A stretch of DNA of 64,000 nt from Toxorhynchites rutilus septentrionalis (lineage: Eukaryota > Arthropoda > Insecta > Diptera > Culicidae): contig NC_073745.1 of the NCBI RefSeq assembly GCF_029784135.1, forward strand, positions 164,547,328 through 164,611,327, written 5' to 3'. A program made the translations under genes and the position numbers. Under the pieces are notes generated by a model. The model was given only the letters and a program-made list of their open reading frames with translations, was not told where the DNA came from and ran no database searches. Below are positions 1-64,000 of this stretch, piece by piece (the first letter of the stretch is position 1; every line of letters starts with the position of its first letter).

Positions 1-237
1 CGCCGGCGTGAAGTTTTTTCGGTTGCACGCCAAACGGCACGTCAGCCTGGTGTGTTCATACATCGGTAAGAACACACACGATTAATCGTAAGCGTCACAC
101 GCCCCGACCAAGCCACGCTGACGCTCCGCTGCAGTGAGAACAAGGCCTAAACTCTTTACAAGAGATGTTTGATTCACCTATGCGATGTACTCCATCGTAA
201 GAATATTTTATTTTTCAATAGAGAATAGCAACGAATA

Positions 238-430
238 CAAAAATAAGTTGAGAATACTGGGGCAAGGTTTGGACGCAAGTCGTGACTTCATTCGTGTAAT
301 GAGTAAACTTATGTCCAACCACTACTCGCTAGATGTCTCCACAGAATAAATCTTGTTCAAATCAATGTCTGTCGGTGTGGAAACGACGACGGTATATGTG
401 TAGCGCACTTCATTCCTGGATGTTTCTGAT
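238..430 (+). pseudogene. Remnant of RNase H-type LINE ORF2 C-terminus
   Basis: Translation of about 255-345 gives GLDASRDFIRVMSKLMSNHY, which closely matches the C-terminal part of the larger ORF at 1459-3213 (GLNVGRDFICVISRLMSNHY). A degraded Cys-x-Cys-Gly zinc-binding segment follows at about 363-410, with frameshifts. No catalytic region is left. It is an older, independent copy of the same LINE family as 1201-3733, and I infer the bases before it (1-237) belong to no recognisable gene. Confidence 0.55.
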
Positions 431-819
431 TGCGAGCTTGATGTTGATGGCACCATCAACAGTAAAAGGAAAAACTCAAGTATTCCGTCCAACGTGATTC
501 TTGACGAGAGTCAGCATCCCCTGAAGATGCGTGTGAAATGTTTGCGACACATTTTACGTCAGTCTTCGAACAAAGAACAACTTGTGATGTTGATGCGACA
601 TCTGCTGCATTTGGTACTCCGGCTGACTTCTTGGATCTGTCCATATTCACAGAAACTCCAGTTATGGTGCTTTCAGCAACGAGAAAACTGAAGAACTCGA
701 GAAGAACTGTGTTCTGTCGGTGTTCAACCTTTTACAGCTATTTTCAATGCATTTTGAGCAAGGTAAATTCACAACATTATGGAATGAGTTATTTATGTTT
801 TCTGTGAGCGGGATATAAA

Positions 820-1112
820 GACGCGTCCACATTACGCCAATCGGCCTTGGCCGCCCGGTAAAGCCGAAAACCGACTCGAATCAAACCGAACCCAACCCGA
901 AACAAGTGGGTCCGGATCGAAGAAACTCGAACCAAAACAAAACGAAGTAAATTAGCGTTGACGACATTGTGCTTCGTGTGTTCGTGACGGCTTCGTGCAT
1001 CCGATGGGGCTTCGGCTTTGTGCACCCGATGGGACGTCCACATTACATAACGAACCGAATGTGCCGCCTGGTACAGGCCGATCGGCATCATTCGGCATAA
1101 TGTGGACGCGCC
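820..1112. mobile_element. MITE with about 19-bp terminal inverted repeats
   Basis: The left end GACGCGTCCACATTACGCC (820-838) is the near-perfect reverse complement of the right end at 1094-1112 (17 of 19 positions). A third, internal copy of the terminal motif (ACGTCCACATTAC) lies near 1033-1045. The 293-bp unit has no coding capacity. It sits inside the LINE relict between two adjacent RT segments, so it is an insertion. A target-site duplication is not clear; the flanks are TATAAA and TTAAGAAA. Confidence 0.75.
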
Positions 1113-1188
1113 TTAAGAAACTATCGTGATATCACCAGTCTTTCGGCGGTATCCAAGTCGTTCGAGATTATCTTGAATTGCTCGAAAC

Positions 1189-1200
1189 ATTACTTATCAA
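1189..1200. repeat. Left target-site duplication of LINE insertion
   Basis: ATTACTTATCAA occurs here and again at 3734-3745, exactly at the two ends of the inserted LINE. Joining the flanks at this word restores the interrupted RT reading of the host LINE relict. Confidence 0.85.
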
Positions 1201-3733
1201 TTTCCAAATCGCATTTGCTCGCAAAGAACAAATGGCTTCCGTTTTTCTCGATATCAAAGGGGCATTTGATTCAGTTTCCATGGAAATTTTCTCAGAGAAG
1301 TTTCATAATCGTGGACTTTCACCAATTCTTAACAATTTTCTGTACAATTTACTGTCAGAAAAACACATGATTTTCTCTCATGGCAGCTCGAAATCTTCTC
1401 GTTACAGTTTTATGGGCCTACCACAAGGCTCCTGCCTAAGCCTCCTCTTGTACAGTTTTTGGATGATTGTCTAACTAGAGACTGCACGCTGAGACAACTT
1501 GCAGACGATGGAGTTATTTCCATCACGGGTACTAATCCCGCCGTTCTGCAAAAGTCGTTGCAAGATACCCTGAACAATCTGTTCACGTGGGCCCTCAAGC
1601 TGGGTATCGAATTCTCTACGGAGAAAACTGAAATGGTCGTTTTTTCTAGGAAGCACGAACCCGCCCAATTCCAGCTTCACCTATCCGGCAAAACGATCCA
1701 ACACTCTATGTTTTTCAAATACCTGGGTGTATATTTTGATTCTAAGTGTACCTGGGGAAGACACATTGCGTATTTGAAACAGAAATGCCAGCAAAGAATC
1801 AATTTTCTCCAAACAATTGCCGGAACATGGTGGGGTGCCCATCCAGGAGACCTCATTCAGTTGTACAAAACAACGATATTATCAGTGTTAGAATATGGCA
1901 GTTTTTGCTTCCGATCAGCTGCCAGAATTCATATTCTCAAGCTGGAGAGAATACAATATCGTTGCTTGCGTATAGCCATGGGGTGTTTGCATTCGACACA
2001 TACGATGAGTCTCGAAGTTTTGGCAGGAGTACCCCCGCTTACTCTTCGGTTCACAGAATTATCCTACAGATTTCTCATCCGTTGCAAGATCATGAATCCA
2101 TTGGCGATTGATAACTTCGAAAATCTACTCCAACTGACTCCTCAGTCAAGTTTTATGTCTTTATACCATGAGTACCTTACCCACGACGTGCACCCTTCAC
2201 CAGGAATCTCCAACCAAGTTTGCTTCCCTTACTTCTGCAATTCCTCTGTCATTTTTGATCTGTCCATGCGACAAAAAATCCATGGAATCCCAGATCACCT
2301 ACGCTCCGATGCTATTCTGCCGATATTTTCGGCAGAATATGGGAAAGTTGGATCTGATAAAATGTTCTTTACTGACGGTTCATTCATAAACGGGTCCACT
2401 GGCTTCCGCATCTTCAATGAAAATTCCAGTGCCTCTTTCAAACTCAAAGATCCTTGTTCCGTGTATGTCGCTGAACTGGGTGCGATATATTACGCATTAG
2501 GGATCATTGAAACATTGCCCATCGACCACTATTTTATTTTTTCAGACAGTCTCAGCTCAATAGAGGCAATCCGCTCAATAAAAGTTGATAAACGCTCATC
2601 TTATTTCCTAACAAGAATAAGACAACTATTGAGTGTTTTGGTCGAAAAATTATTCAAGATTACCTTAGCATGGGTTCCCTCTCATTGCTCGATTCCGGGG
2701 AATAAGAAAGCGGACTCGCTAGCTAAGGTGGGCGCTTTAGAAGGCACACTTTTTGAAAGGCAAATTGCTTATAATGAATTTTTCCACATTCCTCGTCAGT
2801 ATACGCTCGTAAGTTGGCAGCGCATGTGGAGTGGTGATGAGTTCGGTCGTTGGTTACACACGATTATCCCTAAGGTCTCGACGAGTGCATGGTTCAAGGG
2901 ATTGAATGTAGGTCGTGATTTCATTTGCGTGATATCTCGGCTTATGTCCAATCACTACAACCTAAACGCGCATCTCTATCGCATTGGGCTCGCAGCAAAC
3001 AATCTTTGTGATTGTGGCGATGGCTACCACGACATCGAGCATGTTGTCTGGTCGTGTATCCAGTTCCATGCTGCTCGCTCTCAGCTCTCTAGAGCACTGA
3101 GAGCACAAGGCAGACAATCGGATATCCCCGTCCGGGATATCTTAGGTAGCCGGGATCCTGATCTTCTGCTTCATCTATACCTGTTCCTCAGAAACGCCGA
3201 TGTCAACGTTTAATGATGTTTCCTTCGTTGTGTCCCCGTTTCATATCCCTCCTATCCGATCGATAAAGTTTTACTTAGTCGCGGCAATACATACACACAC
3301 TCTTTACAGATGCACGGGCCGAAGGTTGTGCAGTCCACTGATCATTCAACAAGAGCCAAAGGTTGTACCGCTCATGACAACTCTACACGAGCTGATGATT
3401 GCGCCGGCTAGTGACCATTCTATCCTGGATTCCTCGAGTCGAGAAAGACGCACCACGCTAGATATGGGGTACAGACTAGGGGGGCGTTGCTGATTAATGG
3501 TCAGCTGCATCCCAATAGGAAGTATCCCGTGTCGGGCACACGTACAGAGCATCGAAGACTGCGACATACCAATTATGAGAACACTTGTAATACTAACCTC
3601 GAGCCAACCGCGAGTAATCGGTTACATATTACTAACATAGTTGTAAGACAAAAATTGTCAAAATATTGGACTCCCGGCCCCGTCAGGCTAACGCCACATG
3701 TGCCTTAATAAAATATATATTTTGGAAAAAAAA
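1201..3733 (+). mobile_element. 5'-truncated LINE with RNase H domain (I/R1-like)
   Basis: The element begins abruptly inside the RT domain and ends in an A-rich tail (TTTGGAAAAAAAA). It is flanked by the 12-bp duplication ATTACTTATCAA, the signature of target-primed reverse transcription with 5' truncation. It carries RT, then RNase H, then a Cys/His zinc segment, then a roughly 520-bp 3' UTR. The combination of RT plus RNase H points to the I/R1/LOA group; the exact clade cannot be fixed by eye. The 3' UTR recurs on the minus strand at 23036-23456, so the family has been mobile elsewhere. Confidence 0.85.
1203..3213 (+). pseudogene. LINE ORF2 fragment: RT (partial), RNase H, zinc motif
   Basis: The first stretch (to about 1450) contains RT motifs FLDIKGAFDSV and GLPQGSCLS. 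A frameshift or small deletion at about 1455 moves the frame to 1459-3213, where QLADDGV corresponds to the catalytic xADD box. The RNase H domain (about 2365-2730) keeps all expected acidic and His residues: FTDGS, VAELGA, FSDSLS, PSHCS and KKADSLA. A C-terminal CDCGDGYHDIEHVVWSC zinc-like motif lies at about 3008-3058. The protein would have made cDNA at a nicked chromosomal site and removed template RNA. The N-terminal endonuclease and ORF1 are missing, so the copy is dead despite a 584-codon open stretch. Confidence 0.85.
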
Positions 3734-3745
3734 ATTACTTATCAA
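3734..3745. repeat. Right target-site duplication of LINE insertion
   Basis: Second copy of ATTACTTATCAA, directly after the A-rich LINE tail. See 1189-1200. Confidence 0.85.
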
Positions 3746-4436
3746 CTCGGCGATCGGTCGATACAAACCTTTTAGATTTCACTAGTACCTGTATCAACGC
3801 ACAGGAGGAAAGGGTGCAATTGGACGTAAGATATACCGATCTAGATGCTGCATTCGATAAGATCGACTATAAAATCCTACTCTGCAAACTTTCGCGACAT
3901 GGAGCATCCTAATAACGTGGTTGAAATCGTACTTGACTGGAAGAAGTCTTCGGGTGCGATTTCAATCTACACTGCTTTCTTTTTTTACCTGTAGAGTAAA
4001 TCGACGACTGGGATTTATTTCCAAAACCATTCAACCATTCCATATCATAAAGTGATACTCAGATTTTCGTGAAACGTGATAGTTTTGTTCCTTATCGTTA
4101 AATATTAGATCCGTTTTTTTCATTAGGGTGCCCATTTCCATTTTAGCGTGATTCGAAAAATCATTTTTTCCTCTTTTCTAAAAACGGATTTTTTCAAAAA
4201 ATCATAACTTTTTAACTAATGGAACGATTCAGATGATCGACATATCATATCAAAGCTATTTAGATAGTCTTTTACTAAAAAAATATTAGACTTGCAAAAA
4301 ATTGGATTCTATTTTCGTAATTATTGATTGTATTAGTTTTTTATTGTTTTCATGGCTTTGGACTAGAGGGCGCTATATTTTATATATTTTTCTCGAAAGC
4401 AGAGGTCTTTTTTACATAACATATCCAAAAATCAGG

Positions 4437-4768
4437 GTACTCCCGTAGCCGAGTGGTTAGCGTCACACCTAACATGCCGGGGGTTCGGGTTCGATTCCCG
4501 TTCTGGTCGGGAGAATTTTTCGTCAAACAAATTTTCTCCGACTTGCACTGTGGTCACGCGTATTCTAGAGCTTGCCACTCACAATGCATTCAAGGCGTGT
4601 CATTTGGCATAGAAATTTCAACTAAGCTAGAGGCGAATGAACTGCAAAGTTTAGAGCCTCTTAAAAACAAAGAGGCAAAGCAAAGCAACTGAGTACTAAT
4701 AAAAAAATGACGCAAGTAATACTACGTTGAGAAGGCGAAGTTCCTCTAGGAACGTTAGACGAGATTTT
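4437..4768 (+). mobile_element. tRNA-derived SINE, copy 1
   Basis: The head resembles a tRNA and has pol III promoter boxes: A box TAGCCGAGTGG (4446-4456) and B box GGTTCGATTCC (4488-4498). A conserved tRNA-unrelated body follows (GACTTGCACTGTGGTCACGCG, ATTCAAGGCGTG, TGACGCAAGTAATACTACG). Further copies lie at 8908-9192, 38617-38709, 47574-47756 and, on the minus strand, 54975-55192 and 47757-47815. It is inserted in the AT-rich repeat and itself contains a 59-bp insertion. Confidence 0.85.
4627..4685 (+). mobile_element. 59-bp retroelement 3'-end insertion in the SINE
   Basis: Comparison with the SINE copy at 8908-9192 shows extra sequence here, flanked by CAACTAAG (4619-4626) and CAACTGAG (4686-4693), an 8-bp target-site duplication with one mismatch. 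The insert contains a stem (AGAGGC pairing with GCCTCT around GAATGAACTGCAAAG) and a CAAAG-repeat tail. The same 3' end occurs on the minus strand near 41400-41450 and partly at 31563-31590. It is probably an extremely 5'-truncated LINE or SINE copy that kept only the 3' stem-loop and tail. Confidence 0.65.
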
Positions 4769-5544
4769 TGTCGTTTTTGAGTTTTGATTTTTTCAAAGTT
4801 AGTCCGATAATCAATTTTCCCCTTTTTCACCAACAATGACTTATTCCAAAAAATTCATAACTTTTGAACTAGTAGACCGATTTAGATGATCGACATATCA
4901 AATTAAACCCATATTTTTGGAAAAATCATTACACTGGAAAAAATGGATTTAGTTTTCGTAGTTATTGATTGTATTTGTTTACATGTTAATTTTGAAAAAA
5001 AAACATAACTTAAAAACATTAAACTTCACATATTTGATTCTTGGATATGTTATGTGAAAAACTCAGTTTTCAAGGAAAAAATATAAAAAAATATAATAAC
5101 CAATACATATCAATAATTACGAAAATAAAATCCTATTGTTTGCAACTTTTTCTTTTTTATGAAAAAAAGGAAAAAAGAGGAATCGATTCCGTTGTATGTG
5201 CAATACAACGATTCAGCTAATAGTTCTGTTATCTCGTCTGAAAGCATCAGGAATATTACATGCATTGAAATGCTTTCGTCACCACTTAACCACCGCTCTC
5301 AAATACTAGTATAAAATTTGTGTAATATATATGGCATAGCAATATAAGATCAATATGAACGGGTGGAACGAGAGACACATTGCAAATAAGCACGGATTGA
5401 AACTTTTCGCATACTTTTTCAATACATGGCCCCGATCGAGAAGGATATAGATTCACGTTTATGCTCTCCTTTTTGCTCTTAGTAAATACTTCCCAACCTA
5501 ATTATATTATGAGGTGTAATATTGTCATACATTTATGCAACAGC

Positions 5545-5630
5545 ACCAGTAGTTATGTGGATAGCGTGGTTGCGTAAAACAGCTAGAAAGCCGGCCTTGG
5601 TTCGATCCCCGTTGACATCGTTTATATTTT
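5545..5630 (+). mobile_element. Degraded tRNA-like SINE head (second family)
   Basis: TTATGTGGATAGCGTGG resembles an A box and GGTTCGATCCC (about 5597-5607) matches a B box at a spacing of about 45 bases. No acceptor-stem complementarity or CCA context makes a real tRNA gene. The head differs from the SINE at 4437. The stretch 5166-5544 and 5640-6230 shows no gene. Confidence 0.4.
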
Positions 5631-6244
5631 TTTGTGTAAAATCCCAAGCTGACGTTCAGTCTGAGAGACAGAGATGTCTGCTCCCATACATACAAACATG
5701 TTTAAGTTTTTGAAAACTGTGCTTTTATTTGTTTATTTCACCCTTCAGCACTCGAAAAAGCATTTTTTTCTGCCGAAGATCAAATGTTTTCTGCCAACGC
5801 TAGTTTGAGTGTGGAATCGATCCTTAAATGTATTACCGCCCACCCATACCAATCCTTACTAGCGTGTCTCTTTTTGAGTCTTTTAAAAAAAATTGAGCCG
5901 TTCTCCAGCAAACTTAACAGAGTCTCTTCGAGATGGGGCAGAAGCTGTAGACGGTACGTCTGACATCAAGACGATGAAGATGTATTCCGGATGTGTCATC
6001 AACAAGAAGAGAATATAGAACACAATATGGGAAGTTGTTCATTTTTGGCCAACATAACCTACACCGAGCTTCATGTGGTATATTAGAAGACCGTACCGAA
6101 CTACCGGTATTAGCCTGCACCTATTCTGGAAAATTACCGTTTCAAGTTGTACTATGATCGTGCTGTGAATCGAGAGGTCGATCACTCTCGATTTACAACC
6201 ACAACCTTCCAGATATTATAGTTTACGACAAGAGAAACCGAGGG

Positions 6245-6440
6245 GGTCTTCGTAGCCTAATGGGTTGCGTGTCCGCTACTAAGTGAACAATCATGAGCTT
6301 ATAACCCATTGCCCTCAACTGACCATCTTTGTGTGTTATTCTAGCTACCACGTCCACGCAACAATCATTATGTGATGGTGATCCCAGCCTCTCATTCCAC
6401 ATACGATCGATCTGCTGCATCGGTAATTGGTGCTATTTAT
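6245..6440 (+). mobile_element. tRNA-like SINE relic (third family)
   Basis: CGTAGCCTAATGGGTTGCG near 6251-6269 looks like a tRNA D-arm/A-box region, with a degraded B-box region near 6293-6310 (ATGAGCTTATAACCC) and a body with repeated TCGATC words. Interpretation rests on the A-box-like head only. Bases 6440-6750 contain no recognised gene. Confidence 0.35.
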
Positions 6441-6839
6441 AAACACAACAATGGGAGCCTCATATCAACAGTCCTGCTGTGTCCAACTGTGAACATTCGA
6501 ACAATAGAAATATTCTTAGGCTTCATGTGTTGTGTATCGATAGAAAAGGAATGATTACTCTTACGTCTAAATGGCTAATACAATAGACATAGATAAAAAT
6601 GTGTATCGATGAGATAGAAATAGTTTTACGTCTATATGACTACTGTGTAATATACAACATGAGAAAAAATGTACACGATAAATTTGGCTGTTGCAGCTGA
6701 ATTGTTAGATGAGCCTAATAATAAAAATAAAACAGATGGGATAAAAAAAGAGAAACCGACAAGTCACCACCATTGTCAATGTCACCAATCTGCTGAACCA
6801 AAATCTGGAGGAAACCCATGATCACAAGATTTGCAAGTA

Positions 6840-8105
6840 ACGGGTGTTAAATAAAAAATGAGAATTTTTTCAATCACATACAAAAAAAAAAAATTTTTTT
6901 TGTCGATTTCAGTATTTTCTATTAATAACATAATGTATTTTCTTCAAAAAAATGTCAGTGAATGTTTGAGTAAGGCCCGTGGTCTGCTGTTCGACTCAAC
7001 TTTGTCGCGATGCTCTCACAAGAACGTTGTACGGCACTTACGTCCATTTTCCGGATACAATTCCGGATTCTTGTAGTCAGTTGCTTCGTGTCCTTGGCCC
7101 TCCAATTGTTTTTATACACTAGGGCACTGAGTGAGCCAAAGAAATCCTCTATTGGGCGGCACTGGGGCAAGTTTGTTGAGTTACGATCGTTCGGCACGAA
7201 AGGTATCTTTTTCTCCTCAAGATACGCCAGCGTCTTCTTGGCGTAATGGGAAGACGCCTTGTCCGGTCAGAAGACGTACTTCCTATCCGCGTGATGCTCG
7301 TTCAGGAACGGCAGCAGGATTTAATCGAGGCACTCTTCTCGATAGATTTGTTCGTTGATTACCAGACCCGGTCGGAAATGGCGATGTACAACATAACATT
7401 TTTTTCAAACTTCTGCTTGAACTTGTATTTCACTTCAGGCGGTGTGGATGACTTGTCGCTGGAGTAGTAATTATCATTTCCTGGAATATGCGTTTTGGAC
7501 AACGGAAAATAGCATTCGTCATCCAGAACGAAAGACGTCCCGCGGTATTTTTTTGTCATCCACCGACACTGTGATTTAACCGTTCCAATCTGCTCCTCCG
7601 TGTACTCCGGCGACCTCGTCTTCTTCCTGCAGACGATTCCTTCCATCTTGAGGGTCCGATGGATCACGTGGGAGTAGCCATATTTCCGACCGGCGTCACG
7701 CAGGCTGGTTGCGTCCTTGTTGTCAAACAGCTTCTTTAACGATGTCTTCCTCTGCTTCGTCATTATCGTTACCGGACGACCACTTCCGACCTTCCGCTCT
7801 ACGTTCAGGGAAGCCAGGATACGATATACCGTACTGACAGGTACATTTTCTTCCTTAAAATGTGCCACCGTGAACTTTTTTCCTTGCTGGAAATGCGTTT
7901 CGTAGAACCGTACAATGCGTTCGCGGAGCACGTGCTGTTTCGACGCCATCTTTGCTTTGACTAAATTCAAACTAGCAAAACCAAACACGCCTACTGTTTC
8001 TAGGGAGCCCAAAGAGCAATTTTCTTGGAGAAAGAAAATTTTACGCTCTTTATTTGAGTTACTGAAAGGTATTGAAAAAATTTTCATTTTTTATTTAACA
8101 CCCGT
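6840..8105 (-). mobile_element. mariner-like element, DD37E type, with TIRs and TA duplication
   Basis: Terminal inverted repeats begin ACGGGTGTTAAATAAA on both ends (left from 6840, right ending 8105) and extend about 35 bp with a few mismatches. TA dinucleotides flank both ends (6838-6839 and 8106-8107). The length of about 1.27 kb is normal for mariner elements. The transposase runs on the minus strand and is defective. Confidence 0.85.
6955..7949 (-). pseudogene. mariner-like (DD37E) transposase, broken
   Basis: The likely start is the Met of MASKQHVLRERIVRFYE at 7949, not the upstream in-frame Met at 8087. An N-terminal helix-turn-helix region (VPVSTVYRILASL) binds the ends. The first catalytic Asp is in FVLDDECYF. 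The ORF breaks at 7359, then continues in another frame with two stops (CLD-stop and VF-stop-PDK). The second Asp is in PDKASSHYAKK and the last acidic residue in RPIEDFFG; counting the residues between them gives 37, hence DD37E. The product would cut and paste the element at TA sites. The frameshift and two stops make this copy inactive. Confidence 0.8.
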
Positions 8106-8907
8106 TACCCGATCATTGGCCTGAACCTCAAGGAACTGTGGGAGCTGAGATAGGTCTCAAAAACTGTTCCAGCCTTCCTCCTTGTGACTGGAACTGTCTC
8201 GAATGCGCTTCTGGAAGCCGCTAAAGGCGTTGAACATGTAGAAAGAATTGTCCGGCATCCTTAAGTCGGTTAACATTAGCACCTGTGCGATTGTTCAACA
8301 ATTCTTTGTTCAAGACTAAAGAGCACGAACATACAGATAACTGTATTCCGCAAAGCTTAGTCCCACTTTGGCATTAAGAATCCGCGGCCTTGTAATATTT
8401 TCTCGCTGGGTTCGCCTAGCTCGCCAAGATGTGTCTAAACTCTGCCAAACCTATCCATATCATTTTTTAGAAGCCGAACTCTTTTACCTAAAACATCAAC
8501 ATTTCTGGGAGATAATTTTTTTCGGTTTTGGAATGAAGATATTTTCTTATTTACTGATACTGATTTTTCTCATTCACTGATTTTCTGAAACTCGTGAGCT
8601 TGTAACCGCTGATATTCGTTCTTTTTACATCAAATGTCAAAAATATTTTGTGTAGTAAATTGTAAACTGCGCCCCGAATTTGGATGGAATGGAAAGCGAT
8701 CTCGAAGTAAGCGAAAAATCATGCGTATATCTGGCAGCCAAGAAACAAAATTGCCTTACTGGGGTGGGTCAAAGGTACTAGTGAATTACTAGACTAGAAA
8801 TACATTGTTTGGTGTGTCTTTTGGAATGTTGTTATCATAAGGTCATGATTTTTCAAATATGCCTTCCAAAATTGATGTATTTGGTGGTGATGACATTCCC
8901 TTTTGTG

Positions 8908-9192
8908 TGCTCCCGTGGCCGAGTGGTGTGCGTTACACATTATCATGCCAGGGGTTCGGATTCGATTCCCATTCTGGTCGGGGGAATTTTTCGTAAAAGA
9001 AATGTTCTCCGAATTGCACTGTGGTCACGCGTATTCTAGAGCTTACCAGTCAGAATGCATTCAAGGCGTGTTATTTGGCATAGAAATCTCAACTAAGTAC
9101 TAACAAAAATGACGCAAGTAATACTACGTTGAGATGGCGAAGTTATCCTAGGAACGTTAGAGCCATTTAATAATAATAAGAAAAAGAAGAAG
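8908..9192 (+). mobile_element. tRNA-derived SINE, copy 2
   Basis: Same family as 4437-4768, without the 59-bp insert, and with B box GGTTCGGATTCGATTCCC region at about 8951-8968. It ends in AATAATAATAAG then AAGAAGAAG, a microsatellite-like tail. Flanks CATTCCCTTTT (before) and CTTCCCCTTTT (after) may be a diverged target-site duplication. This copy is the best reference for the intact family. Confidence 0.85.
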
Positions 9193-9827
9193 ACTTCCCC
9201 TTTTCATTCGTTGAGCCCCGAATCGTTCTTGCTACGCTTTCCATTCAGCTTGCATCAAGAGCAGTTGAACAATATCAGTGTTGGTTCCAGCTTCCGAAGA
9301 TATTTATTTTATGAAAAAAAAATAGTCAGAAATTCGATTAGAAAGTAGTCACATATCGTAAACAGTTCCTTATTTTGTGACGGTCTGTCCCAGTGATCAA
9401 CGTTTTTCTAACGAAAAGCTCAACGACAGTTTCTAGGGACCAACAATACCGCGAAATACCGTGATCGTGTAACATAAAATTGATTAATTTCTTTGAGAAT
9501 CTTCAAAGCCTAAAGATTGTTAATAATGACATTACCGGTAGGCTGATTAGTACAGTGAGCATTGGTAATGACATAGTTTTTACAGTAATGATGTGCGGAA
9601 ATAAAAACATCCGAATTCGCATCATAATTGACCGTAATTCCAACTTTATAATGCTATTATTATGAAAATCGTGATAAAGTATTGTCATTAACGGTGATCG
9701 TAAAAGAGCCGCTTAAGGTTTAAGATCGTCATTAACGCCAATCCAGCGGAAATTGAGCATCGAGTTATAGCACACCAAATAAACTAATGGTCGTAATGGT
9801 TCGAGGCTACTACAGAATATCATAATA
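9193..9827. other. Non-coding stretch, nothing recognised
   Basis: AT-rich DNA without credible ORFs or terminal repeats. A short open stretch at 9480-9665 is low-complexity and has no recognisable domain. Confidence 0.5.
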
Positions 9828-11107
9828 TAAGGCTGTCAAAAAAGTCCTGCGGTATTTTTTTTGAATTTTCATTTGTTCATAAAATTAGTTACAATCATCT
9901 GTTTTAAGTCAAATATGCGCCGTTTTGTTCGATGACTTGTACCCAGCGAGATGCCAATTTCATAATACCCCTGTTATAGAAGCTCGCTTCCTTATTGGCA
10001 AAAAACTCGGATAGCCAATTTTCACAGGCCTCTTTTGTGGCTAACTTCTGACTACCTAGCTCGTTCGCCATGGACAAAAACAGGTGGTAGTCACTTGGTG
10101 CAAGGTCCGGACTATACGGCGGAAGCAAAAGAACCTCCCATCCGAGCTCCCGGAGCTTCTGGCGCGTCACCAAAGAAGTGTGTGGCCTGGCGTTGTCCTG
10201 ATGGAAGACAATGCGGCCTCTGTTTATCAAAGATGGCCTCTTCTTCATGAGTGCTACCTTCAAGCGGTCCAGTTGTTGGCAGTACAGGTCCGAATTGAGC
10301 GTTTGGCCATAGGGAAGCAGCTCATAATAGATTATTCCTTGACAATCCCACCAAACACACAGCAGAACCTTCCTGGCCGTTAATGAGGGCTTGGCCACCG
10401 TCTGAGCCGCTTCAGCGGGCTTCGACCACGACCGTTTGCGTTTCACGTTGTCGTAAGTGACTCACTTTTCATCGCCAGTCACCATCCGCTTCAGAAACGG
10501 GTCGATTTTGTTGCGATTCAGCAGCGATTCACATGCGTCGATACGGTCAAAGATGTTTTTTTGCGTCAACGTGTGTGGCACCCATACATCGAGCTTATTT
10601 GTGAATCCAAGCTCCTTCAAATGGTTAATAACGATTTGATGACTTATCCCCAGCTCTTGGCCGATGCTACGGCTGCTACTATGCCGGTCTTTCTCGGCAA
10701 ATTCAGCGATTTTGTCGCAATTTTCGACGACAGGCCTTCCGGAGCGTGGCGCATCTTCGACGACCTCTACACCAGAACGAAAACATTGAAACCATCGTTG
10801 TGCGGTGGAAATGGAAACTGTATCGGATCCATAAACTGCACAAATTTTATTGGCAGCTTGAGATGCATTTTTGCCTTCGTCATAGTAGTACTGTAAAATA
10901 TGTCGGATTTTCTCTTTATTTTGTTCCATATTTGCGACACTATAACTCACAAACGACTTAACCAAACAAAATACTGTCAAGGACTATAGCGCGCAAAAAT
11001 ATCTTTCCAACAAGCTATAGTATGATTCGATACAATGAATACAACTAGAACTACGCGCTTACAACGACACCTCGCGGAAATACCGCAGGACTTTTTTGAC
11101 AGCCTAA
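9828..11107 (-). mobile_element. mariner element (DD34D), copy 1
   Basis: The ends are inverted repeats (TAAGGCTGTCAAAAAAG left; reverse complement of GACAGCCTAA right) of about 27 bp, with TA at 9826-9827 and 11108-11109. The 1,280-bp length is the family norm. A second copy (29801-31041) shares both ends and the coding sequence, so boundaries are well supported. Confidence 0.92.
9904..10929 (-). pseudogene. mariner transposase with one premature stop
   Basis: The start MEQNKEKIRHILQYYYDEGK (10929) matches usual mariner N-termini; upstream in-frame codons are ignored. The N-terminal paired helix-turn-helix region (QRWFQCFRSG, APRSGRP, RSIGQELGIS) binds TIRs. The catalytic domain has the first Asp in MVTGDEK, the second in FHQDNARPH and the third in YSPDLAPSDYHLF, the DD34D signature. 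Length is 341 codons, normal for the family. The only disruption seen is TGA at 10459-10461 in place of the tryptophan of GDEKW, a single-base change. The frame is open on both sides, so this copy decayed recently. Confidence 0.9.
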
Positions 11108-11109
11108 TA

Positions 11110-13600
11110 TAAAGAATTGGAACACCTGTATACACCAATGTAAGAATGTCACGGTGATCGTTAGAAAGATATTTGGTTCAAATCGTGAATGAAATAAAAA
11201 ATTTCATCAAATTATTATATTCCGATTCATTTTTGACGGAAATTTCACTTTAGTTTTCAAGACTATCGAGCAAACCCCTCCATGACAAGAAGGCTCTATG
11301 CAGAAGACTGAAGTTGCGTATGAATAGAGAACGAACTAACGCGTTGCACTATTGTCTCCTCACTATTCGCTATCGCCATAGTTTATCATTTGATCAGAAT
11401 AAAGAAACTGTCACCTATTCAATATCTTCTAGAAGGGTTTTTCAGTACATCAAAAGAAACAAATATTTTTTGTGGACTATATCGAGTTTTGATTCAAACT
11501 GCTATCTGAGATGTTGGAATAAATGTAATGAAACGTCACATTTGTTGCATTTACGTAACTGAAGTTCACAGTTATAAGTTATAGATGTAATAATTTGTTT
11601 ACTTCCATAGTTAAATTCAACTGCAACGTTTTATTAACTTCAACCTTCGTTTAACCAAAATTATGGGATTTGACAATAAGGAAAAACATGTAACATTCAG
11701 AAACCACACGCGTAAACACCAAATCTTCTCTAAGCTTCTTGATCTGAATCGTTACAGTTGAAGTTTTCAAGTGCCATTGAAATGTTATCCTTTTATTTAT
11801 ATCTACCAAAATTCTATGAAAGGAAAAACATAGAAATACCACAACAAATTTTGAATCATTTGTACCCCTGAATAGTGGCAGGTTTGATGAGGGAGCAGAG
11901 GGCAGATGTTTCACACCTATTTTTTTTTATTAACAACAAAACAAGCGCAGAGAGGAAGTTCCTTGTCGACATAATGCTCATCATAGTTATAATTGACGTG
12001 AAGAGGAGCGATATTTTGCTTTGATGGTGAAAGGTAGCTTTCGGCACGTTATTGGGTTTGTTCGACTATCATCTATTGATGATATCTTGGCGTGAAAATC
12101 AGCAATTTAATTCATTCTTCCACCAGCAGGTAAATAAACAAGGGTGAATAAATTATATTTGAAGCATGATGGTAGCCGAACAGTGGCAGCCATTTTTCTG
12201 AGTTTATGAATCAATTCAAAGAATTAGTTCAGTGTTCAGCTGCTTACAAAAAAACTGATGATCAGTTGGTTTATCCTTCTTTTTTTTTGGCTTCCTTGTG
12301 TTTTTTTAGTTGAATCGCATAAAAGTGTTGTGTATGGCGTGTTAGCTCATTAGGAATTAAGCAGAAAAAGTGTTCACTGGGAAGCAGAAATATTCCTAAA
12401 TTTTTCCAAAATTCACTTCTAGAAAATTGCAACCAACGTATTGCATTGGAGCATTAAATTATCTCTTTCCCTTTCGCCGCAAAAGGCGCCCGGAAAATTC
12501 AAATTATTGTAATTTCGTCGTTTTCTTTTTATCCAGTAATTTGAATAGAAATAAATTTCCTCTCGGCAGATTTGCACATTCATAGCGATGATTTTCCCTC
12601 GATTTATATTCTTTTTCGATCTTCCTTTCTTTGGCTCGATTTCGATACGAACGGTTGCGCTTGGAATACAACCAGACAAATTTATTCATCACTTATAAAT
12701 TTATCATTATTGTCAACATCATCGTTATTATTATCATCATCATTTCCCTTGTCACAACTAATGGTCCTTTTGAGCGAACCGAAGCGAGCCAGGGAAATCG
12801 TTTTCCCATCTCGAGATGGGATTTGTGCTGAATAGGTAAATATTGTTATTTAGCACTACGTCGAATGGATGGGATAGGGAAATCGTGTTTGAAAGATATA
12901 ATACCTTTTCGCTGGACCACAACGAAAGCTTCCTTAAATTGCTCCATGGATTAACGACACAGTTTGCTGTGAAAGAAAAAAAAGGAATTGGAAATTTTCT
13001 TTCCGAATGTTTTCTTGATGATTCTGATAATTACACTTCTCATAAAAAATATTCGATCGAGTGAGTGCTATTGCAATGTAAAACAGGTATGGTACAATAC
13101 ACATTTATTAAGTTGTTGAATAAATAGATTCTTTTGGAACTTCGTTACGTTAATTCCAATGTCTAATTCGTGGAGTCTAAATACTCTTGCACCGCTGATG
13201 TTACTTTTTTTTATTAGAATCTTTTCCCACGCTACACATTTTTTGAGATGTGATAACAACCAGAAGTCAGAGGGATCCAATCTCGATGGCATTAACGTTT
13301 CTAGAGAAGCTTCTGTTCCAAATATGTTTCATGAATGCATTCTATGTAGATATCGTGACTTCAAACTTTTTACATAAGATGACAATCACCCAAAATCACA
13401 ATTTTCATCATCAGCTGAGCAATTTTAATGACGACCGATTTATGTAAGGGCGTAACCAGAGTCATTGAACCTTTTTATAAAAAATTAGAACTCGAAATTC
13501 AGATGTCTGATTAAAAAATGATGCACAGCCAAATTGTTGTGAAATTATTGAAGTATTTAGTAAAAATCACATTTCAGATGCACCGTTAAAAATTGAATTC
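11110..13600. other. Non-coding stretch, no supported gene
   Basis: Both strands show only short ORFs without recognisable domains. A run of TCATC/TTATTA simple repeats lies near 12710-12745. Nothing here supports a gene, RNA or transposon boundary. Confidence 0.5.
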
Positions 13601-13617
13601 GATATTATGTTTACGAT

Positions 13618-13830
13618 AAGTTCAAGTTCACCAACAGCTTCGGCATGGCGAAGCGAAGTCTTCAGTGCTCCGAGAAGCGGATGGAAGAAAATCCAGAACT
13701 TTGGAAAGGCGTTTAGCGACAGATTATCGAGTATTTCGTAGTGGCTACATTTACTTGGCGACTGCAATAGAACTGAAATCAGCTGATCCTAAGACAACGG
13801 GACAAACTAAAATTGGATACTGAGCTGCAA
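13618..13830 (+). pseudogene. BEL/Pao-like pol fragment
   Basis: Translation gives MAKRSLQCSEKRMEENPELW, a stop, then RQIIEYFVSGYIYLATAIE and ELKSADPKTT. This order (short helix, 'xKRMxxxPEL', 'QIxEY', 'GYxxxAT', 'ADPKxT') is what is expected just upstream of the RT of BEL/Pao LTR retrotransposons. It is a small decayed piece with a stop and frame changes, immediately upstream of the Gypsy element. Confidence 0.45.
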
Positions 13831-13906
13831 CGGTTGAACTTACGACACATGCTCGACATTGGTTCATTGTAGTCCTAGTTTGTGTGAGAAAATGGAATAC
13901 ACTTAT

Positions 13907-14112
13907 TGTTATGATATAGAGTACCATCCATATATATTATTCATACCTTCTGTTATAACTAATGTTATTCTTTACCTTGCATTCATTAACCTTGCCCAGA
14001 GTAAATGTATTATTTGAAATCTGCCAACACTTCCATGAACAATAAAGACAGTTTGCATTCAGTTGATCTACAAGACAGACATGTTTTATTTGGCTAAACC
14101 GAAAACCAAACA
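13907..14112 (+). repeat. 5' LTR of Gypsy element
   Basis: Begins TGTTATGATATAGAGTACC and ends ACCAAACA. It contains AACAATAAAGACAG near 14038-14051, a likely polyadenylation signal region. It is nearly identical to the 3' LTR apart from a small indel near the 5' end and a few substitutions. This points to a fairly young insertion. Confidence 0.92.
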
Positions 14113-14131
14113 TGGTGTCAGAAAGTCTTGG
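14113..14131 (+). other. Putative primer-binding site
   Basis: TGGTGTCAGAAAGTCTTGG begins directly after the CA end of the 5' LTR, where the tRNA primer pairs for minus-strand DNA synthesis. The TGG start fits the CCA end of a tRNA. Which tRNA is used cannot be decided here. Confidence 0.6.
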
Positions 14132-14273
14132 GTAGAATCGAAGAAAGAACAGTTTAAATCATTACGTCTATTCGTCGAAATAGGCAGAAAGAGTTCATGT
14201 GGGAACATTTTTCTGTAGCAGCGGAAAAAGAAGCAACATCTTAGAAGAGTGGACCAGCACCAAATTTTTCAAC

Positions 14274-15191
14274 ATGGATACAGGCAATCAACACGAAAAC
14301 GCAGACGGGGACGCAGTAGGGCAGAGCGCCACAATCAGTCACAGAGAAGCGGCAGCTGCTGCTGTCAATGTGTTCAATAACAATGTACCATTTCCGGAAC
14401 CGCTATCACTGACGGGGAACGTTCGTCAAAACGTGGATGATTTTATTGACGGTTTTGAGGTTTATCTCATAGCATCGGGGCTAGAGAATCGTGAAGAACG
14501 AGTGAAGGTTGCTACCTTTAAAGCAGCACTTGGTATAGAAGGGCGAAAGATATTCAATAATTGGCCTCTTCGACCGGAAGAGAAGCAAAGTGTCGCAGCG
14601 TGTTTGGAATCGTTAAAGAAGTATACGGTACCAAAGAGAAATGTAAAGTTAGCTCGCTATGAATTTTTGCAGTGCAAGCAACAATCATCTGATGGAGTGA
14701 ATCATGGTGAAACAGTGACTCAATTTATAAACAGAGCAAGAGAACTTGTAAAGGATTGCAACTGGGTCGATTTAGAGGAAGAAAGGCTTCGTGATATAAT
14801 AGTGGCCGGGTTGTGCGATATGCGATTGAAGAAATCTTTTATTGACAAAACCGAGTTGACGGCGACTCAAGTGAATGAACAGTGCATGTCTGAAGAAGCG
14901 ACAAAAGCAGAATTGGATAAAAACAAGTGGTTTGAAGAAGAACATTCAGTGAACAAAGTGTTTTCACGTGAATATAAACAAAAACAATGCGCGTTTTGTG
15001 GAAAGCCTTACCACTGTAAATTGCAAGAGTGTCCAGCACGGGGCAGCACATGTTTCTACTGCTATCAGCGAAATCATTTCGAAATAATGTGTAAAAAAAA
15101 AGCAAGAAGAAAGTACATCGAACCGCGAAGGAAACAACTCAAAGCGCTTTGGCAAGAAGGTGGCTACCATCGGAGAAGCAGATTCGAGTGA
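14274..15191 (+). CDS. Gypsy gag with two zinc knuckles
   Basis: The start chosen is the ATG of MDTGNQHENADGD at 14274; an in-frame Met at 14199 lies in leader-like sequence. The 305-residue product contains a capsid-like helical region (FIDGFEVYLIASGLENREER onward). Near the C-terminus a degenerate knuckle (CAFCGKPYHCKLQEC) precedes a standard CX2CX4HX4C one (CFYCYQRNHFEIMC). It would form virus-like particles and bind genomic RNA. The ORF is intact. It overlaps the downstream protease frame (15160-15191), so pol is probably reached by +1 (or -2) frameshifting. Confidence 0.88.
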   Translation: MDTGNQHENADGDAVGQSATISHREAAAAAVNVFNNNVPFPEPLSLTGNVRQNVDDFIDGFEVYLIASGLENREERVKVATFKAALGIEGRKIFNNWPLRPEEKQSVAACLESLKKYTVPKRNVKLARYEFLQCKQQSSDGVNHGETVTQFINRARELVKDCNWVDLEEERLRDIIVAGLCDMRLKKSFIDKTELTATQVNEQCMSEEATKAELDKNKWFEEEHSVNKVFSREYKQKQCAFCGKPYHCKLQECPARGSTCFYCYQRNHFEIMCKKKARRKYIEPRRKQLKALWQEGGYHRRSRFE

Positions 15192-16845
15192 CAGCTTTGA
15201 ATCAAATAATGAACCATGCGAAGAAAACATTGATACCATAGAGTTTTTGTATAGCATTCAGCAAAACCGAGCCGGTTTGCTGAAAGCAAAGCTTGCTTTG
15301 GGTGATACCGGAAGGCAAACATACTGCATTCTCAACACAGGTGCGACATGTAATGTCATAGGACTACCGTCATTACTCGATATTTTAAACACGAAATCGG
15401 TGAAACTCGATAATCATCAAGCTGTACTGAAAGGATTTGGTGGATCTGCTATAACCACACTGGGAAGAGCAACTGTAGATGTGAAACACGGTGGAAAACG
15501 CTATAAAGCAGTGTTCAATGTGGTGTAATTTAATCAACAACCGATTTTGTCTTTGTATACGTGTAAAAAACTGAGACTGTATTTCTCGGTTGTGGAAGAA
15601 CAAGAAATGGTTGCGAAAAGCATAGTGGGACGTTATCCTGAAGTGTTCCAAGGTATTGGCAAGCTGGAAGGTAAAGTGCATTTAGAAGCCGATCCAACGG
15701 TGAAACCAGTTGTACAGTCAACGCGACGGATTCCAGTCACACTGCGGGACGAGTTACACAAGCAACTCGAAGAAATGGAGAAGCTGGAAATCGTAGCAAA
15801 GGTAGTGGAACCAACTGATTGGGTAAGCAATTTAGTTCTGGTGAAGCATAACAACAAAATAAGAATCTGTATTGATCCAATTGTGGTGAACACCGCACTC
15901 AAGCGTCTACACTATCAAATTCCTACAATTAATGAGCTTCAACCTGAACTGACTAATGCCAAAGTATTTACCACCGTGGACGCAAATTCAGGTTTTTGGC
16001 AAGTTGAACTTGACGAAGAGAGTTCACGACTTACGACCTTCTGGACGCCTTTCGGGCGTTATCGTTGGTTAAGGGTGCCTTTTGGGATTTCTCTGGCACC
16101 TGAAATATTCCAACGGAAGTTATACGAGGTCACTAATGGATTGAAAGCAGTGCGCGTGTTGGCAGATGATGTAATCATTTTCGGATGTGGAAATACTTTA
16201 GAAGAAGCGCTAGCGGATCACAACCGAAATCTAGACGCGTTTCTAAGGAAAATGAGTGAGAAGAGCGTCAAACTAAATAAAGACAAAATTCGTCTATGCC
16301 AATCCAATGTAAAATTTTTCGGGCACATTCTCACTCCAAATGCAGTTAAAGTAGACCCAGAAAAGGTTCGCTGTATTTTAGAAATGCAACAACCGCAGGA
16401 CGTTGCCGCTCTTCTCAGATTCCTTGGAATGATCACATATCTCACCAATTATTTACCCAAGTTTGCTTCAGTAGCAGAACCTCTACGTAAGCTTACAACC
16501 CGTGATAGGAAGTGGCAGTGGGAAAACGAACACCAAAATTCATTTGACGCTCTGAAGACCATGGTGACCCAAACGCCTGTTTTGCAATACTTTTATGTCC
16601 GCAAAGATGTAGTTGTACAATGTGATAGCTTAGGAGCAGTCCTGCTTCAGGACGGTCAGCCGGTTTGTTACACCTCCAAAACTTTGTCCCAAACAGAGCG
16701 AAGATACGCTCAATTAGAAAAAGAAACTCTCGCCATATTATTTGCCTGCAGAAAGTTCGAAATGTATATTATAGGTAAAGACGTTACCGTACAAACTGAT
16801 CACTTGCCTCTTTTGCGTATCTCCCAGAAGCCATTGATCAACTTT
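15160..16845 (+). pseudogene. Gypsy protease, RT and RNase H (5' part of pol)
   Basis: One reading frame with a single in-frame TAA at 15526-15528. The protease motif reads LNTGATCNVIG where LDTGA is expected, so the catalytic Asp is Asn. RT motifs follow: VFTTVDANSGFWQVEL with the first catalytic Asp, RWLRVPFGISLAPEIFQ, and VLADDVIIFG as the YxDD-like box. The RNase H part (VQCDSLGAVLL, EKETLAI, QTDHLPLL) has a shortened first motif. The frame is cut at about 16840 by the nested insertion and resumes at 20676. The stop, the protease change and the insertion make this copy defective. Confidence 0.88.
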
Positions 16846-17159
16846 TTTTTTTAGCGAACATGGTGGTTTGTATATCTTTATAGTGCTGAATTTAAGGTGT
16901 TTTTTTGTGGGAAATAGACGGCTGGAATTAGAACAAATTTGTTCCACCGACGGCGAATTTTAAATATTATCAGGATAAGTACCTATTGAGTGCATGCTGA
17001 TAATTGTTGTGCGTTTTTAAATCAAATTTATATCATGGCTCTACGGCTCGCTATCGCTCAGGATAGCCACCGTAGCTGCTTGTGCTGTGTTGTGTATCGT
17101 TGTATTGTTTTTTTGTTGTCTCTGCTTTTGCCATTGCTGCCGCGCAGGGCACTCTCGAG

Positions 17160-18512
17160 ATGAGCGAGTGCAAGGCGTGCGACGGCAAAGTAATGATCAG
17201 TGATGATCCTGTTGTTTGTGTAGGTAAATGCGGTGTTCGATTTCATCGGCGCTGTACTTCGTTTACAAAAGCAACAGCGAAACTGATAATAGAGAATCCG
17301 AACATTCAGTTTATTTGTGATGAATGTTTGTCGGACCAGAAATGTGGCGTGCGAGGTGATGCTTTAGACGTTGGTGGATTGCAAAGGGAGATGGAAAAGA
17401 TCTCACTTTCGCTCTCTGATGTCCGAGAAAGCTTCACCGAGCAAATAAACATCGCGTTTGAGAATGAGCGAGATAAGCTTATCAGATCTTTCGACGAGCT
17501 TTTCAAAGAGAAGTTGGCATGCTTCGAGAGCAGTGTTGCCAAAAAGTTGGAAAATATGAAAAGCTTATTCTCTGAAAAAATAAATGTTGACAGAAATTTA
17601 GCTGTGATGAACAGGAAGCGACAGGTTAGTCCGAGCTCAATTAGTGCTAATTTGGACACTCCGAGCAAGAAAATTATGTTAACGAATAAAAATAATGATT
17701 TGAAAGAAAAAATGTTTAGAAATAATAATAATAATATTGAAAGTTTCGCTAATGTCGTGGCTCGTAAGGCTCGTCCAGTCATTGTGGTAAAGCCAATAGA
17801 GTCTGACAAGAAAAATGATGATACAAGAAAAATGTTGAAGACTAAATTAGATCCTAAAATACACAAAATAGAGAATTTCAGGAACGGTAAAGATGGCTCG
17901 ATTATTGTTGAGTGTGCAGCAGGGGATAATATTGAGCAAGTGAAAAGTGGAATTGAAAGCAATCTTGGAAAAGGGTTTAGTACTTTTATTCCAAAGCCAA
18001 TAAAACCAAAATTAAAAATTATTGAGATGAGTGATCGATATTCCTCTGATGTTTTCATTGACTACTTAAAGAGTCAAAATGAAAACATTTCGATCAAGGA
18101 TGTCAAGGTCGTTGTTGAATATGAAAATCCACGCTTGAAGTATAATAAATACAACACGATAATTGAAGTTGACCATGATACTTACAGAAACCTGATGACT
18201 GCTAGTAAAGTAAGAGTCGGGTGGGATAAATGTAGCGTGGTTGAGGCCTTTAGTGTTTTGCGCTGTTTTAAATGTGGAGAATTTGGGCATAAGAGCACAG
18301 ATTGCAAGAAAGAACAAACATGTTCAAGGTGTAATGAGAAACATAAAACATCTGAGTGCTCATCAACTAAATTGAAATGCATAAATTGTATCAAAGTTAA
18401 TAATGAACAGAAGTTGAATTTGGATGAAAATCATCCAACTTATAGCACCCAGTGTCCTGTCTATCGGAGACTGCTGGAGAAGAAAAAAAACGTCATTTTT
18501 CAAACCAAATAG
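17160..18512 (+). CDS. CR1-like LINE ORF1: PHD-type finger plus zinc knuckles
   Basis: The start chosen is the Met of MSECKACDGKVMISDD at 17160. The N-terminal Cys/His cluster (CKACDG, CVGKCGVRFHRRC, FICDEC, residues 4-60) resembles a PHD finger. A coiled-coil-prone region follows (about 75-145). Near the C-terminus are CFKCGEFGHKSTDC and CSRCNEKHKTSEC, then CINC. This arrangement is typical of CR1/Q/T1-group ORF1 proteins, which bind element RNA. The ORF of about 450 codons is intact. Its end overlaps the ORF2 frame (18452-18512), which allows coupled translation or re-initiation. Confidence 0.82.
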   Translation: MSECKACDGKVMISDDPVVCVGKCGVRFHRRCTSFTKATAKLIIENPNIQFICDECLSDQKCGVRGDALDVGGLQREMEKISLSLSDVRESFTEQINIAFENERDKLIRSFDELFKEKLACFESSVAKKLENMKSLFSEKINVDRNLAVMNRKRQVSPSSISANLDTPSKKIMLTNKNNDLKEKMFRNNNNNIESFANVVARKARPVIVVKPIESDKKNDDTRKMLKTKLDPKIHKIENFRNGKDGSIIVECAAGDNIEQVKSGIESNLGKGFSTFIPKPIKPKLKIIEMSDRYSSDVFIDYLKSQNENISIKDVKVVVEYENPRLKYNKYNTIIEVDHDTYRNLMTASKVRVGWDKCSVVEAFSVLRCFKCGEFGHKSTDCKKEQTCSRCNEKHKTSECSSTKLKCINCIKVNNEQKLNLDENHPTYSTQCPVYRRLLEKKKNVIFQTK

Positions 18513-19958
18513 CAATTCAAAAAAATATATGTGTGAATAAGTTAGCAATAATTTATCTGAATATAGCTGGGCTTTCTACAAATTACGCAGAAATGCGATA
18601 TCTTGTAGAAAACATGCGTCCTCAGATGGTTTTTCTTTCTGAAACTCACATAATCGATGGAGAATCATATGATCAGTACAAAATTCCGGGCTATAAAGTT
18701 GCTTTTTGCTTGTCGCACTCCAAACACACTGGAGGTGTTGCAATTTATGCAATAGAATCAGTCAAATTCAACATTCTTTTAAACGAAGCTGTTGAAAATA
18801 ACTGGTTCTTGGCTATTTCAGTTGAAAGAGGCATGCAGATGGGAAATTATGGAATTATATATCATTCCCCCAGTTCTAGTGACCAGCGCTTTTGAAACAA
18901 TTTCTAGGCCCTTATTGTTACAAACATTGGAGCGCAATGGAATTGTAGGAATGTCGTACAAATGGTTCGAAAGCTATTTGTGCGACAGAACTCAAAAGAC
19001 TCGTTTTAATGATTCTATTTCCGATCCCATCGGCAACTCACTCGGGGTGCCGCAGGGAAGTGTCTTAGGGCCCTTTTTGTTTATTTTATATATAAATGAT
19101 CTGCGACGGATTTTACGATATTGTGATATCAATTTGTTCGCGGATGATACTGTCCTGTTCATCGCAGCTAAGGATATAAAAGAAACCGAGGATCACATAA
19201 ACGAAGACTTGCATTCTCTGGCTCAGTGGCTTAAATTTAAACAATTGAAATTAAATGTTGGCAAAACAAAATACATGCTGATTTCTTCAGCAAACTCCAG
19301 TATTGACGTAAATTTTGAAATAGATGGTGAGACATTAGAACGCGTGAATGAAATCAAATACCTAGGAGTTATCATTGATGACAATTTAACTTTCAAGTCT
19401 CACATTAATAATGTCATCAAGAAGATTGCCAAGAAATACGGCGTTTTGTGTCGTTTGAAAAAAGAACTGACGGTGAACAGTAAAATTAAATTATATAAAT
19501 CATTGATCTCACCGCACAGAGACTTTTGCTCGTCGATCCTATTCCTTGCAAACAATACACAATTAACGAGATTGCAGCGTTTACAAAATAAGATTATGCG
19601 TTTGATTTTAAGATGTAGTAGATACACTTCCTCTAATTTGATGTTGGACGCGCTACAGTGGCTATCTGTGAAGCAAAGAATTTATTACTTGACAATGGTG
19701 TTCGTCTTCAAAATTTTAAACGGTATGCTGCCTCGATACTTGTGTGATCGAATTGAAAGAGGAAGTGATGTTCATAGATACAATACTAGAAACGCGGATG
19801 ATGCTAGAACACCTAACTTTATATTCAGTAGGTCGCAGAACTCGTTGTTATACAAAGGAATACATTTTTTCAATTCGATGCCCAGAGAAATAAAACGTGC
19901 GGCAACAATGGCAGAGTTTAAGAGAATGTGTATTTCCCACGTAAAATCTGTTTTGTAA
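18452..19958 (+). pseudogene. CR1-like LINE ORF2 with internal deletion (EN fused to RT)
   Basis: The first part contains the start of an APE-like endonuclease: LAIIYLNIAGLSTNYAEM, then MVFLSETHI with the catalytic Glu, then GGVAIYA. At about 18890 the sequence jumps in another frame to RT motif SAFETISRPLLLQTLERNGI. The C-terminal half of EN and the N-terminal half of RT (roughly 1 kb) are missing. The rest of RT is open: GVPQGSVLGPFLFILYINDL, INLFADDTVLF (catalytic FADD), then YLGVIID. The 388-codon open stretch shows modest decay, so the internal deletion is the main lesion. Confidence 0.85.
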
Positions 19959-20339
19959 ACAGGTTTTCGTAATTTTTTTGTCAAATGATTTATTTATGTT
20001 TAATATCAATTGAAATTAGAAAAAATATTTACAGGTATCTCAAACTGCCATGTTTGTACTGATGATGATGATGTTTTTTTGTTGTTAAATTTGTTAAAAT
20101 TGTAGATTATTATAAAAAAAAAAAATTGCGTTGTCTACGAAAGTTTGAGCCTCGCGCGCGTTTGGTGGGCCTGGACGAATGTTAATAATGAACACTGGCA
20201 GAAAACTGACACATAATGAAATTTTTATATAGGGTCTGGAGTGGAAACTGGAATTGGGATAGCTCATTCGGAATTGTCGTAAACTATCTTTCATCAGATG
20301 GTTATATCGATTATTTCTGATTGTAGCAGATCTCTTTTA

Positions 20340-20470
20340 TGTTCTAAGTAGAAACTTTTAGATATTGGGTTCAATTCCCAATCAGTCAAGGATCTTCCCG
20401 GGTTGGAAATTTTCTTGACATGACTTAGAAAAACATTGGGCCTGAAGTTGAGACTATGACTATGTCAATG
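20340..20470 (+). mobile_element. tRNA-derived SINE fragment (Feilai-like body)
   Basis: GGGTTCAATTCCCAATCAGTC (B-box region, about 20368-20388) is followed by AAGGATCTTCCCGGG and GGAAATTTTCTTGACATG. This order resembles the Feilai-type SINEs known from Aedes, recalled from general knowledge and not checked. The 5' head is missing or decayed. It lies in the non-LINE part (20131-20665) of the insert inside the Gypsy element. Confidence 0.45.
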
Positions 20471-20675
20471 TCAATATGGATAGGAACATTGTTTGTTTTT
20501 TCGCAGTTTGTGTTTTTACTGTTCTATTAATAGATATTTATGCCTGCAACAGATCCAGTTCGCTTGGTTTTTTTTTTATAATACTGGTCTCTTGATATTT
20601 TTAAACTTAATTATTATCTATAAGATAAATCGTCCTGCTCAAACCTTTGTAGGGGTATGAGGTGGGCCATTATCA

Positions 20676-22194
20676 TTGAGTGGAGCACCAATGAGACTAC
20701 AGCGAATGCTATTGGAGTTGCAGAGGTATAAACTGAAATTACAGTTCAGACCCGGAAACGAGGTAATAATAGCTGATATGCTGTCACGTGCTGCTATCGC
20801 TGAAGGTGATCCTACCATGAGAGAAATTTATGATATCTACACCATGGACATGGACTTCACCTTTAAGGAGTTGGAGGAAATCAACGTTATGGAGTACATC
20901 CCAATCTCGGATTTTCGTCTAAATCCAATTCGTAGAGCATCAACTGATGACGTCGCTGTCCAAACGATCATCAATTTCATTATCGAAGGATGGTCATCAT
21001 CAATTAATGGCCTTCCGGAACGATTAAAGGTGTTTTGGAAATACAAGGATGACCTCTACACTCAGAACGGGCTTGTCTACATGAACAACCGTATTTTGAT
21101 ACCAGTTGGTATTCGATCAGAAATCTTGGAAAGGCTGCACGTTTCTCACGGTGGAATAGAAAATACTATGAAGCTAGCTCGTGACACAGTTTTCTGGCCT
21201 GGTATAAACGATCAGATAAGACAGCGGATTCAGAATTGCTCCGCATGTATCAAAAATTCGGCTAATCAACAACACCAGCCTATGCAGACACATCAAATAC
21301 CAAGCTATCCGTATCAAAAAGTGAGTCTTGATCTTTGTGAACAGCAGATCAAGGGAAAGAAGCATATCTTTTTGGTGACCGTGGATCATTTTTCAGACTT
21401 CATCGAAGTCGAAGAAATTGCCGGTGAAGCTTCATCGCGAGTTATAGTGCAAAAATGTCGGAGAAATTTCGCTCGTTATGGGACTCCCATGTTCGTTACT
21501 ACTGATGGGGGACCTCAATTCGACAGTGCAGAATTTAGTAAATTTTCTAATGACTGGGAAATCAAACACAGCATGTCAGCTCCTCATCATCAGCAAGGAA
21601 ATGGAAAAGCAGAGGCAGCTGTAAAAATTGTGAAGCAATTGCTGAAGAAGACTTCGGAATTCAACAGCGATTTCTGGATGGCATTACAACAATGGCGAAA
21701 TGTTCCCAACAACTGTGGTAGCTCACCTGCGCAGAAGATGTTTAGTCGCCGAATACGCTTTAATATTCCAATGGCCGAACAAAATTACGCATTTCAAAGA
21801 CAGGAAGGAGTTGAAGAAGCAATCAAACGTAATTGACAGGTTGCTAAATATTACGTTGCCACCATTGCAGATTGGTCAGCCTGTTTTTGTAAAAAAGAAA
21901 CCTGATGACAGGGCATGGACGCCAGCTGTAGTTCGTGACACTTTCAATGATCGTTCAACTATAGTGGAAGTTCAAGGACGGAACCTTCGACGTGATAACA
22001 TAATGGTTAAATCCTTGCCGCTGCAGGAACAACATCACCAGGTAGAACATTCTGACACACAAGACGAACCACACTGCTTATCGCCTTATAGTACTCCACG
22101 AACTTCGCCGCCAGTTCAGCAACCGTCCGCTGAGCAGCCGAAACGGCAGATTCGTTTGCCGAAGCGTCTCGAGAACTATGAATTATATCAGTGA
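20676..22194 (+). pseudogene. Gypsy pol 3' part: RNase H end and integrase
   Basis: The frame resumes with APMRLQRMLLELQRYKLKLQ, the usual end of Gypsy RNase H, and continues to the integrase. The zinc domain has HVSHGG and CSACIK (H-x3-H...C-x2-C). The catalytic core has Asp in KVSLDLCEQ, Asp in TTDGGPQF and Glu in GNGKAEAAVK, the DDE triad. The frame ends at 21836. A second frame (to 22194) carries the C-terminal GPY-like region (PLQIGQPVFVKKKPDDRAW), so a frameshift lies near 21830. No envelope ORF follows before the 3' LTR. Confidence 0.88.
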
Positions 22195-22202
22195 GCTTAA
22201 TT

Positions 22203-22215
22203 ATGAAAAGGGAGA
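22203..22215 (+). other. Polypurine tract of Gypsy element
   Basis: ATGAAAAGGGAGA lies directly before the 3' LTR (TGTTATGAG). A purine run here primes plus-strand DNA synthesis in LTR retrotransposons. Confidence 0.8.
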
Positions 22216-22415
22216 TGTTATGAGTATCATCTATATATATTATTCATACCTTCTGTTATAACTAATGTTATTCTTTACCTTGCATTCATTAACCTTGCCC
22301 AGAGTAAATGTATTATTTGAAATCTGCCAACACTTCCATGAACAATAAAGACAGTTTGCATTCAGTTGATCTACAAGACAGACATGTTTTATTTGGTTAA
22401 ACCGAAAACTAAACA
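22216..22415 (+). repeat. 3' LTR of Gypsy element
   Basis: Begins TGTTATGAGTATCATC and ends ACTAAACA, followed by the CTTAT duplication. It lacks a few bases present near the start of the 5' LTR but is otherwise almost identical. Confidence 0.92.
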
Positions 22416-22800
22416 CTTATCCCCCTATTTACACGGTACCTGTTTTACACGATTTCGCTTTTGCACGGTTTATGAAATAATTTTTTTTGAAAAACTTGAA
22501 GAATGTATATATGTAGTTCATATGAAAACAAGTAAAATAGGATAGTAGTTCTGACTACGAGTGCGATTTTATGTTCTAGAATTGGCAAGTTATCAAATTA
22601 CAAGCATTTTTGGAGTCTTGATGTGTGATTTGTGTCAATTTTTCAAACTCTTAGAATGCCAGGAATATCCACAAAATTGAAAAGTAAAAGAAAGTTATAT
22701 CTTCGGCTTTCGACTTTCGGAGATTTTTCTCTTTAATAAAATTAATGATAAATAAAGCAAAACAAATCTACGCAGCTGTTAATTGAATCTTTTATCACTA

Positions 22801-22968
22801 TGTCTGAAGTCGAATCTGAGATCTTCCCGAATTCGTCGACTGTTGAACCAGAATCGCATCAGGAATGCTCAAGTGATAAGGATGACTTTATACTAATCAG
22901 AATAAAAAGACTGGCGATTTCTAAAAGTGGTGATAGTGAAAAAACTCATTACAATTTAGTTTCTTGAA
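22801..22968 (+). CDS. Small acidic ORF, function unknown
   Basis: ATG at 22801 opens a 55-codon frame beginning MSEVESEIFPNSSTVEPESH and continuing SSDKDDFILIRIKRL, ending TGA at 22966-22968. It is acidic and has no recognised domain. It lies inside the relict TIR element, so it may be the C-terminal tail of a decayed transposase rather than a host gene. It could also be chance. Confidence 0.2.
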
Positions 22969-23035
22969 GAATACTTTGTTTTATTTGTATCTAGAATTGA
23001 TAATAAATTCTATAAGTAGATTTTTATAAAAATTT

Positions 23036-23456
23036 TTTATCCAAAATATATATTTTTAACAGCCTAACGGGGCCGGGAGTTCAATATTTTGACAATGTTT
23101 GCTTACAACTATGTTGGTAATATGTAACCGATTACTCGCGGTTGGCTCGAGGTTAGTATTACAAATGTTCTCGTTATTGGGATGTTGCTGTCTCCAATGT
23201 TCTGTACGTGTGCCCGACACAGGATACTTCTTATTGGGATGCAGCTGACCGTTAATCAGCAACGCCCCCCTAGTCTGCACCCCATATCTAGCGTGGTGGA
23301 ATCCAGGATAGAATGATCACTAGCCGGCGCAATCATCAGCTCGTGTAGAGTTGTCATGAGCGGTACAACCTTTGGCTCTTGTTGAATCATCAGTGGACTG
23401 CACAACCTTCGGCCCGTGTATCTGTAAAGAGTGTGTGTATGTATTGCCGCGACTAT
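23036..23456 (-). mobile_element. 3' UTR fragment of the RNase H LINE
   Basis: On the minus strand this matches the 3' UTR of the LINE at 1201-3733 from GTCGCGGCAATACATACACA to the AT-rich tail (AATATATATTTTTGG). Blocks include CGGGCCGAAGGTTGTGCAGT-like and GAAGTATCCCGTGTCGGGC-like sequences. It is severely 5'-truncated (about 420 bp, no coding sequence). A small deletion distinguishes it from the plus-strand copy near 3431-3450. Confidence 0.85.
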
Positions 23457-23605
23457 AATTGTTTTACTTAAATAAATGATTAAATTGAGCATATATCGAG
23501 AGTTTATTTCGTTTTACACGGTTTTACATACAAAAATCGGAGATTTCATTCTACACGGTTTTATCGGGAACCTATCTTCAGTGTAAACCGAGGGATAGGT
23601 GTAGT

Positions 23606-25590
23606 TGTAAGTAAGATATAGTTGTAAGACCACAGGCTTCGCCATTGAATATTAAAATTCACCAATTGCAGAAGTTTTGATCTTCGGCGTTCATGTAACG
23701 AGTCGACCGTCAACACTGTCACAATCTTCTTATATCCTCTGATCTTCTTGAAAAAAATATATCTCCCTACTAAACACGAGTTGACCGCGAGTAATCGGTT
23801 TCGTGTCCTATTCACCATAGAACTAAGTAAAATTGTTATAAATTATTAGTTTTAAAAAATAGAATTTGGCTTCTTAAAACCTATGTAATCGAGCCTGTAA
23901 AAATAAACGAATTTTTAAGAAAATGAGCTGACCCGGCAAACTTCGTCCTGCCCGAAATTGATTTTTTGATATGAATACTTTCGAACATTCACATTCTCTT
24001 TGAAGCGTACGTTTGTGGGTTCAATCGCAGAATTCTTCATTGATTGATCTTCAAATTGGCCCTTTACGATTTCGTTTTACTATAAATTTCCTATTACTTC
24101 TACCAAAACTTATAATATAAATATATTTTCAGACACAATTCTCGTTCGAGATCTTCAATCATTTGCAAATAACATGTTTCCCCTTTAAATGGAATACATG
24201 TTTGATACAGAAATGTAAATTTTCATTCATAAGTTTTTACTTTTTAAGCGTGTTATTCTACCTTAGCCCTCCATTGCCATTTTCGCCTCACACCAACGGA
24301 ACACGAAAGTTAATTCCCCCAACACGAAATTCAATTGAATAACAACGATGTCATTGTAGAACATATTGTCGGTGTTAAGTCAGAGGGGACCAAGTCGCAA
24401 AATTGAAAATTTCGAGTTATTGATTACATTTGGTTAAGCATTATGTTAGCTACATACCACATCTATCAGATTTGTAAAATCACGCATACAGCAGGAATAA
24501 AGGATCGACATTTTTATGATTGATCAAAAATCCCTCATAGTATGCAGTCAGAGCGGACCTTGTACCATTTACCATGGCGAAATGGCTCCATATCATGTTC
24601 AGACAGAGTGGACCATGTGACAATCATTTGTATATTGAATTTAAATAATATCCAAGCGTCAATGCGGACAGGGTTTGTTTAAATGGTGCTCCGTCAAATA
24701 TTTTCACTATAAAAAGTGATCTGTCATAAACAAAATCTCAAGCCCCCTGGTCTATCCTAAATATCTGCGTTTACAGCATTGACTTCGTGTTGCGCTTTTT
24801 GAAAAACGAAAGTTATAATGGATTTTCTGGATGAAATTAACACACCTTTGAAATAAAAATAATGAATGAAAATTTACTTTTTCGTACGGAATAAATATTC
24901 CATGTAATATAGTAATAAGTTATGTTGCAAATAGTGAAATTATATCTTAAATATATACTGTTTTTTTCTAAACAAAACACAATACGCTTGTGCACGGTTT
25001 GTGAACTCTGTTTAATACAACATTTTATCGTGCAAACGTTACATCTTTTCTACATTATTGAGACATGTAAAATTTCAGACTCTTGTGATCAGATTTCGGA
25101 TAAACAATCCGCTTTCTATTTTTTCTTTTCTACCGCTCCCCTAACCAAGGTGACAGAACTGGCGCGTCTTGTTCCATAGATGCGTTTTGACCACACCGAG
25201 TAGTTTGATAGATTGCCAATGACAGCAAAATTTTCAAAGATCAATTTCTTTGGCGCAAATTTCGAATGAAATAACAACGCTTATCACGATGTAATTATAG
25301 AACACATGGGAATTCAATTTTCCAATTTTATCCATTTTTCTCCAGAGTTTTCAAAAAAAGTTTCGGTTTTTCGCTCCGTAATATTGACCTACGGACAGAG
25401 ACGAATACAAAAAAATATAGACGGCTCAAATCGGACGATTCCTTCCTCGGGTTTTGCGCTTAGCAACACATTTGGTGATCCATTTTAATTTGTATTATTG
25501 ATAGATAAAGATATAGGAGTGCCTTATTCATTGCCTTATGCCAGTCATTTTTCATTTTTTATGAAAAATTTGAAAAATTAAAATTATTAG
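23606..25590. other. Non-coding stretch, nothing firmly recognised
   Basis: AT-rich. Short repeated phrases occur, such as CAGTCAGAGCGGACC near 24545 and CAGACAGAGTGGACC near 24601. An ACCCGGCAAACTTCG word lies near 23932. No ORF with a recognisable domain is present. Confidence 0.45.
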
Positions 25591-25594
25591 ATTA

Positions 25595-25735
25595 TGAAAA
25601 TGCACTGTTGGTAAAATGTACATTCATCTCCCTGATATACCTGAAAACTCGAACCACGGTAGCAGACACCATTGTTTTTGGACAATTGATCAGTTCTGGA
25701 GGGATGAGGCTTAGATAATTTACATGAAATCAATT
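25595..25735 (+). repeat. Dispersed direct repeat, unit 1
   Basis: GCACTGTTGGTAAAATGTAC through TTGATCAGTTCTGGAGG and AATTTACATGAAAT recurs with few changes at 28723-28865 in the same orientation. No coding sequence. Confidence 0.75.
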
Positions 25736-26165
25736 TAATATGTCATCTAAATCTGTTCAGTAGTTCAAATGTTATGAATTTTTGCAAAATGCCCTCTAGT
25801 CCAAAGCCATGAAAACATCAAAAAACGACTACAATCAATACTTACGAAAACAAGAATCATTTTATTTTGTAGGTTCAATATTTTTCAATAAAAGGCTAGC
25901 TCATTGGTCTTAATTTGATATGTCGATAATCTAAAACGGTTCAGTGGTTCATAAGTTATGAATTTAAAAAAAAAGTCAATTTTGGGAAAAAGTGGAAATA
26001 ATTGATTTTTCGAACCACCCTAAAATGGAAATGGTCACCCTAATGAAAAAATAAAAAAAATGCGGGTCTAATGTTTTGTGATAAAGAACAAAATTACCAC
26101 TTTTCACGAAAATCTGAGAACCACTGTATCGGTTTGGCATGGAATGGCTGAATATCGAGTGCGAT
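25727..26165 (-). repeat. AT-rich inverted-repeat family, copy 2
   Basis: On the minus strand this matches 4020-4370: TCTCAGATTTTCGTGAAAAG, TTCATTAGGGTGACC, CCATTTTAGGGTGGTTCGAA, then the TCGACATATCAAATTAAGAC region. It shows that the outer terminus of the family is near the ATTAGGGTGACCATTTCC motif, which is better preserved here than in copy 1. Confidence 0.65.
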
Positions 26166-28722
26166 AAGTTTACAGCAGTGCTCACAGCTTGGAAGATCGT
26201 TAAGATTACTCCAAGGTAATTTAATAAGGCAAAATTGCGTTGGGCAGTCTCAACACGTAGCATGCTGTTTTGGTAGTATGGTGATCAGATAATCGAAGTG
26301 TACTCAATAATCGACCGAATTAAAATGCGATAAACTTTTAAGCAATGAATATCGTAGTGCATCGAAATCCGAATTACCGTTTGTATAGAATTAGAAGGTA
26401 TTCTTGTAAGTTATAAACCACAGAGTTCCACAAAATTATGTTTTATTTGTTTAACATTTGATTTCTTTTTCATTGAGTCGTGAATTCAAATCCGGGCACT
26501 ATTTTTAATCATGATTTGAATTCAGGACAATTTTGCTTTTAATTCCGGACCCATTATGCCAGCAGCATTTCTTTGAGAGAAATAGGTTATTTTAGTTTTG
26601 ATTTTATTGTTATTCTTTTATAATCTTAAACTAAACCACAATAATGAGCAAAAGTTATGAAATTTATTTTATTATTTATTTATAGTCGGTACATTCTGCT
26701 GAGATGATGGATTTTGAGTGACTATCTAAGATTTTCGACGACTTTTTCTGACTTTTCCACTCCACGATAATTCTTTCTTCTTTGTTGAGAAGAATGCTGC
26801 TGCATCATTCTTGTAAATGAGTAGCGTTCCTTAATCTGACTTTCTAGTGAACTCTTTAGTATACCGGAGAGTTTTGTGATTTTCTGGATCGAAAATCTTT
26901 GCTCCATACTTTCTAGGGTTTGTAAACTTCTCTTATGAAACTCGTTCAATAAAAAATATCATCGTTAACTTTTAATCCGCTCGAATTTAAAATCATCTTC
27001 TGAATGTGTTTTTTATTTCGGTCATAGGTTTGTGAACACAAATATTTGGTTTGATTTTTAATATTTACTTTGTCAAAAGTTAGATACATTGCTTGACACT
27101 ACACTGAATTGATACAGTAGAAAAATGATATATCATATGTTAAATCGAAGGAGCACCTACAATCCTTCTAGCAACATCAAAAGCACCACCGGACAATTTC
27201 AATTCGCACACCAGAATCGAGTGGTTATGGAACATGGGGTATGACGACATTCTGAGTATAATGAAGTCATGTTCATATTCGAAACCATTTTTTGAAATCC
27301 ATATACCATATCCACCCAGGTTTTTTACGTGGTTTGTTTATAAGGTTTTATTACGAGTTTTTTTACGCGGATTTTCCAATTAACGCGGTTTTTTTTACGA
27401 GGTACGCATCCCTCGCGTAGAAAAACCTGAGTATATGCAACAGAGCATTGGTTTATATATTGTCATCGCAAGATTGTACTTTCACCATTTTATCGACAGC
27501 TTTCTGTTTGATCAATACATTAGTGATGACGAGAAAATATATCAGTATTACAGGGGGAATTTCGAGCGACGATCTGAGTCTTCAATTGTCCTTGTGGCGT
27601 TTATACCATTAACTTGAGTAAACATCTTGCACGGAGTCAAACGGTGGAGGATATTCGTTGTAGAAATGAAGCAAGTTGCTGTTGAGATTTAAACGATTGT
27701 ATAGAAAAGGATGATTGGTGCCAAATGAGAAAATGGAAAAAAAACTATTAGCTTCAATTTCATAGTTTATGTACATTAGTGGTGGCAAAATCGATTCCTA
27801 CTTCACAACAATCTAACAAGATCATGCAATTAATGTTGATGATATTTGTAGAGTTTTTTTTCTTTTTATATTGCCCGTACACAGTTTTTAAAATCAGTGG
27901 AATCAATTATTTGTTTTCCGTATCATTAATTGTCGTAAGCGGCATAATTCTCGGTTTATTTCATTGTACATATCAAATTATGAATCATTAGAGGCTTCGC
28001 TCGGATCGGAAAATAACGAACCCCTCGTACACATTCGTTAGGAATGCACTTCTATGATTCATTTGTGCACAGAACCTGTCAATACACAGGAAATAGCACC
28101 GCCATCATTATCCATGCTATTATAATGAAGTGTGGGAGTCAGTGATGGATACTTACGATTTGCGCACCTTCGTAAAAGATATGTGGAATAATCAGCACAG
28201 CATGTATTATAATGGCATTATTCCTTCTCTTTCTCCTCAATTCCACACAAACCTTTTTCCATCAAATTTAGTGACGAAATGCAAAAATTAAAAGATGATT
28301 ATATTTCGAGTTCCACCAACGGGTGAGTTGTGTGCTCATATTCATGAATAATCCACCATAGATTTAGTACACTCTGCGCAACATATACAATGCAAGGAGT
28401 GGAAAAAAAGGATGTGGCAACAGCTGCATAATGCAAGTCGAATGAATAGCTCGTTCGTTTCACTTTTGCTGAGTGTTCTGTGTATCAGGTTTAATCTCAT
28501 ATTCTCAAGTGGGATCCACACTCACACAAATGTGCTTGCAATCCTCGTTTTCGTTTTTATTGCGATATGCAATTTTCTTCTTTCCTACCTGAGTTCCATA
28601 GAAAATGATTTTATGAGAGCGTCATATTCTAATGGCTTAGCTTTGAAGCAGTGTGAAAAGGAAAACAGTTTCCTTCCTGTCTTTGATGTAGGTATAATGA
28701 GTATTCATGTATATCGCAAATG
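26166..28722. other. Mostly non-coding stretch
   Basis: Apart from the MITE at 27315-27432, I see no supported feature. A minus-strand ORF at 26722-26949 (75 codons, Gln/Ser/Arg-rich C-terminus) has no recognised domain and may be chance. Confidence 0.4.
27315..27432. mobile_element. Small MITE with ACGCGG-rich interior
   Basis: CCAGGTTTTTTACGTGG at the left faces CGCGTAGAAAAACCTG at the right as an inverted repeat. The interior repeats TTTACGAG, TTTACGCGG and TTAACGCGG words. Length is about 115 bp with no coding capacity. Confidence 0.55.
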
Positions 28723-28865
28723 ATTATGAAAAATGCACTGTTGGTAAAATGTACATTCATCCCCGTGCTATACCTGCAAACTCGAACCACGGTAGCACAC
28801 ACCATTATTTTTGGACAATTGATCAGTTCTGGAGGGCTTAGACAATTTACATGAAATTAAATCAT
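28723..28865 (+). repeat. Dispersed direct repeat, unit 2
   Basis: Second copy of the unit at 25595-25735, with a short deletion after CTGGAGGG. Confidence 0.75.
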
Positions 28866-29079
28866 ATTTTGATTAAACCGGAGACTTTTATTTTAGCAAT
28901 ATTATTTAAGATGCCAGTTTTATCAATTCATAACGAATAGCAACGAACTTGTTGAAAAGAAGTTCGCGAAGTGATAAGGTTCTGCAGAAAAAAACCCTTT
29001 TGGGTTGATTGATTTTTGATGATTGGTTTTGGTACATCAGCTGTATCTTAAGTATGCTAGTCTAGAAATTCCGAAAATT

Positions 29080-29236
29080 GTAATTTGTGACTGTATTATA
29101 GTGACTTTCAACTCATTTGGCTAGTTCGACACTTTTACTTCCATTTTTGGAAGAATGTCGGGAGTGAGAATTGAACTCGTGACCTTTAGCGTGAGAGGCA
29201 TGGATGTTACCACTACGCCAGATCGGCTCCACTAGT
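29080..29236 (-). mobile_element. tRNA-derived SINE (fourth family), minus strand
   Basis: On the minus strand the head reads GATCTGGCGTAGTGGTAAC (A-box region, about 29224-29206) and GAGTTCAATTCTCACTCCC (B-box region, about 29184-29166), followed by CATTCTTCCAAAAATGGAAG. The head is distinct from the 4437 family. The tail direction is toward lower coordinates. Bases 28866-29079 and 29237-29734 hold no recognised gene. Confidence 0.6.
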
Positions 29237-29734
29237 AAAACTTTTTTTTTATTGAAGAAATAAGTTTTGTGAGCATATAAAGAGTAGCAGTTGGTATTCC
29301 AGCTATTTTTATTTAGAAATTTTGTTTTACGTTATGTTTTGCGCCAGAAGTACCGTTTAGTCGCCATTCACCGTGCATTTTCGAAATATGTTCCAATATT
29401 TTTTCAAAATAGTGGCAAAATGCGCCACTTTTGCATCTATGTTATCAAAAATAGTATAAAAGCTTTGATATGGGGCATAGTTGCGATCAAAATCCTTTTA
29501 AAATGTCGTTTTGACGTTTTTGTTTGTCTGCATCCGAACCAATTAGCTCCCCATCAGCGTCCCTACGAAGAAAAGTGGCAACATCGTTTTTGAGATTTTA
29601 GTGTTTGAAATACTTGTGGCAGTGGATTTTCTCCTGTTTTACCGTACAATCACAGCTTGAGGGTTCGTATTTTGAGGCCGCGTATTAAATATAGAAGAAA
29701 ATTGTGTTTACATTGACTTTTCATCAAAACAAAA

Positions 29735-29786
29735 ATGCTCGGTGAATGGATGCTTCATTAAACATCAATCTCCATTCACCGTGCAT
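29735..29786. repeat. Perfect-like stem-loop
   Basis: AATGCTCGGTGAATGGA and TCCATTCACCGTGCATT are inverted copies (one mismatch) separated by a short loop, ending 15 bp before the mariner at 29801. Related words (CATTCACCGTGCATTTTCG near 29368 and TACGGTGAATAG near 31479) suggest ends of an unrecognised MITE. Confidence 0.5.
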
Positions 29787-29800
29787 TGAAATTTTAAATA

Positions 29801-31041
29801 TTAGGCTGTCAAAAAAGTCCTGCGGAATTTTTTTTGAATTTTCATTTGTTCATAAAATTAGTTACAATCATCTGTTTTAAGTCAAATATGCGCCGTTTTG
29901 TTCGATGACTTGTTCCCAACGAGATGCCAACTTCATAATACTTCTGTTATAGAAGATCGCTTCCTTATTGGCAAGAAACTCGAATAGCCAATTTTCACAG
30001 GCCTCTTTTGTGGCTAACTTCTGACTACCTAGCTCGTTCGCCACGAACAAAAACAGGTGGTAGTCACTTGGTGCAAGGTCCGGAATATACGGCGGATGCA
30101 AAAGAACCTTCCATCCGAGCTCCCGGAGCTTCTGACGCGTCACCAAAGAAGTGTGTGGCCTGGCGTTGTCCTGATGGAAGACAATGCGGCCTCTGTTTAT
30201 CAAAGATGGCCTCTTCTTCATGAGTGCTACCTTCAAGCGGTCCAGTTGTTGGCAGTTCAGGTCCGAATTTAGCGTTTGGCCATAGGGAAGCAGCTCATAA
30301 TAGATTATTCCTTGACAATCCCACCAAACACACAGCAGAACCTTCCTGGCCGTTAATGAGGGCTTGGCCACCGTCTGAGCCGCTTCAGCGGGCTTCAACC
30401 ATGACCGTTTGCGCTTCACGTTAACGTAAGTGACCCACTTTTCATCGCCAGTCACCATTCACATGCGTCGATACGGTCAAAGATGTTTTTTTGCGTCAAC
30501 GTGTGTGACACCCATACATCGAGCTTCTTTGTGAATCCAAGCTTCTTCAAATGGTTAATAACGGTTTGATGACTTATCCCCAGCTCTTGGCCGATGCTAC
30601 GGCTGCTACTATGCCGGTCTTTCTCGGCTAATTCAGCGATTTTGTCGCAATTTTCGACGACAGGCCTTCCGGAGTGTGGCGCATCTTCGACGACCTCTAC
30701 ACCAGAACGAAAACGTTGAAACCTTCGTTGTGCTGGAAGCTGGAAACTGTATCGGGTCCATAAACTGCACAAATTTTATTGGCAGCTTGAGATGCATTTT
30801 TGCCTTTGTCATAGCAGTACTGTAAAATATGTCGGATTTTCTCTTTATTTTGCTCCATATTTGCGACACTATAACTCACGAACGACTTAACCAAACAAAA
30901 CACTGTCAAGGACTATATTATAGGACTATATAATACCTTTCCAACAAGCTATAGTATGACTCGATACAATGAATACAACTAGAACTACGCGCTTACAACG
31001 ACACCTCGCGGAAATACCGCAGGACTTTTTTGACTGCCTAA
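29801..31041 (-). mobile_element. mariner element (DD34D), copy 2
   Basis: Same family as 9828-11107. Left end TTAGGCTGTCAAAAAAG, right end TTTTTTGACTGCCTAA, TA at 29799-29800 and 31042-31043. It is about 40 bp shorter than copy 1 because of an internal deletion at about 30458. Confidence 0.92.
29877..30858 (-). pseudogene. mariner transposase, copy 2, with deletion and frameshift
   Basis: The start Met corresponds to MEQNKEK at 30858. The N-terminal part is open to DTVS at about 30745, where a 1-bp loss relative to copy 1 shifts the frame. A 43-bp deletion at about 30458 removes the segment before MVTGDEKW and shifts the frame again. The catalytic domain is open (29877-30458) with GDEKW intact, FHQDNARPH and PDLAPSDYHLF; YSPDL reads YIPDL. 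Where copy 1 has a stop this copy has Trp, so the two copies decayed independently. Confidence 0.9.
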
Positions 31042-31056
31042 TATATAAATGACAAT

Positions 31057-31326
31057 TTGTCAAATTTTTATGGAATGAGCCAGAAGAAACTCCAAAAGAA
31101 GCGCTATTTCGCAGATGATCTGGAGAAAGCAATCGATTCTCTGCGACGTGGAGTATCGGTGAGATCCACGAGCCGGGAATTCAACACACCGGTCCTTGGG
31201 AAAAAATTGCATCATCAAGTCTCCGCCAGGAAATCTAATGGAAAACACAGAGCTGCAGTAACAGAGCGTCAACTAAGGAATTGGTCCCAGAAAGTGCATA
31301 AGCAGTTCCTGACTCAACAAAATTGA
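31057..31326 (+). pseudogene. Fragment with a psq-type helix-turn-helix (pogo/Tigger-like)
   Basis: MSQKKLQKKRYFADDLEKAI continues DSLRRGVSVRSTSREFN, which fits the N-terminal HTH_psq DNA-binding domain of pogo/Tigger-type transposases or of pipsqueak-like host proteins. After about residue 45 the sequence (LGKKLHHQVSARKSN) no longer fits the second HTH and no DDE domain follows. It begins 16 bp after the mariner. I infer a decayed transposase 5' end; a domesticated protein is much less likely at 89 codons. Confidence 0.5.
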
Positions 31327-31572
31327 ATGGTTTTCGTATTGAGAAAATATTCCACAATGAATTTTAACAGAATTGAATTAATTTCACAAATTAACTATAC
31401 GACTGAATATAAACCATGATATTACACTTCATTCGATGATTTTATCTTTTCTAATGTAACTAGGGTGAAAACTCTAAATGTACGGTGAATAGAGCCCTAT
31501 GAAACAATGAAACTACAATGAAACAGGTAGATCTGATTAGGAAAACATATACAAACATTGAATTAGAGTCGA

Positions 31573-31729
31573 ATGAACTGCAAAGATAAAAACAAGGAAG
31601 GAAACACCGAAACATTGCCAGAATATCGATTGGCATCCACTTCCAAATCAATGGTGAACTATGTGGTGCCGAAATCCAGCCGCTCAGAAAATTTGGTTGC
31701 AGAAAGAGCACCCAAAAAATCTCCTATAC
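31573..31729 (+). pseudogene. Possible hAT-like transposase fragment
   Basis: TLPEYRLASTSKSMVNYVVP continues KSSRSENLVAERAPKK in an open frame. A 'SMxxYVVxxSxSExL' segment resembles the linker after the BED finger of hAT transposases. The evidence is short-motif similarity only. The frame is cut by the poly-T (minus-strand poly-A) of the L1-like element at 31730. Confidence 0.3.
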
Positions 31730-31800
31730 TTTTTTTTTTTTTTTTCAAATTTAATATATCGTTTATTCCATTCTATTTTAAAATATTATTTACATTTAAA

Positions 31801-34800
31801 TTAATTTTCGCATCTTAAAAAGAATGCAAGTTCGCCTACATCGATTCTATCGTTCATTGAATTTACATAGGAGATGTATAATATAAATATTTTCAGTATT
31901 TGACTTCGTTTGGTAGGTCCGATGTTTGGCAGCGCTGGTTTAATCAATTCTTCGAAAGACAGGAGTTGCCATCCTTCTAGTATGTCAGTTATCTTCCGTT
32001 GTACGTAAGCCCATGCACCTACTACGCGGGGGCAGCTACTGAATTTATGTTGTAGTGTTTCTACTGCAGCATTACAATGTAAGCAGCCTTCACCGTCTGC
32101 TCGTTGAATGGTTCTCATCAGTTTTCTGTGCTCTATCTTTTCGTTTATAAACAAATATAAGTTGCTCCGCTGGCATGATGATAGCTGTTTCGTCGCAATG
32201 TTCTTCCATATTCGTTTCCAATTCGCTTCCGGATTTCTCCTTTCAATACGAGGCGTTTCAGTTCGCTCCAAGAAAAAGCGGTGTATTAGATCGCTCGTGG
32301 GATGTACTCTAACAAGTGGGGGGAGAAGGGGGATTTGTTGGGAAAGGATTTTGAGGCAGGGAAGGTCTGCGGGAGGAGGAGTAGCTTGGTTCAGAAGGGA
32401 TTGATAATAGGGAAGGGAACCACTTGCTTGCATGTGACGGTTTACCAATAGCGCTTTGCATTTTATGCCTGGTAGATGCAGTTTCAATCCACCAGCTTCT
32501 TTGTCACGCGCCAGTTGCTCCATTGGAACTCATGCCGGTATTCCGCGCCACAGGAAGGAGCCCATGATCGCCGCTAATTTCGCTGTGTGGATACAATACG
32601 TTGGCAGGATTGATGCCACATACCATATCTTTGCGGTAATGAAGGTGTTCAGTAAAATAATTTTTTGTTGTAAATTTAGATTTTTCAACGAGTGTAACCA
32701 CACCTGCTGAGCAAATTTCGATACAAGTGCGTTCCAATTTATGTTTACCATTTCCCGGATCGAGTTGGTAAAAATCACACCCAGGATCTTCACCTTTTCT
32801 GCTGTGACCAGCCACGGAACATTCAATGGATTCTCATCTATGAGCCCGACGTTTATTGCAACAGTTTTTAGCCTGTTGAGTTTTGCTCCCGCAGCGTGCT
32901 CGAAATCATTAAATAGATCATTGATACTCTCTATTGTATTTGTATTGGTTACAATCACAGATATGTCATCTGCATAGGCCACAACAAGATCGGAACCGAG
33001 TTGTCGCTCTAGTTGTTTCAGAAACGGGTGGAGGTATAGGACGAAGAGCAGCATCGACATCGGATCTCCTTGCCGAACCGAGCGTTCGATGCGGATGCGC
33101 TCCGAGAGGTGTCCGTTCACTAGTAACCGAGAGAAAGATCGCTCGGCAATTCGAACTAATAAGCTTACGAAAGCTGGGTTTATTCCTAGCTGCCGCATAG
33201 TTTGGTGAAGGTAAGAAAGGGATACCCGATCGAACGCATGGTCGAGATCGTAGCTAATCAGCTTCCCTTTTTGCTTGCTCGCTTTCAGCTGTGCGATTCT
33301 ATCTTTCAGAGAAAGAGTGGCTTCAGAGATTGAGTGCCCGTCGTTAGAGCACTTTTGTACATCGCTCAGTACTTGATGAGTCTGTATTACACGCTCGAGG
33401 CGAGACTTCAGGATTCTGCTCAAGATTTTGAAGTCCGCATTCAAAAGGCTGATTGGTCGATATCCTCGTGCAGTGTTTTCTGCTCCTCTCTTTCGTACTA
33501 ACACGATTATACCGTTCGCGAACTCAGACGGTATCGGAGGGCCTCGTTTAACACAAGGTTCAACTCTCGGTGGATGACGTCAAATGTGCGTTGATAAAAT
33601 TCGATGGGTAACCCATCACTCCCCGCCGCTTTCTTCTTAGCTGATGTTCGAATTGCTGACCAAATTTCTGCTGTTGTTATCTCAGCCATGCAAGCTTCGT
33701 TCGACTCGTCATTTATTGGTATCACCCTCTCGCATTGGAATGGATACCGAGATGTGTCCTCTACCTCTGTCGCTGTGTACAATCTCGTGAAATACCGAAG
33801 CAGATGGTTCTCGATCGCTTCGGAAGTGTTTAGAGTTTCGTCGTTTTCGCCACGCATTTCTGTGATAATTTTTTTTTCCTACGTCTCTCACCCAACTGAA
33901 ATGTACTGATGTTTTCTCCAGCAATAATGGTGTCGTTGATGCGCATGAAATTTTGAGAGAAACTGCGCTGATGCGCGAGCATTTGTGCCTTAACACGGTT
34001 TATTGTGGTTAGCATCGCAGGATTCTGGAAATACCCATCATACGCTTGCTTTAATTGCGTGTATAGTCGTTGATGTTCCGCGTAAAATACGCTGTACGCT
34101 TCTCGGGATTTCCATCGAAGAAAGGACTGAATTTTTTTCTTAGCAAATGATAGCCACCACGTGAGCCAGTTTGGGTAGTTTTGCCTCTGTCTTGTAACAT
34201 ATTGCCATGAGATTTGGAATTCATCTATGTTCTCTGCTGTTAAAACATGTGCACGTAGCGACCAGTATGCGCGACCAGGTGCGCGTCCGAGACTTGGGAG
34301 GCATATACGAGCAGTTAGCGCTTTATGATTTGTAAACGAGCACACGTGTGTTGCTGCATTTCGCAGATGCCTGCAAAGTCCATGGGTGACGTAGATGCGA
34401 TCGAGCCGAGAGACAGAGTTGTGCGTTATATATGTGGGGGCAGGAGTCGTGGGATACAATTTCACCCAAATGTCGCTGAGTTGGAGCTGCTGTATGGTGG
34501 GTTGGAGGGCGGGGCTGTTGTTGTAGCCTGTCGAGTCACATGTGCGCAGCACACAGTTGAAGTCGCCAGCGAGAATTATATTGTCGGTATTATGACGTAG
34601 ATAAAAAGAAATTGTGTCGTTAAAGAAACGCTCTCGTTCGGCGCGCATTGCTGTGCCCGATGGTGCGTAGATGTTGACCAACGTCGTGTTTTCGACGCGA
34701 AGAGCAATCAGTCGGCCGTCCAAACTTTTTTCGATATGGGAGAAACGCATGTACTCTTTTAGTGCTATTGCCGTCCCTCTCCTTGACTGATCAACGTTTA

Positions 34801-34969
34801 TGACGACATTGTAGCCAGGAATAAGCAGCTGCTCGTTCTCTACCTCTTGCAAGAACACGATGTCAAGATCCATCGTTCTGCAGAAGGTTTTGAGGGCATT
34901 GATCTTCGTTTCGTTGGTAATATTGTTTATGTTTATAGTGGCGACGTTGTAACTGGCGATATGAGTCAT
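31801..34969 (-). pseudogene. L1/Tx1-like LINE ORF2: endonuclease, RT, CCHC
   Basis: ATG at 34969 overlaps the ORF1 stop. The APE endonuclease has FLQEVENEQ (catalytic Glu), VNIYAPSG, ILAGDFNCVL, SRLDRIYV and FTNHKAL, where Asp-His is expected. A frameshift in an A run near 33868 leads to DGLPIEFYQ. A second near 33543 leads to RT: YRPISLLNADFKILSR, LISYDLDHAFDRVS, SVRQGDPMSML and VVAYADDISVI (catalytic YADD). A TGA near 32524-32529 precedes the C-terminal part with CLHCNAAVETLQHKFSSC, the L1-type zinc motif. The protein would nick target DNA and prime reverse transcription there. Three lesions make it inactive. Confidence 0.87.
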
Positions 34970-36054
34970 TATATATTAGCCTGTTCCCGCTCGTCGTCGC
35001 TTTCGTCCCGGCGCTTCTTGCATTGCCGGCGTGTTCTCGAGCGTGTGATTGAAATTGCCGCTTCGTCTGTTTCGTTCCCATCGGATTTTCCACTAGCAGG
35101 TCCGTGGTACACTTCGCCACTAGCAGGAGGTTGTTGACCAGAAGTGCTGGGCATTGACCTGCTATCCGATGGTTGTTTCGAATCCGATATGGGTATGATG
35201 GGAATAGTGAGAGGAGGAAATTGTGTTACCGACTGCGTATCGATCGGTTTACTTGTCTGTACAGGCATCGGTTGTTGTTGCTGTTTCTGCTTTTTCGACG
35301 GCGGGAATCGCAATGCTGACGTATTTTGACTCGGTTTCGCTATTTTTTGGACTGGCGGCTTCGCAATCGGCTTTGCCGTTGCTGCTGCGGGCTGTTTCGT
35401 AGCATCGGCGTACGATTTTTGCACTAGCAGCTTTTTGTTCTGCACAAAGGACGCTCCGACATGGATGAATTCCCGGCAGTGTCGACATGTTTGACGCTGT
35501 CCAAAATAAGACAGCAATGTTAATTCGCCATCAATGACGACCCACGACTCAATATTTTGTTTCACGATCATTTTCGCGATTCGAACACCTGTGCAGATAC
35601 CCGGAAAGAAGTACTGCTGGTCATTTCCGCATATCTGATCTCGTATTGAGATAACATCACCATATGCGGAAAGGAATTCAGTGATGGCTTCATCCGATAC
35701 ATCTTCAGACAAATCGAACAATTTGACCTCCACTGCACCGTCCTCCATCGTAATTCGTAGGGGAAGCTTCACCCCTCCTTCCACTGTCACTTCGTGCTTC
35801 CCATCGTGCTCTTCGCACACTTTTTGTGCCAGCGCTAGATCAACGACCTTCACGAAGGCACATCCAAGGCTTCGGCAGCATTGGATTCGTGTCACTTCAC
35901 CTGGTTTTAAACCCAGAACAGTCCCAACGAAATTTTGCACTTTCGCATAGTCCGGTTTTCGTTGCAACACCGCATAATCTATGCGGAATGTGTTTTCGCG
36001 GCGTACCATCGCGGAGTCGTAGTATGCGACAACACGCAAACGGCTCGGCGACAA
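34969..36054 (-). CDS. L1/Tx1-like LINE ORF1 (RNA-binding, CCHC)
   Basis: An intact 361-codon ORF. The N-terminal half looks like two RRM-type folds (residues about 35-95 and 105-180, with the second containing VEVKLFDLSEDVSDEAITEF). A Cys/His motif (CRHCREFIHVGASF, last Cys lost) lies at about residues 205-220. The C-terminal third is a low-complexity tail with Lys/Gln runs (SKKQKQQQQPMP), Pro/Ser and a basic end (RSRTRRQCKKRRDE). This order fits Tx1-type L1 ORF1 proteins, which coat the element RNA. The stop overlaps the ORF2 start as TAATG at about 34967-34971, suggesting coupled re-initiation. Confidence 0.8.
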   Translation of the reverse strand: MSPSRLRVVAYYDSAMVRRENTFRIDYAVLQRKPDYAKVQNFVGTVLGLKPGEVTRIQCCRSLGCAFVKVVDLALAQKVCEEHDGKHEVTVEGGVKLPLRITMEDGAVEVKLFDLSEDVSDEAITEFLSAYGDVISIRDQICGNDQQYFFPGICTGVRIAKMIVKQNIESWVVIDGELTLLSYFGQRQTCRHCREFIHVGASFVQNKKLLVQKSYADATKQPAAATAKPIAKPPVQKIAKPSQNTSALRFPPSKKQKQQQQPMPVQTSKPIDTQSVTQFPPLTIPIIPISDSKQPSDSRSMPSTSGQQPPASGEVYHGPASGKSDGNETDEAAISITRSRTRRQCKKRRDESDDEREQANI

Positions 36055-36100
36055 TAATGACGCAGCGGAACGATAGAAAAGTTAGCTTGTTTTGACTTCC

Positions 36101-36879
36101 TATTTTGGCTAAAGCGTGAAACGCGTCTGCTTGGCTCGGAAGATGAGCGCTAACTATACTCGTACAAAGACAGAAGCCATCATCTCCGGAATATTTTCAC
36201 CGCATGGATCGTCCAAGAAATATGTTGAATAATATGTTAAATAAATTTCACGCGTTTTTATTTATTTATATCTCATAGAATCACAATGGTTTGGTCACAA
36301 TAGTAACTGTGATATGTGTCATGATTTCCAACTCTGACCATATGGTATGGTACTAATAACTCGACCATATCTTAATAGATCGCATATATGCAGTGGCGCA
36401 GCGTGACCGGGTGACACTCGGGGCGGGTTACTAAAGCGTCGTAATGTGAGTCAAAGAAATCCTTTCAAATAAATATCTTTGAGAACTGAGACTGACATTG
36501 ATATTGTACAAGTGCTTCCCGTTAAATGCGCTTTCGCTCTCTTGTTGCTTGCTGATAGAATGCGCATCAATAACGGTACGTGGCTCAACGTATTAAACAT
36601 AACTGACCCATCGTTAACCGCAAATTTTTAATTAATTTCAACTCTAATAAACCGCTCTATAAGATTCCACAGGAACGTACACGGTTAAAAACTTATCAAA
36701 ATTCGCTGTAAGATTTGGAATCGATTCCTGGAAGTCCCAGTTCACGATGAACTGTAACACATCCAAGGCGATTATTGACATCATTAGAATTTATTTCAGC
36801 GGTCTTCAAATGTCTATGAAGTCTTGGTATCTCTAGCAAAAGCTGTATTTTTGAAACTTCGTAGTTACCCGTTCGTCGA
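36101..36879. other. Non-coding stretch
   Basis: No gene is recognised. CAGTGGCGCAGCGTGACC near 36391-36408, followed by GGGTGACACTCGGGGCGGG, resembles GGGTGACACCTGGGGCG near 51715 and belongs to the dispersed repeat also seen at 51000-51915. Confidence 0.4.
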
Positions 36880-37312
36880 ATCGACTTTACAAGTTCGCTG
36901 TCAGGTACTCATAACATGTGTCGAGCTTGAATGGTTTCAAAAATTGTGGCTTCTTCTTTAGACGATTTTGGCCGTTCTTGTAATTCCCGATGAAAATGGC
37001 CAACGTACTCCAACATTCCCTCTTCACTACAATAGATCAAACTAATGGTCGCAGTGGTACAATGCTCCTGCGGAAGAACATTCCCTCTTCCATAGTTGGA
37101 TCGGGTCCGGAAGGTCTTTCACCTGATTTGATTATCTTATCAGGAAATCTCCTTTCAGTAGCAAATTTTTAATCGTTGAATTTTAATAAAACCTTGTTAA
37201 TGGCCATTTAGACAAGACTGTTTCTTTCAACAGCGAAAAAAATTACTAGTGCATTGAGTCTGATCACTCAGAGATGATCTTTTGGTTTGCAAATATTTTG
37301 CGCTAGATCTAC
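36880..37312 (+). repeat. Dispersed repeat, segment A (split copy)
   Basis: Diverged match to 51000-51316: AATTCCCGATGAAAATGG with AACTCCCGATGGAAACG, CAACATTCCCTCTT with CAACATTCCCGCCC, TTTTTAATCGTTGAATTT with TTCGTAATCGTTGGATTT, and GTGCATTGAGTCTGATCAC with GTGCATTGAGTCTGGTCAC. It ends at the TTAA-flanked element. Confidence 0.6.
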
Positions 37313-38507
37313 TTAAGGTGAAGGTGGAAGGAAGCCATTGTAGTAACTTAAACTTAAAAATCTCTGTGTGGGAACCAAATAAAAGCTGGTTGATAAGGTT
37401 AATTGAATTTGCTGTTGAGTTGGTTAGTAAAAAATTGTGTTAGTCCAAACTATTCTTGAAAAAACAAAGAAAAATCCATTTTTCATTTCTTCCCGATATT
37501 GTTGCCGACTACACCTACACACACCAAGATAAAAATAGTTACGTAAAATATTCTAATACCTGAAAGTTGTAGCTTCAAAATGATGCGCATCCCATCGATA
37601 TGCGTTGATTTTTCACGAAGTTACAGTATGTCAAAAATCACTCAAATTTTCCGACTTCGCACTTTGTTCCTTTAATTTTTTTGTCGAGTGTATAAATACA
37701 TACAGAAGATGTATTTGCATATGAAGTGAAATTCTGATTATACGCGAGCGTAAAATGAGACCACATGTTGCATGTTTATTACACATGCGAATCGGTGCTT
37801 TTTTGGTATTAACAAGTTCTTCCCCACAATAACTTGATGTTGATAATTCCTTAATATTTTACTTCGTTGATCGTATTGTTTTCACATATTACCCTTGGAG
37901 AGCCTTAACCCTTCTCTTCGTCAGTCGAGGCATTTTGATTGAATGTAATACTTTTCCGTTCACTATTTTCGAAAGCATAGGCAGCCGTGACAGTGTTCCG
38001 AGCTCTGCAATACAATTTCCTTAACGAATGTTAACGTTGCTAAAACTTACATTATAGACCCATTAAACGTAAAAATAATAATTGTAATGATATCAACACA
38101 ACTTTATTTAATTGATTTTCATGATATGAAACGCTATGACTCAGGAGCACCATTTTTATATCTGTTTCGATGATGTTGTCAGTGTCGAAAAAATAACGAA
38201 GCTTTCACCAATACAAACAAAACCATTGCGGAAAATTGAAAAATGAAAATTTAACTTTTAGAGCACCAGCTCGAGTTTTCTGACGTTCTTCACTATACAG
38301 TGCGACGGCAGATGAAAATTCAATATCTTGTGAGTAATCGATTAGAGTTTGGTTTATATTACTTGATGGGGAGTGTGCGAAAACGATCATTTTCTTCACA
38401 CTGTTTCGTAAAATTATTGATTTTCGAGCGAGGGGTGAGGGAGGGAGATGAATGAAATGAGCGCCATTGCGACAGTCATTTGTGGCTTCCTTCCACCTTC
38501 ACCTTAA
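37313..38507. mobile_element. TTAA-flanked TIR element, about 1.19 kb
   Basis: TTAAGGTGAAGGTGGAAGG (37313-37331) and its exact reverse complement at 38489-38507 form 25-bp ends including TTAA. Whether TTAA is the target duplication or part of the repeat cannot be decided from one copy, but TTAA duplications are typical of piggyBac-type transposition. No transposase is visible inside. The related repeat at 51000-51915 reads straight through this position, giving a paralogous empty site near 51312-51325. Confidence 0.7.
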
Positions 38508-38616
38508 TTTAGTGCAACGCATCAGCAGTACAGATAACACAGAAGTATTAAATCATAAACTTCTGGTAGGGGAGACCGTGCACATGATCCAGTGTTTGAG
38601 TCGCACAATACTCCAG

Positions 38617-38709
38617 TGGGTGCTCCCGTGATCGAGTGGTTAGCGTCACATCTAACATGCTGGGGATTCGGGTTCGATTCCCGTTCTGGTCGGGGGATTT
38701 TTTCGTCAA
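38617..38709 (+). mobile_element. tRNA-derived SINE, copy 3 (head only)
   Basis: GTGCTCCCGTGATCGAGTGG to CGTTCTGGTCGGGGGATTTT matches the first 90 bases of the 4437 family, with A and B boxes intact. The body is missing after TTTTTCGTCA, so it was 3'-truncated or deleted. It lies next to segment B of the dispersed repeat (38720-38840). Confidence 0.75.
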
Positions 38710-38719
38710 TCGGCGATCA

Positions 38720-38840
38720 GTTGAAACTGCGAAGAGCGAGTAAACAGATTGAAGTTTTAAAAATATCACACATTGTAGATGCTTAACAAAATCATGTTGT
38801 TCTCATAAGTCCAAAAAGTTGTCTACAAACCATATGCATG
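38720..38840 (+). repeat. Dispersed repeat, segment B (split copy)
   Basis: GTTGAAACTGCGAA, TATCACACATTGTAGATGC and AGTCCAAAAAGTTGTCTA match GTTGAAACTACGAA, TTTCACACACTGTGGATTC and ACTCAAAAAGTGGTCTA at 51533-51662, in the same orientation and order as segment A. Confidence 0.55.
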
Positions 38841-39639
38841 CGTTTTTTTTGTTTTGCTTTCTCAAAAATACTGAACACCTTCATTTGATTCTGACATGGT
38901 TGAAGTGGTCGGTAGCCTGTGAACGGGACTTCATGAAAACTAAATCCTGACTTTGTTGAAGGATGTCGTTATTCAAATCTGTAGCTTCTCCCATATACAC
39001 GAAATAATAATCTTTCGCTTGTAGTCTCCTCTTGACTTTCGAAACTCAAATCATCAAGACAAGCTTATTCAATCATCCGTACATCCGGAATATCTTTTTC
39101 GTGATATAAAAAATCATCACGGGAACACCTAGTTAACTGCCAAAATGTGTACGGAATCATATATTACAAGCAAACGATTTTGCATGTCCGTTCATCACGG
39201 TAGCAAAAGAGAAACGGACAGAGGTTGGACAGCCCTCGTATCATGCATCAACCGCAGACCAATGGAGACTGAAATGACATTTCAGGAAGCAATCGTTTTT
39301 TATGATTATTTAAATAGTTTGATTTCGAAGCAGTTTTGAGCTATTGAAACAAGTTTTTATGGCCAATAAGTAAAAAACATCTCTCGTAGATCTTTTATCT
39401 TTCGAATACGTTATTTTCATACCACTTCGTTCATTCGATAGAGAGATATTAACACTCAATACCTTGTACCTCGAACGTCCACCGAAAGACGAAGTATGAG
39501 AAATAATGAACATAAAAAACCAAGTAAGATTCTATAACATGGACGTTTCCATAGTAACTTGTTTTGTTAGATCATACCATATATAATAACCGGTTACCTT
39601 TATTCAAAATCATGTCATAGTCTTGGGTATCACACCTCT

Positions 39640-39985
39640 AATGGTGAATCGCGGGGCGGACGTGTTAATGAATTACCAAGAATGCTTACTCATGAACGAC
39701 GATACGTATGTAAGAATTGATTCTTGGTACATTTTTGGTAGGAGGTTCCAACAAAGAACGACCCAAGAAGATGTTCAAATTTGTATTTGCTGATAAATTT
39801 ACTGAAAACTCCAGATCTATCATGCAGCTTCATACTAAGAAAATGCAGAAATATTCTAAAATTACTGTGACGCGAGTGATTACAACTGCCGGCAGAGTCA
39901 AACCAAACCTCGGAGTTGATCTCTTCATTGCCAACTGCGATTATAGGTCGGAGGAGCAACCCAACCGAAACCTCAAACAGTGAAC
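39640..39985 (+). pseudogene. Possible mariner-group transposase fragment
   Basis: LMNDDTYVRIDSWYIFG (about 39690-39740) resembles the 'MDDETYVK' block around the first catalytic Asp of some Tc1/mariner transposases. It is followed in a shifted frame by LHTKKMQKYSKITVTRVITT. No second or third catalytic residue is seen. It ends just before the mariner at 40016. Low confidence. Confidence 0.28.
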
Positions 39986-40795
39986 AGTTACCAGAGTCCG
40001 GTCTCTTAAGATGTACAGGGTGTTCAATAAGTTCGAATACACTTTAAAAATGTGTTAAAAAAAATTTATAGGAGGTTGTGTCCAAGATACGATCGCGTTG
40101 TTCACGTAGAACTACGCTTTTATTTTATATAAGTCGCTTATTTATACCTTCGGATATTATTCTATAATGCTGTGAAATTTTAGAAACAACTGCCAAGTAG
40201 TATAATCTCTGAAATGGTTTTTTCATTGTAGAATCAGTTGACGATAATTGATTGATGATTCATTCTCGCCCTCGCAAAACAATACACTAGTTGATCGTAT
40301 GTCGCAATTTATTTCATGTCAATGCATTGAAAATTTACCTCGAACGCAATTCCGCTGGCCTTTTTCGCAATTGACATAGACTCGGCTACAGTTGATTATA
40401 TACATGTTACACCAGCACCATTATTCCACATCTCATAACTACATCAATATATATTTGGCACCGAATGGAAACAACAATGACAACACTTGCAAGTATCAAA
40501 TATCATGCTACATGTTATTTAGTATTGCCTCAAAAGAATCGCACCTCTAGGCATCGTTCATACAACGTAAACCAAGCGAAATAAACTCTTTTTGTTAATA
40601 ACAACCTCGAAAACAATAGCAATGCTTCATTATGATCAATATTAGCGCAAATGCAATACTAGTTGAAGGCAGTTTTGCGACTGGCACGCGAACCCAAATA
40701 ACTTATAACATTCCAGTAAGACATTCAAGATACTTGGTATTCCCCAAATAATTTTTGGCGCACAACCTCAACGCCTGTTTCGCCATAACGTCAGT

Positions 40796-41203
40796 TTAAT
40801 GCATTGATGCATTGTAAAAGGCACCAACGAAGCCCTTATGATGACGGAAAACAAACAATGTTAACTGCTCGGAAAAATACTGAATTATGCCACACAGCTT
40901 GTACTCTGCTGTAACACCCATCGATGCGAATTCGCTGATGAATTTGTCAAGAGTGACCGCCTTCACCACCAGCGGGGGGAGCTTGATTTTGGTTGCTGCA
41001 TGAATAACGTTGTTTACATTTTCGATCGACGCGCCGGAATTGCCTACTTCCTCGCGAAAGCTCGGCTCAGTGCGAGCTATTTTCACTGCATCAACATCGC
41101 GTGCATCATTAGATGACGCTTGCCTCGAAATTTTATTGTTCCTGGCAATGGGTTCGTGTTTTGCAGGGATCGAGCCTGCCTTCCTCTTCTTCTTGCTCAT
41201 CAC
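40796..41203 (-). pseudogene. LINE ORF1 N-terminal fragment
   Basis: MSKKKRKAGSIPAKHEPIAR at about 41200 opens a frame that later reads KIKLPPLVVKAVTLDKFISE and ends near 40796. A basic N-terminus followed by a 'LPPLVV...' block is usual at the start of Jockey-group ORF1 proteins. The sequence upstream on the minus strand (about 41395-41204) looks like a 5' UTR (starting CTTTCATTCGGCATCGGAC). The zinc knuckles and ORF2 are missing, so a 5' part is kept and the 3' part lost, unusual for LINEs. The remaining frame is 135 codons. Confidence 0.5.
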
Positions 41204-41394
41204 ACACTACGCGAAGCGTCCAATTTATTACGCGGAAAGAAAAACACACGATACGAATAACGCGAAAAACGAACAGAAAAACCAAACGACGATATCCAAG
41301 TTGGATTACCACTGGTGGGGTCCAATATCAGATCGAAGCGCAGCGAAAGCAAAGTGAACTGGATTGCACAACAGTCCGATGCCGAATGAAAGTT

Positions 41395-41530
41395 TGCCTT
41401 TCTTTCTTTCTTTGTTTTTTTTTTGTTTTTAAGAGGCTTTAAACTTTGCAGTTCATTCGCCTCTACAGAAGTTTGCCTCAGCGAGATCCACTGTTTATAC
41501 TCTAGGCAAGTATTCCCCTCCATTCTTCTA
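41395..41530 (-). mobile_element. LINE/SINE 3' end with stem-loop and AAAG tail
   Basis: On the minus strand: AGAGGCGAATGAACTGCAAA then AAGCCTCTTAAAAAC and a CAAAGAAAGAAAGAAAG tail. The AGAGGC/GCCTCT stem and the tail match the 59-bp insert at 4627-4685. The tail runs directly into the 5' end of the ORF1-bearing element above. Confidence 0.65.
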
Positions 41531-41689
41531 CTTTTCCTTTGTTCACGGAGACTTTAAATCCTACGATTTCCCCTCCGTTGGTCGTCGATAAGTTGATCGT
41601 TATTGACAGGTCTGTTCAGGAAAGCACACAAATGGACAGAACAAATGTATGGGAAAATGAAAACGCTTAAAGTTTTCATGAATTTTAAC

Positions 41690-41880
41690 CATTTACAAAC
41701 CAGGGGATTCTAATGTATAGCATATTAAACAAATCTTACGGAATTTCCGATTCGTTTAGTATGTAAATCGCCAAAATCCGTTCGCGGCAAAAATAGTTAT
41801 TAACGTTAACTTTATTTCATAAAAACGTGACCTGTTTTCTGATTTGGCACCCTTAATGAAAGACGTAGTTCTACGTCAAA
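41690..41880 (+). repeat. Dispersed repeat, segment C (split copy)
   Basis: TAAACAAATCTTACGGAATTT, ATTTCATAAAAACGTGACCTG and AAGACGTAGTTCTACGT match TAAACAAATCCTATAAAATT, ATTTCATAAAAACGGGATC and AAACGTAGTCCTACGT at 51790-51915. It lies inside the mariner relict. Confidence 0.55.
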
Positions 41881-41889
41881 ATGAAACTA

Positions 41890-42130
41890 CAAGATATTCT
41901 TTTCTGTGTCAATTTTTTCTGAGGCAAATTTTAATGAGAATCCATAGTGCTCACTTTATGTTTTCGCTCTACTTGGCCAGCATGTACAACCATGCATAAA
42001 AACCCAGGGGATTAAGGTCCGGGGAGCTGAGGGGCACAAACTCTTATCGAGGAAATCCGTCGAATTCTCCCGACACCACGCTTGGACGATATTAGCCGTG
42101 TGGGCCGGATCCCCTTCGCTCACCTCTCGC
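41890..42130 (-). pseudogene. mariner-like transposase C-terminal remnant
   Basis: On the minus strand, AWCRENSTDFLDK is followed after a frame change by FVPLSSPDLNPLGFYAWLYM. The SPDLNPLxF block holds the last catalytic residue region of Tc1/mariner transposases, and 'AWCREN.xDF' upstream fits DD37E-like families of insects. First and second catalytic residues are lost, so the sub-family is a guess. Confidence 0.6.
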
Positions 42131-42377
42131 AAACAACTTTGCTACGATGTAACGGTACTAATTAAGCGTGCGCGGTAAACAAACAACCAATGACAGCAAG
42201 TCGACACCGTACGCGTCGGTTAGCCTATATATGAGGCTAAAGCTGACACCAATACCAATACACAGAATGCACATGATGCGCACCTACCCAACGATGAGAA
42301 GTTATATTCGAACTTATTGAACACCCTGTATGATATAAGATGTCTCATGAAATGCGATGGATGTGCCTTGATTTACG

Positions 42378-44075
42378 ATGCAACTTATGACATCGACGAT
42401 TAATCAAATCCTGGATCAAATTCTAGAAATTGGATGCTACTGCCGATTCTGTGATCCGCCGTCCCCGGCGGAACTATCACAGTGCCAACTAGGTCCTGTT
42501 CCAACGGATTGTGGACAACAATATCAACTTCGATCGGCCTTTGGATTCCCTTATGGAGATTAATAGGCGCTGGTATCCCTTCAGCAAACGATTGCCATCG
42601 CTAGTGACAGTGCGGTCCCGGTAACGGAGGATTGAGGACCTCAGAAATAGAGAATATCCCAGAGGATTCAACACAGGAGGGATGGGACCTAAACCCATCC
42701 CTCGTTTGCCTTCGTTCGAGAGTTCACGTGAAGGTGGTCTTTATGAGCAGGTTGTAGCTGGAGGAGTCAACATCGTTGAATGATCGGACAGCTTAGTTCC
42801 GGAGGAATCGAGAGTCACGGCTGATGAACTTGTGGCTCTTATCAAATCATTCAAGAACATTAAGGCCCCTGGTTTTGACAACACATTTAACATTGATCTC
42901 AAACACTTTAGTCATGGCTCATTTGAAAATATTTAATAGATGCTGGGGGCTTTGCTACTTCCTTTCACTTCCTTCCCCTAGCTAAAGTCATCATAGTACT
43001 GAAACCGGGAAAATATCCTTCTATTCCTAAGAGCTACCGACGAGCTGTTCGAGAAATGCATCCAGAATCGAATTCTTGTTTTCGCGGATGAGAATGTGGT
43101 CTTTCCTGAGGAACAATTTGGGTTCCGTAAAGGAAGGTCTACCGTCCATCAACTTACTAGAGTTTCAAATATCATAAAGCAGAATAAGTCGATGTCCAAG
43201 ACGACAGCAATGGTGATTTTGGATATTGAAAAGGCCTTCGACAATGTGTTGCATGAAGGCTTGGCAATGTGTTGTGTCAATTCAATTTTCCAATTTATCT
43301 TATCAAGATCGTTAGAAATTATCTCTCTGATAGGGAATTTCAGGTTTCGCTGCATAATGTGTGTTCCAAGCATTTTAATATCGATGCAGGTGTGTCCCAA
43401 GGAAGTATCCTCTCGCCTATTCTGTGTAACATTTATACTGCGGGCATACCACCGCTTCCCGGTGATGGGATATTGTTCCAATTAGCTGATGACAATAGGA
43501 TTTTGTTTAAGGGTCGTTTCAACAGTATTCTGACACGCAAACTACAGGGTGACCTGGATGCTCTAACAGAGTATTATGCCAGTTGGAAAATATTAATTAA
43601 TGCGACAAAGATTCAGGCTTATTTTCGCATTCCAGATCTCTTAGACTTGTTCCGACTGAAAGCGTCAACATTTGGTTTGGTGGCTCTTTTATTGAATAGT
43701 CCGGGGAAGTGGTCTATTTAGAACTCACTCTAGACAGTCATCTGATTTTTAGGTCTCACGTTGAGAAAATAACAACGAAATGTAAAATTTTGCTCCGGTA
43801 TAAAACTCGTTGATTGGCAGAAATTCTAAACTTTGTCAGATGACTATTTATAAACAAATCATGAAATTCTCAAGATCATTCTAAACCTGCTCCCTCTAGA
43901 CGAGAACACGGAGGTTCACGAAAGAGCTTTCAGAAATGCATCCAGAAAATTGGAGAGAGGTGCTCCAATTCCGAGCATTAAATTGTCCGGAATATTTTTG
44001 TTGTAAAATAAGATCATAAGTTTAGGTTAAGTTTAAGTTAACTAGGAAGTTCATTTGATAATTAACAAAAAAAAA
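42378..44075 (+). pseudogene. Jockey-clade LINE relict (RT to 3' end)
   Basis: In order, with frameshifts: ADELVALIKSFKNIKAPGFD (RT entry), FPEEQFGFRKGRSTVHQLTR, MVILDIEKAFDNV, GVSQGSILSPILCNIYTAGI, QLADDNRILF (LADD in place of FADD), then ASWKILINATKIQAYF. Near 43900 a C-terminal HERAFRNASRKLERG piece precedes a 3' UTR ending in TTAACAAAAAAAAA at about 44060-44075. The set and tail are typical of Jockey-clade elements. Many stops and frame changes; upstream endonuclease sequence is absent or unrecognisable. Confidence 0.75.
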
Positions 44076-44161
44076 ACAATATGTTTAACATTCAAAATCA
44101 TAAAAAAAAATCAATCATGTAAAATAAACTTTTTTTTGTAATGCTATTTTTTAAATATCTA

Positions 44162-44444
44162 CAGGTAAACTTCGATATAACGTACATTTCACTTTCAAAA
44201 TTGTACGTTGTATCGAATTGTACGTTATATCGAAGCATAATAAAGTACTCACAAACGTAGTCTATAATACATTATTGTGTTGCTGTTTTAGTAAAGTTAA
44301 TGAATAACTTCAATCAAAAGACGAAGCCAGCCTTTCTCATGATGGAAATGTGTACGTTATATCGAGGTAAAATGTACGTTATATCGAGTGACGTTATATC
44401 GAGGGTACGTTATAACGAGGGTACGTTATATCGAAGTTTCCCTG
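44162..44444. mobile_element. pogo-like MITE with TA duplication
   Basis: The left end CAGGTAAACTTCGATATAAC faces the right end TTATATCGAAGTTTCCCTG; TA flanks both (44160-44161 and 44445-44446). The interior near the right end holds five or so tandem copies of GTACGTTATATCGAG. 283 bp, non-coding. The terminal CAG and TA duplication fit pogo-group elements. Confidence 0.8.
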
Positions 44445-44499
44445 TATTTAGGTATTCAGGTGCATAGCAATAGCTGGTCACTTAAAATGTTAAGAACTT

Positions 44500-46095
44500 T
44501 GTACCAAACAAAAATAATATGAAATAAATATATATTTATGCGGATAAAAAAGGAAGCTGAAGATGGAGAGAGCAGTCTGAAGCGACATTGGTCAGATGAA
44601 GAATTGGTGGATTCGGCTGGCCACGACCGTGGCTGAAGAAGGTGCGCGCCGACTGATGAGCGGTATCAATATTGAAGTGAAAGATTCTTCCCCAAACAAC
44701 GATGAATGATTCGATTCAGTAATTTTCATTAAATATAATGTAATTTCCAAAAACTGATATCTGAATAAAAGTTAACAATATCATCAAAAACAAAACAGAA
44801 TGATATTTTTTTTCGAAGATTTAATAGTAACAACTAGATAAAAACACATGCATCTGCTCCCAAGTCCAATTCAATTCTATCATTGTGGATGTTGAGAGGA
44901 AACAGGTAAAGAACCAATTTTCTCAAGTATCATATTTTCGATAATCAAGTGTTTCAACCAAGTTTTTAATAGCTTTTTGGAAAATTGTGCCAATGGGTAT
45001 CAGAGTTCAAAGAAAATAAGCTTTTTTGCAAATATTGTCATTATCATCATGCCTTGGTTAGAATTTCAGAAGAGACGCAAGCAATTCGTAGAAAATTCAT
45101 AGCGGGAAAAAATGTTCCAAGATTGTCACCGCACCGCTAATGGCGGAAGCGGGACACATGATGACCAGAAGCTGTATATGACGCGGCGCACACATCACCA
45201 TCATAGCGATACGATGATACGTTTATGTATTGCTTTGTGTGAAGGAAATAATAAAATACGAGTATCCCACCATACATATGCCCGCAGTCATTCCTACTGA
45301 TTAAAAATGTGGAAAGAAATCATAAATCGTGATTTTTTCTCTTTCTCGTCTTCCGTTTTCCTTCACCTTCTAGGGCGATTAATGCTGAGTTTTGATTCGT
45401 CGACAGAATGTCAGCCAAGTGGGGCGGGACGATATAATAATCATTTCTGATTCCATGCAGATTTTTTATGCTTTTCGCGTTAGGAGTGTTGGAGTGTTGT
45501 TGTTGCTTGCCGTTGTGTAGAGAGAGGGAAGCGTACACATAAAGCATTGTGAATGACGCAGAAAAAATTATAGGGAAATACATTCAATTCATGTGGCGGT
45601 AATAATGCAGAGGGGCGCCTTCTGCCTTATGGGAATCGTGAAAGCGTAAGCGTAGAAGGTTTTGAATAGAAATAATTACGGAACGTATAAATCGTTCTAA
45701 TTCATGTGCCCATACTATCAATCAGAGCCATTTTCTTTTTGGTGATGAATCAAGTTTTTAAGATGGTATATCTCATCTGCATTCGCGAAAACTATCTCTT
45801 CTGTTTATAGCTCATAATGTTAAATAATTATTTATCATTGCTTATTCATGAAGCTAATGATTCCTCTTAAACTTTTCAATTAATTCTTATTTTTATTAAT
45901 ACTTAAAAAAATAATTTTATTAGAATGAAAGCATTTTCTAACACCAAAAATCAAGTTGTGGTGAATTTCTTGAGAACGGTGGTATGTTAGTTGGACCATA
46001 ACATCGCGGCATTTAAATGATCCACAATTCCGGTAGAAGAATCCCATGATGCATTTGTCATAGAACGATTTTCCTCAAGTTTTGTCATTTGTCGA
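44500..46095. other. Non-coding stretch
   Basis: No supported gene. A short frame near 44610-44710 and the ORFs at 45112-45300 and 45320-45583 have no recognised domain. Confidence 0.45.
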
Positions 46096-46099
46096 TTTC

Positions 46100-46290
46100 A
46101 TTTGGAATTGCTCTATATTTTATTGGAAAACCTTTCTATTTAAACAAAGTTTGATGTATAGTGGTGCTGTGTCAGCCTCACCAATATGAATGTTCGAAAA
46201 TTTATGAATTTTCACTACTTTGTGAAATCGTAATCATTAAAAAAAAGTAATATGAAAAATAGAACCTACATAAGATTCAACATGAAAAAC
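46100..46290 (-). repeat. Dispersed repeat R, inverted copy 1
   Basis: The reverse complement reads TTCATGTTGAATCTTATGTAG, TTGGTGAGGCTGACACAGC and GGTTTTCCAATAAA. These match TTCATGTTGAATCGTATGTAG, TTGGTGAGACCGACACGGC and GGTTTCCAATAAA at 50420-50565. Confidence 0.7.
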
Positions 46291-46684
46291 TACGTATATA
46301 GTTTAATCCTTGAACTAACCGTTCTAGAGATATAATAAATTTAAACTAATTAAAATCCTGTTCGTGAAAAATCAGAAAATGCATACTGCTGCTGAATATT
46401 ACGGCTGAGATTCCGACGTTTTACTAAAAGTTTTTTTTATTATTATGATCAATTGGTTGTATCTCTGTTACTGTTAGTTTTAGGATAATACGTTATACAG
46501 TAACGTCTCGATTAAATCACTGGGTGTTTTTGACACGTCCCGTTTATATCCCTCTCGATTTTATCACTGAAAATGTTTCTTTTATATCACGTTTTTCGAA
46601 ACAAGAGACATAATATGCAAATTTCAATTCGACGTTGAGTTATTTAACAGAAAATGAGGATTAAGCAGAAAAGTTTATTTTTCA

Positions 46685-46899
46685 GCCCTATTCTGTATTC
46701 CGACGGATTTCCATTTCGTTCGAAATCGTTGTTTCGTTCGAGGTATGATTTCGCTTCACCTATTCCGAACGTTTTGCCCCTTTAATGTTCTGAGAGAAAC
46801 AGATCGAACGAAATGCGAAAACAACTCGAACGGAATACAGAATGGCATTTAATCAAGTCGTTTGAAATATTTCGAATCGATCGAAATACAGAATAGGGG
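46685..46899. mobile_element. MITE with CCCTATTCTGTATTCC ends
   Basis: GCCCTATTCTGTATTCCGACG at 46685 and CGATCGAAATACAGAATAGGGG at 46878-46899 are inverted repeats (about 14 of 16 central positions). The interior repeats TTCGTTCGAAATCG and CGAACGGAATACAG words. About 215 bp, non-coding. Confidence 0.7.
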
Positions 46900-47573
46900 T
46901 GTTTAAGTATTCATACCGCCTCCAGTGATCAACCGTACTCACGTAGCTTACGAAGTTTTCTTACTTTGTAGCGTATTTGTAGCGAATATTGCGCATTTCC
47001 TTTGAAAATCTCTCGTACTATGTTCATAAGCCTGAGCTTCATAGCATTCATTATAAACAATCAAAGAGAAAGTTGCTCAGAATCATCCATGGTTGTTGAT
47101 GTACGGCCTGTGCCGTTTCTCAAGTGCGATCCGTATAAAAATCAATAGTTCTGTATTTTATTTCGTCAATTGTTGAAGTTCCATTTGAGAGTTGCCGGTG
47201 ATAAATTTTTGTGACATCTTTTGCGAATTGAAGTTTGTATTTATTCCTTTGGAACGACAAAAGGGTGATATAAAAAATCCTTCAGGACATGAATCGAATC
47301 GGTGGAATGTTTAAAGAAATATGAGCTTCGACGACGTTTTTGGACGATATCCAACTTGAATGTTACAGAAAGTGACCACTTCCATGTCAAGATTTACGTG
47401 ACTAGAGCACCAGAAGGTTGGACATCAAAGATAACATATTACAAAAACTAATAAATTATTCACTTGCAAACTAATCAATTTGTGAGTAATTTTGGAGCAC
47501 ATGCGAAGTTCTAGTATAGTAGTGCCTTAATTTTAGAAAGAGTTTCGGCATTCGTAAGCACCAATAGAAGTGC

Positions 47574-47756
47574 ACCCGTGGCCGAGTGGTTAGCGTCTCA
47601 CATTATCACGCAGGGTGTTCGGGTTCGATTCCCGTTCTGGCCGGAGGATTTTTCGTCAAAGAAATTTCCTTCGACTTGCACTGTGGTCACGCGTATTCAA
47701 GAGCTTGCCCCTCGGAATACATTCAAGGCGTGTTATTTGGCTTGAGAAATCTCAAT
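47574..47756 (+). mobile_element. tRNA-derived SINE, copy 4
   Basis: Head with CCGTGGCCGAGTGGTTAGCG and GGGTTCGATTCCCG, body through AAGGCGTGTTATTTGGC. It ends at AAATCTCAA, lacking the last part of the family consensus, and is followed directly by an inverted head of the same SINE. Confidence 0.82.
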
Positions 47757-47815
47757 TTTTTTGACGAAAAATTCCCCCGACCAGAACGGGAATCGAAGGG
47801 AGTGCCACGGGAGTG
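47757..47815 (-). mobile_element. Inverted SINE head abutting copy 4
   Basis: TTGACGAAAAATTCCCCCGAC to GAGTGCCACGGGAGTGG is the reverse complement of the first 60 bases of the SINE, with a small deletion in the A-box region. It makes a tail-to-tail pair with 47574-47756. Confidence 0.8.
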
Positions 47816-48114
47816 GTTACATTAACTAATTCGAAGAGAGAAAAAAGTATTGCAGAAATCATTACTGACAAAATCAAATAACTTACCTATCGTGTTGCTA
47901 TTTCACTGATATCTTAAATTGCCATTGATAAAAATTAGAAAATCGAATAATCTTCGATGTTTCAAAGATTCGTCACTTCTACCGTGTACTACCGAGGTTC
48001 TGCTGTTTTGCTGCAACTGCAAATGTTTTGTGAATGGTTTCAAATCAGTTTGATCCGGCAGTTTGTCAGTTTTTAACAAAAAAAAAAATACAACCTAAAA
48101 CCGTTTTATTAATA

Positions 48115-49365
48115 TTGGGTTGGGGAAAAAGAAATGTCGTGTTTTTGATCGAAATTTGACGCTTTATTTAACATATTTAAAATTATCCAATTTAAATCAA
48201 ATATGCGCCGTTTTGTTCGCAAACTTGTTGCCATCTAGAAGGCAATTTCACTATCCCCCCTTATAAAACCCGCCCTCCTTATTTGCAAAAACTCAGACAG
48301 CCAGTTTTCGCAAGCCTCTTTTGAGGCCAACTTAGTATCACCGAGAGCGTTTTGCATGGACCGGAAGAGATGATAATCACTTGGAGCCAGGTCCGGACTA
48401 TACGGTGGGTGCAATAGGACATCCCATTCTAGCTCCTGTAGCTTCTGGCGGGTCATCAAAGATGTGTGAGGCCGAGCGTTGTCCTGGTGGAAAACAATAC
48501 CATTCCTATTGTTCATTTCTGGCCGCTTCTGGTCAATCGTCTGCTTCAAACGGTCAAGCTGTTCACAGTAGAGAACCGAGTTGAGGGTCTGGCCATAGAT
48601 GAGCAGCTCATAGTGGATGATTCCCTTCCAATCCCACCAAACACACAGCAAAACCTTCCTGGCCGTCAATCCGGGCTTGGCGATGTTTGGGCCGGCTCAC
48701 CGCGCTTCGACTACGACTTTTTTCGCTTTAGGTTGTCGTACGTGATCCTTCATCACCAGTCACCATCTTCTTCAAAAATGGGTCGAGTTCGTTCCGTTTC
48801 AGCAGTGCATCGCAGGCGTTGATTCGGTCTAAAAGTTTTTTTGCGTCAAATCGTGTGGCACCCATACATCCAGTTTTTTTTGGAATCCAATCTTCTGAAG
48901 ATTGTGGCAAACGGTTTTATGGTCTATACCCAGTTCCTGGCCAATCGAGCGAGTGCTCGCATGCCGGTCTACTTGGATGATTTCTACGATTTTATCGGTT
49001 TCCACGACGATTGGCCTACCAGTACGGGGTGTATCTTCGACAGCTACTACACCAGAACGAAATCGATCAAACCAACGCTGTGCTGTGCGAATCGTTACAG
49101 TATCGGGTCAATAAACTACACCAATTTTTTCGGCCGCCTTCGTTGCAGTTTTGCCTCGCAGGTAGTAAAAACGTAAAATATGGCGAATTTCTTGCTTGGT
49201 GGACTCCATTTTTGACGCGCTATAACTTGAGACTGAAAAGGACTATCACAACATTGTCTTTAAATAGCCGTATAGTATGATCCGATGCGATAGGTCCAAC
49301 ATAAGATATGTTTAAGTGTTGCCTTATATTGACAATATACTACATTTCTTTTTCCCCAACCCCAA
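48115..49365 (-). mobile_element. mariner element (DD34D), second family
   Basis: TTGGGTTGGGGAAAAAGAAA at the left and TTTCTTTTTCCCCAACCCCAA at the right are inverted repeats with one difference. TA (48113-48114) flanks the left end and TG the right, a probable point change. Length is 1,251 bp. The ends differ from the 9828 family though the transposases are related. Confidence 0.9.
48197..49209 (-). pseudogene. mariner transposase (second family), broken
   Basis: The start Met (49207-49209) opens MESTKQEIRHILRFYYLRGK. The N-terminal HTH region contains RSIGQELGIDHKTV. An indel near 48840 and another near 48745, where MVTGDE loses its usual KW, break the frame. The C-terminal catalytic part is open from 48669: FHQDNARPHTSL holds the second Asp and YSPDLAPSDYHLF the third (DD34D). 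A frameshift near 48260 garbles the last 30 residues. Expected length is about 337 codons. The copy is inactive. Confidence 0.88.
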
Positions 49366-49617
49366 TGATGGAAAACTGCACTGCGCACCGTTGAGGGGAT
49401 CCAATTTTCTCTGATAATATAATTATATTTTTCTACAAATGCCGAAAGCATTATCTATTCCTCAACCAATGGACCAGGGTATAATTCGAAATATAAAACT
49501 AATTGATGGGATTGAACTCTAATGGGGAGGAATTTCTTCAACGGGTGAATTGCTGGGATTTCTTCGTGCAAATGAGGCACTTCAATCTTGATCGTAAGGT
49601 GGAATGCAGATGGTTTC

Positions 49618-49722
49618 GACGGGGAATACTCGGGGAATGCTCGGGAAACACTCGGGGAACACTCAGGGGACGAATGGGGAACACTCGGGGGACGAATGGG
49701 GAACCCTCGGGGGACACATTTT
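49618..49722 (+). repeat. Minisatellite, GGGGAACACTC-type units
   Basis: Repeats of GGGGAACACTC and GGGGGACGAAT, with variants GGGGAATACTC, GGGAAACACTC and GGGGACGAATG, run about 105 bp. It is GC-richer than its surroundings. Open frames across it (Pro/Ser-rich on the minus strand, Gly/Thr-rich on the plus strand) are by-products of the repeat. Confidence 0.8.
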
Positions 49723-50411
49723 GATTTTTGCTTTACAGCAGTAGTATCAAACAATGAACGACGTTCAACTATTTCGGGGTATTAATAAAAGAAAAAACTC
49801 GCGGAGTTTTTAACAAAACTTCAGTCCCTCTAATACGTCTTCTATTCTTGAAGGTTCTATACAAAGCAACAAAATATGTGGAAAAGACGCTGCTATAGCA
49901 ACGAAAAATGTTGGGTTGCTAGATAGCTACACAAGAATACTAGATGGCTAAATTACTAGAATATTCCATTCCAGATCTAACACTAATCTACCGAGAAAAA
50001 TTAAAAACGTCATTCATGTTAAATTCATTGACCAAGGCACTAAAAAAAAAGGTGATAGATGTATTTTGGAAGTATTGGCACTATATTTTATCAACCCCAA
50101 TCACCAAATCTTGAAAGCGAATAGCTGTGGTGCATTTAATAAATACTCTGTCAAACCTGTTTATGATTCCTGCTCCTGAGACTCGAATAGTTGTACCTGA
50201 ATTCGAAGAAGGAAGAATATGACACAGTGTCACATGTTGTCGGTATAGATAATGGGCAATTAGAAAGGCTTGATTTTGAGAAAGATGAAGAAAAAAAAAA
50301 TGTAAAATGCAGATGAATGCATACAGATATCAACTGGAAAGAATAACTATGAAATATGAACGAATAGCATCAGCAGATTTTTTTAGCTTGATATAATCAA
50401 GACGTTGCTGT

Positions 50412-50585
50412 ATATAGCTCTTCATGTTGAATCGTATGTAGATTCTATTTTTCGTAGTACATTTCTTAAATGGCTACGAAATTTATATCTACATTTTGGT
50501 GAGACCGACACGGCTCTACTGTTCATCAAAAATTTGTTAAATTAGAAGGGGTTTCCAATAAAAATGTATAAAAAATATCGATATT
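50412..50585 (+). repeat. Dispersed repeat R, copy 2
   Basis: Matches the reverse complement of 46100-46290. It begins at the TA that flanks the candidate pogo-like end. Confidence 0.7.
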
Positions 50586-50999
50586 GGTGTGTTTTAACAT
50601 ATAAAAGTTTTTAATAATAAATTCTATTTTTGAGTAAGATTTTTTAACAATGTATTTAAAGTGTTATTGTTCCTAAATAGTTCTTCTATTTTCCAACAAC
50701 TTTGTCGAACATCATACTTGAATCAGACACCTGGATTTTGAGTTACGATATTTTGAAAGAAAGATCAATGATTTTGAATACGCCCTTTTCAAAAATCAGT
50801 CGTAAATCAAATTGGTAATATTATAATGAAAATTATGAGTTTGTGTAGCTTTCATCATAAGTACCAAGTTTCGAAAAAAAAACGAAGAGGGTCGGATCAG
50901 CGGCCGGACGATTGCGCGTGAAATCGCTATATAGCAAAAATTCGTCGTTTATAGAAATTTCGTCATAGAAAAAAATTCAGTTCGGTTTCAAATGCTAAT
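50586..50999. other. Non-coding; short match to 57640-57800
   Basis: GTCGTAAATCAAATTGG and GTACCAAGTTTCGAAAAAAA match, in inverted orientation, TTAAATTACGAC and TTTTTTTGAAACTTGGTAGC at about 57725-57792. No gene is seen. Confidence 0.4.
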
Positions 51000-51915
51000 A
51001 ACATGTGCCAAGGTGTTTCGATGATTTCAGCTACTCCTTTGGACATCACTCTTATAACTCCCGATGGAAACGATCAATACACTTCAACATTCCCGCCCTA
51101 TTTTTCTCTTCCATTATTACCCCGGGTGCGTAAAGTCTTTCGCTTAGCCTGCTTATCTTGTGACAAATTCTTCTTTTAGTAGAAAATTCGTAATCGTTGG
51201 ATTTCAATTAGGCCTTTTCAATTTGATTGTAGCAAGGATGATTTTCAGTGCATTGAGTCTGGTCACAATGTTATAGATAATCGTTTGATTTTTAAATAGT
51301 TCTCCGCAAGATTTGCTTCACGCATCAGCGTGCTGTTTGAAATCACCAATCACTGGTTGGAGAGACGACTTCAAGCATAGAAGTTCTCGCACATAATTTC
51401 AATGGCTGTGATGTCACCCCACCGAAATTCCCATAAATTGGTTTTACAGCATCATAATGATCACTCTATTGAGTTCGCAACAACTTTCTCATCTTTACGC
51501 CTTTATGGTTAATAGGCACATCCCAAAAACGAGTTGAAACTACGAAAAACAGGTTGGAGTGAAGCATAAAAACGTGTAAATAGCTCTAACAGTTCCATAA
51601 AATTTCACACACTGTGGATTCTTAACAAAAACTTGTCCGTATAAACTCAAAAAGTGGTCTATACACCTGTCGCAAATTTTGAAGATGTTTCCGTAACTTG
51701 AACCCCACTGAGGGTGACACCTGGGGCGAACCGCCCTCTCGTCCTCCGTACTGTAAGGTACTGGATAAGGGATATACATTATAGCATTTTAAACAAATCC
51801 TATAAAATTTTCGTTCGTAGCGAAAACAGCTATAAACGTTAACATTATTTCATAAAAACGGGATCTGTTTTCTGATATTGAACTTTTACCGAAAAACGTA
51901 GTCCTACGTAAAAAG
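51000..51915 (+). repeat. Dispersed repeat, uninterrupted copy (segments A, B, C)
   Basis: Holds segments A (51000-51316), B (51533-51690) and C (51777-51915) in the order in which they are scattered at 36880-37312, 38720-38840 and 41690-41880. No coding sequence. It serves as the empty-site reference for the TTAA element. Confidence 0.6.
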
Positions 51916-54615
51916 ACGGGTGCAACCCAACCAACCAACCGGCTGTCAATTGAAATAACTTATATAATATCGAAGTAGTACCAAAACCTGTTCAGTCGCA
52001 AGCGTGAAGTAAAATTCCATGCGAATGAAAAATCCCCGCTGCATGACTGCAATGAAGGCAGTTTGCATCGCGCCCACGGGGGGAATTTGGTCTCTCTCGC
52101 TGGGCAAGCTGCATCAAGGCAGCTTTGGAATCGTGCAGCGGGATTAAGCAGCAGTTTTACAGTCCACTGCATTTAAGACGTTACAGTACATATTAGCAAA
52201 ATTACATCCCAAAGATGCCACCTCTGACCATTGTTTCCGGCAGAAATTCGTAGAAATTTCATGATCGATCGTAATCGAATCATCAACCACCAATAAGCCT
52301 GAGATCACTTCCAAATTCACACAAGCACATACTCGTTTGATCTGCTTTGTTCTATTACAGAGTACATCACACGAGTAACTTAATGCCCGCATTAAAATGA
52401 AATTCAGGTTGTCAGCTATTGGTTTGGAATAAGCAACATTTTGTGGCAGCTCTTAACATTCTAACAGCACGTTAAATTCCCAATTAAGTGCTTTTGTATT
52501 GAAAATTTGATATGCGATGTATAATCAAACAAGCTATTAATTGTGAAGTGAGCTCGTGCTATATAATGTTATGGAAAAAATGCTTCCTGACCAACAAATG
52601 TTTTTCTTTAAGCATCGTTTCTGGAGTCTAATATGATTTCAATGCAAAATCGTACAATATGATTATTATATATCTCGATTTTGTTGAGAATCGCGTACTC
52701 TATTCAGGTATATTTTTTATTCTGTATAAACATATTTTGATCATCAAATATATAGACTGCACTGATTTGATATTGCCACTTCTATTCCTCCATTAGTGGT
52801 TAGTTTCGAGTTTGTCACGTCCTAAAAATGGAGAATGTCTGCACAAGGATGTTATAAACACGAGAATGATGGTTGTTTTGTGCTCGAAATTCGAACCATG
52901 AATGAAGCGACAAGCGAGCTCGTTCTCAAAGCTCGAAAACATGACAGAAGTATTGTACATGCAGTAATTGTTTTATGGGTAATTTGGTAAAGGATAAATT
53001 TCCTCGTGGCACAAATCTGTTCTCATGCGTTGTTTATCAGATTGGTTTTATTTATGAGACGCAGAAATCGGAAACGGCTTACAACGTTACAAAAGCTTGG
53101 CCTTTTTTCACACAGCACTTTGATTGACGAAGGTGTGATGAAAATGTCAAAATATTTGTTCGCAGGACGACAGTTCCATTGAGAGGACTGTCGAGAAAAT
53201 ACAGCTCAAACACATTCTATTTCCAAATAGTAGAACAATGGACTTCCTTTCCATATATTTTTCTCATCAGTGAAAACATGCTGCAGGCGATGTCAAATTA
53301 CAGCCCAGCACACTTTTGGGCGAGATACCTCGATGTAAACGATAAATCAAGACACGTGTTCGGAACGGATGGGGTAAAAAGTTACATCACAATCATAATA
53401 CAACGCCCAATTATGAGTAGAAGTGATTGCATTTTTCGCAATTATAATAGCAGAAATGACTGAGTTTTCCTTGCAATTGGAAAATAATAATTGAGGTGTT
53501 ATAAAAGTTATCTATCGCTATACAGAACTATATTGATTGAATCACAAAATTAACAACCCTGGACAAGTACATTTTCGTTTAGCTTTCGTTTTGTTTGTGT
53601 GGGATCCAAATATATTTTAATTAAGACTGGATTTCAGTTAGTTTCTTAATTTCTTCAATTTCTATAAATTCTTTAATTTTAGGGGAACTATTTTCATTGG
53701 GGAACTGTAATCAATTTGAATCACATTTTAATTTTTCTCCCGCCCAAGGCTTGATAATTTTCTTCAATTGACGAACAAACACCTCACACGCTCGGTGGTA
53801 GATTGGAGGGACATCCTAATGACGGTGATTAAACCATCAAAGTTGAAAAAGACACGCCGATCACGGCATCAAGTTTTCCTCATCAAGGGTTGCGAAGATG
53901 AACAAATAATGATGATACTCGGAAGTGTGAGAGAGGGTGGAAAATTCCATTTTTTCTCTCATGCTGATTCCACCGGGTTCCAATCATGTCTGATTTTGAT
54001 ATCGTTGTACTGAATTGCCGAAGCAGAAAGATATGCACAAAACCACTTGAACTGAGGAAAAAGAAATTAAATGACGAATATACATGGCAATAATGATGAG
54101 AAATTAAGCTGTCGAGTACGTGACTTTCACGCGGCGAATCTTATTTTGACAATGATCCCTCAGCTTTCCGGTGGCAACGCTGATGTGACAAATCAGAAGA
54201 CAAAACGCATTGGGTTACTGTATCATTTTTTTTCTAGTAACATGGATCTGATTCACTTTTAACACAGCCAAAATATTGTATGTTGTATTGACATATTGTT
54301 GTGATGTCTATATTATTTAATATTACAACCACTACACATTTACGTACTATATTAACTATTGTGATGCACTGAAAAATATGATGTAACAATTGGCGACTTA
54401 TAGGATAGTTACAAAAGCTACATTTAGTTACTTTCCAATAAACTGTTTCAAATTCGCCATCGGAGAAACACTGTGACAATTACTTTTCCTTTGAACATTC
54501 AGGGAAAGATTTGAAAAGTTCTTAATTTTTCTTATTAGATATAACTGAAACTCGTAACAATCGCAGAATTTCTGCTGCGATGGTAGAGGCAGATGATATT
54601 TTGATAAAAGATACC
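51916..54615. other. Non-coding stretch
   Basis: No supported gene or element boundary. A short inverted word pair (CCCCGCTGCA near 52035 and TGCAGCGGG near 52135) encloses about 100 bp that is GC-richer than its surroundings. ORFs at 53179-53463 and 53768-54013 have no recognised domain. Confidence 0.45.
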
Positions 54616-54619
54616 ATGT

Positions 54620-54770
54620 TAGTTCTGACATGATTTCTATATCTGGTGTTCCTCAAGGAAGTCAACTAAGACCTTTAATTTACCTACTGTGCCTCAACGA
54701 GGTCAACCTGCTTAAAATTAACGGTCCTACATTGAACTTCGTTTTACGAGTTAGTGAAGCGTAAAAGATA
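54620..54770 (+). pseudogene. Tiny LINE RT fragment (Loner/Jockey-like)
   Basis: MISISGVPQGSQLRPLIYLL then CLNEVNLLKIN, in one frame, matches FTNISGVPQGSNLGPLLFAL and FINDVSFIL of the LINE at 58873-61389. Only the motif-4 region survives. Confidence 0.6.
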
Positions 54771-54974
54771 ATAATGGAGTTTCAGGTAGAATGAACCCCT
54801 TTCAAATAAAAATTATGAATGAAAATTAACTTCTCTGTATCAAATTATTTGTTCATTAAAAAAATTAAAGCGCTAAAACCTGCTGCCCGATTGAAGCAAG
54901 TTTTGAGAAATCAACATTCTTTTAAAATTCAAAGAAATGTGTAAGGTGATATGAAAACTTCGTTCTTCTTCGTC

Positions 54975-55192
54975 TTAAATGGTTCTAACGTTCCTGGAGG
55001 AACTTCGCCGTCTCAACGTAGTATTACTTGCGTCATTTTTATTAGTACTTAGTTGAGATTTCTATGCCAAATATCACGCCTTGAATGCATTCTGAGTGGC
55101 AAGCTCTATAACACGCTTGACTACAGTCCAAGTCGGAGGAAATTTCTTTGACGAAAAATTCCCCGACCAGAACGGGAATTGAACCAGAACAA
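54975..55192 (-). mobile_element. tRNA-derived SINE, copy 5, minus strand
   Basis: The reverse complement contains GTTCTGGTCGGGGAATTTTTC, AAGGCGTGATATTTGGC and CTACGTTGAGACGGCGAAG, in family order. The extreme head (A box) is replaced by other sequence. It is inserted at the edge of the AT-rich family copy 3, as copy 1 is in family copy 1. Confidence 0.8.
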
Positions 55193-55199
55193 TCAGGAC

Positions 55200-56955
55200 A
55201 TAACATTACATAAATGTTTTACATAACATATCCAAAAATTAGAAATGTGTTCTTTTTCTTTTTTGAATTATAATACTTCAAAGTTAAATCATTTTTCCCA
55301 TTTTTTTTTTCCAAAAAATGAGGTTTTACAAATATTCATAACTTTTGAACTACTAAAACAATTTAGATAATCGACTTATTAAATTGAAGTCAATGAGCTA
55401 GTCTTCTTTGAAAAAATATTAGACCTGCAACTAAATTGAGTTCTAGTCGCATAGATCTAATCTAGTCGCACATGACACCCTTGGTTCCGAGACCATGAAG
55501 GGGAGGTGGGGGTAAAACGGACATGTTAAGAAGAACTTCAATTTTATCTTTCGAAACTCACGTTTCCCAAAACTTTGATACAGTTTCTTGCGATTCAATA
55601 TACTGTTTTTCTACCTAATTGGTCAAATATTTTACGAAAAAGTGTTTTTCAACGTTTTTTTCTGAAATTAAAACAGACCGAAAAGTACAACTTTTTTTTC
55701 GATGCGGGTCATATGGACACATAGTGGGGGTAATATGGACAGGTTTGTAATATATGAAGCGTAGAGATTTATCGATCGCGAGAGGAATAATTTTATTCAA
55801 CCAAGGTCTGAACTCATCACTAATGTCTTTTAAATGATGAAAAAATCGAATTAATGATATAAAGCGATATCGTACATTTCAACAGTATAAACGGAAAGAC
55901 CATCAACTATTTTGCTTTTGTTTCCAGACAGCTTCTAAGCAGTCCACAATTGGCGACTTGATTTCCATTTATAGACGCAGGGCATTCCTTAGAAATAGAT
56001 TGAACAGACTTTTCGCAGTCCATCTCACTCCCATTGGCAACTGTCCGTTTTGCCCACCAGTACAAATATTTCAATAATTTAAATTTTCCACTCAAAAATG
56101 AATTTACTTTTCCGTACATACCTAATATCGCTTCTCTGTTAACTCACAAACTGAAATATAACCATCAGCGAATTGAATTTTGCAATTAAACCACTCAAAG
56201 TGCTTATTATCGAAGCAGCTAAAGTTACATCCACACGCGGAATCATGTATGATTTTCGGTTTTTGTTTCCCCCTTTTTGATTAGTATTCATTGCCATAGG
56301 TTGGCCTAAATGTTATAGAATAACATGTAGAAGGTGTTCTCATTAACAGAAATTTGAAACTCAAAATGTAACTATACAAATCAACCATCAACCTGTCCAT
56401 TTACCCCCACTGTCCGTATTACCCGCGGTTCCCCAAAACTATAAAAAGCTATAACAATCAAAAATTACGCGAGTGAAATATTTTTCCTAAGAAGACTAGC
56501 TATTTGGCTTCAATTTGATATATCGATCAAATGAATCGGTCTGGTAGTTCAAAAGTTTAAATTTTTGAAGAAATAAAAAAGGGGAAAAAATTATATTTCG
56601 AGTTATCAGTTATGTTTGTAATAACCTAACATAAAAAAGGAACACATCTCTGATTCTTGGATATGTTAGGTAAAACATCCTCAGCTTTCAATAAAAAATA
56701 TTAAAAATATATAGCGCCTTTGGTCCTGAGACCATTTGAACTATAGAAAACAAATGCGACAAAAAATTATGAAAACAAAATTCATATTTTTTGCAAGTGC
56801 GGTATTTTTTCTAAACAGGCTAGTAGGCTTTAATTTCATTTGTCGATCATCTGAATCGGTAGTTCAAAAGTTATGAATTTTAAAAAAAATCATTTTCGGA
56901 AAATATGGAAAAAAAGATATTTCAGACCACCCTAAAATGTAAATGGTTACCCTAA
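55200..56955. repeat. AT-rich inverted-repeat family, copy 3
   Basis: Left part (55200-55480) holds ACATAACATATCCAAAAATTAG and AACTTTTGAACTACTAAAAC. Right part (56440-56955) is in the opposite orientation, with TTCTTGGATATGTTAGG and ending ACCACCCTAAAATGTAAATGG then TTACCCTAACG. This is the same inverted architecture as 4020-5165, so the inversion is a property of the family. An inner element at 55498-56437 interrupts it. Confidence 0.62.
55498..56437. mobile_element. TIR element nested in AT-rich copy 3
   Basis: GGGGAGGTGGGGGTAAAACGG at the left and CCGTATTACCCGCGGTTCCCC at the right are inverted repeats (about 16 of 21). A second inward copy (TGTCCATTTACCCCCAC at 56395-56411) and ATAGTGGGGGTAATATGGACA at 55722 suggest repeated terminal words. 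About 940 bp, no transposase. Confidence 0.5.
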
Positions 56956-58244
56956 CGAATAGCTTCAATTTGGTTGATAGAAACAATCCAGTTTATCATC
57001 CTTTTTTGGTTTTTTGGCCCCTAGTCCATCTCCGTGGACAAGCGTGGACATTTTCTTACCCCCTATCCCCCCTAAAGTTATCCACGTGGTATGTGGACGG
57101 CTCCTTATGTGAAAAAGTCGCAGTTTTCCAAGAAATAAAAAAAGAAGGGTTTGTTTACTCTCGCCACCTCAAAAATCTTAATATTGTTAATATTTTTGGC
57201 TTATGATTTTACTAAAATACCTTTCACTTGAATTTAAAAATTACAACTAGTGTGCGCGGTTCAAGAGTTACATGTGTTCAAAAATTAACGTATTTAAATG
57301 TCAGTCAGTTTTTCAGATCACCCTAGTTCTGATATGTGTACCCTAAGGGCGAAATAGTGAAGTACATGTCTAATTTTATTTTCTAAAAGTAATAAATATT
57401 GGAGGTTTGAGCAGATGTTTTTTTTTCGGTAGATCTCTTTTTCGTATAATTGCTAATAGAATATATTATTTCAGTACTGAGTTCAATAACAATGGAAATA
57501 AAACATAAACAACTTTTGAAGGGACTGGTTGGATAAGGAAATAGAAAGTACCCTCAAATCCAATCACTATCTCTATGGAAAAAAATGCATAGGGTACCAA
57601 ATATGAAATTATGCCATTTTGTTTGAACCCCTTTTTGGTTCACCATAGGATCTATGATGAAAAACGTACTTTCATTTTTCTTGCCATCCTCATCCTTTCA
57701 CGCCATCCTCAATTCTCTCCGATTTTTTTGAAACTTGGTAGCTACCCAACATCAAAATGTTCATTACCATAAGCACAATTTAAATTACGACTGATTTTCT
57801 GATTGAAATTTAACTGTCACTGTAACGTTTGGTGAAAAAAATAAGTTGAGGAACAAAAAATGAAAAAAAAACTAGGTAATAAAAGATGTTGAGCTCCCAA
57901 TTGAGGGTGGTTTTTGGATATGGCGAGGGTTGGAACAGACTCGCTTACAGAGTGACCTACGATACTTTTGGATTGTAAGTTAACGATTCGAGAACATATT
58001 TCATACATTGCCTCTTTGTTGTGCTTCGCATACCAAAGCAATAAAAACGCCTGACATTATGCAAACAATCTGCTTAATGAACGAAACTTGCCAAATTATG
58101 GGCGATAAGTTGCTCTTCAAACGACACGTCGTGTTGCTAGCGATATGCGTTGCTTTACAAAGGCGATAGCGATATCGTATTGCGTCGGTGTGTGAAATCA
58201 ACAAAATTATATGAAAAAATCCCTTGACGATAATATTCCTTATT
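56956..58244. other. Non-coding stretch with repeat-family edges
   Basis: GATCACCCTAGTTCTGATATG with TACCCTAAGG near 57322-57348 recalls the terminus of the AT-rich family. GTGGACAAGCGTGGACA and CCACGTGGTATGTGGACGG near 57034-57096 form an imperfect inverted pair. No gene. Confidence 0.4.
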
Positions 58245-58606
58245 GGGAACACGAACAATGCCATCAAAACTAATGTTTCGTATATCAAACTAAACAAATA
58301 GTCACACAGCAAATTGATCTGTAATTCCCCGAAATATGTAAACAAAAATATATACAAAAACACACAACAAAAAGAAATTAAATTAATTTTGTGGAGATCT
58401 CAGAGCAATTCAAATCTGGTAACTTAGCTGAATTCTGCCGGCAGTTCACATTGATATCATTTTGGCGGTATTTTCACTCGGTGATAATTTCACTACGCCA
58501 TATAGACCGATTTCAGGCATCCGCATGCGTATTACATTTGTTGGGACAGAACACACGCATTAAAACATAAGCCAAGGCCAGGCAGACATGTACGAACAAG
58601 ATAAAA
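58245..58606 (+). repeat. Left arm of 362-bp long inverted repeat
   Basis: Starts GGGAACACGAACAATGCC and ends CGAACAAGATAAAA. Its reverse complement is at 62903-63264, same length, with only about half a dozen differences found by eye. The arms must be recent or recently homogenised. Confidence 0.92.
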
Positions 58607-58763
58607 GTAGTAAATAAATGAGTATTAGTTTAATGGGGAGAGGATTGCGAGCAGGCATCGAGTGAAGACGTTTGCTTTAGTTGCTCTGTGCTTCGTTTGA
58701 AATAAAAGTGAACAATATACGCGTTGTTGGTCGCTATTTTGGTTTAATTTGCACTAAATATCT
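58607..58763 (+). repeat. Direct repeat, copy 1, first part (A)
   Basis: From GTAGTAAATAAATGAG to CACTAAATATCT. It matches 62425-62581 with no difference seen. In this copy the repeat is split from its second part by a LINE. Confidence 0.92.
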
Positions 58764-61384
58764 TTATTTATTTATTTATTTATTTATTTATTTTATTTTA
58801 TTTAATCCATCTGACATCAAATTGTCTTAATGGACCTAACCAAGTCAGTATCAAATACACGCATTGCGAGTGTCAACTTGTTCTGAAATAATCATTTAAT
58901 CTAATCCGAAGCGCATTGCTAGCGAGATTAAAGTCGAAGATGTGAAAAATCCTATTGAATGTAGCAGACATAAACTCCATCGGATCATGCTGGCCATACA
59001 AACTATTCCGGAAATCGAGCCTAAGGAAATCACGATGACGTAGGGTGCGTTCCGGAGCATACATGTTTAGATTAGCTAGCAAGAAAGGGGAGTCAATCTC
59101 GTTCCTCAGCAGCTTCGCAACAAACATGGCTTGTGCTGCAGATCGCCTGTTTTCCAGAGTATCAATTCGCAGCAGATTACAGCGTTCCTCGTAAGGAGGC
59201 AATTCCCTTGGATTCCGCCATGGAAGATTCCTCAAAGCACGACGTACGAACTTTCTTTGTACAGATTCAATGTGCGCTTTCCAAATGCTGGGGAAAGGGC
59301 ACCATACAACAGAAGCAAATTCCAGGATAGAACGAACCAGCGCACAGTATAGAGATTTCAAGCTAAGCGGATCCTTAAATCCATTGGTTACCTTCAGAAC
59401 AAAACCGAGCTGCTTGTTTGCCCTGGAGATGATGTCATTGTAGTGGTAGATAAAAGTGAACTCCTTGTCAAGCATTACACCCAAGTCGCGCACTTGTTGA
59501 ACCCGCTCGATGGCTTTGCCGGATAACATGTAGGAGAAATTGATGGGATTCCGCTTTCTGGTGAACGATATAACTTGGCATTTCTTGACGCTTAACGTCA
59601 TACAATTTCGTACACACCACGTCTCAAAAATGTTCAGCAAGCTTTGAAGATGATGACAATCATTTATGTCTTCGACAATAACGTAGACCTTAGAATCATC
59701 AGCATAGAAGAGTCTCGTTCCACGTGGCAGGATGAAGGACACGTCGTTTATAAATAATGCAAAAAGTAAGGGGCCTAAATTGCTCCCCTGAGGCACTCCA
59801 GATATGTTTGTGAACGACTCGGACTCATGTGACCCTATTCTCACACACAAAGCTCGATTCTTCAGGTAGGACTCGAACCACTCGACAAAACTAAGGGCTA
59901 CGCCACATTTCGCTAGTTTTTCGAGAAGGATTTGATGATCAACCCGGTCAAAAGCTGCCTTCAAGTCCAAGTAGACGGCATCCACTTGGTTACCAGCATC
60001 CATGGCGCGAATACAACGCGATGAGAACTCAACTAGATTGGTGTTCACGGATCTTTGTGGGTAGAAACCATGCTGATTCGTTGAGATGTACTGCTTGCAA
60101 CTAGCAAAAAGCGATTCATTCATAATGATCTCAAACAGCTTCGAGCAGGCGCAAAGAGAAGTAATGCCGCGATAATTTTTAGCATCTCGTTTATCTCCTT
60201 TCTTGTGGATGGGGAATAGGTACGATTTTTTCCAGCTCGAGGGAAACACACGTTGCTGCAGTGATCGATTAAAAAGTTTCGTCAGCGGAGAGGCCAGTGC
60301 AGAACTGCATTTTTTCAACACTGCAGGTGAAATTCCATCTGGGCCTGGAGCATACGAGAATTTAAGCCTTTGAATTGCTTTGACTACATCCTGTTCAGAT
60401 ATTTCGAACATTTCAACGCTATATACATCCTGGGGAGCATCCTGGACAGATAATCTCACCTGTTCAGGTTGAGCTGTATAACTGTTGATGGCGCGTTTGA
60501 ACTGTCGTGCAAATAGTTCGCATTTTCCACTGATCGAGTCAGCAGAAAGTTCGTCAAGATACATTGATGTCGGGAGACCGTTTTCATTTCGCTTTGAGTT
60601 GACGAACGACCAGAACCGTTTTGGATTCACACGTAGGCTCTCCTCAATACGAATCTTGTATCTGGCATACAAAAATCCATTGTATCTCCTGTACTCATTA
60701 CTGGTCCGATTGAACTGCAGCTTCGAGTGTTGAGAACGTTGACTGCAGTAGGAACGTAGAGCAGCAGATCGACGACGTTTCAGCAAGCGTAAACGGTTGT
60801 TTGACCATGGCGGTTTACACGGAGGAGACTTCAAAGGAACGTGTGCTGTAATCGCCTGAAGTACAGCGTTGGAGAAGAATCCAACTGCTCTATCGGTATC
60901 TTGAATCGTGTCCAGAGTATTCCAGTCGACCACGAGTAATGCTGCACATAAATGCTCAAAATTGGCCCGTTTGAAATCGAAACCAGGATCGTTACGTTCT
61001 GTTTCGTATGTTACAGCCGTTGGATATGCAACGATTAGCTCGAGTGGAGGATGACGAGGATCAATCCTAGAGAGCGATTCAACGGATTCGCTAATCTGGT
61101 AACCAGGTAGCACGATGTCGTTTACGAGGACAAGATCAAGAGTCCTGTTCTCTGCATTCTCCAAGCTGTTAACTTGGGACAAGCCGTGGAAGCAGAAACC
61201 ATCCAGAAATGAGCAGCTGGCAGCACACGGTCGAGAGCGATCCAGATCAACTGACGCGTAGTCATCCTCGTTAACAGCCCAGTGCACATCACAGAGATTA
61301 TAATCACCAAACTGTAGTGCAATGTCGTTAGGAGAGAGATTCGAATGGATTGCGCCAATTGAATCGATGTGTTTACGAATAGAA
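58764..61384 (-). mobile_element. 5'-truncated Loner/Jockey-like LINE, young insertion
   Basis: A minus-strand element whose tail is a tandem (AAAT)n array (58764-58805 on the plus strand as TTTA repeats). It interrupts the 392-bp direct repeat between A and B. The second repeat copy (62425-62816) is uninterrupted, an empty-site control. TAAATAT at 58755-58761 and 61385-61391 is the likely target-site duplication. It lacks ORF1 and the N-terminal part of the endonuclease. Confidence 0.9.
58873..61384 (-). CDS. LINE ORF2 fragment: endonuclease C-terminal part and RT, open
   Basis: The frame is open from the 5' truncation point (61384) to the stop at 58873, about 837 codons, with no lesion seen. 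Upstream of the first Met (61287) the in-frame codons already encode endonuclease sequence (LSPNDIALQFGDYNLCDVHW), so translation would not naturally start here. RT motifs: YAPGPDGISPAVLKK, NYRGITSLCACSKLFEIIM, VYLDLKAAFDRVDHQILL, NISGVPQGSNLGPLLFAL and RLFYADDSKVYV with catalytic YADD, then RDLGVMLD. No RNase H follows. The full-length protein would nick DNA and reverse-transcribe its RNA. The clade is uncertain (Jockey or Loner-like). Confidence 0.9.
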
Positions 61385-61391
61385 TAAATAT

Positions 61392-61626
61392 GTTCATCGA
61401 GTGTCTGTTCTTGTGAAAAAATTGTCCGAAAAACACGTAATATATCAAGTTAATCGTTTAAATTCATATTGTTTCCGCGGGAGCGAGTGCATTTTTTAGT
61501 TTCGGCATGTTCAATTATATACACGCGTCCGTTTTTCACTTTCGTGTTGTGACATGATTTCCAATCGCGATTAAAAATGTGAAATGGAGTTCAGTTTTGG
61601 CCAATTGGTTCAATAAATGAAATTTC
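61392..61626 (+). repeat. Direct repeat, copy 1, second part (B)
   Basis: From GTTCATCGAGTGTCTGTTC to AATAAATGAAATTTC, the same as 62582-62816. Together with A it makes one 392-bp unit. Confidence 0.92.
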
Positions 61627-62004
61627 TTATTGTTCCGATTCCGCTTATTCCGAGCCGCTTAAATAGGATAAATTGGAGACAACGTATGAAATACTCTTGG
61701 TTTTACTATTGCATTATCAAATATTCAACCGATAAAGTGCCTAAAAACACTTCACCGTTCCCTTATTCGCTTCTATCTCGGAATATTTTTTTGTAGTTTT
61801 GGCTCCGTATTACGATAACAGTATCCGAGTCCGTTCAACGGAAATTTGTACGCTTCGCTTTACATGGAATATCCTGGAATGATCCTAAAAATCTCCCTAG
61901 CTGCGACGATCGTGATAAGATTGGTTTGGAATTTAATCTACTTTGCGAACGACTTAACATCCCATAAGTTAGATAGAGACAAGTTCAAGGTTATAATCAG
62001 TGTT
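61627..62004. other. Unique spacer inside the composite
   Basis: Lies between the direct repeats. No domain is recognised in its short ORFs. Confidence 0.4.
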
Positions 62005-62430
62005 GACACACGTACAGATTTATCTGGAATGGTACATATTTTTTCGTTATTTTTGGTACAGATTCTGTACGGTACACAGTAGAGCTTTCGTCAAAAAGTA
62101 CAGATTGGTACAGAATGGTGGACAAAAAATGGATGCCCTAAAATAAATTGTCGGTTCGCTCTCCTTTTCGGCGCTTCGATGCCTTGTTTGTAACGTTCTC
62201 ACTATGCCTCACTCCTCGGCAACTGTTGAGCGTTTTTTTTCTGAATATAATCAGAAATCGGCTCAGCAACGATACGAAGAACGCTATTATGAGATGAAAA
62301 GAATTTGGTCAAAAATCCTTGTAGCAACTCGAAAATTTAAAAAAAAATGCAATCTAGATTCAGAAATACTATGTTTAAGCATCATCAAACACACGAATGA
62401 CTTGCAAATGCAAATAAAGTATTTGTAGTA
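62005..62430 (+). pseudogene. hAT-like element remnant with transposase C-terminus
   Basis: CAGTGTTGACACACGTACAG at 62005 resembles a hAT-type end. After TGTACAG-rich sequence the frame at 62204 reads MPHSSATVERFFSEYNQ, the start of the hAT C-terminal dimerisation region ('PxSSAxVERxFS'). In a neighbouring frame NRLSNDTKNAIM continues the motif, so there is a frameshift. The 62204 frame ends 62426-62428 (KYL, stop), at the very start of the second direct repeat. The catalytic DDE part is missing. It may be an internally deleted hAT copy, or the 3' end of the element that owns the long inverted arms. Confidence 0.6.
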
Positions 62431-62816
62431 AATAAATGAGTATTAGTTTAATGGGGAGAGGATTGCGAGCAGGCATCGAGTGAAGACGTTTGCTTTAGTT
62501 GCTCTGTGCTTCGTTTGAAATAAAAGTGAACAATATACGCGTTGTTGGTCGCTATTTTGGTTTAATTTGCACTAAATATCTGTTCATCGAGTGTCTGTTC
62601 TTGTGAAAAAATTGTCCGAAAAACACGTAATATATCAAGTTAATCGTTTAAATTCATATTGTTTCCGCGGGAGCGAGTGCATTTTTTAGTTTCGGCATGT
62701 TCAATTATATACACGCGTCCGTTTTTCACTTTCGTGTTGTGACATGATTTCCAATCGCGATTAAAAATGTGAAATGGAGTTCAGTTTTGGCCAATTGGTT
62801 CAATAAATGAAATTTC
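62425..62816 (+). repeat. Direct repeat, copy 2, intact (A plus B)
   Basis: 392 bp, uninterrupted, the empty-site copy for the LINE at 58764-61384. It is followed by 86 bp unique to this side (62817-62902) and then the right inverted arm. Confidence 0.92.
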
Positions 62817-62902
62817 CTTTGTTTTTCGGCCGATAACGTTGAAAGTCAACGAAGTATTCGTTTTTTTGTCGCGAGTGATGTACCGGCCTGGGGCCGCACG
62901 TA

Positions 62903-63264
62903 TTTTATCTTGTTCGTACATGTCTGCCTGGTCTTGGCTTATGTTTTAGTGCGTGTGTTCTGTCCCAACAAATGTAATACGCATGCGGATGCCTGAAATC
63001 GGTCTATATGGCGTAGTGAAATTATCACCGAGTGAAAATACCGCCAAAATGATATTAATGATAACTGCCGGCAGAATTCAGCTAAGTTACCAGATTTGAA
63101 TTGCTCTGAGATCTCCACAAAATTAATTCAATTTCTTTTTGTTGTGTGTTTTTGTATATATTTTTGTTTACATATTTCGGGGAATTACAGATCAATTTGC
63201 TGTGTGACTATTTGTTTAGTTTGATATACGAAACATTAGTTTTGATGGCATTGTTCGTGTTCCC
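62903..63264 (-). repeat. Right arm of 362-bp long inverted repeat
   Basis: Inverted copy of 58245-58606. The outer edges are CCTTATT before the left arm and TTTATG after the right arm; a short TTAT duplication is possible but not convincing. Confidence 0.92.
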
Positions 63265-64000
63265 TTTATGTAGGCGGGGGTGATAATGGATTTCAGGAGA
63301 GTATAAGGTCTTTTCAGTAGTAGTTTTGGATGAGATTTGCCTTTTGGGTATCGGATGTGTGTTTTATGTGGTTGAGTAACGGGTTTTAGTAGGACATTCT
63401 TGAGCCGGTGTTGTGTCTGACAGTGATTTTATGCTGTAGTGGTGAGTTTTTGTGGAAATGTCAAAGATTTGTGGAGGAATGGTTGGGTTGGGGGCTACGT
63501 GTTTTGAGAGGTCGAATGACACGAGTAAGAGTTTTTATTTATAGTTTCAAGAATTCTTATTTTCATCCGGGCCTTCCAATGTGACAAAGTAATTTGCCTC
63601 ACGAACACGACGTCGCAGCCAGAGTGTTATTGCTGTGAATTCAAGGAAGAGGTGTGTGTTTATGTTTATACTTTGTATCTCATCCATAGGTTTTCATGTG
63701 TGCGTGGTTTGATGTTCAGGGATACCAGGTGTTTTTTAAATTTTTACTTGTGTTCAACAAAACTTTGGGAAGTCTGTAAATGTTTTCACATGTTTAAGAA
63801 TGTCTTCACTGTAAGTTTTCAGAGTGAAGTACGTCGTAATATAGTTTCTTATAATTTGGTGGTGGTTGCGTGGTGAGTTAATATAATGTCTAACATTTCT
63901 GTATTTTTTTATATTGTTTGTTTTCTTTCGTATTTTCATGTTTGTTTGTATACAAAAGTTTCGGGAATCCTTGGTTTTAGAGGAGTTTTCACGGTTACCT
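63265..64000. other. G/T-skewed non-coding stretch to window end
   Basis: The first 270 bases of the plus strand are strongly rich in G and T and poor in C, unlike the rest of the window (for example GGGGGTGATAATGG and TAGTAGTTTTGGATGAG). No coding frame with a recognised domain and no terminal repeat is seen. Confidence 0.5.

Follow-up and report, generated by a model that had tools for sequence, protein, structure and literature searches.

An inverted-arm composite in the genome of Toxorhynchites rutilus septentrionalis is most likely a templated repair scar beside a retroposon

Organization of the composite locus

The window analysed here is a 64,000-nucleotide stretch of the Toxorhynchites rutilus septentrionalis genome (GCF_029784135.1, contig NC_073745.1, plus strand, positions 164,547,328-164,611,327). 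It contains two arms, at 58245-58606 (minus strand) and 62903-63264 (plus strand), that are reverse complements of each other and align gap-free with 356 of 362 positions the same. A block is present twice in direct orientation on the plus strand. The left copy is split into 58607-58763 (identical to 62425-62581) and 61392-61626 (identical to 62582-62816), the right copy is continuous at 62425-62816, and the two agree at 392/392 positions when the comparison skips the 2,628-bp LINE at 58764-61391. An 86-bp unit (62817-62902) separates the right block from the right arm. Without the LINE the composite measures 2,392 bp. These values bear out a preliminary description of the locus, which had reported near-identical inverted arms of equal length, a 392-bp direct block without differences and a length of about 2.4 kb. 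Chance is excluded as the source of the three repeat matches because their BLAST E-values are 0, 1e-125 and 1e-80.

The locus holds three separate insertions: a hAT element, a retroposon that we call E, and the nested LINE. The hAT is a deletion derivative at 61998-64838 that is interrupted by E and extends past the end of the window; its left part occupies 61998-62429 on the plus strand. Its ends are CAGTGTTG, and the same 8-bp target duplication (GTTATAAT) stands on both sides. The earlier identification of a hAT-like remnant therefore stands on its ends and target duplication, but not on the C-terminal peptide first given as grounds. This peptide carries what we take to be a hAT motif, yet Pfam did not match the degenerate hAT C-terminal and shard peptides, a 74-aa hAT piece gave no homologue candidate, and PDB gave no match. 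A stop codon does fall at the start of the right block, as had been pointed out, but by coincidence; the GTAGT found there is hAT sequence where E landed.

The LINE (minus strand) is 5'-truncated, has a (TTTA)n tail on the plus strand and matches RVT_1 with an E-value of 6.7e-28. Its three closest relatives are 62-69% identical, and the relatives with a listed organism name are from mosquitoes. The upstream end of its open frame (58873-61449) runs into the block, and the block is intact once the LINE is removed. The block was also checked as LINE coding sequence, and this reading was dropped. An old LINE shard was found in the spacer at 61827-61961 (plus strand) by tblastn with LINE relatives (best E-value 5e-10). 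Relatives of the spacer were drawn from 3119 candidates, of which 40 were scored.

The retroposon E and its relatives

The right block, the 86-bp unit and the right arm make up the first 0.8 kb of E, a non-coding LINE-like element of 2,230 bp on the plus strand (62454-64683) with the 3' tail CAAGCTCAAGCT. The part in the window is 62454-64000, and the last 683 bp lie beyond the window end. E sits in the hAT remnant between copies of a 24-bp target duplication (left copy 62430-62453, plus strand; right copy 64684-64707, beyond the window), and this target is uninterrupted in 12 of 14 fetched hAT relatives. The right block thus consists of 5 bp of hAT flank, the target duplication and the first 363 bp of E. 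An LTR retrotransposon read as block-spacer-block was rejected, the direct repeats not being element termini.

Seven other close copies of E (L018-L024) were compared. Six of the seven share a 3' end, at 64682-64686, and the match to L023 stops at 63373. The 5' ends vary, with matches beginning at 62457, 62458, 62771, 63010 (L024, with a break), 63032, 63060 and 63147. Target duplications were recognised for the window copy and for four of the six other copies tested (L018, L020, L021 and L022); none was found for L019 and L024. The recognisable duplications measure 20-25 bp, and the copies with a visible 3' end carry a CAAGCT-type tail. By its common 3' end, variable 5' truncation and target duplications, E is a non-LTR retroposon. 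Non-autonomous non-LTR retroposons typically have a fixed 3' end, variable 5' truncation, target duplications of 20-25 bp and a short tandem tail. E resembles them in all four respects and differs in being 2.2 kb long without coding capacity: its longest open stretch is 151 aa, on the minus strand, and blastx against 120 LINE proteins gave a single match with an E-value of 0.59, with no reverse transcriptase of its own.

In approximately 9.9 kb fetched around each of the seven copies, we found a single arm and the block once at most. The three copies that reach far enough (L018, L019 and L020) have the block, unit and arm contiguous and in the same single order. Because these parts form one contiguous 5' segment of E in the genome copies, we rejected a long-TIR element, an LTR element, a hAT whose 3' UTR had been duplicated and a hAT gap-repair product that had been interrupted. 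Neither outer arm end is a terminus: 58245 marks a break, past the equivalent of which the family copies run on, and beyond the right arm the family copies share further sequence, in most cases to 64683. This continuation of the right arm was invisible to the preliminary description; the window stops at 64000. In searches of viral contigs, the two arm patterns gave no match each and the block pattern matched two contigs (L008 and L009). An arm pattern was found in seven bacterial contigs with arm alignments of at most 23 bp, and the other parts gave only chance-level short matches there.

The repeat flanking the left arm and block

Directly before the left arm, 58015-58244 (plus strand) is the left part of one copy of an abundant short repeat, which we call F; eight relatives (L055-L062) share this stretch at 88-92% identity. 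These relatives were fetched from a search with the joined flanks that returned 667 candidates; among the 40 scored, the joined flanks were matched as halves only, and an unpatched allele did not turn up. A probable right-hand tail of F, CTTATTGTTCCG..CGAGCCGC, lies at 61626-61665 (plus strand) and shares base 61626 with the block. When the start of the spacer was aligned with the tail of the F family, the best score was 24, compared with at most 20 for shuffled sequences; the matching stretch is short, and three of the ten relative copies gave no signal. The left flank and the start of the spacer look as if they came from a single copy of the repeat, a contiguity that the relatives support weakly.

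The sequence CTTATT is present on both sides of the 754-bp insert formed by the left arm and the left block. It was initially read as a 6-bp target duplication, a reading weakened by the F repeat family. Because seven of the ten relative copies of the host repeat contain CTTATTG (once CTTAATG) a second time, and the spacer runs on as it does after that second occurrence, CTTATT is probably part of the repeat itself.

Donor and direction of copying

The left block carries the 5' end of E preceded by 29 bp (GTAGT of hAT flank plus the 24-bp target duplication) from the E insertion at the present locus. Since it holds the flank and target duplication of this particular insertion, the left block was copied from the present locus, 0.8 kb away. 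The first 29 bp of the block were found joined to E only in the two window copies; the remaining ones of the eight matches start at block position 33 or later. Judged on three to five other copies per site, five of the six differences between the arms arose in the right arm and one in the left. The left arm is accordingly one change away from the inferred earlier state of the donor and eight changes from the next closest copies. Homology is 0-1 bp at the three junctions, with 0 bp at 58606/58607.

Substitutions are unequally distributed, with 6/362 in the arms vs. 0/392 in the blocks (Fisher p = 0.012, or 0.053 if three clustered changes are counted as one). Because of these unequal counts, one event would account for both pieces only with some luck or if a second donor allele was involved. 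The donor bears a unique label, its own target duplication. For this reason a single allele is enough to identify the donor and to tell in which direction copying went and in what order the events took place. A donor labelled in this way should help the study of natural germline patches.

A templated break patch and alternative explanations

We consider it likely that the left arm and left block (754 bp) are a two-piece patch copied from a DNA template, by any polymerase route, template switching included. A break would have occurred inside a copy of the common short repeat, at what is now 58244/61626, probably with a small target deletion. It would have been patched with two pieces from the 5' end of E, 0.8-1.6 kb to the right: the reverse complement of 62903-63264, followed by 62425-62816 in direct orientation. 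The 86-bp unit between these two donor stretches would have been left uncopied. Use of a DNA template in one repair event is our inference. The 2.6-kb LINE inserted into the left block of the patch afterwards, giving the order hAT, E, patch, LINE. On this sequence evidence the composite is most likely a clean but otherwise ordinary repair scar and not a new mobile element.

The likeliest route would be extension of both break ends on the same (+) donor strand, the left end running from 63264 to 62903 and the right end from 62816 to 62425, after which the two new ends would be joined without homology in a DNA version of the twin-priming geometry. It is possible, and we propose it only tentatively, that the two 3' ends at a germline break annealed to one and the same single strand of the neighbouring locus and were extended in tandem over nearly equal lengths (362 and 392 bp) at nearly fixed spacing before being joined. 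If true, this would be a DNA-only counterpart of LINE twin priming, leaving an inverted-plus-direct patch that is easily mistaken for a long-TIR transposon.

Replication template switching of the MMBIR or FoSTeS type is a variant of the templated patch, and its probability lies within that of the patch. A fork would have left the host repeat, copied 63264-62903, turned, copied 62425-62816 and returned. All pieces are local, the path ends at its departure point and the final order is the same; the near absence of homology at three junctions, however, gives no sign of microhomology priming, and a single allele does not separate this route from end-templated repair. We regard it as a somewhat doubtful route. 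Unlikely, in our estimate, is an insertion by LINE machinery, in which reverse transcription of a read-through RNA from the E locus, starting at either side of a staggered cut, left an inverted piece, a sense piece and CTTATT as a 6-bp target duplication. Both pieces do derive from the strand that would be presented by a sense E RNA, CTTATT flanks the insert on both sides, and the short stretch missing between the pieces matches the definition of twin priming in the available text of PMC2837659. However, the insert has neither the 20-25 bp target duplication nor the CAAGCT-type tail seen in other E insertions. It lacks the 3' end of E, going no further than the equivalent of 63264, which is 1.4 kb short of the tail, and it holds 29 bp of DNA from upstream of E. 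An RNA route would not favour a site only 0.8 kb from the donor, and the probable native origin of CTTATT (7/10 relatives) makes a 6-bp duplication less probable.

A misassembly, also suggested in the preliminary description, is very improbable. Repeats of such kind can be misassembled, but comparison with the family shows in which arm each difference arose, the later LINE is in the left block alone, and the E and hAT flanks are coherent with intact target duplications. The equal length and 98% identity of the arms would speak for a true long-TIR element carrying direct repeats internally, but this reading retains a negligible probability. Paired arms and paired blocks are absent from all seven of the other close copies. 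On its outer side the right arm ends within E, where more family-shared E sequence follows, and there is no target duplication outside the arms. The long inverted arms recall Foldback and Galileo transposons, from which the composite differs in having no second copy and in arms that are not termini. The undescribed long-TIR family suggested in the preliminary description accordingly falls away, the close copies having a single arm and never an inverted pair, and the genome search that it proposed for copies sharing the full order (arm, block, spacer, block, unit, inverted arm) found none among ten other arm matches. Its rearranged transposon pair was half right: there is a rearrangement but not a pair, the 5' end of a single retroposon having most likely been copied into a break close by. 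One false candidate is thereby struck from the possible new transposon families. With its equal-length inverted arms and perfect direct repeats, a templated repair patch beside a retroposon can mimic a long-TIR element.

Comparison with known systems

By analogy, the nearest published match to the patch, though not an identical one, appears to be the double inverted insertions of yeast, which in the available text of PMC11724301 combine, at one break, two pieces that come from one locus and lie in inverted orientation. The break ends show 0-4 bp of homology and the pieces 2-11 bp between them; the median lengths are 50 and 150 bp, and the pieces are joined at donor points 2-20 or 30-119 bp apart (PMC11724301). 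The patch likewise has two opposite-orientation fragments of one locus at one break with almost no homology at the break ends. It differs in its longer pieces (362 and 392 bp), in having 0 bp of homology between them, in joined donor points (62903 and 62425) that are 478 bp apart with the 86-bp gap between the other ends, and in being a natural germline event with a donor in cis at 0.8 kb.

With LINE twin priming, as far as it is described in the accessible part of PMC2837659, the patch shares an inverted and a sense piece, one template strand and a gap between the pieces; it differs in having no E 3' end or tail, in the presence of upstream flank and in the lack of a convincing target duplication. 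Class 2 templated sequence insertion polymorphisms are similar in that copied DNA patches a break, whereas the donor here is adjacent rather than distant and there are two pieces (PMC5110952, in the portion available). Chains and cycles of templated insertions in cancer genomes also string copied segments together and return to the host site; according to the available part of PMC7025897 their segments typically come from different chromosomes, whereas the patch is made of two sub-kilobase pieces of one neighbouring locus.

Composition of the composite structure

The inverted arms (58245-58606 and 62903-63264), the direct block copies (58607-58763 plus 61392-61626, and 62425-62816) and the 86-bp unit (62817-62902) of the preliminary description are all present, with the arms identical at 356/362 and the blocks at 392/392 positions. 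The composite measures 2,392 bp once the 2,628-bp LINE nested in the left block is removed. It had been read as a possible new transposon family. That reading fails, since the seven close copies fetched carry a single arm each and their similarity runs past the outer end of the right arm; the composite consists of ordinary insertions stacked together and a single patch of templated repair, formed by the left arm and left block. Judged from the sequence, misassembly is unlikely to be its source.

Genome copies and anatomy of element E

The proposed arm search of the 902-Mb genome gave at least 12 matches. Two lie in the window itself, and the other ten were fetched with 9,901 bases around each. 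Seven (L018-L024) are close copies of a retroposon, here called element E (62454-64683, past the window end), and three (L025-L027) are diverged relatives at 68-72%. Within its 9,901 bases each close copy carries one arm, whole or partial, and never a pair; block, unit and arm do occur together in L018, L019 and L020, invariably in that order. Similarity continues beyond 63264, the outer end of the arm, and L024 diverges right there. Six of the seven copies share a right end at 64682-64686, which bears CAAGCTCAAGCT or a near variant, while left ends differ; the L023 match ends at 63373. The window's E has a target duplication in the 20-25 bp range, as do four (L018, L020, L021, L022) of the six other copies tested; L019 and L024 gave none above shuffles. 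This is the pattern of a 5′-truncating non-LTR retroposon. Since E lacks a long ORF, its longest open stretch being 151 aa on the minus strand, and showed no convincing match to LINE proteins related to the nested LINE, its mobilisation presumably depended on another LINE.

The body of E is strongly strand-biased (GC skew 0.589 and AT skew -0.343 in 63250-63499), and its sense strand (63250-64000, on to 64683) is G- and T-rich without long ORFs. Its last 350 bp recur at 92% identity in L027:2112-2461 and L060:267-615. Upstream of this match L027 is patchily similar and L060 lacks similarity in the 266 bases examined, as if the 3′ end of E were a module common to several retroposons. In L025, a diverged E-like stretch (3703-5021) adjoins LINE reverse transcriptase sequence (5333-8159) on the opposite strand.

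Insertion of E into a hAT derivative and origin of the left copies

E interrupts a hAT deletion derivative (61998-64838), whose two parts are the spacer, from 61998 onward, and the sequence that follows E; the derivative ends in CAGTGTTG and is flanked on either side by the 8-bp duplication GTTATAAT. With the spacer as genome query, 40 of 3,119 candidate relatives were scored. Of the 14 hAT relatives fetched (L039-L052), 13 could be aligned across the E target, which is uninterrupted in 12 (L048 and L041 reach just 9 and 13 bases past it); L043 is deleted at the target and the alignment of L045 ends ahead of it. The target in these relatives closely resembles TTTGTAGTAAATAAATGAGTATT..TTTAATGCTAAT, which identifies the GTAGT of the "block" and the 24 bp after it as hAT sequence. 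The hAT remnant described earlier is real, and its stop codon falls at the block start by coincidence, through where copying began.

Like the right block, the left block opens with GTAGT and the 24-bp target duplication and continues with the first 363 bp of E. Among eight genome matches, block positions 1-32 are present in the window's two copies alone, the rest starting at 33 or later; the left block is therefore a copy of this locus that postdates the insertion of E. The left arm corresponds, in reverse complement, to E sequence just downstream. When the six arm differences were polarised against the family (three to five other copies per site), five changes fell on the right arm and one on the left, which places the left arm very near the donor's earlier state. 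The right-arm changes include three within seven bases. The contrast between 6/362 and 0/392 differences (Fisher p 0.012; 0.053 with the cluster counted once) argues mildly against a single event or in favor of another donor allele.

The nested LINE (58764-61391) is confined to the left block and was therefore inserted later than the copying. It is 5′-truncated with an open reverse transcriptase reading frame, and its relatives that bear organism names include mosquitoes. Despite a young-looking tail and reading frame, it shows no clear target duplication at its junctions (58763/61392), where AAATATCT precedes it and AAATAT, then GTTC, follow.

Site and proposed mechanism of the patch

The joined flanks of the patch (58045-58244 plus 61632-61831) gave 667 candidates in the genome. 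The left half belongs to an abundant short repeat, with the proposed break at 58244/61626; none of the 40 candidates scored matched both halves together. A first CTTATT followed by GCATGTTGATAG is present in 9/10 relative copies aligned, and 7/10 then have a second CTTATTG (CTTAATG in one of them), with CTCCGG and GAGCC after it. The spacer starts with CTTATTGTTCCG..CGAGCCGC. Its local alignment to the family tail in ten relative copies, judged against 300 shuffles, was above all shuffles for one copy, reached by 3 to 13 shuffles for six, and reached by 97, 167 and 35 for the copies in L055, L056 and one of two in L059. We favor a break that deleted the stretch between the two CTTATT motifs; less probably, the CTTATT flanking the patch is a 6-bp duplication. 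In L059 and L062 this short repeat has a dimeric arrangement, its two copies being 327 bp from each other.

All three patch joints have junction homology of 0-1 bp, and the two pieces copy the same strand over similar lengths, leaving 86 bp between them uncopied. In the proposed repair, the + strand of the donor would have served as template for both break ends, extending the left one over 63264 to 62903 and the right one over 62816 to 62425, and the two newly extended ends would then have been joined to each other. The same geometry is seen in twin priming, as described in PMC2837659, and twin priming on an RNA template could have produced it. The patch, however, contains hAT DNA upstream of E, lacks the 3′ end and tail of E, and lies just 0.8 kb from its donor, all of which points to DNA rather than RNA as the template. 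Repair with a DNA template has a counterpart in yeast, where, according to PMC11724301, complex insertions at breaks are commonly two inverted-orientation fragments of one locus, with 0-4 bp at the break ends. The yeast cases differ in having 2-11 bp between fragments, vs. 0 bp between the two pieces of the patch, and joined points 2-20 or 30-119 bp apart, vs. 478 bp in the patch donor. A replication template switch would give the same product and on one allele is indistinguishable from break repair.

Other elements in the window

Two mariner-like copies (9824-11111 and 29797-31045) are 95-96% identical, and the first gave a Transposase_1 match. The ORFs at 14184-22194 we take to be LTR retrotransposon-like (gag, reverse transcriptase, integrase) and presumably interrupted by a LINE-like element at about 17076-19958; the gag has a weak Pfam match (E-value 0.043).
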